Positions 1 to 64,000 of a DNA stretch of 64,000 bases are shown one piece after another. The position numbers and the translations under genes are program-made. The stretch's first letter is position 1, and each line of letters starts with the position of its first letter. Source of the DNA: Sinonovacula constricta (lineage: Eukaryota > Mollusca > Bivalvia > Cardiida > Solecurtidae); contig CM017563.1 of the NCBI GenBank assembly GCA_007844125.1, forward strand, positions 40,740,512-40,804,511, in the 5' to 3' direction. Below the pieces are notes generated by a model. The model did not search any database. It was not told the DNA's origin and worked only from the letters and a program-made list of their open reading frames with translations.

Positions 1-190
1 CTAGATTTAATGCGAGCATTCTGACCAAGTTTGGTAAAGACTGAACTATAAATGTGGTCTGTTGTATGTTCCCAAGCTTTTTCTAAGATTTGACCTAGTG
101 ACCTACTTTTTGACCCCACGTGATCCATTCTTTAACTCATCCAAGATTTCTTGCAGGCAAACATTCTGACCAAGAATGAGGCAGCATGAC
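1..190. repeat. Dispersed repeat, copy 1
   Basis: This stretch shares phrases such as 'tctgaccaagtttggt', 'tttttctaag', 'tttgacctagtga' and 'gatttcttgca' with 16021-16235. The shared blocks occur in rearranged order, as expected of a repeat whose unit is itself reiterated. I associate this kind of text with a very abundant bivalve repeat. No coding content is visible. It is cut by the window edge. Confidence 0.6.
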
Positions 191-738
191 AACAACAGAT
201 GAAGAGATATTAGAAAAAATATCCTTGAACTCGTTGTGAGCTAAAAATAAATGTTGATACAGAAGACTTAATTTTGATAATAAATTGTTGATGTTCAAGA
301 CCCAATTTTGATAATATTTATTGTTGCTAAAGACCTAATATTTTAAATATATTGTTGATGATTAAACCTAATTTTAATGATAAATTGTTGACACTGAAGT
401 GTAATTTTTTCTCCTGCAAGTTTTGTTTTCTGGGCTAACTATCACCCAAGGAATTATTGCCAAACAATAAACACGCCATCAGTGTTAAAAGCAAATAAAA
501 CATGTAATTTGAACATAATTAGTTTTCTCTTAAAATAGACCTGTGCTTATGCAAGAAAATACTTGCTGAGAGATTTACTTTTGGTGTGTTACAAAACCAT
601 CCCCAAGCAATTAACACTTCATCAGGTAAAAGAATTAGAAAATCCTGGTGGCTACAAAAAACTGAGCAAAGCTGTATCTTGGTCATGTCACATCTGGAAG
701 AATCAAAAGGAAAGTCTTCACTTGGGGATCTATGTCAT
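191..738. other. No gene seen
   Basis: AT-rich sequence. Around 250-390 a short motif (attttgataataaattgttgatg) recurs about four times with heavy divergence, suggesting an old tandem of about 40 bp. The 75-codon frame at 563-790 resembles nothing I know and runs into the SINE at 739. Confidence 0.4.
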
Positions 739-1031
739 TAGGAATGGGATCGGGGTGGGGTGGGAGATTAGCCGGCATTTTTGCCGATAATGTGCAGCGA
801 CATTTCTATTATAGCACAGGGGCACTTATGAGGTGCCCAGGAACTGAACCCGGCCGGTCCATTATACTGACACCGACGAGTCAGGCGTAATGCTGTCCCC
901 TTAGCTCCAAGCGTAAGGAGGGAAACCACTACTACCAAATTTTAATTCTTTTTTTGACCCGGCCTGGGTTTGAACCCATGACCGCCCAATCTGCAAGCTG
1001 ACGCTCTACCACCTGAGCTATTGCGGCCGGT
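739..1031 (-). mobile_element. tRNA-derived SINE, family 1 (Cys-tRNA-like head)
   Basis: Read on the minus strand, it starts near 1031 with a tRNA-like head: an A-box-like 'tagctcaggtggtagagcg', an anticodon-arm region resembling tRNA-Cys (ttgcagat) and a B-box 'gggttcaaaccc'. A body containing 'gcctgactcgtcggtgtcag' follows, and it ends near 'gccggctaatc'. The body is repeated at 52889-53120 in the opposite orientation, which proves it is dispersed. One extra base in the anticodon region argues against a working tRNA gene. Confidence 0.8.
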
Positions 1032-1287
1032 AAAGTCATAAGGTACATGTAACAAGTGTTGTATGTTTATACATTATAACCAGGACTTAGGAACACTTAA
1101 AGTAAGGAAAACTCCATTCATTCTAATTTCAACTAGATGCTATATGACACAAATTAACTGCTAACGACTGATTTGGGTTATGCAAAGCAGATTTCTGTTT
1201 GATTTTTTAGATGACAGATCTCTGAATTTTTTATCAGTATAATTCCGACATGAGGATATGCTTACACAATATAAGCATCATAGTGTG

Positions 1288-1478
1288 TGTTGGGTTTATC
1301 GTCCCACCAACAGTATTGTAGCTATGGAAATGGTGTTCACTAGAAGCAGATATTACTTTAGCAAGAGAGCATATTACTACCATTTTAAATGGCTTTAATG
1401 GTATGTTACAGCCCGGGATTGAACCCAGGACCTCTCGTACCTGGAGCTGATGCTCTACCGATTGCATTACCAGGTCCA
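1288..1478 (-). mobile_element. tRNA-derived SINE, family 2, internally deleted
   Basis: It contains the family-2 hallmark 'gggtttatcgtcccaccaac' (the 3' end when read on minus) and the tRNA-like head 'gagattgaacccagg' / 'gatgctctaccgatt'. It lacks about 120 bp of the middle present in the copies at 10233-10552 and 13064-13385. Confidence 0.75.
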
Positions 1479-1564
1479 GTTAAGCACCACAGTAAATACC
1501 AAATGCTGCATTTAACATACCAACTGTGTAAGCCAGCTGATACAAAGTTTGTGAGAATGGGTAC

Positions 1565-2025
1565 ACACCTATACATACTTTTCACTGACACACACCTGCA
1601 CTATCCACACACCCAAACTCTGCACAAACTATCCGCACACCCACAACCACTATCCATAAACCCAGTCTGGATAACCTATCCACACATCCACAATCACTAT
1701 CCACACACCTACATACACACTATCCACACACCCAAACTCTGCACACACTATCCACACACCCACACTCTGGACAACCTATCCACACATCCACAATCACTAT
1801 CCACACACACCCATACACACTATCCACACATCCACACTCTGGACACACTATCCACACACCCACACTCTGGACAACCTATCCACACATCCACAATCACTAT
1901 CCACACACCCAAATACACACTATCCACACATCCACACTCTGGACACACTATCCACATACCTACATTCACTCTCCACATACCCACACACCCAAACACTATC
2001 AACAAAACCACACACACACATTCTC
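1565..2025. repeat. CA-rich minisatellite
   Basis: Imperfect tandem array built on 'ctatccacacaccca' with a longer period including 'cactctggacaacctatcc'. The 215-codon plus-strand frame here (1389-2036) is a by-product of the repeat. Confidence 0.85.
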
Positions 2026-2034
2026 CCTGGGGGT

Positions 2035-2335
2035 AGGGTTCTGAAAAATGGGACAGGGCCTGAGGCATTAGAAAAGGGGAAAGCATGTTTTCATACATCT
2101 TGTTTGTTTATTACAAGGCCATCTCTCTATTGATCCTGTTTTTGAACTCCTACAGATAATCATAGTCCAGTTTACTCAAGCAAGATCTGCATTAAATTGT
2201 CTAATTTCCACATTTTCGAAATGAAATATTGAATTTGATCAAGTGGGGAATTTTCATTTTAGAGGAAAAACTAGGTATATTTTCTGAGAGAAAGTAGCCT
2301 TTAATCGGCCCCTTCTATATAATGTAAAAAATAAA
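2035..2335. repeat. Dispersed ~300-bp segment, copy 1
   Basis: Collinear with 13470-13840. Shared blocks include 'tttattacaa.gccatct', 'atcatagtccagtt', 'tattgaattt.atc' and 'tataaggtaaaa'. On the minus strand both copies end with a short frame closing in Met-Ala-Leu-stop, followed at once by AATAAA. Copy 1 has a stop where copy 2 is open. It could be a transposon end or a duplicated gene 3' end. Confidence 0.5.
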
Positions 2336-2384
2336 ATGTCTTCATACACATAATCCATGCAACGTCTACAAATATAAAACACAT

Positions 2385-2465
2385 AATTCTACACACCATC
2401 TACACACTATCCACCCACACACACTCATTCATCCACAACCACACCATCTACCCACACACACACCG
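2385..2465. repeat. Short (AC)-rich tandem
   Basis: Low-complexity run of 'cacaccatctacacactatccacc' type, similar in composition to the array at 1565-2025. Confidence 0.6.
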
Positions 2466-4639
2466 TCCTGCCTGACACAGAAGTCAGTACCGCTTTTATA
2501 AATAACCCTGCACTCCTCCTTGCATTAATGCACCAGCCTGTGTTTAACATGCTGCAGTGTATCTCTATATATCAAGGGGTGTAACAGAGTGGATTTATGC
2601 AGAACATAACAACACTAGATGGTTGTGGTGGCTTGTTTATGTTGTAATCAGTCCAGACCTAAACCTGATGAATTTGGGGTAATAATGCAATAATTAATTT
2701 GCAACAGTTGCTTTCAAAAGTAACTACCTATACTATCTTGCTGGAGACCGTGCATCAAAAAGTGTGGATCCTTATCAGACTGCTCTAAGCCAGAGCTGGC
2801 TGATCTTGACTTAAACTATTTGCTTAAGCTTGATCAATTTCTGCTTAGATAAGTGTGAATACCTGCACCGTTGATAAAAACATTTCTAAATTTGGACTAG
2901 TAAAGCGATAAATGAAGTCTTTACTTTCACAGTGTAAGTTTTAACCATTACCTTGCTTCTTGATACCTGAAGTAACTTTGTTTATATTTACTTTGTTGTC
3001 CTTCTACATGAAGATTTTGATTTTTAAAGAGATTATCTAGGAAGAATAAAATGCACATTCATAAAGATTGGGAAGGTCTTTATAAGGAAGTGCATTCCAA
3101 TATCCTGACTGGGCCATCCAGAAACTAGGTCAGACTTCTAAGGTGATGTGGGTCGAACAAGGCTAGATAAACGGAAACTGAAACTGTTTTATTTGATTAA
3201 ATGCCTGATTTTACACATCATATTCACTGGCGGTGTACATTAGATAAATATCAAGAAATTAATAATATACATTGTCGCTCTAAACATGTACAAGTACAAT
3301 TAAAACAAAAGCTCATCTATTCATTCATGGTATTGTTTAATCTCATTAATATTAAAGCTTTCAAATTTTAAAACAATAAGTTAAGGGTCCTGACCTTTGT
3401 TGTAAAGGTAAAAAAACAATCCTAATACCTTGGCAATTATAAGGGGCGGGATTTAGCAAATACTCTATTCATGGTAAAATAATCTTTCTAGCAATTTCAA
3501 TATAGAAAACAATGAAAAACAAGGTGAAACACGGTCTTACAATGCAATCAAATCTTGCCAATCAACTGCTTCAAAGTTGACTGGGTATAAGGGAACAATG
3601 TTGGGACTTTACACTGTTCATCTTTAAGAAATAACAGACCTTGCTATATGTTTACAAATGGTGCATTTTGCATCCTGTACATGCCATTTATTATACATAA
3701 ATGACTTGAAAATATCAGTAAAAGACCAGAAATGACTGACTTGAAGGCTGATTTTGCAAACTTGTACATATTAGCAATTAGGGGGTTCAAGGGTATGCTC
3801 CCCACTGGAAAATTGTAATCCTAAAACACTGTTTATATTTTTGCCATCTATCTGGACCAAACCCAATACAATTTACCAGGTGTTTTTTTACCTGAATTTA
3901 TACAAAATGTTTTTTGTGTGTTTGTTCTCTGAATTTTACATAAAGCTAAATCTGTGAGGGTTTTATACAAAGATGATAATAAAATAATAAAAATAATAAA
4001 ATTAAATGTTCAACAACATTTTTTAACAACTATTTACACTTGCCTAATCATATTAATAAATTATGTGCAAATTCAGTTTTAAACACTTGCCAAATAAGGA
4101 AACCAATACTGTGGTAATTGGTATATCAGTGTTTGCTTTGCATTGTGGAATGTTTTATTATAATGACAACAAATTGATACTGGCAGATATTCAATTAAGG
4201 TGCAGCGAAGAATTTCACCCCGCCTATTTGAAACATGATGACCTCTGGTGGTTTGTAAATTTAAACAGCACTGTTGCACCTACTGAAGAATGTTATCACA
4301 CATAGGACCAGTTCACATTTATCTTGCAGTAAAACAAACTGGCTGCACGCTGCATATATAGCCCCGTGCTTGCTACAGTTGTTAAACACTCATAATAAAC
4401 CTTAAGGCTTTTGCCAACAAAATACATGCAGAACAATCCACAGCAAACAGAGCAGAACTATATCATGCAAAACAATCTTTTTTTCTGAAGACAAGGAAGG
4501 AAACGGTGCAGAATCTAACCAGGCAACAATAGATTCTATTCATGTGTAAGTTTTACCCAAATTACCTGGCCCCTATCTAAATACCCCACCAACCATCCCT
4601 TAAACCAGAGTAAATAAGTGATTTAGAATGACTTATTTT
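2466..4639. other. No gene seen
   Basis: AT-rich, with many stops in all frames. The 80-codon frame at 4063-4305 has no recognisable family signature and no splice context. Confidence 0.4.
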
Positions 4640-4875
4640 GTTTGTTGTGTTTATCATCGCACCAAAAGTATTTCAGGTTTTTGGAGACAGTGTCCACTTA
4701 AACAGATACAGAGCTGCCTTCACTGTGTTTAGCATGCATAACACCTAGCATTATAACACAACCAGTCACATTATCCTGACACCTGGCTAACCTGACATTT
4801 GCTTGAGCTTTACCAATACCAATTTTCAACAACTTTGGTATGTCAAAACTTGGGATCAAACCCAAAGCTTGCAAC
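4640..4875 (-). mobile_element. SINE family 2, diverged copy
   Basis: Carries 'tttatcatcgcaccaaaagtatttcag', 'cacattatcctgacacc' and 'aactttggtatgtc' in the same order as the copies at 10233 and 13064. The tRNA-like end is decayed ('gggatcaaaccc'). Confidence 0.75.
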
Positions 4876-6270
4876 AAGGTCTAGTGGAACTATTAACAAA
4901 TTTAGCGGGCTATGTGTTTCCATAATATGAGGTTTGGTGAAAAATTATCGGCTACAATAGGCTGTATCAGGTTACTTCCCCTATTCTTTGAACACTGTGG
5001 CCTTCAGGCTGTAAATGGACCATATATCAAAACAACATGCCTATCAGAGATGATATATCATAACAAGGTCACATATCAAATTTTTGACACAAATCTAATT
5101 GTCAAATAATTACCAAATATTGAATATCCTGAGGCTAACAATAAATCTGCCATCTCATTAAAACAAATTGTCAAAATGTCACTCTGTGAGGACAGTATTT
5201 CCTTCTTTAATTTCAACACTTTTCAGAATACATTTCAACATTGAAAACTGAACAAAATAAATAATCTTAAATGATTAAAATGATATATTTTTTAGATTGT
5301 TCTCAGTTTAATCTCTACAATCATGGAAAAAAGAGACTTTTCCTGTTAATTAATCTTTAAAAAAAAAAGAAGAAAGAATTCATTAATTTACTTGTTTAAA
5401 AACATTTTAGTTTCACATATCAAGCAATACCCACAACTTAAGTTTTAATTCAGAGGCCGTAGCATGTGTAATATGATTTTTATTACTTAGTAATGAAAAC
5501 AGCTTTCATTTAACAACATAATACATAGATCAGTATTCCACAAGGCAATTAATGCAAACAGGTGTTATAATATATACTGTAAATGATTTATAAATTAAAT
5601 GCATGGTGCATGTATAATGCTGCCATAATCAAATCAATAAAAAAAAATATATATGTTATAATAGTGTAACAATAACTTCCAGGGAGCTGGCTGATCTGGA
5701 TCCTGACTATTTTCCCATGCCTTAAAAATATGTGCATAGCAGATAAAGCCTTAACAGACTAATACACCAATTAGCACTTAGTTCATATTTATTTTTTGAA
5801 ACATGAAGTTCATAACATCTTTATTATAAAAATGTTAATTCTATCACTGTTGAATGAATTTTCAGTACTGACATTGAATATAAGCTAAAACTCGTGTATT
5901 TGACCTGTATATAACTTGCTATGCACTATAGAGATGAAGTTCTATAAAAATGCACTCGAAACAAATACAACAGCCAGTAAACTTTCACAGTACAACTTGA
6001 GCAATAATCCTATCATTTGTTAAAATTCAGAAATTTCTAGGGGTTTTGAGCTTCAATTAGCTAAATATATTCAAAACTGCTGCAATTCTTTAGCTTTTCT
6101 CTAACTCAAGTCAATGAAATATTTTTCAAATTCAGCATGTATACATTTGATCTAGTTATCAGAAGAAGTACATCAAACCAGAATTTAATGTGGTGAAACA
6201 AACTTTTTCTCTGTTTTTTCCAGTAAAAAAAAATGTAAGAAAGCAATTAAACCAAATGTGACTTAGTTTA
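4876..6270. other. No gene seen
   Basis: AT-rich noncoding sequence. The 65-codon frame at 4912-5109 is not supported by any motif. Confidence 0.4.
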
Positions 6271-6773
6271 AAGGCAGTATTAGACAGTTTGGACCAAAGT
6301 TTTTTCTCAAATAAACAAGTCAGTCACTGTTTTCTAAAAAAGGTCCTGCAAAATGATGTTCATTGACGAGTCCCTAGATATTTGTGAATAGCGAAGCATA
6401 AATCTACACTCAGTATTTCCAATCTGAGCCATGCTGCAGAGATGGCTATTTTTAAACTAAGAAAACCATGTGACAACTTACTTTTGAGTAACAAGTTATA
6501 TCTTTATTCTCGTAGTCCACTCTGACGTTGATATCTATTTTTAGCAGAGATCATTATCAAAGACAAACTTATTTATGGATGTGGAAAAAATTAAAATATT
6601 TAGTGTGCTTTTTGGTCCATTATATAGAAGCTTACAATATAGGTTGTGTTCAAAATCGTATTAACTTAGACTAAAGTATGAGTTTATGCAGAAGATTTGC
6701 CTAAATTTCCCCAAACAGAGGAATAAGATATTGTTACATGAATTTAATTAGGCAAACTGTCAGGTACCACCTT
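6271..6773. mobile_element. TA-flanked MITE (mariner-like), full copy
   Basis: About 503 bp. It starts 'aaggcagtattagacagttt' and ends 'aaactgtcaggtaccacctt', imperfect terminal inverted repeats of about 20 bp. It is flanked by TA on both sides (6269-6270 and 6774-6775). The interior is collinear with 44080-44560 ('gagccatgctgcagagat', 'tctgacgttgatatctattttta'). No transposase is encoded. TA duplication plus short TIRs fits a Tc1/mariner-type nonautonomous element. Confidence 0.85.
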
Positions 6774-7248
6774 TAAGCCAATGCATTTCAATAATTACAA
6801 ACAGCACATTCATTTTTACAGACCAACAAGGTAAACTAAACAACAAGATAAAGAAACTCTTAAAATATTCACATTGTAGAATTTTTATCAGGCAGATCAA
6901 ATATTGATACATTTGTACATACATAATTAGTCATACATGAAGTGACTCAATTATGTACTGTATACACAGAGATGCTGCATGTACACACATGAACATCCTA
7001 CATGTACAGCCGTCTCTGATCAGTCTTCCACCTTTTAACACCCATCTGTATCTCTAGGAACTGTAGTGAAAGAGAAGTGCAGGGGCCAGGATCATCAACA
7101 CATGTATTTCACATGCTGCATCTTCAGGTTCTCTTAGAGGTATATTGCTGAGAATAAGAGACATTATTGAATAGTCTCCCCTAAATAATTCCTAAATGCA
7201 AGTAGGTCCTTTCAGTTGTTTTACTCGGTTTTTATGCTTGTGCTCTAT

Positions 7249-8688
7249 CAGCGTTTTTTTTTGCCTCATTGGGAATTGGTCCAGTACCATCAAATTGGGA
7301 ATTTTTCGAATCGTGAAAAGTGCCAAATTGGGAATTTTCGCGTCGTAAAATTAGGCTAATTGGGAATATTATGTACAAGGTGAATATATTGCAATATTTG
7401 CATAAATGTAAATGGTTAGCATTCTTTGTATGTAAGTTTATTGACTTGAGAGGAATAAAGTGAAAAAAAAGTCTTAAAATATTTTTATCAGCATGTTTAT
7501 TTAAAACATGATAATGTTCCAGCAAAGTGATGTTGCAATAAAATATATCACTTTGATGTAGAAAAAGTTAAAAAAAAAAAAGATCGGTTTTTAGTCGTTA
7601 GTAGTATTTACTGTTGTGGCTCACCCTGGGGCTGCCTTTTATTTATTCTGTAGATATAAAAACAAGTATAATAATTTACTGATGAAAGAATGTGTACACA
7701 TAAAAGATATTTAATGTTAACCACTGTTATAAAAACTGTCTAGATAAACTTGTCTAAACAAGCAACTTAATTTATAATTATGAAATGTTATGCACTTATG
7801 AATAGTATACATCAGCATTCCCCACCCACTTAAAAATACAGTAAATGACAATTTTCAGTTTTGTTTCAGACTGTTGTGACCAGTGTTGTTATTAATATAA
7901 CCATCTAAACTGAAGTCTTTCTGTTTATAACATTAAAAATATTGATTACTCACTTAGAAAAACAATTCTCAATCGGGACCAAAACGGCAACAGAAAAAAC
8001 AACAACATGGGATCAAAATTCGAGACGATGTGCCATTTAAAGGTTTTAGACATCTTAACGTGCATGATTTAACTCAAAATCTACTGGGTTTTTTGAAAAA
8101 CAATGCTTGTATTTAAAAGTTATCCATTGCTATTTCATAATACGCTTTTAGTGAAGCATTACCTGCATAAATTTTGAATAATTTGGACGATTGTCATTTT
8201 AAAATTTCGTAGCAGCCATGCCTTTTTTTTACGTCAACAGAAAATGCGATTTACGGTAAAGGAATTTCTCGCTGTTAGCCAATCAGCGTATCCCAAACTG
8301 GGGAAATACCATTGCGTCATTGTTTTTGCCACAGCGCGTCACATATTCTGTGAATCGACTGGATAATGTTTCTATTTTCATACCTCGTGGTTTGCCATTA
8401 TATATTGCAAACCAGTCTCTAACATTTTGTTCGTACCTATAACTTTTCGATCCTAGCGGCGTAAGTGAAAATGAGTAAGAATTGAACGGAATTTTGTTTG
8501 TTTTTGATATTTTTCGACTTTTTTGTGGGTTGTTTTTGATGAAATTAGGAAAAATGCTTCTTCGGCGTCATTGGGAAGGGTCCGTTCCCGGAATTGGGAA
8601 GGGTCCGGTCGCGAAATTGGGAAAGACCGGTACCGATTGGGAACGGGTCCGTTTACCGGACTCGGCTAAAGAAGGAAAAAAAACGCTG
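7249..8688. mobile_element. hAT-like nonautonomous DNA transposon
   Basis: The left end reads 'cagcgtttttttttgcc' and the right end 'ggaaaaaaaacgctg', inverted copies of about 14 bp. A 5-bp direct repeat 'tctat' flanks both sides (7244-7248 and 8689-8693). Just inside each end are four close copies of 'attgggaa', the clustered subterminal motifs typical of hAT elements. The interior (1.44 kb) has no long frame, so it is nonautonomous. A 5-bp duplication is shorter than the usual 8 bp for hAT, but 5-bp hAT groups exist. Confidence 0.65.
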
Positions 8689-8859
8689 TCTATGGAGTAA
8701 ATGTGGACTGTTCTGCCTTTCTTGTGATACCAAGGTTAACTATCATCAACAAACAGTTCCATTTCTTTTTTAAATAACACATCTCTATAACTATTTAAAT
8801 GAAATTTAATCTCGTATTTATGCAAAACCAATGTATCCCATTATATGCTTATGATAATT

Positions 8860-9140
8860 TGGTGACAAATACAGCACATACTAAACAACAAAACACAATG
8901 GCCGTGTCAAATACAGCACATACTGAACAACAATATACAATGGTCGTGGCAAATACAGCATATACTGAACTACAAAGAAAAATGGCCATGGGAAAAACAG
9001 CACATACTGAACAACAAAGAGCAATGGCCGTGACAAATACAGCACATACTGAACAACAAAATACAATGGCCGTGACAAATACAGCACACACTGAACAACA
9101 AAATACAGTGGCCGTGGCAATTACAGCACATATTGTACAA
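8860..9140. repeat. 42-bp minisatellite
   Basis: About 6.5 units of 42 bp ('gcacatactgaacaac...atggccgtg'). Because 42 is a multiple of three, the plus frame (8799-9221) and the minus-strand frames stay open, giving a 14-residue repeat in each. There is no signal peptide, splice context or homology, so I treat the frames as a by-product. Confidence 0.85.
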
Positions 9141-10168
9141 AGGTTTATATTCCATAAAGCGTTTTTCCAAGTGAATACTTATTCATGTCAGATATCTGGC
9201 AGCACTTTTCTATTTCTCTAGCAACATTGTTACCTTGTAGAATTTTTGTCAAAAATGGTAAATAGTATCCTGAAATATACACAGAATAGTGTTTACATGA
9301 AATCAACATTGGCTTAATTGGACATCATTTGGTCATACCTGAATGAAATAGTGAAAAATGAAATAAATGCGGCATAAAGTATGCTAATAAAAAACGTCTA
9401 AATTACAGATTCTTTAAGCCATTTCAGCTAAATTATCATAAGAAAGTCTTAAATCATGATGTCAAAGTGAAACATGATCACCAATAACATGAAAATGTAG
9501 TTGTCAACCTTTTATCATCATGTAGGTACTGTACTGCAATCATTTGAAGTCCTTAGGTATGTTTGCTTACAAACTGTTGCTCTGTGCACCTCACTATGCA
9601 ATGTATCGCAATATGCTCTCCAGGTATACTTTTATATCTGACAAAAATTATTTCCAAAAACTGATTTTTGACAAAACCCACTGTGGCATTTGATTCACAA
9701 AGGGAGCACCTCACAAGATCATGTTCCGAGTATGATTACATTTCTGTGTATTATATTACACAGCAAATTAACATATATCACTGTGTGTACTTATATTTAA
9801 GCTCAGTATATATGGCTTCATATATAAGAAAAATATATAAAACAGTTTTCATTTTATATCAATAGGTTAAAAGTGTACAAATTTGTTCAGTATGATTTTT
9901 TAAATCCATCTTTTAGATATAGATCAGGGCTCTAAAACGTTATTTTGTTCCCACTGGGATTTTTTTCTTTCAACAATTATTTCAAAACATAGATTTAAGT
10001 CCAATAAGCTTCCCTGGAACTCGGGATTAACTTGCCAGTGATGAAGCAGTCTTAACAAGGAGCCTGGAATTATTCATCCCTTACTAGGATCAGATGGTAC
10101 AGGGAGGAAAGGGGCTTACCAGGCACACTTTCACTGCTTCAAGGTACCACCATAGACTCGCAACATCT
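9141..10168. other. No gene seen
   Basis: AT-rich. The 65-codon frame at 9668-9865 has no family signature. Confidence 0.4.
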
Positions 10169-10170
10169 TA

Positions 10171-10703
10171 AAGGTGGTATCCGACAGTTTGTCAATATCT
10201 AACGCACCTAACAACATCTTCTGGGAATTTTGTTTGCTTGCTTGTTTATTGGGTTTATCGTCCCACCAACAGTATTTCAGTTATCTGGAGACGATGTCCA
10301 CTTGAAGCAGATATAGTGCAGCCTACACTGTGAATAGCATGCCGTGAACACCTAGCATGATACCACACCCAGTCACATTATCCTGACACCAGGCCAACTA
10401 GTCGTGGAACTACCCTTATATCTGCTTGAGCCTTAGCAAGGGAGCTATACCACTACCATTTTTAACGACTTTGGTATGTCGCGGCCCGGGATTGAACCAG
10501 GGGTCTCCCGTACCTGGAGCCGATGCTCTACTGATAGCGCTACCAGGCCCGGTGGGAATTTTGAGTACAACTGCTGCATAAACCTAGTAGTTGAAGTGAA
10601 GGCTATTTATACCTAGGGCATCAATTAACAGCATTTTAAAGGACTATTTCATGTAACACTGACCTATTTTTTAAAAATGATCAAAACTGTCAGGTACTAC
10701 CTT
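10171..10703. mobile_element. TA-flanked MITE split by a SINE
   Basis: Left TIR 'aaggtggtatccgacagtttg' and right TIR 'aaactgtcaggtactacctt', flanked by TA (10169-10170 and 10704-10705). It belongs to the same family as 6271-6773. About 210 bp of MITE remain, interrupted by the SINE at 10233-10552. Confidence 0.85.
10233..10552 (-). mobile_element. SINE family 2, intact copy nested in a MITE
   Basis: About 320 bp. On the minus strand it begins with a tRNA-like head ('agcatcggctccaggta', B-box 'tggttcaatcccggg') and ends with 'gttggtgggacgataaaccc' and a short tail. It is bracketed by an 11-bp target duplication 'tgggaattttg' (10222-10232 and 10553-10563), which gives exact boundaries and shows it arrived after the MITE. 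Confidence 0.9.
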
Positions 10704-10705
10704 TA

Positions 10706-12319
10706 ATGTATATAACCTGGTTGTAATCTGTAGACTTCAGCATAAACAGGCAGATTACTTTCTTTCAGGTATCAATGAAAAAGGTAGGCAGGATACTTTT
10801 TTCAGACAGAGACTGACTAAGCCATTTATTTAAGCAGCATCTTAACATAATTTTTGTTAGAAATATTCCCAGGTAAGAATCAAGACATAAAATTTCATTT
10901 GGCCAGTATGGGAAAAAAGTTTGTAAGCAGGGTATCTACTGTAATAATGAAAATGAAAACGAACAAACATCAAGGTTTATATGGACATCAACATTTTCAG
11001 CTTGCCAGGTACAAGACATAAGTAGGCAAAAGTTTAAGGGAATTCTTTAAAGGAAGACTAGTAAAGAATTGTGTTTTAAAGCCCTAAACAGGCATTTGAT
11101 TTATAATTATGGTCCTAAGGAAACAGGACCTCTTTAATAAAAGGCCAGATGCAAACACCCTTGCATTGAAGAAAAGATTACGGGTCGATTGTGGACAGAC
11201 ATTAGACTGTTACAGCTTCAGACTGGGTCAGTGTGCAATGATGCTCCTTTGTTCTTGTGTACAAGGGGCCGATTTTCAAGGTGTAGTGTTCCAGATAGCC
11301 GAGCTACTGGAGGTAACTGGCAGGTACAGACTAGACGAGGCATGAAGTCTGATACATGGCAGCTTTCATGTGTAAAGGAGGGGGTGGGGGGACAACAGAG
11401 GGATTACCAGTAGTAACAACAAATGAGAATTACTGGCTAATCACATCTAAAACATTTTCTTGTAGCTCAGGAAATGAAAGGTGCTGCAAAGTCTTGCACT
11501 TCCTTAGCTTACCTTTAAATGCCTAGGGAAGAAGTAAAGTTTGTTTTTTTGGTTAAGAGAGTTTCAACTGACTAGAGCTGCAAATACAAGAAGTACGTAT
11601 GAATTACTAAATGAGTATAGCCCACAATGTTAAACCCAAATCTTTACTTTTGATTTTTTTATATTACAAAATATAAGATAATGCTCTACCAGGAAAATCA
11701 GAATAAAGATGACTGAGACATGCTTCGCTCGCCTAAATCTCAAGCCTTATCAGGGAATTCAAAGTGTTCAAAAGGTTTCCATTTCTCACCTTTCCAAAAT
11801 TGGGAGAAAAATGAACATCTTTATCCCTATTCAAGACAGCTGTAAACAGTACTTTCCCCAGACCCTCTAGATTTCCACAATTTTTGCTGCCTGCATACAG
11901 AATTTTTCTCCACCCTACATGAGGAAGTGTGACTCATACATTGATGTATGCACTGGGGTGCCCCACTATAATTTGGGGCTACACTACACTTACAGTGGTG
12001 GGCATCCCTCCTTACACTGGGTCAAAAGTAGCAATTTTCTACAAATATATTCACTGACCTTGCAGTCCTATGCAAAGCATACAGTTTTTTAAATGTCCCT
12101 CATGGCACATTTTCTAGGTGTGCCCTGCAGTGTGTTTTTAATGTAGTAATAATACAAGTATAATTTGAATAAAAATGACTCTGATAAAAGTTTTTATAAC
12201 CTCTTCATATTAGCCCTTTACTAATTACTTATTAAACATATTTTAGTTAACTGGACAAAAAAGGCCTTACTGCAACATCATTCATCAACAAACCAACTTT
12301 TGTTCGTTTTGTTACATCG
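10706..12319. other. No gene seen
   Basis: Two overlapping plus frames at 11109-11413 lie in a slightly GC-richer stretch (11100-11420), but I see no domain, signal peptide or splice sites framing them. Confidence 0.4.
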
Positions 12320-12445
12320 CATCGACATAGTTATGGCCATATTGGGCCATTTATTGGCAATGTCTGGTTAATTATTGGTGAAGGAAGACCCCAGACATAT
12401 GCCTGGGTAGAACCACCGGTGCACCACAGGTTAGCTGGAAAACAA
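12320..12445 (+). mobile_element. SINE family 3 fragment
   Basis: Shares 'ttattggtgaaggaagaccccagac', 'gcctgggtagaacca' and 'caccacaggttagctgg' with 14640-14862, 21395-21565 and, inverted, 34385-34480 and 37605-37700. Confidence 0.7.
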
Positions 12446-12489
12446 ACCAACTTTTCATGTGTTTTTTTTAGTTACCTTGCGACAGCATG

Positions 12490-12625
12490 ATCATGCCTGT
12501 AATTGTCTTTATAGTTCATCTATTATTGTTGGCAGAAAACCTCAGACAAATGTCAAGGTAGAACCATCTGGCACAGCAGAGGCTAAAAAACCTCACAACA
12601 TGACAGTTTTCGCTGTGTCCAACAT
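12490..12625 (+). mobile_element. SINE family 3 fragment, diverged
   Basis: A second, more decayed copy right after the first ('ttgttggcagaaaacctcagac', 'aaggtagaaccatctggcacagcagaggct'). The pair may be one tandem insertion. Confidence 0.55.
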
Positions 12626-13063
12626 GAATTCTGCATAATAACTTCAAAGAGAATGGGATGTAACCCAAACAAGCTTTCAAATCTGTCTTTCCGCTTTCCT
12701 TTTCTCTGTCTGTTGCCCAAGTACCCAATGAGACCAATAAAACAGCATTAACTATGCATGGAGGTACTTAAATGACAAAGAATAAATCATACAGTGAACT
12801 TAATTACTGCTAAAAATACCACACAGTCAAAGCAATAAAACTTCTACCTCAGAAATTATAGTGACAAGATGTCTGTCCCAAAGTTTAAAGCACACATTCA
12901 ATGAATTCTGAAGCGAGTATTAACAATTCCCGTTTATGGTCTTTGAAAAATAATAAAATAAAAAGGTAATTGTGGTCATGCACCAGCAAGTATATGATGC
13001 AGTCAAAGGATGGGTTATGGTATCAGTTGGTACACCTTACCATTGATAACAACTTAACAAGAC

Positions 13064-13385
13064 GTTTATTTGTTTACTGGGTTTATCGTCCCACCAACAG
13101 TATTTCAGTTATCTGGAGACGGTGTCCACTTGAAGCAGATATAGTGATGCCTTTACTGTGTATAGCATACCGTGAACACCTGGCATGATACTACACCCAG
13201 TCACATTATCCTGACACGAGGCCAACCAGTCGTGGAACTACCCTAATTTCTGCTTGAGTGTTAGCAAGGGAGCTATACTACTACCGTTTTTTTAATGATT
13301 TTTGTATGTCATAGCCCGGGATCGAAACCGGGGCCTCTCGTACCTAGAGCCGACACTCTACAGATTGCGCTACCAGGTCCGGCGA
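13064..13385 (-). mobile_element. SINE family 2, intact copy
   Basis: Collinear over its full length with 10233-10552. It is bracketed by the 9-bp duplication 'taacaagac' (13055-13063 and 13386-13394), so this is an independent insertion. Confidence 0.9.
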
Positions 13386-13469
13386 TAACAAGACATAACC
13401 TTATCAAGCTACATTTTGTTAAAAGCTTACGCTAAATCATTAGTTTGTTGCTTGTATATATAATTTCCA

Positions 13470-13840
13470 GGATTTTTTTTGTCTGAAAAGGGGACAGCCC
13501 TGGGGACTTTCAGATTGGGGATATTGTCTCAGCGATTAATTGAAAAACGGTGAAACTGTGCATGTTTAACTTCTAATTTGCTATCATACATCCTGGATAT
13601 TTATTACAAAGCCATCTTTCTTTTTTTCTTGTAGAACTCTCCTACTATATTATCATAGTCCAGTTCATTTATGCTTCCGCTGTAGTCTCTATAGTCCACA
13701 TCAATGCATCTAATTATGACATATTGGCAATGTAATACTGAATTTTATCTGATGGGAATTGCATTTTTAAGGAAAAAATTATTTGCAGAAGAGAAGGTAA
13801 TTGTAAATGGCCTTTTTATATAAGGTAAAAAGACTCTGGT
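13470..13840. repeat. Dispersed ~300-bp segment, copy 2
   Basis: Homologous to 2035-2335. On the minus strand a frame of roughly 45 codons ends 'Gly-Glu-Phe-Tyr-Lys-Lys-Lys-Arg-Lys-Met-Ala-Leu-stop' near 13600, with AATAAA overlapping the stop. I do not recognise a family. It could be a 3'-terminal exon, or the end of a transposon frame. Confidence 0.5.
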
Positions 13841-14639
13841 TTTACAAGTACAAGTTTTGTACATATTTAAAGTCAATGCAGCAAAGAGTCCTGATACTGA
13901 CCAGACTGCTCGCAGCTGGTTAACAGCGTCAGAAACCCACGACCAATCCATTCTGTTACTCTCCATTCATCGCCCGTGGGATATTTAGTTCATTTTTTGC
14001 TGATTCCGGTAATGATAATTCATTGGTCGTTTCAAAAGCCAATGAAGATTTCAGTACAATGATAAAGCTTGTTTCTTTCTATTGTGGCACTGGGTGCAGC
14101 CATTGTTATGCTTCTAGTCTCCACGCTGAAGAATGTGGATTGTGTAAGCAGTATTATGATTGGCCATTTCTTTTTCTATTCAGTTAGATAAGATGACAGA
14201 ACATTGACCAATAAGCCAACGTCTATGAATGTAGTAAAATGGAATAGTCGAGCGTGGGTATCCGTCGACGGCAGGTTAAGAGTTAAACAGAAGTTCCACA
14301 TCATTATTTTTGGATACTGTAACGACAGTAGCATCAACACATACTTTAGACAAGATCAAAAAGATACAATGTACCATAACAATATCAGCATGCATGACAG
14401 ACTATATTTCAGGTTTTATGTCCTTTAGTTTAAATAGTTAATAAGTTATTTTTGAATAATAAGATCCAATTATAACTTATTCTGTTGCAAGCTCCAAGTA
14501 CATTTGTATTGATTACATATTTATTGTTCTATATATTTTTAGGAAAACATAAATATTTATTACTCATAAAGTACCTTATCATATGCAATCAATATAAATT
14601 CTTATATGTCAAGTTTGTTACCTCCTATAAACACTATTA
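13841..14639. other. No gene seen
   Basis: Noncoding sequence; short frames only (for example 14204-14428). Confidence 0.4.
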
Positions 14640-14862
14640 CGGTCAACATTGACGAAGTCTAGCTATTTAATGATGGACGAAGAACCCTGACTTATATCTA
14701 TGTAGAACAACAGACGCACCACTGGTCAGCTAGAAAACTTTCCCACATGAAAGTTCTTGCCCGGGCCAGAACGCGAACTGAAGCAGTGAGGGGCAGAGGA
14801 GTTACACATCAGCTTATCTAACCACTCAGTCACAAGCGCTCCGTTGTGTGTAAGCCAGGGAA
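14640..14862 (-). mobile_element. SINE family 3, longest copy
   Basis: Includes the body ('ttaatgatggacgaagaaccctgac', 'caccactggtcagctagaaa') and a decayed tRNA-like end ('gcccgggccagaacgcgaac', 'ccactcagtcacaagcgctcc'). The B-box-like motif, read on minus, gives the orientation. Confidence 0.65.
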
Positions 14863-16020
14863 CATGAACCACAATCAGGGGAGGCCATTACTGACCTAGC
14901 AGTGGGAAAGTGATGTAATTACATAATTCTAAGCAATTGTGTGACTGTTTTTTTTTTAATGCAGACTTTTCAAGTTTTATTTGGTTATAAAGAGATGAAT
15001 TTGTGTCAACTGTCAGGATTTGCCAAATTTGTGATTAAATTTCTGTTTGTTTTTTCTAAAACCTACGGATGACCAAAAATTATATCCATTCTAACATGAC
15101 CACCCAATTTATCTGGACGTCAATTTTGTCAATAAAGCGCCAATATGTGTATTACTGCAGCATGTTGCTTAAGTTTTATTATTTACAGTTAATCAATCTT
15201 CTGTTTATTAAGTATTCAGAATTTATGTTTTAATTTTTTCTTCACATCTTTTTTGTTATATATTTATTATGTCATCGATGACAACATTTCATATAAATTA
15301 GACGTGATAGAATTTATTGACACTGTTGATAGTTTATTAGGGCCAGTAAAGAAACAGAATATTCCTAAATAGTTTAATATTTTTTCTGGATCTCAATTAA
15401 AACAATCACATATAAACAATACAACATAACAAGTTACATTATTAATACTTCCCCTGACATGTTTTCTTTTAAATAGGAATATGAACATACTTTACCAGTA
15501 AACAGATTGCCAGTTATGATTTATTACCATTCTACACCTCTGTCAATACGCCATATTGAAATAGCTACAAACATGAACGAAGGTGTTGATTGGCTGAACC
15601 AGAACTCCTATTTCTCCGCCTACTGTATTGTGTTTCTCCTTGCAGAAGGTAACCAATTTTACTGATGAGTATGGGGTGAAATCTGTTCTCAGTAATATGC
15701 AGACTCCGCCCATTGTCGTTCTTTTCTCGCTTCTGATGAAGCTGTATGCTATTTTGATCAACGCATGGCTTGAAATTATCACGGGTCAAAATGGCCCTGC
15801 AACTTTATTGCTAGGTGTCAATTAGGGATATTTTCCAAATTTTCTGGCATCAAAACCTTGGGTCAACCGAATACCCTGCTGAGTGATGCAACAAAGCCAT
15901 GAGCCTTACTGTGTTTAGGTTATTTTTTATTTTGTTAGTATTGACATTATAGAACACTAAAACAAGAGCCCTGAATTACTAAGCTAAGAAACAGGCTCAT
16001 TTATGGCATCAACAAACTGA
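14863..16020. other. No gene seen
   Basis: AT-rich. Overlapping frames on both strands at 15543-15825 lie in a more complex stretch, but none has a recognisable motif. Confidence 0.4.
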
Positions 16021-16235
16021 CAGTTATTAACTTATGAAAACTTTGGTGAAGATTGTTTGACAAATGTAGCCTTAAGCATATTAACAAGATTTTTCTAAAG
16101 TTTGACCTAGTAATGTACTTTTGGACCCTTTGAGACCCAGTTACCTACTCATCTTAGATCTCTTGCAAACAGTCTGACCAAGTTTGGTGAAGATTGGGCC
16201 ATAAATGTGACCTCTATAGCGTGTTTTGTTGATTT
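16021..16235. repeat. Dispersed repeat, copy 2
   Basis: Shares several 15-20 bp blocks with 1-190 ('tctgaccaagtttggtgaaga', 'tttttctaaagtttgacctag', 'gatctcttgcaa'). Confidence 0.6.
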
Positions 16236-18714
16236 GTTGAAAATTCAAATACCATTAGCATTTTTACAACCCAGGCAATGGTTTGCATCTGCAGCAAAAT
16301 CATAGTGTACAGCGTCCTACACTAATTCAACATGCTTTCATCATAAAAAATGATGCGAACAAATATGCAGATTTAAGAGTTTTTGTAAACCCTTAACCAA
16401 TACAATGAAAGTGCTTGAAGCACTATGATATTCAATCGCTGTAGTTTAACTGTCATTACTCAATTTTTGTTTGGATGAAACGTCCCATCAACAATTAAAC
16501 AATTCCACTTCCAAAGGAGTGGACATAAGTAGAAGGTATCAAGTAGAAGAATCAATACTGATTGACCAAATTTGAACTGCAGTGTTTTTTTTATTTTGTA
16601 AAAATGTCCTGTGAATTTCAAATTGGGAAAACAAGCTTGTAAAGTCTCAAAATTGGAAAAAAATTCAAAACAGCTTTATAATGAATATTTATGAATGTAT
16701 CTATGGACTGCTGTCCTTTTGCATCTTTTTATGCAATTTTTTTTATGTAGTATAATGTGCCATTTTACTTCGTTATCAAAACGCTTGCAGTAGACAAGCT
16801 AACTCATCACAGTGATCGCTTTACTACATCCTGGTATCTGGATACAGTTGACATCAGCATTCATTGGAACGATAGAAAATGCCATAAAAATAGTGGAATT
16901 TTTGTATGTCTAGTGATCTTTTACTTTCACAATAAATATGTTTTATGCATATGATATTGAAATATTTGGGGGTTGATATGTTTTTAGAGGGAAAAAAACA
17001 ACATCTAACCTTTTTTAAAATAACATTTTCGCTCAGTTTAAAAAAAACTTTTGTGAGACACTCAGTGTGTGTGGGAAATGAAATAAAACTGATATTGGTA
17101 ATTCTCCTTCAATGTTATCTCCTTGACAACACCCCAGAAAAGAAAGCTAATGATGACTGAACATGTTGTAGATTTTTTGGTTGTTTTAAATAAAAGCTAT
17201 TTAACCCATGTTCCATTGATTTCAAGCATTTTCCAGTCAAATGTTCCAATCTTTAATTTATTTTTCCTTTTTACTGTGTTGTTGGTTATTCTTAGGAACT
17301 TTTTTTTCAATGTACTTGTTCACTTTTTTTAGTGTAATATGGCACATTTGAGAGGCAGTTATTTATCAACAAACATATTTCTTTGTTGGATTTTAGATAA
17401 AATGGAAGCAGGATATAACACTTTATTTAAATTTAAATGTCAAAATTAAATGGGATTATAGGCTAATAGCAGAAATGGCCCTTGTTTATCCACCAAATGG
17501 CAAGAAGCAGTATCAGACGTTCGTAAGTCCTTATGTACTCCAAGCGCAAGTTTCAAATAAATCTGTGTGACTACTTTAATATAAGGGGCTAGTTTTTAAA
17601 ACAAGGATGGTTGATGGGTGTGGTGTCAGGAGCAAGCTTATATGCAGCTCAGAAACCTTTTGCCTTATAATGGAAGTATTTCCCAGGACACTGAGGCCAG
17701 ATTTACTGTTTATGGCCGATTTTTAACTGTAGCATTGACATGCTGGCATGCAGAATAGGGGGGTAACAATACACCATCTGACAGTACATCGTGGTTCTAG
17801 ATTCATGGTTTCGGGTCTTGGTAACTTCAAAAGGAATCATGGTACAAACTGTGAGATACCAAGTCCTACGTTGTACTCTCAAGTTCACAGCAAATCATGG
17901 TTAAGTCAGTGGTCGGTTATCATTTTACACCGGGAAAATGATGAAGTGGGTCAAGTTTAAGCACTTTTCCGACAATCCTAGTTCAAAGTTCCGATTCAAA
18001 TTTTCAATTCTTATTTGTTAGTGTTTCATCAAATAACAAGGCTAACTTATTGTTAAACATAAGTCATGGTTTTATAGTTTTCTTATGTGATAAGAAAAAG
18101 TATCATCTTTACCAAAATATGATGTATCGCAATGTGTTTGGTATAGTGTGGTGTATATTGAGATGTGTAGCTTATCGTGAGAATAGCATATTACTACATC
18201 CCTAATGCAGAATGAAACTCTTCCCGTACTTTGGTCAAAAGCTATTCAAGTCAGTCAAAACAAATCTCTTTGTTTTGTTTTACATTCTATAAACAAGCAA
18301 TATTACCTAAACTTGAGTAGTTTTTCTACTGAAACTGTGTTATCAAAAACAAGCAAAAATTAAGTTTTTCTTGACAAATATTGGCTGTGATTCAACTGCG
18401 ACACTTAAAGCAGACAGGACTGGAGAGAAAAAGTGAGGTCCAGACTAGGCTCCTTCCTGCACTTCTTTCTTTTACAATAATATATCAATTTATCGCATCA
18501 TACATTGGGTGACATCGTCCTGGTTCACATCATACTTGGTTCAAATCGTCCTTATGCCCATCGAAACAGAATCTACCCTATAAGCTGATAAGACACAATA
18601 AAGGCATGTCATTTTTTTATCAACATATTAGCAAATAAGTAAACATTTAGTATCGGTTATCAACAATATTTGCTAAACATGAGTTAAAATAAAGATAAAG
18701 AAGACAATACTTAC
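16236..18714. other. Probable first intron of the YAP homologue; no exon seen
   Basis: The sequence downstream of the YAP exon (lower coordinates) begins with the donor GTAAGT. I searched by eye on the minus strand for the rest of the WW domain (Asn-His then Thr-Thr-Trp) and found no candidate to the left window edge, so intron 1 probably extends beyond the window. The content is AT-rich and without clear genes. Confidence 0.4.
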
Positions 18715-19166
18715 TTTAAAAAGTACACCTGTCCTTGTGGCGTTTTGGCCATTTCCCATCCCAAAGGCAGGGGTTGTTCTTCTAAGAGAAGATCACAAGA
18801 ACGTTGTCGAGTATGTTGTGGTGGGGGTAATGTAGATAACTGAGTCTGTTGTAACATGGCTGGGGAGGACTGAGTTCTGCCATGAACAATTGTAGGTCCC
18901 CCAACACTATGGGCAACACTTAATGGGGGATTAGAATAACCAGTGGAATCTGTACTACCTTCTCTACTATGCGAAGTCTTGATTTCTTGCGGCTTCTGAG
19001 GAGTAGGGGGAGTGAAAAACGAAGCTGGCAACTTCCTCAACCGTAATGGAATGGCTGACGAATCGTTTGGATTAAGGGCTGCGTTAAACATAGCTTCCAA
19101 TTCATGGTCACTGTTCTCGCGAACATGGACAACTTGTGTCCCCTTCCTTTCGGTTCTGTCAGCCAT
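18715..19166 (-). CDS. YAP1: Yorkie/YAP transcriptional co-activator, first coding exon
   Basis: YAP/Yorkie is the nuclear effector of the Hippo pathway. It binds TEAD/Scalloped to drive growth genes and is held in the cytoplasm by LATS/Warts phosphorylation and 14-3-3. The exon gives 150 codons plus two bases. Residues 11-51 match the TEAD-binding region: 'QVVHVRENSD', an LxxMF helix at 23-27 and the omega-loop 'LRLRKLPASFF' at 41-51. Three LATS sites of form HxRxxS follow: HSREGS (66-71), HGRTQSSP (95-102, the 14-3-3 site) and HTRQRS (118-123). WW1 begins near 132 ('LPLGWEMAKTPQGQVYFL') and is cut by GTAAGT in phase 2, so the next residue is probably Asn as in YFLNH. I chose the ATG at 19166; the frame extends 19 codons upstream only to a TTG. 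The remaining exons are not in view. Confidence 0.93.
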
Positions 19167-20644
19167 TTTGGCTGGAAAATGCTGGTCTAACACTCGATCG
19201 AAACTTAATACACACTGTGACAAACGTTATCCTCACCGCTGGACAGACTTCATACAGAAAATCCCGAAAAAATCCTGAGTAACTTATACATTTGATCGGA
19301 CACCATTGAAACTTTTTACGAAAATTGGTTAGGATTAACCGTGCACTACTGAACAGGTACTTTATTCATCCGCTAAAGAAATAGGTCTCGGTAAATAACG
19401 CTCGCTTTGTTTAACTAAGCAACAATTTTTAAATGTATTGTAAAATCTAGATAGATTATTTGAATATGTTATCATGCAAAATAGTGAGACGGCAAATACT
19501 TCAGAATAACAACACAACGTAAATGGAATGATGATTGTGTATATCACTACGCGTAATAAATTGACGTCACTCTCTGACCTTTTTCTCGGTACGTCCCAAA
19601 CAGCGATCCATACATAAACATAGCGGTGGCAAAGATGTTCTTTTTGAATGAGTTTAAAATATAAAATTGACACCACTTTTAAGTTCCTTTTCTGTAGCCT
19701 AGACAGTAAAACGCAAAGTCATCTTATAACATGTATACAGGCGATTTACTTATGTTGTTTTGTAAATGCTGCTTTATAATTAGGCCCATTTGTAGGTCAC
19801 GTAAAAGTTCACCGACTGGACACGCCCATTTTATCAGGGTCGGCCGTCTGAGTGCCAAATATAGACATTTCCGCATACATACGGAAATTACCGGTTGTTT
19901 CCGAATATTCATTAAATACATGCTGCTATTAATTAAGGTCTTCGTCTGTTTTGTGATACTATGTTTTCCTCCCGGTTTAAATAAAGTTTATTTATTTAGA
20001 ACTTTTTTGTTTGGAAAAAGATGAAGAAGAGTTTTATTGCAAAGAGGTATAGTGGTAGTCATTTGTGATGGTAGTAGTAGAAAAAGTAATAATTGCGTTA
20101 GTGGTGTTAGTGATGGCCCTAGTTTAAGCAGCAGTAGAAGTTGTTGTTTATGGTTATGATGTAGATATGAAGAAAAATATGTAGCAGTTGTTTTTGCTTT
20201 AGCTTTTAGCAGAAGCAACTGGCAATGGATATTTCTGTAGTCAATATCGTTCTTGTAGATAGAGCAGATATTAAAATATGCGCGCAGCAGATTTTTCTTA
20301 TTTAAACCCACTGTCTCACGGAGGAACAATTTAAATATATGATAATTAGGCAACATTTATATTGTGCACAATAATTAATACGGTACTTAATCTTTTTCGT
20401 CTCATCCCAAGCACAGATATTAAAGGGAAGTAATCCAATACGACGAGCATCTAAATAACTACACAGTTACTCCCCTTAGAACACGTTATTGTCTTCTTGA
20501 TCAACGTATAATATATATCTTCTGTCTTTCTTTTTTTATAAATACACATATCTTTATTGTAATAATTTCAACATTCGAAACATGACATAAACAGCGTTGT
20601 TTCAAATGGATCTGATTTCTTTTCACTGCTTGCATTTGGGAAAC
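19167..20644. other. YAP 5' region / intergenic
   Basis: This would hold the YAP 5' UTR and promoter. The 170 bp above the ATG are richer in CpG than the surroundings, but no TATA box or other site can be assigned. 20040-20220 is a degenerate trinucleotide-like stretch (gtagtag, gttgtt) that creates a Leu-rich minus frame at 19988-20356, which I do not count as a gene. Confidence 0.4.
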
Positions 20645-20745
20645 CCTTAGGAAGTGCGAGGTTAGAGCTGTGCCTCACTGGTTTTTAAGCACACCAGCCG
20701 ACTCTTTTACTGAGAGACCGTTCCAAGCCGGTGACTGGCGGGTTT
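20645..20745 (+). repeat. Dispersed repeat family 4 (gtgcgaggtt), copy 1
   Basis: Begins 'aggaagtgcgaggttagagc' and continues 'aagcacaccagccgactc' ... 'gagagaccgttccaagccggtgac'. Related copies are at 32922-32990 and 45778-45880 (plus), and at 55160-55260 and 56565-56655 (minus). Confidence 0.65.
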
Positions 20746-21016
20746 GCTCTACTTAGCATAGTGTATCGCCACAGTTTTGTTGTTACTTTTACATAGATAA
20801 GTAAGTAAATACATTTGTGCTGTGCCATTTAAAATTTTATTATATGTTGCGGTACTCTTAAGACCTTGTTGAATTTTCTCATATATAAACTTTTTGGTCA
20901 TATGTGTTGAAAATGAACACACAAAAAATCAATGAATATGGAAACTATATACCTCCAGTGCTAATTGATTTACACCAATGTCGGTCATGGCTTTATACCT
21001 TTAATGCGCATGCGTA

Positions 21017-21298
21017 CAGGGGCGGATCCAGAAGAAAAAAATTGGGGGGAGTGGGGGGTGGGGTGTCGGCGGTATTAATCAAGATCTATTCAACTGTATC
21101 GCAGTAAACACTAGATATACTGCTATATAAACAGCAAGGGGCCCTAACTTTGACCTAAGCAGTCGACAAATAAATTTTTTAAATTTTCTTTAAAAGATTA
21201 GCATTTTTAAGCTTACATGTATGTGTTTTCACAACTCTTCTCTTTTACCTGGTTGGTGGGAGATGCATCCCCAATCCTTACCTCTGGACTCATCCCTG
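21017..21298. mobile_element. Nonautonomous DNA transposon, CAGGGG termini, copy 1
   Basis: Left end 'caggggcggatccaga', right end 'ctctggactcatccctg', imperfect inverted repeats. The interior ('aagatctattcaactgtatcgcagtaaa', 'tttttaagcttacatgtatgtg', 'tttacctggttggtg') is collinear with 37200-37450 and inverted in 60339-60638. CAGGGG ends fit hAT-type elements, but I see no convincing target duplication. Confidence 0.7.
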
Positions 21299-21394
21299 AT
21301 AGTTGAAGGGATGATTTCATTTCAACAGTTTTGGTCTTCATTATTTAATTAAGTATTATTTTAATTCTTCAATCACCGTAGGAACAAATTAGTT

Positions 21395-21565
21395 TATCAG
21401 TGCGAGGTTCAGCTATTTGGTGGAGGAAGACCCCAAACATTTGCCTAGGTAGAATTTAACATTTAGTCTTTCGCCCCGACCGGGACTCGAACCAACACGC
21501 TAGAAGGTTAAGCAATCAGAGGAGTTACAATTCGGCGACTGTATCACTACGACACGGGCGCCGAT
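21395..21565 (-). mobile_element. SINE family 3 with a well-kept tRNA-like head
   Basis: On the minus strand it opens with 'ggcgcccgtgtcgtagtgat' and a B-box 'ggttcgagtcccggtcgggg'. The body ends at 'tttggtggaggaagacccc' on plus. It is inserted just upstream of the MITE at 21631. Confidence 0.75.
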
Positions 21566-21630
21566 AAAAAGACCATAGACAGAAAACTTTTTATCATCGT
21601 AACTGCATTGTTATGTTCAATAAAACTTTT

Positions 21631-21860
21631 AAGGTGGTATCCGACAGTTTGCCTAAATCAAATACATGTAACAATATCTAACTTAAATATTGGATAATTT
21701 GGGCATACATTTCTATAAACCCATACTTAAGTCTTAATAAAGAAGATTTCGAACACAAACTGTACAGACTGTACTAATTGCGAAAAATGAGAATAACCTC
21801 TAAAGGTCCATTCTTTCCACTCTATAAAAGGGGCGATAGTGATCTCTCCTAAATATTTAT
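21631..21860. mobile_element. TA-flanked MITE, truncated by the minisatellite
   Basis: Starts with the TIR 'aaggtggtatccgacagttt'. The interior matches the other half of the 44080-44560 copy in inverse orientation ('cccatacttaagtcttaa', 'tgtacagactgtactaattgcg'). The far TIR is missing where the 28/29-bp array begins. Confidence 0.7.
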
Positions 21861-21879
21861 AGTTAGAGCGGACTATATT

Positions 21880-24800
21880 CAACCATCACCCAATATGCCC
21901 CCATACACAGCCATCACACAACATGTCCCCCATACTCAGCCGTCACATTATATGTCCCCCATACCCTGTCGTCACAAAATATCTCCCCAATACTCAGCCG
22001 TCTAAACATTTGTCCCCCACACCATGCCGTCACACAATATATCTCTCATACTATGCTGTCACTCAATATGTCCCCCATACTCAGCCGTCACAAAATATGT
22101 CCCCCACAGATAACCACACAATATGTCTTTCATACAATGCTGTCACCCAATATGTCCCCCATACTCAACCATCACAAAATATATCTTCCATACTCAGCCA
22201 TCACACAATATGTCCCCCATACTCAACCATCACACAATATGTACCCCATACTCAACCATCACAAAATATTTCCCCCATAGATAACCACACAATATGTCTT
22301 TCATACAATGCTGTCACCCAATATGTTCCCCATACTCAACCAATTCTAGTTCTAGTTCCATGGCGGTCTCAATTTTCGCCATGGCCAGGTCGAAGAAATC
22401 TCTGTCATTTTCCTCGATCGCAACAATAAGTGATGCAATGTTCTTCTCAATATCATTTCTTTTCCCCTGTCTCATCGCCAGTAGCTGTTCTTGGTTTTGT
22501 TTTGTCATGGCACCAATTTTAATGAGACGAATGTTAAAACACGTCTATACAGTTTCAATCTTTAATAACGTCTAAAAACATATACATAACAATATCAGCG
22601 TAATGACGTCAAAAATACGCCAAACGGCACAATACAAGAAATGGCGACATAACGTCATAAATGTAACGAATTCTCAAAATATGTCTTCCATACTCAGCCG
22701 TCACCCAATATGTCCTCCATACTCAGCCGTCACAAAATATGTCCCCAATACTCAGCCGTCAAAACACTTGTCCCCCTCCCATACCATGCCGTCACACAAC
22801 ATGTCTCTCATACTATGCTGTCACCCAATATGTCCCCCATACTCAGCCGTCACAAAATATATCCCCCATAGACAACCACACAATATGTCTCTCATAAAAT
22901 GTTGTCACCCAATATGTCCCCCAAAGTCAGTCATCACACAAAATGTCCCCCATACTCAGCTAACACACAATATGTCCCCATACTCAGCCGTCACGCAATA
23001 TGTCCCCATACTCAACCATCACAAAATATGTCCCCATACTTAGACATCACCTAATATGTCCCCCATACTCAACCATCACAAAATATGTCCCCATACTCAG
23101 CCGTCACGCAATATGTCCCCATACTCAGCCATCACAAAATATGTCCCCATACTCAGCCGTCACGCAATATGTCCCCATACTTAGCCATCACATAATATGT
23201 CCCCATACTTAGCCATCACAAAATATGTCCCCATACTTAGCCATCACATAATATGTCCCCATACTTAGCCATCACAAAATATGTCCCCATACTAAGCCAT
23301 CACAAAATATGTCCCCATACTCAGCCGTCACGCAATATGTCCCCATACTCAACCATCACAAAATATGTCCCCATACTCAGCCGTCACGCAATATGTCCCC
23401 ATACTCGGCCATCACAAAATATGCCCCATACTTAGCCATCACATAATATGTCCCCATACTTAGCCATCACATAATATGTCCCATACTTAGCCATCACATA
23501 ATATGTCCCCATACTTAGCCATCACAAAATATGTCCCCATACTTAGCCATCACAAAATATGTCCCCATACTTAGCCATCACATAATATGTCCCCATACTC
23601 AGCCATCACAAAATATGTCCCCATACTTACCCATCACATAATATGTCCCCATACTCAGCCGTCACGCAATATGTCCCCATACTCAACCATCACAAAATAT
23701 GTCCCCATACTCAGCCGTCACGCAATATGTCCCCATACTCAGCCATCACGCAATATGTCCCCATACTCAACCATCACAAAATATGTCCCCATACTCAACC
23801 ATCACAAAATATGCCCACATACTCAGTCATCACATAATATGTCCTCATACTCAGCCGTCACGCAATATGTCCCCATACTCAGCCATCACAAAATATGTCC
23901 CCATACTTAGCCATCACATAATATGTCCCCCATACTCAACAATCACAAAATATGTCCCCATACTCAGCCGTCACGCAATATGTCTTCTAAGCTCACCAGT
24001 CACACAGTATGCCCCTTTAATCTTCCGTCACACAATATGTCCCTATAATCTTCCGTCACACAATATGTCCCTATAATCTTCCATCACACAATATGTCTCC
24101 CACTCTCAGCCGTCACAAAATAAATCTACAACACTCTGCCGTCACACAATATGTCCATATACTCAGCCGTCACACAATATGTCCCTATACTCAGCCGTCA
24201 CACAATATGTCTTCTATTCTCACCAGTCACACAATATGTCCCTATACTCAGCCGTCACACAATATGTCCCTATACTCAGCCGTCACAAAATATGTCTTCT
24301 ATGCTCACCAGTCACACAATATGTCCCTCATATTCAGCCGTCCCGAAATATGTCTTCTATGTTCACGATTCAAACAATATGACCCCCATACTATGTTGTC
24401 ACAAATTATTTCCCCCATTCTCAGCCATTACGCAATATGTCTTCTATGCTCACCAATGACACAATTTGTCCATATACTCAGCCGTCACACAATATGTCCC
24501 TATACTCAGCCGTCTCAGCCGTCACACAATATGTCCCTATACTCAGCCGTCTCTGCCGTCACACAATATGTCCATATACTCAGCCGTCACACAATATGTC
24601 CATATACTCAGCCGTTACACAGTCTGTCCCTCATACTCTCCCATCACACAATCTGTCCCGCATACCCTCCCGACACACAATCTGTCGGATTCTTCATACT
24701 ATCCCATCACACAGTCTGTCCCTCATACTCTCTCGTCACACAATATGTTCTCTGTACTCTTCAGTCACATAATATGTTCTCTCTACTCTCCAGTCACATA

Positions 24801-26760
24801 ATATGTTCTCTATACATTCCCATCACCCAATCTGACCCTGATACTTTCCCATCACACGATCTGTCCCTCATACTCTTCCATCACACAATGTGTTCCTCAT
24901 ACTCTCCCAATCACACAATATGTCCCTCATACTTTCCGAATCACACAATGTGTCCCTCATACCCTCTCGTCACACAATATGTCGGATCCCTCATACTCTC
25001 CCATCACACAGTCTGTCCCTCATACTCTCTCGTCACACAATGTGTTCCTCATACTCTACCATCAAACAATCTGTCTCTCATACCCTCTCGACACACAATC
25101 TGCCCGTCATACTCTCTCGACACACAATCTGTCCGTCATAGTCTTTCATCACACAATGTGTTCCTCATACTCTCCCATCACACAATCTGTCCCTCATACT
25201 CTCCCAATCACACAATATGTCCCTCATACCCTCTCGTCACACAATATGTCGGATCCCTCATACTCTCCCATCACACAGTCTGTCCCTCATACTCTCTCGT
25301 CACACAATCTGTCCCTCATACTCTTCCAATCACACAATATGTCCCTCATACCCTCTCGTCACACAATATGTCGGATCCCTCATACTCTCCCATCACACAG
25401 TCTGTCCCTCATACTCTCTCGTCACACAATGTGTTCCTCATACTCTCCCATCACAAAATCTGTCCCTCATACTCTCCCAATCACACAATATGTCCCTCAT
25501 ACCCTCTCGTCACACAATATGTCGGATCCCTCATACTCTCCCATCACACAATCTGTCCCTCATACTCTCCCAATCACACAATATGTCCTTCATACCCTCT
25601 CGTCACACAATATGTTCCTTATACTCTCCAGTCACATAATGTGTTCTCTCTACTCTTCAATCATATAATATGTTCTCTATACATTCCCATCACCCAAACT
25701 GACCCTCATACTCTCCAATTACACGATCTGTCCCTCATACTCTCCCATCACACAATCTGTCCCTCGTACTCTCCCATCACACAGTCTGTCCCTCATACTC
25801 TCTCGTCACACAACCTGTCCCTCATACCCTCTCGACACACAACCTGTCCCTCATACCCACTCGACACACAATCTGCGCCTCATACCCACTCGACACACAA
25901 TCTGCGCCTCATACCCACTCGACACACAACCTGTCCCTCATACCCTCTCGTCACACAATATGTCGGATCCCTCATACTCTCCCATCACACAGTCTGTCCC
26001 TCATACTCTCTCGTCACACAATGTGTTTCTCATATTCTCCCATCACACAATGTGTTCACTCGACACACAACCTGTCCCTCATACCCACTCGAAACACAAC
26101 CTGTCCCTCATACCCACTCGACACACAACCTGTCCCTCATACTCTCTCGACACACAATCTGCGCCTCATACCCACTCGACACACAACCTGTCCCTCATAC
26201 CCTCTCGACACACAATCTGCGCCTCATACCCACTCGACACACAACCTGTCCCTCATACCCTCTGGACACACAATCTGCCAGTCATACTCTCTCGACACAC
26301 AATCTGCGCCTCATACCCACTCGACACACAACCTGTCCCTCATACCCTCTCGACACACAATCTGCGCCTCATACCCACTCGACACACAACCTGTCCCTCA
26401 TACCCTCTCGACACACAACCTGTCCCTCATACCCACTCGACACACAATCTGCGCCTCATACCCACTCGACACACAACCTGTCTCTCATACCATCTCGACA
26501 CACAATCTGTCCCTCATACCCACTCGACACACAACCTGTCCCTCATACCCACTCGACACACAACCTGTCCCTCATACCCTCTCGACACACAACCTGTCCC
26601 TCATACCCACTCGACACACAACCTGTCCCTCATACCCACTCGACACACAACCTGTTCCTCATACCCACTCGACACACAACCTGTCCCTCATACCCACTCG
26701 ACACACAACCTGTCCCTCATACCCACTCGACACACAACCTGTCCCTCATACGCTCTCGAG
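21880..26760. repeat. Giant 28/29-bp minisatellite (~4.5 kb of repeat)
   Basis: Roughly 155-160 head-to-tail units. Left part: 29-bp units 'catactcagccgtcacaaaatatgtccccc'-like. Middle (about 22.97-23.99 kb): 28-bp units with one fewer C. Right part: 29-bp units shifting from 'catactctcccatcacaca' to 'catacccactcgacacaca' types, with larger composite blocks such as those marked by 'atgtcggatccctc'. Neither 28 nor 29 is a multiple of three, so three units make a 28- or 29-residue period in every plus frame; the long frames (for example 24093-26774, 893 codons) follow from units lacking stops. No start context, signal peptide or homology supports a protein. The array is interrupted by a 0.33-kb insert. 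Confidence 0.95.
22340..22676 (-). mobile_element. Foreign insert within the minisatellite, possible retroelement fragment
   Basis: About 335 bp unlike the repeat, flanked on both sides by 'aattct', which may be a 6-bp target duplication or chance. On the minus strand there is a CpG-containing leader, then 'attaaaattggtgcc' directly before an ATG opening a frame of about 55 codons of insert sequence (22508 leftwards; acidic, helix-like, with 'MTKQNQEQLLAMRQGKRND' at its start). The layout resembles the junction of an LTR with the start of a gag-like frame, but no gag motif is seen. It could also be an unrelated gene fragment. Confidence 0.4.
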
Positions 26761-27240
26761 TGCGCAGGCACTAAATACAAAGTAACCATAATAAGTATAA
26801 AAATAATATCGCTTCGCAAAGATGTGACGTCACCCCATAGACATTTCCAAAAACAATTATTACAAGAAAGAACACGGATGTGAGACATTCAAGGTGCCGT
26901 AGAGAGCATGCGCCTTTAACAAGAAGATGACTATCCTGGGAACTAAACACTCTCTTACATTGTCATTGTTCTCTGCTACATCTGTATTGGCAAGCTGCAT
27001 TGCTAACATCGGTATACTCGGTTTCTTTTGTTAAACAAGACATCGCCAAACGGCTGCGAATTCCTATTAGTTTTTGCTCATTTTTATAATTGCAAGCTAC
27101 ACTTTATTGTTACCGGCTAATCTGTTAAAAACGGAACGCTTAGTTCTTTTCTGTGACATCGTGTTCTTGACTGCTACACTATCGTCCACATAAAAAATGC
27201 ATTCCATAAGAGGTACCGCTCTCTACCGCTCTCAAGAGCG
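26761..27240. other. No gene seen
   Basis: Unique sequence between the minisatellite and the Mutator-like element. No frame or motif of note. Confidence 0.4.
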
Positions 27241-27582
27241 CAAACTCCTCGCAGTGATTACTTCCCTTGACAGTACATTATATCACTGCCACCAGCAAGT
27301 TTTTCGCCCAAATACAGGCAGATAGTTTTTGTTTTTTTAGTGTTTTTTTCTGGACTAATCTCCTCAAAATATAGTATCTTTCCTTAAAAAATATTTATTT
27401 ATCATATTAAAAATAAAAAGTAACTTTAAATATGAAAAAATATGATTTTGACTCACTTTCTTTCGTGGCGTGTTTATGGAGGCCGCCATGTTTACTTCAC
27501 GTGATATTCTATCGTCACGTGATCCTTGCTGGGGGCAAAGATTTAAGTAGCAACGCGTGACGTAATCGCTGTGAGGAGATTG
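27241..27582 (-). mobile_element. Short Mutator-like element (deletion derivative)
   Basis: Ends 'caaactcctcgcagtgattac' and, inverted, 'caatctcctcacagcgattac' (18 of 21 identical). It is flanked by a perfect 9-bp duplication 'tcaagagcg' (27232-27240 and 27583-27591). A 9-bp duplication is the mark of Mutator-like transposons. It is collinear, in opposite orientation, with 58491-59008, but lacks about 165 bp of its interior. On minus it keeps a start codon and the first codons of that copy's frame (reading on minus 'atggcggcctcc') before the deletion. Confidence 0.88.
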
Positions 27583-27591
27583 TCAAGAGCG

Positions 27592-29742
27592 GCGTCAATA
27601 AGGGTCGTTGTTCTCGGCGATGTCGCTGATGTTGGCTATCCAATGACATAACCAGGACACTCCATAATGGACCAACTAGAAACAAATTTTATTGAATAAC
27701 TATAAATTATTAGTCCTATAAAAAGCACCTGCCACGTTCAATAAGACGACGGCCTGCTTTAAAACAGTGCCAATATATATATCACTTTTTCGGTCCCGGG
27801 TCCTCGGACAAATAACAGGGTCAATATCAAATCACTTATATATTAACATATAAAGAAGATCTGCGAGATTCAGGATACCAATTGTGTATAGTTAATTAGT
27901 GTCATTGTTTACTGCTAGGGTTGGCTGGTGGTAAAGATCAGATAAAGAGCTAATGTGCTAGTAACCTCTTAGCTCAATTCAAATAAAGTATTTTATCACC
28001 CGAAAAGAGAATAAGATCCAGCTGTGTTGATGTCTAAATAAATAAGCTAGTCTTGATTATTAATGTAAGCTACGCATCTGAAGTGACAGTTCAAGTAATT
28101 CATGCAATATTTTATATAGTACTATTAATGCTGTGAACAGAATCAGAATTATATGAACACACCCTACACCAGGATGCACAGATATGCAATCGTTTGATCA
28201 CAGACTCCAGGAAAACCAACAATCCACTGTAGACACTGGTGTACTCAATTGCTTCTCTTTACAACCTGTTATTACTGATCAGTGAACGGAATTTCAAGTA
28301 ATTAGCACCCAGAAAGTACATAAATAATTCATAACAAATTTGTTGACTTTACTTATTTACTGAACTAATTTAGATCAAATGTTTATATACTACCGTAATG
28401 AATGATATCAATAAACATTCTGTTTCAGGAAGGGAGATGCCATATACTTTTACTAGTAGCTAGTCTACAGTAACTGCTATTCAGCCTCTTTAAGCTCCAC
28501 CCACTATATCTCTACCTATCTGTCTATCTATCTATTCGGTTCCCTACTGTTACTCTTATAGTTAACCCATACTCCAGCATCAATAAAAGAGTTTAAACAA
28601 TACTACTTTGGATAATAGTTTAACGCCCACATAGTGCCATTAAAAAGTTAACGTAAGAAGTTCATAATTTAATATCAGAAATATAACATGATATCAGAAT
28701 TAATGTATGTATCATGATGTCAGAATTGACGTACATAACAATTTATCAGAATTGAAGTATATAACATGGTGGCAGAATTGAAGTATATAACAAGAGTATA
28801 GCCAACAATTACACGAGTTCCCAGCAGTTTCACACAATCTGTGCATATATGAGCTCAGCGATATAAATAGTCCCGGCTTATATTCATACACTCATACAGT
28901 CAATATTCCGTGTAAAAGCCACAGAAGCTGTTCTACGCCTGAGCTATAAATAGCCGAGACGACATTTTCCGAGCATTCACCATACGAATATGTGAATATG
29001 TGCAGTCAAATGATAAAGGATGCATTTACACGTTCAGTGTTGTTATTTTGTGAAATGAACGCAGTCATCATACTCTGTTGTTAACATGATGTAATGTGGC
29101 ACAAATACAATTGGGACTTAAATGGAATAATTGAAATAAATAAGGAATAATGTTTTATGAAAAGAAAAGGATTAATAGAAATTATGCAATCCGGACTGAG
29201 TGATATTTAACCACGATGCACGCAGCTAAAGAAACATATTTATATGACTTTTTTTCTTACTTTTTACTGTTGAAATGACGAAAAATGTAAATGCACGCTG
29301 TGTCTAATATTCACCCACGCATTATCAATTTAACAAACACCAGCCAAAATTGAGACACCATATCATGCTTAAAATAGGCATGAACTCACACTTAGGACTG
29401 AAAATCTATATGAAAGGACGATTCAATGTTTCCATGCAGTGGAATTTTATAAACAGCATCGGAATTTATTTTTGTTTGAGAATGACTATGCCATGGTTTG
29501 GACCGCTGTATCCTTGGGATACTTTGACAAAGATAGTGTTTTATTAGCATAAAAGAGTAATAGAGGCAACAATCCACGTATCAGGTTCACGGGTATTGAT
29601 GAACTAAGACTTTATATGGAAATAAATACAATACAATGAGTTATTGACTTCGTATCAGGAGATGCACATAAAGGCACAGCTGGTCGATGGTTCGAAAGGC
29701 CGAAAAATTTGAGACAAGGTCACCGAATAGGTAATCCGAACA
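27592..29742. other. Region upstream of the ANK-Mab21 gene; no gene seen
   Basis: AT-rich. It should contain the promoter and any 5' UTR exon of the gene at 29743. The plus frame at 29350-29547 has no recognisable content. I cannot assign a TATA box or binding sites with confidence. Confidence 0.4.
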
Positions 29743-32457
29743 ATGTTTCTTACTCTTGTTGCAGTGATGGTAAAATTAATGACGCTCTTTCAGCAAATAA
29801 GAAAACATAAAACAGACACCATGCTTAGCCACGTAAAGGAAATTGTGTCAAGGAAAACAAAAACTCACGAAGATTTAAAGAAGCTGTTGGTAATGCTTAA
29901 AGACAGTGGGATACCCGATATTGAGTTAGGCGAGGTGCTATTTAGTGCAGTACGTATGAATGACCTTGACACTGCTACGGTACTGATTCAACATGGCGCC
30001 AATGTAAATTACGAAGACCATTTTAAACAGAGTCCACTTATGATCGCCGTGATTAATGACCATTCTTCCATTATTGAACTTCTTTTGGATAATGGAGCCG
30101 ATATAAACAGAATTAACCAAAATGGTCAAACTGATTTCATGATTTTAATGAACTCCGGAAAATCGGAATTGCGACGTTTGATAAACTTGCTCGATAACTG
30201 TAAACACCTCTCTGAGAAAGATATTCTTTCCGGTGGCTCTTTTTTACATATGGTACGGAAATATGTTTACGACCCTCTAAAACCTGCTATGATCAGCCGC
30301 CTGATCGAAAGAGGAATTTCTGTACATGACATTGACAATAATGGCGATACACCACTTCACCTTCTAAGTGCGATCGCATGCGTTGACTCAATAAAGATTC
30401 TTCTCGCAAATGGTGCCGATGTGAATGTCAGAAATAGAAAAGGAGAAACGGCACTGCACTATCTTGCACAAAGTAATGAATTAAAGGGATTTGCAGAATC
30501 ACTTAACGTCTTGATTGCAAACGGAGCAAATGTGAACGAGTTGGACGATCAAGGGCAATCCATTTGTCACCACGCTTTGTCTATCAAAGAAACAACACTA
30601 GAGTCAATTAAAACATTTATCCAGAGCGGGGTCGCAGTGAACGTTAGAGACATTTTTGGACGAAATGAATTTTTCAATGCTGTTGACAGTGTGAGATTTT
30701 CTGCGAGATATACGGACGAGGATGTTGACAGAAGACTAGATATCATTAAATATCTTATTGAACTTGGCGCTGACATTAACAACGGCGACAATTTGGGTAT
30801 AACACCTCTTCATTTAGCGTCCCGGAAGAACAGTCTAACACTGCTTGTTGGATTGATTGATCTTGGTGCAGACATTTCTCGGCGTACAAAGACTGGGGCA
30901 TTACCGCTTCACTGGGCATGCGCAAACTATAATATGGTTCACGTACTTGTCCATATTCACATTGAAACAGGTGTTGACATTAACATACAGGACGAGTACG
31001 GTTCTACAGCTCTGCACTGGGCGATTTGGTTTCGAAATGACGAGGCGGTCCAAACTCTTTTACAAGCAGGCGCAGATGATACAATTGTGGATTCTAAAAA
31101 CGAAACCCCTTCTATTCTGTCAAAACGATTACAATACGGATCGTTTAGCTTTATAAACGAACATTACGAAGAACTTGAGGGACTTGAACTTGAAAGCGGC
31201 GATCAGTTGCCATGCGTAAGAACCGATGATTTATTTGCTTGTCCTCAGTTAAGAAGCATAAAAGAAGAAAACGGCCATTTAGATCTAAAATTTTATCTGG
31301 AACACGTAGAACTACATACTCAGAATGTCAAGCATTTTAAAGATGTTGTTTTGGGAAGTTTAAACATGGGGTTTTATTATGAAGTCGATGAAAATATCGA
31401 TGTCCAGGAATTGATCAAGGATTTTGTCAATGAGGTTGCAAAGAAAGTTGCATCGAAACACCCATTATTCAAATGCGAGCTGGCGCTTGCCGGCAGTTTG
31501 TATGAAGAAACCAAGGTCTGTATTCCAGATGAATTCGACTTTATATGGTACTTAGTTGAATTCGAAAATGCATTTGTTTCAATGTATAGTAGCGATTGTC
31601 CAAGTGGCTATATACAGTTTCATGTACAGGACGATGACTTTGCTACACACTTCCAGAGGTTCATCAATAATGAAGGTTTTCTTGATTGTGGTTTGGTCCT
31701 TAGAGAGTTCTATAGCTGCGTGAACAATGAAGTGATTGAACTTTTGTGTAATCCCAAGGGAACTAGATTCCGTAATTTGTTGTGCCAGCAGTTTTTAAAT
31801 GAAATCTCTGCCAGTTTATCAAGTTTGAACTTGTGTTTTTTCGGACCTCAAGCTAAACTGATGACGGTGTCTTTGGACGTAGTTCCATCCATTAGAATCA
31901 ACGGTACCCAAATCGGGGCTATCACTGAGACAGTTTTGACTAAGCACTACATAGCACCGACGTGTCAAGTTGCAGCTGTTTTTAAAACCCCTGATAGATA
32001 CAATGTCAGAGATTTCTCACTATTTTTTAGACTCTCGTTTGCAAGTCTCGAACAATCGATCATTAGGGTCATTCCAGTCGAAGCCAAGAAAGGATACATC
32101 CTATTAAAGTCACTTATCGAATCGTTATACTTGCCGCGCGTTATTTCAGTTACAGAATCGCAAATTAAGCAGTTAGTGACCAGTTACAGACTGAAGACAT
32201 GTCTCATGCATGCTCTGGAAGACGCCATTAATGATGGCGGCGTTGACAGCGGCCCTCTACAGTGGAGCAAACGAATCGTGTGCACTTTTGAAAACTTTTT
32301 AGAGAAAAAAAACCTGCCAACGTATTTTGATGCAAGAAAGAATCTGTTCAGCCCGGAAGGAATGAAAGAAGGTATTACTGGAAAGGAAACATATTCTGAC
32401 CTTCTGACGATTTTGAAGCATTTGCTACTCGTCATGGATACGTACACTACCGATTAA
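29743..32457 (+). CDS. Ankyrin-repeat protein fused to a Mab-21/cGAS-like nucleotidyltransferase
   Basis: Intronless frame, 904 codons. Residues ~60-460 hold about nine ankyrin repeats, several canonical ('NGDTPLHLL' ~200, 'KGETALHYL' ~232, 'LGITPLHLA' ~351, 'YGSTALHWA' ~420). Residues ~530-890 are a Mab-21/cGAS-like domain: 'LAGSLYEETKVCIPDEFDFI' near 582-601 has the Gly-Ser plus Glu-x-Asp arrangement (GS 584-585, E597, D599) with the same spacing as cGAS; a third acidic residue lies in 'SLDVVP' (D712); the C-terminal helical part shows 'FRLSFASLEQ' (~760) and 'SYRLKTCLMH' (~814). All three metal-binding acids are present, so it may make a nucleotide second messenger; many Mab-21 proteins do not, so this is inference. 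No cGAS-type zinc thumb is seen. No signal peptide or clear membrane span: probably cytosolic. The first eight codons may be intronic, because 'cttactcttgttgcag' ends at 29764 like a splice acceptor; the next ATG is at 29767 (Met9). Confidence 0.93.
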   Translation: MFLTLVAVMVKLMTLFQQIRKHKTDTMLSHVKEIVSRKTKTHEDLKKLLVMLKDSGIPDIELGEVLFSAVRMNDLDTATVLIQHGANVNYEDHFKQSPLMIAVINDHSSIIELLLDNGADINRINQNGQTDFMILMNSGKSELRRLINLLDNCKHLSEKDILSGGSFLHMVRKYVYDPLKPAMISRLIERGISVHDIDNNGDTPLHLLSAIACVDSIKILLANGADVNVRNRKGETALHYLAQSNELKGFAESLNVLIANGANVNELDDQGQSICHHALSIKETTLESIKTFIQSGVAVNVRDIFGRNEFFNAVDSVRFSARYTDEDVDRRLDIIKYLIELGADINNGDNLGITPLHLASRKNSLTLLVGLIDLGADISRRTKTGALPLHWACANYNMVHVLVHIHIETGVDINIQDEYGSTALHWAIWFRNDEAVQTLLQAGADDTIVDSKNETPSILSKRLQYGSFSFINEHYEELEGLELESGDQLPCVRTDDLFACPQLRSIKEENGHLDLKFYLEHVELHTQNVKHFKDVVLGSLNMGFYYEVDENIDVQELIKDFVNEVAKKVASKHPLFKCELALAGSLYEETKVCIPDEFDFIWYLVEFENAFVSMYSSDCPSGYIQFHVQDDDFATHFQRFINNEGFLDCGLVLREFYSCVNNEVIELLCNPKGTRFRNLLCQQFLNEISASLSSLNLCFFGPQAKLMTVSLDVVPSIRINGTQIGAITETVLTKHYIAPTCQVAAVFKTPDRYNVRDFSLFFRLSFASLEQSIIRVIPVEAKKGYILLKSLIESLYLPRVISVTESQIKQLVTSYRLKTCLMHALEDAINDGGVDSGPLQWSKRIVCTFENFLEKKNLPTYFDARKNLFSPEGMKEGITGKETYSDLLTILKHLLLVMDTYTTD

Positions 32458-33420
32458 CATATGTGCTTGTGCAATTTTAATGACGTCCCACAGCTATATG
32501 TTGTAAATCCATAACTTCCACTATCTCATGAAAATGATAGATGTTCTCGTAAGATCAACAGGAACATTATCAATCATCTTTGTTCTTTTTTACTGGTTTG
32601 TCGTTAAAACTTGAAAATTATGCAGATAGCGATGTAGATTGCTTTACATAGTATTATTATAATTATTATTTTAATTATTAATAGTAGATAAAGAAGTAGC
32701 TTGAACAACAACAACAACTAATACTACTATTAGTTTTGGAATTTTTAAGTTGCCGAGGCTTTTTTTACTGTACATATTGTACATATATTGATAGTTTATT
32801 TTATGACTAGTCATTTTGTCTATATCTTAGTTCATTATATCTGTTTTAACTCCCATAGTGCTCACTGTTAGTTGTTTACTTTGATGTGATATTTTTATTT
32901 ACACTGTTTTATAGAAAACATTCAGAAAGTGCGAGGTTGGAGCGCTCCACAAACCAGATTTAGGCACCTCAGTCGGTCATCTTCTTGTTTACAGCGTTAA
33001 ATCTCTTGCTCTCTACGTTTATGTGTTCGTTTAACCTCACTTTTTTGTCCTCGATATACATCTCACATATTACACTGGATTCATGTATTTACATACATCA
33101 TAGATGTGCTGTTCTAGTTTTACCCTAGTACGTTACACATTTCAGTCGTTATTTGTATGAGTGAATGCGTTAAGTGGTCATAAGTGTCAACGTGATACAC
33201 ATATTTTTACACCATATGTAACAGCCTTTCTGTCAACATGTGTTGAGAGATACAACGCTGTTTTGTTTATGGTCTAACTTAACATGTTGTTTTAAATTTA
33301 GTCTTTTTAGCATTCATTTCTTTGTCAACAACAACAACAACAATAACACGCCTCTTGTCCCTTAATATGAATTGTATTATTATTATTAATTAGTTTACAA
33401 GAAACTGTATAAATTTATGT
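32458..33420. other. 3' flank of the ANK-Mab21 gene
   Basis: AT-rich sequence holding the presumed 3' UTR. Short simple repeats (att, aac) lie at 32640-32725. A family-4 repeat is at 32922-32990. I see no clear canonical AATAAA close to the stop codon. Confidence 0.4.
32922..32990 (+). repeat. Dispersed repeat family 4, copy 2
   Basis: 'cagaaagtgcgaggttggag', 'cgctccacaaacca' and 'ggcacctcagtcggtc' match, inverted, the copy at 55160-55260. Confidence 0.65.
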
Positions 33421-33424
33421 CTAT

Positions 33425-33620
33425 ATTAAACGCTTCTATCTGTTCGTCCGTCCGTCTGTCAGTCCGTCTGTCCAGATCGTCTTACCTAATGTCCATTCTT
33501 CCGTCCGTCCGTCCGTCCGTCCGTCCTTTCCGACCGCAATCTGGTCGTCCGTCCATATGTCTGTCCGCCCGTCCGTCCGTCTACCTGAATGTATGTCTGT
33601 CCTTCTGTCCGTCCGTACGA
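33425..33620. repeat. (GTCC)n-type microsatellite
   Basis: Imperfect tetranucleotide run 'gtccgtccgtctgtcc'. The 87-codon frame over it is low-complexity. Confidence 0.85.
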
Positions 33621-33629
33621 ATGCATGAT

Positions 33630-34281
33630 CTGTGGTGTATTATGTTTGACTTTTTACAATTAGAAGTGTTACCCTGTTAGCCCTAAGTTGAGTGACATGT
33701 CTTAAAGATAACAAAAGGAATCTCATGATAGTTTCTTACATTTATTTCATATAGCTCACCCTGCATTTGTATTTATGCTGGCAAATTTAAATACTGCCTG
33801 GAATAGTATAGTTGTGACGACGTTTTTAAAAGCAACAAACTAATATTAATAAGTTTTATAAAAAATCAAATTCGATTAAAAAACGATTACATATGCATTA
33901 TGCGAATCTCCAAGTAGAGCCATGCCAGCTAAATATGATGTGCCGTGTTGTAATTGCAATTTAAACTTATAACGTCTTTATATGTAGTATATTATTGTCT
34001 GAGAAATAGACAAGCCTAGAATTTATTTATAATTCTTAATACATTTATACGTTGACGATTGTTTTTGTATGTTAATACATCTGATTTCTTCAGTTTCATT
34101 TTTGTTGGTAACCATCAGCATATTGGAAACACACTTCAAATGATTCAAATGTGTTGTGTTTTCTTTATGTTGCCTTCTTGTTCAGTGGTTCCTAGTACAT
34201 GTATTATCTAGAGACGATAATCATTATAAACACACATTCATCACAACGTGATGCAATGACGTCTACGTATTCCACTATTTA
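33630..34281. other. No gene seen
   Basis: AT-rich noncoding sequence. Confidence 0.4.
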
Positions 34282-34480
34282 TAGGTGGCCTCCGATAATT
34301 TGGACCAAAGTTTTGTCTCCCAAAATATACCAATAAATTGTTGATACCCGAAAAGGACTAGAGAAACGTTGTTTATTGATGCCCTCAATCTATGTGAAAC
34401 GGCAAGCGTATCACCCGTGGTTCTACCCAGGTACTTGAGTTTTTCGTCATCAAAATAGCTGGACGTCGTTGCTATAATGA
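34282..34480. mobile_element. MITE end abutting an inverted SINE family 3 fragment
   Basis: 34282-34335 resembles the MITE terminus ('aggtggcctccgataatttg', 'ggaccaaagttttgtctc', as at 6271). 34385-34480 is family 3 inverted ('caccgtggttctacccagg'-like text, 'atagctggacgtcgttgc'). Confidence 0.55.
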
Positions 34481-34819
34481 TCATAATTTTGTCTTTGCTG
34501 TGTATTTAAAAGAAAACAACAGCAAAAAACTAAAACAATTCTAGATATTAATTTGCTTTTGCTTTATTTTAACTTATACAATTTGTGAAACGTGCGGGAG
34601 CCGGAGGAAGGGAGATGGGGAGAGTCAGGTTGCATATGTGACCAAGCGAGACGATAGTGTTTCAAAAGTAGGTGCGACACACATGAGTAACGCTCGGTGA
34701 GCTAGTCGTCTATGCGAACGCAACTCCGGTATATTTTAAACGGGTGTCATTGAGACTTGAATCGCAAGGTCAATTCATTATTAATACTCTGATATTTGTT
34801 CGAGGCTAGATTTCGTACT

Positions 34820-34823
34820 CCGA

Positions 34824-34887
<64 letters not shown>

Positions 34888-35148
34888 CTCCCTTCTCTTT
34901 CTCTCCTCTGTCTTTCTCCTCTCTGTCTCTCCTGTCTCGTTCACCCTCTCCGTCTTTCTGTCTCTGTCTGTCTCTCTCTCTGTCTCTCTCTCTGTCTCTG
35001 TCTCTCTCTGTCTCTCTCTCTCTCTCTGTCTCTCTCTGTCTCTCTCTCTCTCTCTCTGTCTCTCTTTCTCTCTCTCTGTCTCTCTCTCTCTCTCTGTCTG
35101 TCTCTGTCTGTCTGTCTGTCTGTCTCTCTGTCTCTGTCTCTCTGTCTC

Positions 35149-35192
<44 letters not shown>

Positions 35193-35195
35193 CTC
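34820..35195. repeat. (CT)n / (CTGTCT)n microsatellite, ~375 bp
   Basis: Almost pure pyrimidine strand. Both strands are open (Ser/Leu-rich on plus, Arg/Glu-rich on minus), but the frames are low-complexity by-products. Such polypurine/polypyrimidine tracts can form triplex (H-) DNA. Confidence 0.95.
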
Positions 35196-35559
35196 GCCTC
35201 TCCATATTCGGCTCGGCTCGGGCACTGTATCTGTTTTACCTACAAGGGGACATTGTCTTTTCGCTAGACCAGAAGAGAAATAATTAAAAGCTGAATGCAT
35301 ATGTATATGTACATCTTTTACTGTTTTTAATGGGAACATATAATCATCGAAAAAAAATGGGAAAAGGATGCTATTACAGACATAACAAAACAATACGCTA
35401 AAATACAATGTATTTACAATCCTATTAACGTTCCGTATGATGCGATCAAACTAGTGTTCAATAAAGTAAATTCAGACGAAAAGCAGGTATACTTTTAAAT
35501 TTATTTGTAGAATATACATTGACACAAAAATGGTAATCAAATGCATAAATTAACTACTG

Positions 35560-35850
35560 AAGAGGTATCCTGCGGTGTCCGATGCGTCTAGGCAATTGTC
35601 CAAATCTACAACAATTCAAAAAAGCATGTTTAGTAACCTTTGTTATTGATTATTTTATTTTTATTTTCATAAATCATCAGATTAAACCATTCTAACCTGA
35701 ATAGATCTCGCAAAATGATGTTTATTTATTCCTAGACAAGACGTACACATAAACAAATCGTAGCTTATAGTGAAAAACTTAATCAATGTTCCCAGTTGGT
35801 GGATCTGAATCTTCACAATTTGCCTAATCCTTGTCCCCTAGGACTTACTA
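35560..35850. mobile_element. Diverged MITE-like copy
   Basis: 'gaggtatcctgcggtgtccga', then 'cgcaaaatgatgtttatt' echoes 'tgcaaaatgatgttcatt' at 6345. It has weak similarity to the TA-flanked MITE family, with a nested AT-rich stretch. Confidence 0.35.
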
Positions 35851-36569
35851 GACTTAGAATAAGACACATCTAAAAAGCAAAACAAAAAAGTACAAATATC
35901 ACAGTTAAGCTGCATCAAACACATAAAATATCCATAAATATGAAATACTCTGCAAGAACCGCATCTGCTCACAATTAACCACCGTTTTCAACTAGAAAAA
36001 TACACACAATTAAACAAAAATAAATAAAGATAAAATAACTTGAAATTAACAACAAGAACATACTTATGTAATATATGCAAATATATATTATGCTTGCCGG
36101 AAAACTTCGGCAAACTCCGGACTAGTTTGGCTACTGCCGAGTATGTACGAATGCTAATATTTAACACATATTGATACAATCTGATCACCTCGGCCTTTAT
36201 GCTATGCAAGAGACCTCTGACATAATAAGGCGCCATCTTGGATCTACTTTGTGTGTCTTAGTTTTAATACTGGGTATTTAATGTTGACTTTTCAATTTTC
36301 CGTAAATCATATAGATTGTATTGATAAAAAAAATCGTTGTTATTGCAAGATATACTCAACTAAATGATATATATACAATTTGTTACTTTCTCGCGAACGG
36401 ACACTGTTTCATAACTCAGGCGACGCACTTTGGTGTATTCTAGAGCTATGTACGAGGTGTATTTTACGAACCATACGGAAATACCCGAAGTTTTACGATT
36501 GATATTGATAGAAAGAATAACAACTGCGACAAAATAGGCCTACATAATTTTCCCCTTACCTACAAATGT
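35851..36569. other. 3' flank of CAP gene A
   Basis: AT-rich sequence downstream (minus strand) of the gene A stop codon; it presumably contains the 3' UTR. No other gene seen. Confidence 0.4.
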
Positions 36570-36694
36570 TTAGGGACATATCTTGCAGTAGTGAGCACAT
36601 TTGGTCATGGATCGACTGTGGTTCGGGCAGTCGGCGAATGACGTCACGTAGGAAGTGCCACAATCGGATGTGTCATGGCCGGCTTGGCAGTTCA
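36570..36694 (-). CDS. CAP gene A exon 10 (ShKT domain and stop)
   Basis: Acceptor 'atttctgcccag', starts 'NCQAGHDTSDC', Cys spacing C7C10C8C3C2C, ends 'CKICP' then TAA at 36572-36570. The spacing fits ShKT. Confidence 0.88.
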
Positions 36695-39600
36695 CTGGGC
36701 AGAAATGGATAAAAAATCACATCAATACAGTTAAAGCAACATGGGAAAAATCGGTGAATTTTGTTGTTAAAAGCATTTCTCTAAATAGATAATTCATGTA
36801 AAACTACAGCGAATTGTGTAAGAATGTTGTCCTTTAAGGGAAGGGCAAGTGTAATGCTGCACTTTCGATTGTAGAGAATCCAAAATATGGCTTAATGCTT
36901 CGAAACAGGGGTTATTTGTTAAAATTCCCGTATGGTCATGTTCGGTCAACTTTTCTTTTACGTTGTCAGTGTATTTCTGTATCACTAATACTAGTTAATG
37001 AAGGAAGCACGCGTCTTTTTTATTTTTCTTATTTTCTTTAATTGTGGTATATTTGATAAAAATGCTTTACCTTGGGCTATTCAAAGTCTAAAAAACCAAA
37101 CAATGTGGTAAACATATTTAATTTTTGGAAGGAGCAACCAAATTACTATAGAGAACATTTTGAGCAACTTTGCAATACATACTATGGCTCAAGGTCGAAT
37201 CCGGAAATGTTTGTTGTGTGGTGGGAATGAATCAAGATTCATTCAACCTTATCGCAGTAAATACTATACATATGTTTATATATACAGTAAGGGATCCTAA
37301 CTTCGACCCAAGCAGTCAACAGACAAAATTTACTTTAAAAGCTTAGTATTTTTAAGCTTACATTTATGTGTATTCACAACTCTACTCCTTTACCTGGTTG
37401 GTGCGAGGATGCACAACTTGTTACCTACTTCCCCCATAACTGAATCCATCTCTGCTATGGTTATCTAAAGCTCGGCGAGTTTTAAGCAACTGGCAAAAGC
37501 ATGTATAAGTTATTTAAACAATTTATGGCATATTTGGGATAGTTTGATTCAAACCAATCAAACAATATGTTATTATTATTTTCCAAACGATACTAAATAG
37601 CTCGCAAACTTTCATGTGGATGTTTTCCGGATAACCTGCTTTGTGCCGGCGGTTCTTTCTTCGTCAATAATTAGCTGGACGTCGCCAATATGACAGAATT
37701 TGTCAGTGCGATGTATCAAAAACACACAAACAAACACTACTTACTATGGCAGTCGGCCCCTTGGAGGTAGGAGATTGAAGGACATGTACAAGCTAGAGTG
37801 TTAAGATTCATTGTCCCACCGTTCATGCACATCTTGCCCTTGGAGTCTACAAAGGAAGTGTGTGTCTGGACAATAACAAGTTAACATGTAATTCTTTCCA
37901 GTTATGATCAATCCTGAGCTTGGAAACAACATAATCAGTTGGAAACAACAAAATCTGTTGGAAACAACATAATCAGCTGGAAACAACAAAATCTGTTGGA
38001 AACAACATAATCAAATAACTGAATCAGTTAGTAACAAGATAATCAGTCGGAAACACCATTATTAGTTTTAAACAACATAATAAGTTGGAAACGACATGAT
38101 CAGTTGGAAACAACATGACCAGTTGAAAGCAACATAATCATTTGGAAACAACAGACTCTGTTGGAAACAACATAATCAAATAACATAATCAGTTGGAAAC
38201 AAAATTATCAGTTGGAAACACCATTATTAGTTTTAAACAACATAATAAGTGGAAAACAACATGATCAGTTGGAAACAACATGATCAGTTAGAAACAACAT
38301 AATCAGTTGGAAACAACATAATAAGTTGGAAACAACATGATCAGTTGGAAACAACATAATAAGTTGGAAACAACATGATCAGTTAGAAACAACATAATCA
38401 GTTGGAAACAACATAATCAGTTGGAAACAACATGATCAGTTGTAGGTTATAAATGATTTACAGAATATATAATTAAATGGATAAATAAATAGTCCAGAGA
38501 AAATGGGGAAATAACCCAACATTATATAACAAAGCATTTATCGGTAGAATAAACAAATTACCAAATAAGCAACAAGAAAGATAAAAACACAAAACAAGTC
38601 ACAAACATACAGCCAGTAAGATAAACAAGCTAGCAAACATACCCATCGTGATAATCAAACTGCCGAACGAGCAACGAACAGATAAACATTGTATCAGGCA
38701 TTTAACTAATAAGACAAAAATGTAAAAAACAACAACAACGCGAATAAACGGGGGAAAACAACTAAAGAGGCAACAGGCAGTACACAGGCTAAAGATAGTA
38801 AAATAAATAAAGTAATAAAACAACCAAGCAAAAAGCTAAGTTATCAGCACGAAATCACATGGTCAGTTAGATAAATAAAGTAACAAAGAACCAGCTAGAT
38901 TTACACAAACACGACCACTCAGATAAACAAATAAACACACTACCGGTTAGGTAAACAAAGTAACAAACAACAAGTCACATAAACAAGGTAGCTAATAAAC
39001 AACCAGCTTGATAAACAAAGTAACAAATAAACAACCAGCTTGATAAACAAGGTAACAAATAAACAACCATCTTGATAAACAAAGTAACAAACAAAAAGTC
39101 ACATAAACAATGTAACAAATAAACAACCAGCTTGATAAACAAAGTAACAAACAACAAGTCATATAAACAATGTAACAAATAAACAACCAGCTTAATAAAC
39201 AAGGTAACAAATAAACAACCAGCTTGATAAACAAGGTAGCAGATAAACAACCAGCTTGATAAACAAGGTAGCAGATAAACAACCAGCTTGATAAACAAGG
39301 TAGCAAATAAACAACCGGCTTGATAAACAAGGTAGCAAATAAACAACCGGCTTGATAAACAAAGTAACAAACAACACGTAACATAAATAAGGTTACAAAT
39401 AAACAACAGATTGATTAACAAAGTAGCAAAAACATGTAACATAAACAAGGTTACAAATAAAGAACCAGCTTGATAAACAACGTAACAAACAACCAGCTTG
39501 ACAAAGTAACAGATAAACAACCAGCTTGATTTACAAAGTAACAAATAAACAACCAGCTTGATTTACAAAGTAACAATCAAACAACCAGCTTGATAAACAA

Positions 39601-42600
39601 CGTAATAAACAAACAACTTGACAAAGTAACAAATAAACAACCAGCTTGATAAACAAAGTAACAAACAAACAAACAAACGAACGAACAAACAAACGAACAA
39701 ACAAACGACAAGTTTGATCCCTACCGCACAATCCATTGTTACAGTGATGTGTGCAGTCAGCGCATGGGGTTCCTTTCTTGTATGGGGTGAATTTCGTATT
39801 GTGGTTGTTACCGCTTTAAAGACAAACAAATCGGTTATGTTAAGCAGACAAAATACATAAAATCAGCAAGTACACCTCCTCCTCTCATCCGTGAATAAGA
39901 ATATAATTTATACTAGGTTAAATTATGTTGACAAGTGTGCATTTAAAATACTGGAAACATGTTTACGGATATCGTCAATAGATTATGACAACTTTTTTTT
40001 TTTCAATATTCCTCATAAGCAGTTTCAAACCATTACGTTTGGGAAAAGTTGAGTAATCGAATATTTTATAACTTATTTCATTTGGTAAGCTGAAACTGAA
40101 TCCCAAACTAAGATAAAATATTTCTTGTACTCGTCAGCGTTCAAAACCCAAAGAGAGACAGCGGTGCTGCTTAGAGTAAAGTGCAAAGAAAAGTCCCTCT
40201 TTGAGTATTTGGTCTACATTGTTTCGACCCAAATAAATGCTATTTATTAACATTTGCTTAATGAATTAGCTTCTTAAGCTAAAATTATGGGCTTTTCGAC
40301 AAAAAGACATCCGATAAAATTTAAAATACTGACATCTGATTGGGTGAAAAATTAGGTTAAACGTGAATCAAACTTTATAACACTATTCTTTTCAGAATTC
40401 CTGTAAGTCTTCAGTTGTAATTTAAGACATGCTTGATGGATTAGCTTCATCGTCACGTAAAGCTTCATCATATGTTAGCCTCAAGAACAGCTTAAACATA
40501 TGTAAGCCGCATCGCGATGAACAGCTTAAACATATGTTAGACTCATCGCCAAGAACAGCTTAAACATATGTAAGCCTCATCTCCACGAACAGCTTAAACA
40601 TATGTAAGCCGCAACTCCACGAACAGCTTAAACATATGTAAGACTCATCTCCACGAACAGCTTAAACATATGTTAGTCTCATCGCCACAAACAGCTTAAA
40701 CATATGTTAGTCTCATCTCCACGAACAGTTTAAACATATGTAAGCCCCATCTCCACGAACAGCTTAAACATATGTTAGTCTCATCGCCACGAACAGCTTA
40801 AACATATGTTAGACTCATCGCCACGAGCAGCTTAAACATATGTTAGTCTCATCTCCACGAGCAGCTTAAACATATGTTAGACTCATCGCCACAAACAGCT
40901 TAAACATATGTTAGTCTCATCGCCACGAACAGCTTAAACATATGTTAGTCTCATCGCCACGAACAGCTTAAACATATGTTAGTCTCATTGCCACGAACAG
41001 CTTAAACATATGTTTGTCTCATCGCCACGAACAGCTTAAACATATGTTAGACTCATCGCCAAGAACGGCTTAAACATATGTAAGCCGCATCGCCACGAAC
41101 AGCTTAAACATATGTTAGTCTCATCGCCACGAACAGCTTAAACATATGTTAGACTCATCGCAACAAACAGCTTAAACATATGTTAGTCTCATCGCCAAGA
41201 ACGGCTTAAACATATGTAAGCCTCATCTCCACGAACAGCTTAAACATATGTTAGACTCATCGCCAAGAACGGCTTAAACATATGTAAGCCGCATCGCCAC
41301 GAACAGCTTAAACATATGTTAGTCTCATCGCCACGAACAGCTTAAACATATGTTAGACTCATCGCCACAAACAGCTTAAACATATGTTAGTCTCATCGCC
41401 ACGAACAGCTTAAACATATGTCAACCTCATCTCCACGAACAGCTTAAACAACTGTTAGTCTCATCGCCACGAACAGCTTAAACATATGTAAGCCTCATCT
41501 CCACGAACAGCTTACACATATGTAAGCCTCATCGCCAAGAACGGCTTAAACATATGTAAGCCGCATCGCCACGAACAGCTTAAACATATGTTAGTCTCAT
41601 CTCCACGAACAGCTTAAACATATGTAAGCCTCATCTCCAAGAACAGCTTAAACATATGTTAGTCTCATCGCCACGAACAGCTTAAACATATGTTAGTCTC
41701 ATCTCCACGAACAGCTTAAACATATGTAAGCCTCATCTCCAAGAACAGCTTAAACATATGTAAGCCGCATCGCCACGAACAGCTTAGACATATGTTAGCC
41801 TCATCTCCAAGAACAGCTTAAACATATGTTAGTCTCATCTCCACGAACAGCTTAAAATATGTCAGCCTCATCACCACGAACAGCTTAAACATATGTAAGC
41901 CTCATCGCCAAGAACAGCTTAAACATATGTTAGTCTCATCGCCAAGAACAGCTTAAACATATGTTAGACTCATCGCCACGAACAGCTTAAACATATGTTA
42001 GTCTCATCTCCAAGAACAGCTTAAACATATGTTAGTCTCATCTCCACGAACAGCTTAAACATATGTAAGCCTCATCTCCAAGAACAGCTTAAACATATGT
42101 TAGACTCATCGCCACGAACAGCTTAAACATATGTAAACCTCATCTCCACGAACAGCTTAAACATATGTAAGCCTCATCGCCAAGAACGGCTTAAACATAT
42201 GTAAGCCGCATCGCCACGAACAGCTTAAACATATGTTAGACTCATCGCCAAGAACAGGTTAAACATATGTAAGCCGCATCGCCACGAACAGCTTAGACAT
42301 ATGTTAGCCTCATCTCCAAGAACAGCTTAAACATATGTTAGTCTCATCTCCACGAACAGCTTAAAATATGTCAGCCTCATCACCACGAACAGCTTAAACA
42401 TATGTAAGCCTCATCGCCAAGAACAGCTTAAACATATGTTAGCCTCATCGCCACGAAATTTTAAATAAATGTTTTTGCCACGCCGCAAGAAAAACAGACC
42501 TTTATTGGGAATTTCTTTTTTTGGCATTGAAATGGTTGCATTTGCTGATTCAATATTTATATCGGGTACAACCAGTATATCTGTTCCATGATGATACTAA

Positions 42601-44786
42601 TAATCATACAGATACTTACGCAGGGGCGTAGTTGCAGACGAAAAAGTGGTTGGGCTTTGAGCTGCAATGGGCATAACCACAGCCAACTTTGTACGTTTCT
42701 GCCCACATGATCTGGTAAAAGAAACAAAACTTGATTCTTAAATACATTGTTGTTGATCTCAATCAGAATTTTACGTCAAAAGACCGATTCAATGTCTCTA
42801 AAATGTCATGGCTCAGCCCAAGATTCCAGACTGGAAGAGGCCGACAAATAATAGGACGGAGCGAATTGGCTTTACATAAATATTTTTTGAGAAGATGAGC
42901 AGGTGTGACTTCATGTCACGAATTATGGCATGCTTTCATACTGAAGTCAACACCGTCAACATAATCTCGAGACTTTACAAGGAAGATAAGCAAGAACAGT
43001 AAGAACCTGTGTGTAATGACCGACCGCTCCACCCTGGTCCGCTTCGGAACCCCCGTACACGAAATCATTAACCTCGTCTCCCCACTTGTCAATGGCGTGT
43101 GTCCAGTTGTTGTTGCTGCTCGAGTAGTAAATGTTTTGGCCCACGGAGCTCACCCCTTAAAGAGGAACACACAACGTTATTACTGGTCGATTAGGAGATG
43201 TTTAGGCACACGGAGCTCACTCCATAAAGAGGAACACACAACGTTATTACTGATCGATTAGGAGATGTTTTGGCCCACGGAGCTCACCCTATAAAGAATA
43301 ACACACAACGTTATTAGTCGTCGAAAGGTAGCTGCTCTGACCCACATAGCTCACGCCTAACAGTGAAAAAAGATAACGTTTTTACTCGTCGAAAAGTTGA
43401 TGTTCTGGCCCACATAGCTCACGCCTAACAGTGAAATAGATTACGTTATAAATCGTCGAAAAGTAGATGTTCTGGCTCACATAGCTCACGCCTAACAGTG
43501 AAATAGATAACGTTATTACTCGTCGAAAAGTAGATGCTCTGGCCCCAAAAGCTCACGCCTAACAGTGAAATAGATAATGTTATAACTCGTCAAAAAGTAG
43601 ATGTTCTGGCCCACATAGCTCACGCCTTACAGTGAAATAGATAACGTTATTACTCGTCGAAAAGTAGATGTTCTGGCCCACATAGCTCACGCCTAACAGT
43701 GAAATAGATAACGTTATAACTCGTCAAAAAGTAGATGTTCTGGCCCACATAGCTCACGCCTTACAGTGAAATAGATAACGTTATTACTCGTCAAAAAGTA
43801 GATGTTCTGGCCCACATAGCTCACGCCTTACAGTGAAATAGATAACGTTATTACTCGTCAAAAAGTAGATGTTCTGGCCCACATAGCTCACGCCTTACAG
43901 TGAAATGCATTTGGCTGTTTCTGCGCAAACAGTATAAGTTCTGACCTGCGGGGACAACTCATTATTAAAAAATAGATAACGTTATAACTAATCTAGTGGT
44001 ATATGTGCTGCCCTACGGAGCTTCCGTCTTAAAGTGAAATGCCTTATGCTGTCAGGGCCGTGCCAGGGTTTATGCATTAAATGTGGTATCCGACAGTTTG
44101 GTCCATTTTTTCTAAAATAACCAAATAAGTTATTGCTACGTGAAAGGTTATTGCAAAATGCTGCCCATTCATGCCAACAATCAGTGTGAGCAGTCCAGGA
44201 TAAATCTTCACTCGTCAATGCAAACAGAAGTTTCTAATCCGAGCCACGCTGCAGAGATAACTATTTTTGAACTTAGAAAACCACGTGACCACTTATTTTT
44301 ATATAGGTATCTGGGTATTCCGCTCTGACATCGATATCTATTTTTAACAGAGACCACTACCGCGCTTGTCATAGTGTTAAAAAGATTGAACATTTAGAGA
44401 ATTTTTGCGATTAGTACAGTCTACCAATAAAGTTAGTGTTCAAAATTGTCTGTATAAGACTAATGTATGGGTTTATGCGAAAGGCATGACCAATTTCCAA
44501 AAGCAGTGGTTAGATATTGACACGTGTATTTAATATAGGGGAACTGTCAGATACCAGCTATAACGCAGTGTGAACAGTTGATTAAAAAAAAGAATTAAAG
44601 TCGATAGAATATAAATAAGTTCAACTGCGTGCAGAGTTTTGATTATTCTTTTTTGTAGAGAACGTTCCTTTGTCCGTAATGTATGAAGAATATTATTCTA
44701 AGGGGACATTCAATCGATTTATTTCTGAACAATAATGTTTAGACGAAATTTTGGTGATAAAAACCTTTCAAAATGCATTTTAAGGC

Positions 44787-44869
<83 letters not shown>

Positions 44870-47152
44870 GATTGTAACCCTATACAAATAAAGCTTTCTT
44901 TTGTTTTGCTTATACTGAATTATCACGGAGCACGGCAGGATTATGTATCCGCTTACATTGAGTAATTAGATGACATTTACAGTCGACAAAGATTTCTTAT
45001 GTCCAAAAAATAAATACGGGCGGCACAAGGTTTGAACCGGGTCGCGACATACTGAAGTCGTTAAAAATGGAAGTGGTATAGCTCCCTTGCTAACGCTCAA
45101 GCAAATATGAGGGTAGTTCCACGACTGGTGTCAGGATAATGTGACTGGGTGTGCTGTCATGCATGTTCACGGCATGCTATACATAGTGAAGGCAGCACTA
45201 TATCTTCTTCAAATGAACACCGTCTACAGATAACTGAAATACTGTTGGTGGGACGATAAACCCAATAAACATAAACAGATTGCCGAAATGGAATTATTTT
45301 GCACATAAATTACCGACTTGGGGTTTACGATAACCGACATGGAGTTATTAGGCCGTCTATATTTCCAACATGGAATTAATCCAATTTAAAAATTACCGGA
45401 ATTGAGTTAATATGCCGTATTAAATACCGACATTAAGTTAAATGCCAATACAGGCATTGAGTAAATAGTCTGCCTTAAGTCTCGACATCGATTTTTTGTA
45501 AAAAAAATAAATACACACATACTTGACTATAAACAGCCACAAGATAAATGTTAAATAACCTAGAAACCTAATGTCATACAATACATGTAACTGGGTAAAA
45601 AGAAAGATCAATTGATCAGCAAGAGCAATGCATGTGTAAGTGGTTTACAAATTTACACGATAGTATATATATATTGTTTTGCCTGAAAATCCCCTTCTTT
45701 AGTATTGTTTTAAGGATGTAATTTTACAATACACAATCCTGTGTAATATTTCCGAACCCTGGACACACACTATCACAATATCAGGAAGTGCGAGTCTAGT
45801 GCTCTGTCTACCGGTCTAAGCAATCCAGTCGGTCCATTTTGCCGACTGACCCTCCCAAGTTGGCCACTATTGGGCTTGCCTTTTTTTGTTAAATGACTTA
45901 TCACAGGTATGCTCTTATCTTTACATTTTGCTTACATGTGAATACTATTGTACAGTGCCTTTTCAAAAGTAGGTATGTGTTGCTTATTACTATATAACAT
46001 CAATGTGTTGCGAGTTGTTGACCACATGATGACTTCATAGTACTACTCAGGTTCTACTTCTGTATGATATTATTAAAAATATAACCTAGCGGCTTGTAAT
46101 GAGTATGCATTTTAGAAGAATCTAACGATAAACGGTGCATGAGAAATATCATGTTCACATGTCCGTACCTATGTGGTATATTGGGGACATGAAGCGATTT
46201 CTGCGAAATTAACAAATCTTTCAATTTCACATATGTTATCTTTCAATGCCTGTATGCAGGCGCGTATCTGGGCCGTTTTTGAAGTTACGCACACTTACAA
46301 GGGAAATAACCTTTGTAGTAATACTTTTGAATATATTCGTTTTTTTTCTAATGAAAAACAGGTAAAATGCGGACATGCGAGGAACTTAACGCAAAATATG
46401 AACGACCTTTTCAACTTGAATGGCGTGGTAATAAGATTTTATAACATAGAAACTGGGGAAATAAAATATATCATTCCTATCCCGGGAAAGGTATCGATAT
46501 TCTTAGTGTTTTTGGTACTTTTGGATTTTCCGAATTTTCGAACGGAGGTTACGCACGTGCGTAAAGTGCGTAATGGCAGAAACGCGCCTGCCTGTATGCA
46601 CGAATTTCAGCGTAGTACACCCGGTTTGGTGGGTGTCCCCGATTGGTAGGTGTGTATTCATACAACTGTCCCCGATTGCCATCAAATACATACGCACACA
46701 CGCGCGCACACACACGCGCGCGCACACACACAAACTCCAAAGCGATGGTGCGTATAATCGAATTGGGTCCAAGCAAGCCCCTGTTTGATACTTACAAAGT
46801 AGCAGTTGTTCCAAGTAACGCCTTAAATAAATTACATTTGTGTTGCTGAAGATTATTTTGATCCAAGATGCTCAAGCCTTTACACATACAAAACAGTATT
46901 ACTAGTCGAGACTGTTCTTACGAACGAGGATAACCAAGTGTTCGCGATTGATCCTATGCGAGGAAAAGAAAGTAAATAGAATATTTCTTACGGAAATTGT
47001 GTCTATTGTAGTTGTCGTCGTGGGACCAGACACAATGCTCAGCCCATTTCTGAGCAATGGCGGCAATCTCGTCATCCCAGGTCTGTCCGAAATGCATAAG
47101 TATTATTATTATTATAATAATAATTATTATTTTTATAATTATTATTATTATT

Positions 47153-47225
<73 letters not shown>

Positions 47226-50200
47226 CCATCATCACTAACATCACCAAAATCATCATCACAAGCACCACGATCATTGCTACCACCACCACAATTATCAATG
47301 TCATCATCATCATCATCATAATCATCATCATCATCATCACCACTACCATCATCATCACCATCATTTAATGCCAGCACCTACCAGAACCACCATGTTGGTT
47401 GAATGCACGGAGCGCCTCCACCAGTTGTGACGATTGACAATCTCAGTCTTGGCCGCGTTGGTCACACCTGCGCAAAAGATAGTCGTGTCACAATGATAAA
47501 TGGCTGTTTCTTCTGTTCTGTTCTATGTTTCACTAGCATTCGGACTCAACGGTGTAACAAGCGTAAAGGCTCGTACGCCTTGCTCAAACTATGCAGTAGG
47601 ATATGTTGACACTTTAGTGGAGTCATAATATTTTGTATTTGAGTTTAATCCTAACAAGTATAGAAACTTGTTGACCTGTTGAAAATATGAATATATTTGA
47701 CGTGTTTTATTTCCATTTGTTCGTTTTTGCTTGACTCTGTTGCGCTCTGAACCCTACCCCATTCCATTCCCCTCTTTTGTACTCCAATACGCGCCACTTT
47801 ATTGCATTGTCATCTACTCAACTGTATTTCACTTTACTGAACTTCTCTCTTCTGCTTTAAGTACTTCTCTCCACTATATTGAACTACTCTCCATTATACT
47901 GCACTGCACTCTACTCCACTTTACAGTCTACTGCACCTCAGTCTGCTGCGTTTAGCTCAACTGCTTTCCACTCTACTGCACTCTATTGCATAGCGCACTA
48001 CTCCACCCTATACTTCAACACTTCACGCTACTACACTCCACCATATTTCACTTTGATGTGCTTCACTCTACCTCTCTGCACTTTATTGCACTGCTCCCAA
48101 CTTCACTTCTCTCCTATCTACTCCATTCGACTTTACTATGTTCCACTGTACAATGCCCAACTCTACTGATCTATACTATACTGCACTGTACTCCACTCTC
48201 CACTGCAATACACATTATTCCTTTCCCATTTTACCGTTCTCTACTATATGTTCTCCACTTTTACGGCTCTCCACTCTACTTCTCTCTATTATACTGCAGT
48301 GCTATTCACTATAATCCGTGCTAATGCACTCCACTCTACTGCACTTAACATTGCTGAGCTTTCACATTCCACACTGCATTCATCTCTACTCCAGTCCACT
48401 TTACAGTGACTCACTCTACTGCAATCAACTCTATCCCTTTCCTATTGTACGGTTCTCTACTATACTGCTCTTCACTTTACTGCTTGACTCTGTTCCACAC
48501 AAATGTACTTTCTCCTCTCTACTGTACCACACTCTACTCCAATATATTTAAATGCGTTCTACTAAAATTTCGCATTTACTGCACTGCACTTCACTCTATT
48601 GTTCTTAACTCTACGCCTTCCCTATAAACTCAACTCTTGTCTACGATACCTCACGGCACTGTACACTACTGCGCTTCAATCCTCTGCAGTCCACTCTAAT
48701 GCAATGTTCTCCGATAAAATGCATGCTGCTCCAACATACACCACTGCAATTCTACTTGACTTTACTCTACTGTAGTGTACCCTTACTGCACTTCCCGCTA
48801 CTGTACTGCTCTTCGCTCTACTGCTCTCAAATATACTACTTTAAATTCCATTTGTATGCGATCCGTTATTCTATACGCTACTGCATTCCACTTTAATATT
48901 CTGGCCTGCTCTCAAATACACTGCAATCCACCCCACTCCACTCCACCGCACTCCACTCTACTGCACGTTACATTCCACTGCTCTACGCCCTAATCTAATC
49001 TACTCAAGTGCGCTTAACCTGACTTTACTCTTCTTCATGTTTCTGTTCTGCGCTTCATGCTACCGAAATCCCTTCCACGCTACTGCTTTCCATTTCACTC
49101 CAATCTCCTGCACTCTACTCCTCTCCACTCCACGTACTTGCATTTACGACAATCCACTTCATTCTACAACATAATACTGTACTTCAGTCAACTGCACTGC
49201 AACCTTCTTAACATCACTTCTCTCATCCGCACTCTTTTATACGCCACTTAACTTGATTACTCTAGACTACTCTATATTTGCCTCTATTACACTCCACTCG
49301 ACCCCACTCTACACTAGTCTACTCCAGTCTACGGTTCTGCTATCATTATTGTAGAGACCCACTTTAACTTCACTCCACCCCCATCCCATATTCATTTGTA
49401 ATCCCCATTATTCCACTCCAATTTACTTCCCTTTACTCCACTTCACATTACTACACTTTACTACCGTCTGCTATATTCAACTACACTCTACTCTACACCA
49501 CTACACTCTACCCCTACCCACAGCACATTACTACACTAAACTATCCTATACTATATTCAACCCCACTCCACTCTACTCTACTACATTCTACCCCAACCCA
49601 CAGCACATTACTACACTATACTACCCTCTACTATATTCAACTCCACTCTACTCTACTCTACTACACTCTACCCTAACCCACAGTACTTTACTACACTATA
49701 CTACCATCTACTATATTCAACTCCACTCTACTCTACACCAATACACTCTACCCCAACCCACAGTACTTTACTACACTATACTACCCTCTACTATATTCAA
49801 CCTCACTCTACTCTACTCTACTACACTCTACCCCAACCCACAGTACTTTACTACACTATACTACCCTCTACTATATTCAAACCCACTCCACTCTACTCTA
49901 CTACATTCTACCCCAACCCACAGCACATTACTACACTATACAACCCTCTACTATATTCAACCCCACTCTACTATACTCTACAACACTCTACCCCAACCCA
50001 CAGCACATAACTACATTATACTACCCTCTGCTATATTCAACCCCACTCCACTCTACTTTACAACACTCGACCCCAACCCACAGTACTTTACTACACTATA
50101 CTACCCTCTACTATATTCAACTCCACTCTACTATACTCTACAACACTCTACCCCAACCCACAGTCCTTTACTACACTATACTACCCTCTACTATATTCAA

Positions 50201-53200
50201 CTCCACTCTACTCTACTCTACTCTACTACACTCTACCCCAACCCACAGTACATTACTACACTATACTACCCTCTACTATATTCAACCCCACTCTACTCCA
50301 CTCTACTCCACTCTACCCCAACCCACAGTACTTTACTACACTATACAACCCTCTACTATATTCAACTCCACTCTACTCTACTCTACAACACTCTATCCCA
50401 ACCCACAGTACTTTACTACACTATACTACCCTCTACTATATTCAACTCCACTCTACTCTACTCTACTACACTCTACCCCAACCCACAGTACTTTACTACA
50501 CTATACTACCCTCTACTATATTCAACTCCACCCTACTCTACTCTACTACACTCTACCCCAACCCATAGCACTTTACTACACTATACTACCCTCTACTATA
50601 TTCAACTCCACTCTACTCTAATCTACTACACTCTACCCCAACCAACAGTACTTTACTACACTATACTACCCTCTACTATATTCAACCCCACTCTACTCTA
50701 CTCTACAACACTCTACCCCAACCCACAGTACTTTACTACACTATACTACCCTCTATTATATTCAACTCCACTCTACTCTACTCTACTACACTCTACCCCA
50801 ACCCACAGTACTTTACTACACTATACTACCCTCTACTATATTCAACTCCACTCTACTCTACTCTACTACACTCTACCCCAATCCACAGCACATTACTACA
50901 CTATACTACCCTCTACTATATTCAACTCCACTCTACTCTACTCTACAACACTCTAACCCAACCCACAGTACTTTACTACTCTATACTACCCTCTACTATA
51001 TTCAACTCCACTCTACTCTACTCTACAACACTCTAACCCAACCCACAGTACTTTACTACACTATACTACCCTCTACTATATTCAACTCCACTCTACTCTA
51101 CTCTACTACATTCTACCCCAACCCACAGTACTTTACTACACTATACTACCCTCTACTATATTCAACTCCACTCTACTCTACTCTACTACATTCTACCCCA
51201 ACCCACAGTACTTTACTACTCTATACAACCCTCTACTATATTCAACTCCACTCTGCTCTACTACACTCTACCCCAACCCACTGTACTTTACTACACTATA
51301 CTACCCTCTACTATATTCAACTCCACTCTACTCTATTACACTCTACCCCAACCCACAGTACTTTACTACACTATACTACCCTCTACTATATTCAACTCCA
51401 CTCTACTATACTCTACAACACTCTACCCCAACCCACAGTACTTTACTACACTATACTACCCTCTACTATATTCAACTCCACTCTACTCTACACCACTACA
51501 CTCTACCCCAACCCACAGTACTTTACTACTCTATACAACCCTCTACTATATTCAACTCCACTCTACTCTACTCTACTCTACCCCAACCCACTGTACTTTA
51601 CTACACTATACTACCCTCTACTATATTCAACTCCACTCTACTCTACTCTACAACACTCTAACCCAACCCACAGTACTTTACTACACTATACTACCCTCTA
51701 CTATATTCAACTCAACTCTACTCTACTCTACTACACTCTACCCCAACCCACTGTACTTTACTACACTATACTACCCTCTACTATATTCAACTCCACTCTA
51801 CTCTACACCACTACACTCTACCCCAACCCACAGTACTTTACTACTCTATACAACCCTCTACTATATTCAACTCCACTCTACTCTACTACACTCTACCCCA
51901 ACCCACAGCACTTTACTACACTATACTACCCTCTACTATATTCAACTCCACTCTACTCTACTCTACTACATTCTACCCCAACCCACAGCACTTTACTACA
52001 CTATACTACCCTCTACTATATTCAACTCCCCTCTACTCTACTCTACTACACTCTACCCCAACCCACAGCACTTTACTACACTATACCACCCTCTACTATA
52101 TTCAACTCCACTCTACTCTACTCTACTACATTCTACCCCAACCCACATTACTTTACTACACTATACTACCCTCTACTATATTCAACTCCACTCTACTATA
52201 CTCTACTACATTCTACCCCAACCCACAGTACTTTACCACACTATACTACCCTCTACTATATTCAACTCCACTCTACTCTACTCTACTACACTCTACCCCA
52301 ACCCACAGCACTTTACTACACTATACTACCCTCTACTATATTCAACTCCACTCTACTCTACTCTACTACACTCTACCCCAACCCACAGCACCTTACTACA
52401 CTATACCACCCTCTACTATATTCAACTCCACTCTACTCTACTCTACTCTACTACACTCTACCCCAACCCACAGTACTTTACTACACTGTACTAACCTCTA
52501 CTATATTCAACTCCACTCTACTCTACTCTACTCTACTACACTCTACCCCAACCCACAGCACTTTACTACACTATACTACACTCTACTATATTCAACTCCA
52601 TTCTACTCCACTCTTCTATACCCCATACTCTGTTGTACTCAATATTATTCTACTTCACTTAACTTGACTCTATTGTACCCAACTTCACACCTCCCGACTC
52701 CTCTCCAACCTGCCATATTCCGACTACAAACGACCTACCGGAATCGAGCAAATGGGTGCTGGTGGCAGCACACATGGAGTGATGACCGGCTGTGGGAAGT
52801 CTATAACGTGGGTCGCACTGAAACATTACACGCAAACTTAACAAATCATATTTCCGGTTATTTGCATACATTTATCCGGAAGTTATGCGGATCGGGAGGT
52901 CGTGGGCCCGGCCGGGTCTTACCAAAGACTTTATGGTAGTAATGGCTTCCCTCCTAACGCTCGGGGCTAAGGGGACAGCATTACGCCTGACTCGTCGGTG
53001 TCAGTATAATGGACCGGCCGGGTTCAGTCCCTGGGCACCTCATAAGTGCCCCTGTGCTAAAATGATAGAAATGTCGCTGCGCAGTATCGGCAAAAATGCC
53101 GGCTAATCCCTAATCCCTAATCCCCGGAAGTTATGTATGCAAATAAGCGGAATGAATATATACCGGAAATTTGATTTATAAATTGATGTATATATATTTA

Positions 53201-54588
53201 TATATTTAAACAATATATATCATATATAGAATTGTAACTGGAGCGAAAAGTCCAATATATATATTTTATATGTGCTATGTTCATTCTTTAAATTATGTTT
53301 AGCCTTTTTTACCTAGAAATAATGGTGGCATGTAAATATATTATAAATATTACTAAAATTTGAAGAACGAACATCGCAAACACATACACGAATGCAATGC
53401 AAACATCAGATATATAGTTATGTTTATTAATTTATCTTCTAACCTCTTTAGTTTTTTAAATTCACATTTTAGTTAAAGAATTTACTTACCGCGGCATCTG
53501 TCCAACCGCCGAGGCAGGCGACAACAACAACCTGGAAGTAGACATGGATATAGATCAGTAGGCGTGGCTGATTACCATATATTTAGCATCAGCCTTAGGA
53601 TAGATGGAGCCTATAGCGACCATAACAAAGTCATTGGAAAATGGCCTTCTTTAGAGCCCGCTCCTTCCCCCTTCCTCACCCCCTTAGAAAGATAACATCA
53701 TGTTGTGGAATCGCAGCTGGACACTTAATTTGTGTATTATACACAGAGATGTCTTTTGGGAGAAGTCATTTAACCATTAGTTACATGTTTACTTTTAACT
53801 ATATTGTTTTTAAGTCAGTGCAATATATTTTCCTTTTTAAATAAAATTTGCTTAGTTTTAATGTTCATTATTGTCACATAATAAACATACATCGGATCAC
53901 CTCGGCCATTTCAATAAATGGGGCTGCTTTTGTGACAGACGTCAATACAAAGATGGCAGCTCGGATGACGGGTCACTAGTGTATGAAGCCCGTAAAACTT
54001 CAGTTTGTTGCGGCTTCAATTTTAAATCATCCAGGTTTAATTTACCCACCGTAGCAGACACGCAGCTGTCCAACGATGGCATTGTTAATGTTTTGTGCGA
54101 ACTACATTTTAGGCATATTCTTCTTCCGACTTCCGGCGAACAAAACGATCGTGATTTCAGTTAAGTATCATTGCACCAGATACGTCCGGGGGATGATTGT
54201 CCCGAGGAGTTCTGATTGCAGCCTAACATGTACGGAGTGTACAGAAAGAGCCGAAGATGATGCGAACATTTCAAAAGTAGCAGGTGCGCAAAGTTAGTTG
54301 TCTGAGTTACTATAAATTACTTATCGATTAATGTACAACGAATGTAGTCATAATTATGCATCTTCGTCCGTTATTCGCGTCAAACGTTTTTAAAACTTAT
54401 GAGATGCCTATAATGCGAAATATGTTCTATGTAATTATATGGGACATCAAAAATGTAATATCTTGTAATTTGAATCAACATCAGCAGCAACAATATCAGT
54501 TACAATTAGTGTCACAGATCTACTTATTCAACGTACACTATTTAATTTGTTGTTAAAACTGGCTTACCAAGACAACAACGAGCTCCAT
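36570..54588 (-). CDS. CAP gene A: secreted CAP-EGF-ShKT protein, ten exons assembled
   Basis: Exons (minus, 5' to 3'): 54588-54568, 53531-53490, 52817-52739, 47467-47382, 47082-46992, 43155-43007, 42711-42620, 39813-39725, 37846-37745, 36694-36570. All donors start GT, all acceptors end AG, and phases run 0,0,1,0,1,0,2,1,1 without a break: 876 nt, 291 residues plus stop. Domains: signal peptide 1-21 ('MELVVVLVVVVACLGGW...'); Cys-rich lead 22-47; CAP/SCP-TAPS ~50-215, with 'GHYTQ' + 'IMWA' (CAP1 signature across exons 6/7) and 'FFVCNYAPAGN' (CAP2 across 7/8); EGF-like ~217-250; ShKT ~253-290 with six cysteines. CAP proteins (CRISP, GLIPR, antigen 5 group) are stable secreted proteins binding sterols, lipids or channels; the exact role is unknown here. 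Introns 3, 5, 7 and 8 are largely tandem repeats. The weakest splice site is the exon 6 donor (GTTCTT). The same-strand paralogue lies at 61207 and beyond. Confidence 0.85.
37200..37455. mobile_element. CAGGGG-type nonautonomous transposon, copy 2 (in intron 9)
   Basis: Shares 'aaccttatcgcagtaaatac', 'tttttaagcttacatttatgtg' and 'cctttacctggttggtg' with 21017-21298. The ends are decayed. Confidence 0.65.
37605..37700 (-). mobile_element. SINE family 3 fragment, inverted
   Basis: 'tttcatgtggatgttttccgg', 'ccggcggttctttcttcgtc' and 'ttagctggacgtcgccaata' are the inverse of the family-3 body. Confidence 0.6.
37745..37846 (-). CDS. CAP gene A exon 9 (EGF-like domain)
   Basis: Acceptor 'cacttcctttgtag', 'GKMCMNGGTMNLNTLACTC' to 'GADCH', donor GTAAGT, phases 1 and 1. 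Compared with the paralogue's EGF, two cysteines (first and fifth) are serines, leaving four. Confidence 0.85.
37910..38440. repeat. 19-bp minisatellite in intron 8
   Basis: About 27 units of 'gttggaaacaacataatca' with 'gatcag'/'aatcag' variants, plus a longer internal duplication around 38030 and 38215 (both 'accattattagttttaaaca'). Confidence 0.92.
38960..39700. repeat. 32-bp minisatellite in intron 8
   Basis: About 22 units of 'aaccagcttgataaacaagg' + 'tagcagataaac'. The minus strand gives hydrophobic frames (up to 189 codons) with Leu/Val/Cys-rich repeats; these are not genes, since they overlap an intron and vary only with the repeat. The array ends in an (aaac)n run 25-60 bp from exon 8, whose donor flank resembles a unit. 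Confidence 0.92.
39725..39813 (-). CDS. CAP gene A exon 8
   Basis: Acceptor 'tgtctttaaag', 'GNNHNTKFTPYKKGTPC' then Cys-rich hinge to 'CNNGLC', donor GTAGGG. Same length (89 nt) as gene B exon 63191-63279. Confidence 0.9.
40440..42460. repeat. 34-bp minisatellite in intron 7
   Basis: About 59 units of 34 bp, 'gaacagcttaaacatatgtt' + 'agtctcatcgccac'. A 'catatg' palindrome is kept in nearly every unit, while the variable positions (tt/ta, gtc/gac/gcc/gcc, cgcc/ctcc) form recurrent unit types and larger duplicated blocks (for example the run around 41760-41890 recurs around 42280-42415). Confidence 0.95.
42620..42711 (-). CDS. CAP gene A exon 7
   Basis: Acceptor 'cttttaccag', 'IMWAETYKVGCGYAHC...' to 'FFVCNYAP', donor GTAAGT, phase 2. 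Same length (92 nt) and phase as gene B exon at 63590-63681. Confidence 0.92.
43007..43155 (-). CDS. CAP gene A exon 6
   Basis: Acceptor 'tgttcctctttaag', 49 full codons from 'VSSVGQNIYYSSSNNNW' to 'AVGHYTQ', followed by GTTCTT, a weak donor. Its first ~45 bases and acceptor are the source of the 67-bp array at 43156-44030. Confidence 0.85.
43156..44030. repeat. 67-bp array made of CAP exon 6 acceptor copies
   Basis: Twelve or so units of ~67 bp. On the minus strand each carries an AG followed by 'gcgtgagctatgtgggccag' + 'aacatctact', matching the first bases of exon 6 ('gggtgagctccgtgggccaa'). Unit translation in the exon 6 phase gives 'VSYVGQNIYFSTSNN' versus exon 'VSSVGQNIYYSSSNN'. Units nearest the exon are the most exon-like; distal ones are more uniform. 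Confidence 0.9.
44080..44560. mobile_element. TA-flanked MITE copy in intron 5
   Basis: Starts 'aatgtggtatccgacagttt', ends 'gaactgtcagataccagct', imperfect TIRs. The interior is collinear with 6271-6773. Confidence 0.82.
44785..44866. repeat. (AT)n microsatellite, ~80 bp
   Basis: Pure alternating AT run, cruciform-prone. Confidence 0.97.
45020..45275 (+). mobile_element. SINE family 2 copy in intron 5, opposite orientation
   Basis: On plus it reads 'ggtttgaaccgggtcgcgac' (head end) through 'gtggtatagctcccttgcta', 'gtcaggataatgtgactggg' to 'gttggtgggacgataaaccc'. The tRNA-like first half is truncated. Confidence 0.82.
45778..45880 (+). repeat. Dispersed repeat family 4, copy 3
   Basis: 'atcaggaagtgcgagtctag', 'agcaatccagtcggtcca', 'gccgactgaccctcccaag'. 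Confidence 0.6.
46685..46735. repeat. (CA)/(CG) microsatellite
   Basis: Alternating purine-pyrimidine run 'cacacacgcgcgcacacaca', a potential Z-DNA former, in intron 5. Confidence 0.9.
46992..47082 (-). CDS. CAP gene A exon 5
   Basis: Acceptor 'catttcggacag', reads 'TWDDEIAAIAQKWAEHC', the canonical 'L-x-W-x-x-x-A-x-x-A-Q-x-W-A-x-x-C' CAP helix. Donor GTAAGA, phase 1. An ATT/CAT microsatellite lies directly behind its acceptor. Confidence 0.9.
47100..47375. repeat. (ATT)n then (ATC)n microsatellites in intron 4
   Basis: ATT-type run 47100-47152, then CAT/ATC runs to 47370. Frames giving long His, Asp or Met runs here are by-products. It lies between exons 4 and 5 and nearly fills that 299-bp intron. 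Confidence 0.95.
47382..47467 (-). CDS. CAP gene A exon 4 (CAP domain start)
   Basis: Acceptor 'cttttgcgcag', reads '..VTNAAKTEIVNRHNWWRR', donor GTAGGT. The 'I-V-x-x-H-N-x-x-R' text is the usual first CAP helix, with its conserved His. Confidence 0.88.
47730..49464. repeat. Degenerate 'cactctactgcact' low-complexity region in intron 3
   Basis: Loose repetition of 'ctccactctactgcac' motifs of 5-15 bp. It has the same composition as, and grades into, the ordered 80-bp array at 49465, so it may be its older, scrambled part. Confidence 0.85.
49465..52625. repeat. 80-bp satellite-like array in intron 3
   Basis: About 39 units of ~80 bp: 'ccctctactatattcaactc' + a variable (ctcta)n run + 'ctaccccaacccacagtact' + 'ttactacactatacta'. 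Lengths change in 5-bp steps through the (ctcta)n part. The strand is almost free of G. Confidence 0.95.
52739..52817 (-). CDS. CAP gene A exon 3 (N-terminal Cys-rich lead)
   Basis: Acceptor 'gtgtaatgtttcag', 26 codons starting 'CDPRYRLPTAGHHSMC', donor GTAGGT, ending in phase 1 exactly as exon 4 needs. Many CAP proteins carry a similar Cys/Arg-Tyr...Cys segment just after the signal peptide. Confidence 0.8.
52889..53120 (+). mobile_element. SINE family 1, copy 2
   Basis: Inverse of 739-1031 over 'ggcttccctcctaacgctcg', 'cgcctgactcgtcggtgtca' and 'gcaccTCATAAGTGCCCCTG'. It ends with a tandem 'taatccc' tail (3 units). Only part of the tRNA-like head remains. Inserted in intron 2 of gene A. 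Confidence 0.85.
53121..53489. other. Intron 2 remainder
   Basis: AT-rich, with 'atatat' runs; nothing else seen. Confidence 0.5.
53490..53531 (-). CDS. CAP gene A exon 2 (signal peptide)
   Basis: Acceptor 'ctacttccag', 14 codons 'VVVVACLGGWTDAA', donor GTAAGT. Completes a hydrophobic core followed by small residues suited to signal peptidase. Confidence 0.75.
53532..54567. other. Intron 1 of gene A
   Basis: Contains a 97-codon plus frame (53871-54164) of fairly complex composition but without a recognised domain, and opposite in strand to the gene. I leave it uncalled. Confidence 0.4.
54568..54588 (-). CDS. CAP gene A exon 1 (start codon, signal peptide N-terminus)
   Basis: ATG then 'MELVVVL', donor GTAAGC, phase 0. 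It is short, but joins in frame with exon 2 to make a textbook signal peptide core. The 5' UTR end is not defined. Confidence 0.7.
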
Positions 54589-55159
54589 GGTATGGCAGCA
54601 ACAACTAAGTGTCACATTTATGTTCGTGTGGCGATTTTATAAGTTAGATATCATGCCCCGGGAGTCAAGGTCGGTAGTATTTTGGACCACAAAATTAGAA
54701 CAAGATAAAAACATTTAGCACACTTTTACACTGCCTGTTTGTAAAGTGGTCCCCTATTAAAGAGCCCCACCCAACTGTAGGTGCGCAAGTTGAAAATTAA
54801 ACGTCTTCAAATTATCCCAAATAATTTTTAAACGAAAGAAAGCGGTTAACAGCATGTTGTTGTTTTTTTAAGACAAAATCCAAATATTTGTCAAAAATCG
54901 TCAAGGTGCTTGCAATTACCTAAGTTTACTACCAAACGAGTTTCATAACAAAATGTATTGTAACAGAGGGAATATTTAGAAAGACAAAAGTGTAATTATG
55001 ATATTTGTATAAACAGGTTCAGGGCCGTAGATGTATAGGTAAATAAGAAAAGGTCCTATCAAAATTTCCACAGATATATAAATCTAATCTTCCTCTAGGC
55101 AAAGACAAAGATGGTAAATGTGATAAAAAAAGAGACGAGACATAACACACAAAAAGAAA
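54589..55159. other. Upstream of gene A start
   Basis: Presumed promoter and 5' UTR of gene A. AT-rich; no element assigned. Confidence 0.4.
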
Positions 55160-55260
55160 AACCATCAGTTACCGCCTTGGAACGGTCATTCGGCAGGACA
55201 GACTGGGGTGCTTAAACCTGGTTTGTGGAGCGCTCCAACCTCGCACTTCCTGAAGTCTTT
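55160..55260 (-). repeat. Dispersed repeat family 4, copy 4
   Basis: 'agttaccgccttggaacggt', 'gactggggtgcttaaacctg', 'gagcgctccaacctcgcact': the best preserved copy. Confidence 0.7.
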
Positions 55261-55544
55261 TCTACCAAACAAACAGTGTAAATAAAAATATCCCGTCATA
55301 GTGAGACAAGTAACAGTAAGCACCTGTATCGGGAACACATATAAACCAATATACCCATGGCAGAAAATGGATATTTTGCTGCTTCAGAAAAGATCGGAAG
55401 AGTCATCTCATTAAAAGAAGTCGTTTAATAGTCATTTGAAAATTTCGCACCACACTGCGCATGCGTCACTTGTAAAAAGTTCAAGTCACATAAAAATATA
55501 CACTTGTTCTTACAGTGAATTTTGGCATTTATTCATTCCCACAC

Positions 55545-55725
55545 CGGGCCGACCAGGCGTGGAAGTACTCTTATTATTTCTTTGAGCGTAAGCAAGGATG
55601 ACATATCACTAACATTGTAACGGCTTCGGTATGTGTCGGCCTTGGATCATTGTATTGGTTCTGTATCACTAACATTGTAACGGCTTCGGTATGTGTCGGC
55701 CTTGGATCATTGTATTGGTTCTTTG
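55545..55725 (-). mobile_element. SINE family 2-like fragment with an exact 60-bp duplication
   Basis: 'gggccgaccaggcgtggaag' and 'gagcgtaagcaagg' resemble family 2. Then 60 bp ('tatcactaacattgtaacgg'...'tgtattggttct') occur twice back to back (about 55604-55663 and 55664-55723) without visible change, implying a recent duplication. Confidence 0.65.
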
Positions 55726-55899
55726 CAAACAGTGACATTTGATGGACATCATGTTTACAAGCTTTACACATTTTTGTGTTTAATATAACTGAATGAAAAA
55801 TCAACACTGCTTTAAAAAAAACAAAATGAGAATCTTGCTCGACTTGTATAGAGTTGTAAGATAAAATCTAACATATCGTGTATAAGGGTACGTTCATAC

Positions 55900-56330
55900 A
55901 TTCCCGTGCTTTAGCTTAGGAACCCTTAAGTTAGAACCCGACATTTTTAACATATTTTTTTCTCTCTCATCCAACCAAAAAAAATTATTTTACCTGCAAA
56001 GATCGCACAAAATGCTGTTTGTTGGTTCTCTACATCCTTAAGAAATGATGAGCATAATACCTAACTTGTCATTACAAAAATGTATATCCTATCGAAGCAA
56101 TGCTACACAGTTAGCTATTTTAAATGTATTTTTAAATTAAGAACAGCACTTGACCATTTCCTTTTGAAATCACGTTACATGATATTTCGGATAGTCTGAG
56201 CTCTGACGTCGATATATGCTTTAAGCAGAAATTCCCATGGTGTTAATTTATAGATTGTATGCGATATATTTCACGAGGCTGTTTATCGGTGACCTACTTA
56301 GATTCAGAAATAATGGTCATTTCACATAAT
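55900..56330. mobile_element. Diverged MITE copy
   Basis: 'acctgcaaagatcgcacaaaatgctgttt' and 'gtctgagctctgacgtcgatat' match the interior of the TA-flanked MITE family. The ends are decayed. Confidence 0.5.
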
Positions 56331-56564
56331 ATTTATCACGATTTGTACTGTCTAAACGGGGCAGTTTGATAAAAACGGCCACTATGCACTGATTTATAAA
56401 TATGGACATGACAAAGTCCTATGAGCATTGCAAGATATACCAAAATTTTAAAATGCGCAGGACAAATGTCCACATGCAAGCCAATGTAAAAGTAAGAACA
56501 AATCTGTGATGAGACCTTAAACAAAAAAAAAAAAACAACAACAAAAAAACAAACAAAACAAACC

Positions 56565-56655
56565 CAACAGTTACCGCATTGGAACTGTCAGTCGGCCAAA
56601 GGGACCGATTGGGGTGCTTAAACCGGTTTTACAGAAGTCTAACCTCGCCTCAAAC
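56565..56655 (-). repeat. Dispersed repeat family 4, copy 5
   Basis: 'cagttaccgcattggaactg', 'gattggggtgcttaaaccgg', 'tctaacctcgcc'. Confidence 0.65.
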
Positions 56656-57885
56656 TAAAAATAAAATTGTTGTGAAAAAAGATCCATTCGATATAACGAC
56701 ACAACACTTTAGAACTTCGCAAGGTTTAAACGGTAAATCGAGGTCTTTGTAAAAATATAATTGTAATTGTAATTGTGCCTTGTATTAATTTCGATTGTCT
56801 ATCTGTAAATAAGTAATGCTGACGTAAGTTAGTTTTGGAAATAGATATACAAGTACATGTAAAATATAGGTCTACGTTTGTGATAAGACGGTTTATAAAG
56901 GTCGTGTACACCGAACTAATGTTACTTACTTTGACTGTCATAGAATACTAAGGGGTGTATAAGGAGGTCATTTTTATTTTTATTACAAAGTCCAAAAACA
57001 ATGCAGTAAATGTTGATAATTGTTTCTATCAGAAAAGTTCAAAACCTCTCAATCTGAAGTGATTTATTTGTTTATCAATACATAACACCCGATATTGTCG
57101 GCCAAATAGCTGAATGTGTGGCAGCAAATTGTTCGTCTGCATGTCACATCTCTTCAAGAGGTAGTCCCTTCGTTCGGTGAAATTGCTTTGCACTCAGCCT
57201 AAAGCTACAAAGTTACGAAAACCACCTTCTATCGCATTGTGTTGCTGTTTCGGAGAACCATAAGTCAATGGCATCAACTCAGACAGCAAATCCGGAGTGG
57301 GTCCCATACGGAGGTTGCTGGGACGTCGTTATACACTCCGGAAACTCAAACAGCACTGACACCTGGGGTCAGACCACAAATAATTTCTCATTGTCTCCAA
57401 ATGTAAACATACGACCTGTCATGTTGTCAATGATTTACACATCCATTGTTTTTCCATTCCTCAGTTGGTACAAATCACACTAAAAATACAACAAGAAAAT
57501 CATAAGTTTTCCTGCCCAGTAAAACATAAGGTTTTTTGAACCACCTCTACACAGTATAAGTCTGCACTGACGACATGCAAAGGGTAAAAATGCGAAATTT
57601 CCAAACACTGGTTCGATAATTTGTTGACTTTACAGCCTCATGACAGAGAATTTAACTTTTTGTCCGGCACCTCTATTCAGTTTTCAGACGGACATTATTT
57701 CTTGTTCCACTTCATATGCTGTAATAATGCCTATCAAATAAAGGCACTCATTTTTCTAATTAAACTTTCGCCGTTGGCAAAAATGACAGGTAACTGGGAT
57801 ATAATTCCTATTTACTGCATCGGCTCCGTCGGATCATGTTAGGCCGATATCTGAGTCCTGAATCCCAGAAACTGTATTGAAGAGA
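56656..57885. other. No gene seen
   Basis: Frames at 57268-57483 and 57621-57842 show no recognisable motif. They lie just upstream of the LINE remnant and could be decayed element sequence. Confidence 0.4.
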
Positions 57886-57889
57886 GAAC

Positions 57890-58440
57890 ACATTCAGCTA
57901 GACACCCATCGAGGTCAACATTCCCCTGCCCTTGATAAAAGACACCACCCACTATCGAAGAACGAAAAACTATTGGTAAACTAGCCAATGGTAAAGCAAA
58001 AGGAAGCGTGGAAAATCGTTTCGGCTATCTACATGACGTCTTGCTCCAATGCTTCGAGGTAGGGCACAATATCAAAGGACATACTCGATATAAGGATCGT
58101 TATTATCTACAAAAACAGGGGCGACAGCAGCGATTGAAAGAACTTTTTTTTTTTTTTTTTGGTATATACCTTCTTAGCATCGTGCCCGAATTGTCCTAAA
58201 TAGGCTCAATCTACCCGCCGACCAATGTAGTATGTATCGCAATGTGGATTCAGAGCTTGCGAAGTCAACAATCCACATGTCATTCTCCCCCAAAGAGCTA
58301 CACAACAATTGTCGTGACTAGTAAGCAAATGCCTTCCTTTTTCTTGCCTTCATTGATCTGACAAAGCCGTTTGATTTGGTTAGTCGAAGCGGCGGTTTAA
58401 GTACAGTATTCGACATGTTTAAATGAGTTTAAATATTCAA
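57890..58440 (+). pseudogene. Decayed LINE reverse transcriptase fragment
   Basis: Across shifting frames there are echoes of a non-LTR retrotransposon RT: 'NGKAKGS', 'YLLSIV' (from the 'GISLLS' region), and 'FLAFIDLTKPFDLVSRSG' at 58341-58394, close to the standard 'FxDLTKAFDxVSR' RT motif. Frameshifts, stops and a poly-T run (58144-58160) make it dead. Confidence 0.7.
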
Positions 58441-58490
58441 ATCTCTTGTGACATATTCCGTTTGACATTCTTCTGCTTGTTTTATATGAT

Positions 58491-59008
58491 CAATCTCCTC
58501 ACAGCGATAACGTCACGCGTTGCTACTTAAATCTCTGCCCCCAGCAAGGATCACGCGACGATAGAGTATCACGTGAAGTAAACATGCCGGCCTCCATAAA
58601 CACGCCACGAAAGAAAGTGAGTCAAAATTGTTTTTTATGTGACGAGAAAAAGCGGCATTTTAATGTATCTGATTACAAAGACGGGATTTTAATAAATAAA
58701 ATTTATTGTTTAACGGGTGAGGAGAGACCTAATTTGTTAAATTTCTGTATGTATAGTACGTTGTATTCTGTACAGTACGGTGAAATTTGACTTTCATAAT
58801 TTCATATTTTTTCATATTTTAAGTTACTTTTTTTTAATATGATAAATTAACATTTTTAAAGGAAAGATACTACATTTTGAGGAGATAAGTCCAGAAAAAA
58901 ACAACAACAAAAAACAACAACAAACTATCCGCCTGTATTTGGGCGAAAAACTTGCTGGTGGCAGTGATATAATGTACTGTCAAGGGAAGTAATCACTGCG
59001 GGAGTTTG
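58491..59008 (+). mobile_element. Mutator-like element, longer copy with an internal frame
   Basis: 518 bp, ends 'caatctcctcacagcgataac' and inverted 'caaactcccgcagtgattac'. Flanks 'ttatatgat' (58482-58490) and 'gtatatgat' (59009-59017) match at 8 of 9 positions. It is inverted relative to 27241-27582 and has ~165 bp that copy lacks. Confidence 0.85.
58584..58790 (+). CDS. Short frame inside the Mutator-like element
   Basis: 68 codons, 'MPASINTPRKKVSQNCFLCD' at the start, then 'EKKRHF' and 'IYCLTGEERP'. The Cys-x-x-Cys and basic start could be the first exon of a transposase or a DNA-binding leader, but I do not recognise the family. After 'ccacgaaaga' the sequence AAGTGAGTC looks like a splice donor, so the frame may also be spliced in the parent element. 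Confidence 0.35.
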   Translation: MPASINTPRKKVSQNCFLCDEKKRHFNVSDYKDGILINKIYCLTGEERPNLLNFCMYSTLYSVQYGEI

Positions 59009-59519
59009 GTATATGATAGGACTTCCATAAATACACCAGATTTTAAAATGTAAGACATAACACCACGACATTGGACCAAACCCCCTTATCATTTCCATAA
59101 AGTATTCATGTATTATGTTGACCTATTTCTTCAACAGCATTAAATTATCTGTGCCAATCGTGCCGCTTGACGAACTAAACTAAGTCATAATGTCACAAAG
59201 GTTAAATATGTAAAAATGGAACTTTTGCACCTGCTGCACTATGTGCGAGAGTTCAGTGAAGGGATATTAGATAATTGAATGGAACTATAGTTTAAAACGT
59301 GCACTTCATTTTGAATTTGCTTACTGAATATGATTTTAAATTATTATGCGTCAAAATATTTGAAATACGAACTGTTTGTATATTGTTCGAGATTATTCAT
59401 TCAATATAATAATGTTTATCCTTTATTACAAATGGTCTGCTTGGCATACCTAGTTCGCAAACATAAAGGATTTCGAAAATAAACTATGTTCAATTTAGAC
59501 AGTCTCTTCCATTACTGTT

Positions 59520-59605
59520 TAATCTAAATGTAATATTAGATTGTCTAAATGTAATATTAGATTGTCTAAATGTCATATTAGATTGTCTAAATGTCATATT
59601 AGGTT
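59520..59605. repeat. 21-bp tandem, about four units
   Basis: 'ttgtctaaatgtaatattaga' with a later 'gtcatatta' variant. Confidence 0.85.
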
Positions 59606-60338
59606 GAAAAGTGACGTTTTATCGATTTGTTATGCTAAATAACGTAAGCAATATTTATCATTAAGACATGGTGTATATCGCAACAGTTTACTTCTAGAAC
59701 TTATAGAAGACAGAGGCGTTGCTAGGCATGATGTGATGTGTACGCATGTACGCTAGCAGGTCCGCAGACATGTTCCCCGAAAAAAGTGTGTGTTTCTACA
59801 TACTATAAGGTAGTTCAGGGAGGTTTCGGTATCAGGGTATAACTAGATTTTAAGTAAACTATATTGTGTAATCGTTCTGAGGATGGAACTATGCGAGAAG
59901 TTCTGATTTAAAATATAAAAATACACAACTTACACCATACCAGCAGCTACAAAAAAGTTACTAACTTGATTTAGCAATTTTACATTTGTCTTTTTTTCTC
60001 TCCATTTTTTCATGGTGCAAATATCGGTACTGTATTTGATTGCAAAAGATGTACACCTTAGCCCGACGAAGATACGATTAGTGTTGCAGATTTACTTGTT
60101 TTATGTTTTTCATTATTTGGCGACAATGTGTAGGCAGTTGCGTATTCTGCGTACAAGCAGCTACGCGCCTGGACGATAAGGTTCGTGTCAATCAATGTGA
60201 ATTATTTTTAAAAAATCAATGAATGTCCATCCACTTCAAATCCAGAGATTTAGTGATCATTTTCAAACCCATATTATCGTGAAATTGTGAAACACGCTTT
60301 GGAGACGCTCACATAAGTTACAAAGTAACTTGTTTTGT
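59606..60338. other. No gene seen
   Basis: AT-rich intergenic sequence between gene B (3' side) and the gene A 5' region. Confidence 0.4.
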
Positions 60339-60638
60339 CAGGGATGGCTCCAGGGGGGAGGGATTGGGGATGCATCCTTTCCCCAAGCCCCACCCCTCCC
60401 CACCAACCAGGTCAAAGAGTAGAGTTGTGAAAACAAATAAATGCAAGCTTAAACAATACGAAGCTTTTAAAGTAATTTTTTTTGACTACTTAGGTCGAAA
60501 TTTGGGTCCTTTACTGTGTATTTATATATTTAGTATTTACTACGATAAAGTTGAATGGACCTTGATTCACGCCTCCCCCCCCCCCAAAAAAAAATAAATA
60601 AATAAAAAAATAAAAAAATAAATCTGGATCCGCCCCTG
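60339..60638. mobile_element. CAGGGG-type nonautonomous transposon, copy 3, inverted
   Basis: Left 'cagggatggctccag', right (inverted) 'caggggcggatccag', 12 of 15 identical. The body is the inverse of 21017-21298, with a C10/A-rich run at 60575-60620. Confidence 0.75.
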
Positions 60639-60917
60639 GCCTTCATTTTGTCCGTCCTAGCAGGTGCATTAAACAAACGCTTGGCATAGGAAATATCATA
60701 GTACTCGACTTGGCTCGTTCTTTAAAATTCGTGTCTGTTTTAAATATATAACTCAGAATGTATATACTTATTATAAGTGAATAAATATTCAGTAAATCGA
60801 GTTCATTCGCCTATTATTTTACACTTTATTTAGATTTTTATCATTTTAAAAAATCTAGGTCACTGCAGCAAAGGGTTAAAATAATGGGCTGTATAAAACT
60901 ACTGAAATCCAACAATT

Positions 60918-60923
60918 GTTTAT
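60918..60923 (-). terminator. Candidate polyadenylation signal of gene B
   Basis: AATAAA on the minus strand, about 285 bp past the proposed gene B stop codon. Other signals are possible. Confidence 0.3.
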
Positions 60924-61206
60924 TGTTTTTCACATAATTTCAGTCCAATACAGTCATATTTACAACAGTAAATTAATCGTCATTACAAGTTACCTAATTA
61001 CAAACTGGCAGAAACGTATTTGATTATTATGTGATTATTATGAATGACAGTAATATGTTATGTAAGTTATCAAACATGTCAATTTGGCCACCAGATTTCA
61101 AATTTCCACATCACAATATTTGTGTCCATGGTGCTCACTCAATCTATTTGCTTAGTGAACAGGCTCGAACGCTGGCTTGCAGTTCTTGTGATAGCTTCAT
61201 ACGCCT

Positions 61207-61223
61207 TTAGTGGAGATGGTAGG
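61207..61223 (-). CDS. Proposed last coding exon of gene B
   Basis: Strong acceptor 'gttttatttcttccag' then 17 nt that complete the split codon and add four residues (Ala-Tyr-His-Leu-His) before TAA. Phase fits. It is tiny, so unproven. Confidence 0.45.
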
Positions 61224-64000
61224 CTGGAAGAAATAAAACTTTAAGATTACATTTAAAGCCATGCGCTAGAACGAAAAGATATTTACAGAAAGAGGTGACG
61301 TATTTGGTGGAAAATGAGTAGGAAAAGGCAAGGTAGGCAACCGTTCTTAGAGCAATGATTTTATCAGGATATTCGCTATACAGATGGTGATAAAACAATG
61401 CCAGTCTTCTTTGCAGTTATCTCCCTTTCAAATTCGGATCTGAAGGAGATGCCACGGTGATTTGTCGATAGATCTACTAGCGCTATCGCATAAATTATAC
61501 TTACTTTCATTAAGACGCAACAATTAATTTGATTATATTAAATAAAATTATAAAGAATTATAATGCTCTAAATGACCTTAAAGAACTATTTTCTGTTTAA
61601 CTGTACATGGTGCTAAGGTCTTACCTGGACACATGCCACACAGCTGGGAACACAGGCAAGGCAAGCTACTGTGCATGAAGCCGTGGTCTTACCGGGGCAT
61701 ATGCCACACCGATGGGGACACAGGTAAGGCAAGTTAATCTACATGGAGCTAAGGTCTTACCTGGACATATGCCACACAGATGGGGACACAGGTAAGGCAA
61801 TTTAATCTACAAAGAGCTAAGGTCTTACCTGGACATATGCCACACAGCTGGGAACACAGGTAAGGCAAGCTATTGTGTATGAAGCCGTGGTCTTACCGGG
61901 GCATATGCCACACCGATGGGGCCACAGGTAAGGCAAGTTACTGTACATGAAGCTAAGGTCTTACCTGGACATATGCCACACAGATGGAAACACAGGTAAG
62001 GCAATTTAATCTACATGGAGCTAAGGTCTTACCTGGACATATGCCACACAGATGGAAACACATGTAAGGCAATTAAATCTACATAGAGCTAAGGTCTTAC
62101 CTGGACATATGCCACACAGATGGGGACACAGGTAAGGTAGGTTACTGTACATGGAGCAATGATCCTTGGTGTACACATTGCCGCCACAGTGTCTCTCGTC
62201 AGGTCCATGGGAACAGTTCACTGAAATATATTTATCCCCATCCTCATCACTGCATCATCCACCTTCTCGACCCCCCGCCACCTCAATTATCATCCTCCAC
62301 ATCCTCCTGCCCCTCCTCCTCACCATCATCAAAATTATCTTTCTCGACACCATCATCAGCAGCAGTAGCAGTAGCAGTAGCAGCAGTACCACTGCCACCA
62401 CCACCAGTAACAGACTCATCATTGCCCTTCTGTTCTTTGCCGTCATTATCAAGTTTCCGTTTTTTTTCCGCAAATGCACAAAACGCTTGATATCTGTTTG
62501 AACCTCCATAATAAAAAACAACAACATAAAGACTGAACTTTTTCCGAAGGTTTTAAATGAACGAAATCTAGAAACGTTTTATTTTTAAGTCGATCACTTA
62601 CTTTCACACGTTGCAGAGCCAGTGTAGTAATTAAGATTCTGGCAGTGGCAAGTGCACGTAGACAGTGTCATTGTACCGCCATTGTTGCAGACCTTTCCTC
62701 CACAGTCTGAAAAGTGATCATTTTATCTTGTGTTTTTATATATAGCCTCAACACATTTTATCCGGCCCACATTACAGGTGAAACCTATGTTTTACTTTAT
62801 TTTAGTATTGTCAAATAAAAAAACAACATATTTTCATTCTTATGTTATCCTTACATTTTAGGGCGTAGTTATACAATCGTATATATATTGTACAGACATA
62901 TTTAGTTTATAACTGAACAATGGTTTTCTTCTTTGATACTAAGTCAAAAAGTCCATTACAAAAAAAGAATAATAAAATAAAATTAAATATGTGTCTTATT
63001 GAATTGTCATTTACGAGAAAAAAAAACATCAATAAGATTGATTTTTTTTTATCGAGTCGAAATTTATTTCCATGCGGATCTTTCATCTTTATTTATTCAA
63101 GTTACTCAGAGCAAAACAACAAATGGGGAAAATATATGCCTTGTCCTATCAAAATGCAAGTTACTAAAGGAATAAAGAAATTTCACCTACTGCAGAGTTT
63201 GTTTGTGCAATGCGAACTGCACTCAGCACACGCTGTACCCTTCTTGTATGGCGTATACTTAGTCTTGACGTCATTCCCTCTGAGGAGAAACGAAAGGACA
63301 GAAAATTATATATTATTATTTATATTGTGAACAAAGAGAGTGTATGAAGTAGACACCTCTCAAGAGTGGAAACTAAACGTAGAATACAAAATAACATCAT
63401 TTGCTAAGAGGGCTGTTTGGTATACCAATGTTTATCATGGCATGTACTTACGAACAGGCTGTTTTATTTACAATGTTTATCACGGCATGTACTTACGAAT
63501 CGGGCTGTTTTGTGTGCAATATTTATCACGGCATGTACTTACGAACCCGGCTGTTTTGAAAACCAATGTTTATCACGGCATATACTCACGCTGGTGAGTA
63601 GTTGCAGACGTAGAAGTGGTAGGGGCGGCCCTGGCAGTGAGTGTAGCCACACCCCACCTTGCTGGTCTCCGCCCACATGATCTGTCACGTGCACAAGAGA
63701 AAATGTGTAAACAATTTTCATGATATAAAGTTACATTTTAGTGCAGGAAAGTAAGTCAGTTTTTCATTACAATAAAATATTTCTTATTCTGATACAAGCA
63801 CCAAATTTGGTACAGATGATATTAACACATTTTGAAGATGGACGACTGCGGCCATATCAAATTTGGCCATTACGTCATCATGGCAGTGAAACATCTCGAA
63901 GAAAAACTCATGTGCTGGCATCAATCTACTTTAAGAAGGTGAGAAATTTATTCCAGCATTGCTTTTGCCTACAAGAAAAGGTTTTGTTCTGTTTATTCAT
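61207..64000 (-). CDS. CAP gene B: 3' half of a CAP-EGF-ShKT paralogue, runs off the window
   Basis: Exons on minus: 63681-63590, 63279-63191, 62706-62602, 62220-62101, then a proposed last exon 61223-61207. Lengths and phases of the first two equal gene A exons 7 and 8 (92 and 89 nt), proving common origin. Domains: second half of CAP ('IMWAETSKVGCGYTHC', 'FYVCNYSPAGN'), Cys-rich hinge, EGF-like with all six cysteines, ShKT (C7C9C9C3C2C). Unlike gene A, the ShKT exon does not end in a stop but in a donor (phase 1), so a short last exon is needed. The 5' exons should lie beyond 64000. Probably a secreted protein like gene A. Confidence 0.85.
61621..62100. repeat. 68-bp array made of ShKT exon 3' ends with splice donors
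   Basis: Seven units of 68-69 bp. On minus each repeats the exon text 'ccttacctgtgtccccatct' + 'gtgtggcatatgtccag' followed by GTAAGAC. Units alternate between types (for example 'gaagccgtggtcttaccggg'), with a larger period of about three units (~205 bp). Several units carry TAG where the exon has a Tyr codon. Confidence 0.92.
62101..62220 (-). CDS. CAP gene B ShKT exon
   Basis: Acceptor 'aaatatatttcag', 39 codons 'NCSHGPDERHC...' to 'CPHLCGICP' plus G, donor GTAAGA. Its last ~60 bp plus donor recur seven times downstream. Confidence 0.88.
62340..62405. repeat. (AGC/AGT)n trinucleotide run
   Basis: 'catcatcagcagcagtagca' then 'gccaccaccacc', in the intron between the gene B EGF and ShKT exons. 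Confidence 0.85.
62602..62706 (-). CDS. CAP gene B EGF-like exon
   Basis: Acceptor 'ttttcag', starts 'CGGKVCNNGGTMTLSTCTCH', six cysteines, donor GTAAGT, phases 1 and 1. Confidence 0.88.
63191..63279 (-). CDS. CAP gene B exon equivalent to gene A exon 8
   Basis: Acceptor 'gtttctcctcag', 'GNDVKTKYTPYKKGTAC' to 'CTNKLC', donor GTAGGT. Confidence 0.9.
63424..63589. repeat. 46-bp array made of CAP exon donor copies
   Basis: Units begin at about 63429, 63474, 63520 and 63568. On minus each reads 'cgtaagtacatgccgtgata' + 'aacattg'. The last is the real donor flank of exon 63590-63681 ('cgtgagtatatgccgtgata'). Confidence 0.88.
63590..63681 (-). CDS. CAP gene B exon equivalent to gene A exon 7
   Basis: Acceptor 'gtgcacgtgacag', 'IMWAETSKVGCGYTHC' to 'FYVCNYSP', donor GTGAGT, phase 2. 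Confidence 0.92.
63682..64000. other. Intron of gene B to the window edge
   Basis: No exon equivalent to gene A exon 6 is visible before the edge. 'caccaaatttggtacagatg' and 'ccatatcaaatttggccatt' suggest a dispersed repeat. Confidence 0.45.

What the first reader, a model, noticed from the sequence alone, without database searches (positions are those of the whole stretch)
43007..44030. Minisatellite built from a splice acceptor plus the start of a CAP exon
Seen: about twelve 67-bp units next to CAP gene A exon 6 each hold an AG acceptor and ~45 bases matching the exon's first codons, in the same phase ('VSYVGQNIYFSTSNN' versus 'VSSVGQNIYYSSSNN'). The array therefore arose from the exon edge and keeps acceptor-like text. 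Inference: it could provide alternative acceptors, produce aberrant transcripts, or be kept because unequal exchange with the exon continues.
Basis: partly seen in the sequence, partly recalled or inferred. Interest (0 to 1): 0.8.

Follow-up and report, generated by a model that had tools for sequence, protein, structure and literature searches.

The report
Intron repeats copied from exon edges
In a probable bivalve gene, a short stretch spanning the start of an exon has been copied over and over into the neighbouring intron, and two more arrays nearby look alike; this resembles the "mirage" repeats known from lancelets.

Summary
On the minus strand, the 149-bp CAP exon at 43007-43155 is preceded by 13 tandem 67-bp units (11 well kept, 2 degenerate) at 43156-44027. 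Each repeats the intron's 3' end plus the exon's first ~45 bases: 29-39 of 45 match, against at most 25 in shuffles. A database protein equal to the spliced gene A over 223 residues (longest contig 1242 bp) shows the exon's own acceptor in use. Reading from any of the 13 unit positions (10 with an AG) meets a stop after 10-37 codons. Alternative use is possible but unsupported. The finding is not isolated: gene B, a second CAP gene at 61.6-63.7 kb, has a 68-bp array repeating the last ~57 bp of an exon plus its donor, and a 46-bp array repeating an intron start with its donor. Best explanation: neutral boundary minisatellites like amphioxus "mirages" (PMC3087553), seeded by tandem duplication across a splice junction, turned over by unequal exchange and kept on the intron side by coding constraint. 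The mechanism is not new; a mollusc host and three arrays in two neighbouring genes extend it. The genome-wide test did not complete.

The parts
43007..43155 (-).
   Evidence: Pfam PF00188 together with its neighbour exons; exon limits from the spliced model that contains P0001 residues 2-224 exactly
43156..43157 (-). AG of the acceptor used in P0001
43156..43289 (-). Units U1 and U2, nearest the exon, with the same intron part as the exon; no AG exactly at the site (U2 has one 1 base on)
43290..43893 (-). Units U3-U11, the inner block; AG at the site in 9 of 9; one extra base (43357) beside U4
43894..44027 (-). Units U12 and U13, degenerate far end
   Evidence: 29 of 45 exon matches each, at most 22 in 1000 shuffles each; U12 fails the local-alignment test
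46992..47082 (-). Gene A exon A2, whose donor faces the array
47382..47467 (-). Gene A exon A1, first exon recognised here; donor confirmed by P0001, acceptor predicted
42620..42711 (-). Gene A exon A4
39725..39813 (-). Gene A exon A5
37745..37846 (-). Gene A exon A6
36570..36694 (-). Gene A exon A7 up to its stop codon
63590..63681 (-). CAP gene B exon B4, 74% identical in protein to A4; limits predicted
63411..63589 (-). 46-bp array starting at the donor of B4: the donor (GTGAGTA) and three copies with GTAAGTA
62101..62220 (-). Gene B exon B7 (cysteine-rich; limits predicted)
61604..62100 (-). 68-bp array: seven copies of the end of B7 plus donor word GTAAGA
   Evidence: 37-41 of the last 45 exon bases and GTAAGA in 7 of 7 copies; blastn 55-57 bp, E 1.2e-11 or better, 7 of 7

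Best explanation
The array is a boundary minisatellite. Shown: its unit is the last ~22 bases of the intron plus the first ~45 bases of the CAP exon, present 13 times outward into the intron. Inferred: a tandem duplication of 67 bp across the 3' splice site started it, and unequal exchange and conversion multiplied and homogenised the inner units. The block could grow only into the intron, because a 67-bp unit (not a multiple of three) inside the exon would break the reading frame. Splicing passes over the upstream copies and takes the exon's own acceptor, probably because that one has a full exon and a donor behind it (exon definition; general knowledge, not tested here). The array itself most likely does nothing; it is tolerated.
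For: Ungapped identity above every shuffle in 13 of 13 units. P0001, equal to the spliced model over 223 residues and from contigs of at most 1242 bp while the recognised gene spans ~10.9 kb, joins A2 to A3 at the exon's own acceptor. Reading from the unit position through to the exon meets a stop after 10-37 codons in 13 of 13, three of which lack an AG at that position. Turnover: U4-U10 agree in 59-67 of 67 positions, U12 and U13 in at most 47 with any other unit. Among U1-U11 (U12 and U13 left out) the units vary at codon positions 5/10/6 (1st/2nd/3rd), while the 5 differences private to the exon fall 0/1/4 (Fisher p 0.055). Two sister arrays sit at gene B junctions. Amphioxus genes show the same layout with regular splicing (passages of PMC3087553, and PMC3902484).
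Against: One protein record with two member sequences is thin proof of splicing; transcripts with an early stop would be removed and missed. The copies keep acceptor-like text (10-14 of 17 pyrimidines; real acceptors of genes A and B 7-15 of 17; AG in 10 of 13), so they may not be ignored entirely. U3 and U12 fail the local-alignment test. The codon-position contrast is not significant at 0.05. No data on array length in other individuals or species, so unequal exchange is inferred from sequence alone.
Confidence: 0.82

Rival explanations
1. Regulatory decoys: unit acceptors compete with the exon's acceptor, send part of the transcripts into stop codons and decay, and so set the gene's output by copy number.
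For: AG at the site in 10 of 13 units with a pyrimidine-rich stretch, and an early stop from each of 13 positions. In human IFI6, repeat units serve as splice donors (introduction and reference title in PMC4526556). In C. elegans a minisatellite is over-represented near alternative splicing regions (passages of PMC4039745).
Against: The only matching record uses the exon's acceptor; no truncated product among candidates (which only reaches proteins of about 41-130 aa sharing three 5-residue words). The two units nearest the exon have no AG exactly at the site.
Confidence: 0.1
2. A dispersed satellite or mobile element that carries similar sequence and landed beside the exon.
For: The window is rich in tandem repeats (70 TRF rows). 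The genome-wide test did not complete, so this is not formally excluded.
Against: The exon-like part encodes a conserved CAP segment; unit queries hit only this array and the exon in the window; the 68-bp array matches its own exon, not this one.
Confidence: 0.03
3. Assembly artefact: a short duplication falsely extended by the assembler.
For: Tandem arrays are hard to assemble; no reads were available.
Against: Graded divergence among units, two unit types that meet at U3, and degenerate end units are not what false copying of one unit gives; a like layout recurs at two other junctions.
Confidence: 0.05

Closest known systems
Amphioxus 'mirages' (Adh3; globins BflGb6 and BflGb9; named also for troponin C, and compared with PGBD5)
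   Same: Minisatellite-like tandem copies of an exon-intron boundary, at the acceptor side (BflGb6: 3' end of intron plus 5' part of exon 2) or the 3' boundary of an exon (BflGb9); many copies keep AG/GT; regular splicing; inner units homogenised, cluster boundaries excluded (passages of PMC3087553; one passage of PMC3902484).
   Different: A probable bivalve, not a lancelet; units of 67, 68 and 46 bp (10-72 bp in Adh3, 150-160 bp in globins); three arrays in two neighbouring genes.
Human IFI6 (6-16) minisatellite with multiple splice donors
   Same: A tandem repeat that multiplies a splice donor (introduction and reference list of PMC4526556; the original paper was not seen).
   Different: There two downstream repeat units are used as donors; here no use is seen.
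Variable internal tandem repeats at exon-intron boundaries of human duplicated genes
   Same: Minisatellite-sized repeats at exon-intron boundaries (passages of PMC2812944).
   Different: There the repeats start within exons and may turn into new introns; here exon and intron number are unchanged and the copies lie in the intron.
Intron gain by tandem genomic duplication (potato RdRp, PMC4974935)
   Same: A tandem duplication as source of splice signals (title and start of abstract in the listings; paper not opened).
   Different: There a new intron arises; here none.

Membership tests
Mirage-type boundary minisatellite | Tandem repeat unit that spans an exon-intron boundary | tested here: met
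   67-bp array at A3 (13 of 13 units above all shuffles by identity, 11 of 13 by local score); 68-bp array at B7 (7 of 7 copies). The 46-bp array at B4 does not meet it in full: its unit holds the donor but no exon sequence beyond chance (score 14, shuffle mean 17.1)
Mirage-type boundary minisatellite | Many copies keep AG or GT splice signals | tested here: met
   AG 10 of 13 (A3); GTAAGA 7 of 7 (B7); GTAAGT 3 of 3 (B4)
Mirage-type boundary minisatellite | Normal mRNA splicing despite the copies | tested here: met
   Only for A3, through one protein record, P0001; gene B gave no database candidate
Mirage-type boundary minisatellite | Concerted evolution with divergent edge units | tested here: met
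   Identity matrix of the A3 array
Mirage-type boundary minisatellite | Length instability between haplotypes or in soma | not testable with these tools
   One assembly only; no reads
Minisatellite supplying used splice sites (IFI6-like) | Transcripts that use repeat-borne sites | tested here: inconclusive
   None seen; RNA-seq not available

The most novel reading that the evidence does not exclude
Splice junctions in this genome are preferred birthplaces of minisatellites, and the arrays feed back on the genes: the exon's functional acceptor now sits on array sequence (a branch-like TAATAAC at -27 to -21, lies at the end of the exon-derived part of unit U1, and its last 22 intron bases match the intron part before U1 in 21 of 22), so splice sites are exchanged and renewed from a neighbouring stock of copies.
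Probability: 0.2. Interest if true: 0.65.

Novelty: new member of a known kind. Interest (0 to 1): 0.42.

Why it matters
The boundary arrays named mirages that my searches turned up are all from lancelets, where they were proposed as a step towards new introns (PMC3087553); human genes have tandem repeats at exon-intron boundaries too (PMC2812944). Three such arrays, one at an acceptor and two at donors, in two neighbouring genes of a probable bivalve suggest that the process is wider, perhaps common where genomes are rich in minisatellites. It offers a natural test of how the spliceosome picks one of many similar acceptors, and a simple genome-wide scan (array unit against nearest exon edge).

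Tried and rejected
Other arrays in the window as further exon-edge copies. From the 70 TRF rows I picked 17 arrays by hand; dropped were microsatellites and short periods, overlapping rows, and some two-copy rows (such as 48784-48823 and 49404-49462). Of these 17, 16 were scored against the exon edges of genes A and B (the 100-bp array at 1648-1964 was left out, as its row overlaps others). Only the 67-bp and 68-bp arrays beat their 100 shuffled units; the other 14, the 46-bp one among them, did not, so the 46-bp array is filed by its position and donor copies only. Arrays at 38952-39708, 37920-38442 and 40441-42457 lie 17, 74 and 163 bp from gene A junctions but show no exon homology.

Paralogous junctions: unit queries from the gene B arrays hit nothing at A7 or A4, so those arrays are not shared between the genes; the gene B counterpart of the A3 junction lies outside the window.

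Enrichment at junctions: 3 of 17 arrays contain one of 21 junctions; random placement of one unit per array gives a mean of 0.24 and reaches 3 in 0.11% of trials (9 arrays in 36.5-64 kb: mean 0.33, 0.33%). Without the given array, 2 of 16: mean 0.22, reached in 1.9%. Of 9 arrays in 36.5-64 kb, 4, 5 and 6 lie within 20, 80 and 165 bp of a junction, random means 0.10, 0.41 and 0.79, reached in 0 of 5000 trials each. All post hoc: the first array was the reason to look, the limits were set after seeing the distances, arrays were trimmed at exon edges, microsatellites were left out, and only genes A and B were annotated.

Selection on unit acceptors: not tested formally and not claimed. A 39-base mini-exon (unit acceptor to a GTAATA donor word) was considered and not pursued. 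Domain names: exons B6 and B7 look EGF-like and ShKT-like to me from memory, but Pfam matched neither piece at E up to 1 nor A7, so I do not use those names as findings. The first unit-to-exon comparison was off by one base; one search replaces it. Papers opened without a boundary array of this kind: abalone TSSK1-like (length-variable 27-bp minisatellite in an intron; passages), earthworm metallothionein (intron repeats and two exon 4 copies absent from the transcript; passages).

Full report
What is there. Gene A, a CAP (cysteine-rich secretory protein family, PF00188) gene, lies on the minus strand. Seven exons were recognised, at 47382-47467, 46992-47082, 43007-43155, 42620-42711, 39725-39813, 37745-37846 and 36570-36694. 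Spliced in silico they contain residues 2-224 of database protein P0001 without a mismatch. P0001 has two member sequences on two contigs, the longest 1242 bp, too short for the ~10.9 kb that the exons span, so it must come from spliced RNA. Its source is unnamed; among the best named relatives are bivalves (Tegillarca granosa, Ostrea edulis; 47-53% identity), hence 'probable bivalve'.

The array. Upstream of the 43007-43155 exon, 13 units of 67 bp run out to 44027. Each, in minus-strand order, is ~45 bases of exon-like sequence followed by ~22 bases of intron ending at the next acceptor. Ungapped matches to the exon's first 45 bases are 36 and 39 for U1 and U2 and 29-34 for U3-U13; 1000 shuffles per unit averaged 12-13 and never exceeded 25. 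By local-alignment score U3 and U12 did not pass the best of 1000 shuffles (19 against 31; 17 against 19), and the exon as blastn query finds 9 of 13 units at E up to 0.01; the weaker units rest on position in the array and ungapped identity. AG stands exactly at the site in 10 of 13.

Which came first. The G and Q of the exon's GQN are nearly invariant in the alignment of 13 CAP sequences, the query and P0001 among them. Among U1-U11, differences private to the exon fall at codon positions 0/1/4 and variation among units at 5/10/6 (Fisher p 0.055). U12 and U13 were left out of these counts; at one of the five private positions U13 shares the exon's base. So the exon looks constrained and the copies do not: the exon edge seeded the array.

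Turnover. U4-U10 agree in 59-67 of 67 positions; U12 and U13 reach at most 47 with any other unit; U1 and U2 agree with the exon in 57 of 67. From -22 to +25 U1 and U2 each match the exon in 43 of 47 positions (U4-U11: 32-37), from +26 to +45 in 14 of 20 (U4-U11: 11-13). I read this as a past exchange that ended near +25; direction unknown. In the 68-bp array of gene B, units three apart are the most alike (mean 0.891 against 0.842 for neighbours), a sign of exchange in three-unit steps; the 67-bp array shows no such period.

Splicing. P0001 joins A2 to A3 at the exon's own acceptor, the one furthest from the A2 donor. Reading on from any of the 13 unit positions meets a stop after 10-37 codons (three of the 13 have no AG there). 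A search with the predicted truncated product found no candidate; that search is blind to proteins outside about 41-130 aa and to decayed RNA. The branch-like word TAATAAC and the exon-definition argument come from general knowledge and were not tested.

Sister arrays. In gene B (exons at 63590-63681, 63191-63279, 62602-62706 and 62101-62220, predicted by homology and splice words; no database candidate) the end of the last recognised exon plus the donor word GTAAGA is repeated seven times: 37-41 of 45 exon-end bases, GTAAGA in 7 of 7, blastn pieces of 55-57 bp at E 1.2e-11 or better. This donor is predicted only. The homologous exon A7 ends in a stop codon right there, so this array could instead lie in a terminal exon; reading on meets a stop 26 codons past the exon end. 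At 63411-63589 the donor of exon B4 begins a 46-bp array with three more GTAAGT copies; no exon sequence is repeated there beyond chance.

Literature. Tandem copies of intron-exon boundaries were described in amphioxus as 'mirages' (passages of PMC3087553; one passage of PMC3902484). The first describes both boundary types, AG/GT in many copies, regular splicing, concerted evolution and a model for intron gain. The primary Adh paper is not held. Tandem repeats at human exon-intron boundaries are in PMC2812944 (passages), a donor minisatellite of IFI6 is cited in PMC4526556 (passages). Eight searches listed no paper whose title or abstract start reports a boundary array in a mollusc; I looked inside one mollusc paper (abalone, an ordinary intron minisatellite in the passages seen). 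The lists were cut (15 of 1,190), so this is no proof that none is in print.

Verdict. The functional inferences are unproven, and the plain reading is a tolerated boundary minisatellite. What raises its interest above ordinary is the recurrence at three junctions and a host group in which I found no report.

Noticed in passing
61604-62157 and 63411-63590 (minus strand): Two more arrays at splice junctions of a second CAP gene (68-bp and 46-bp units).
   Followed up: yes
61326-61359 (minus strand): A weak 34-bp match (79%, E 0.006) to exon B7 some 245 bp beyond the end of its array, possibly a relic unit.
   Followed up: no
29731-32457 (plus strand): A 908-aa open frame with ankyrin repeats and a Mab-21 nucleotidyltransferase domain (PF03281, E 1.6e-6); from memory, such proteins include cGAS-like receptors.
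   Followed up: partly
18711-19226 (minus strand): Open frame with a TEAD-interacting omega loop (PF15238, above cut-off) and part of a WW domain (below cut-off); from memory, like YAP/Yorkie.
   Followed up: partly
8799-9221 (plus strand): A 42-bp (14-codon) tandem repeat inside a 140-aa open frame; no Pfam match at E up to 0.01.
   Followed up: partly
55604-55722: Two tandem 60-bp copies with 100% match, a multiple of three; coding status unknown.
   Followed up: no
37920-42457: Three further arrays (19, 32, 34 bp) lie 74, 17 and 163 bp from gene A junctions without exon homology.
   Followed up: partly
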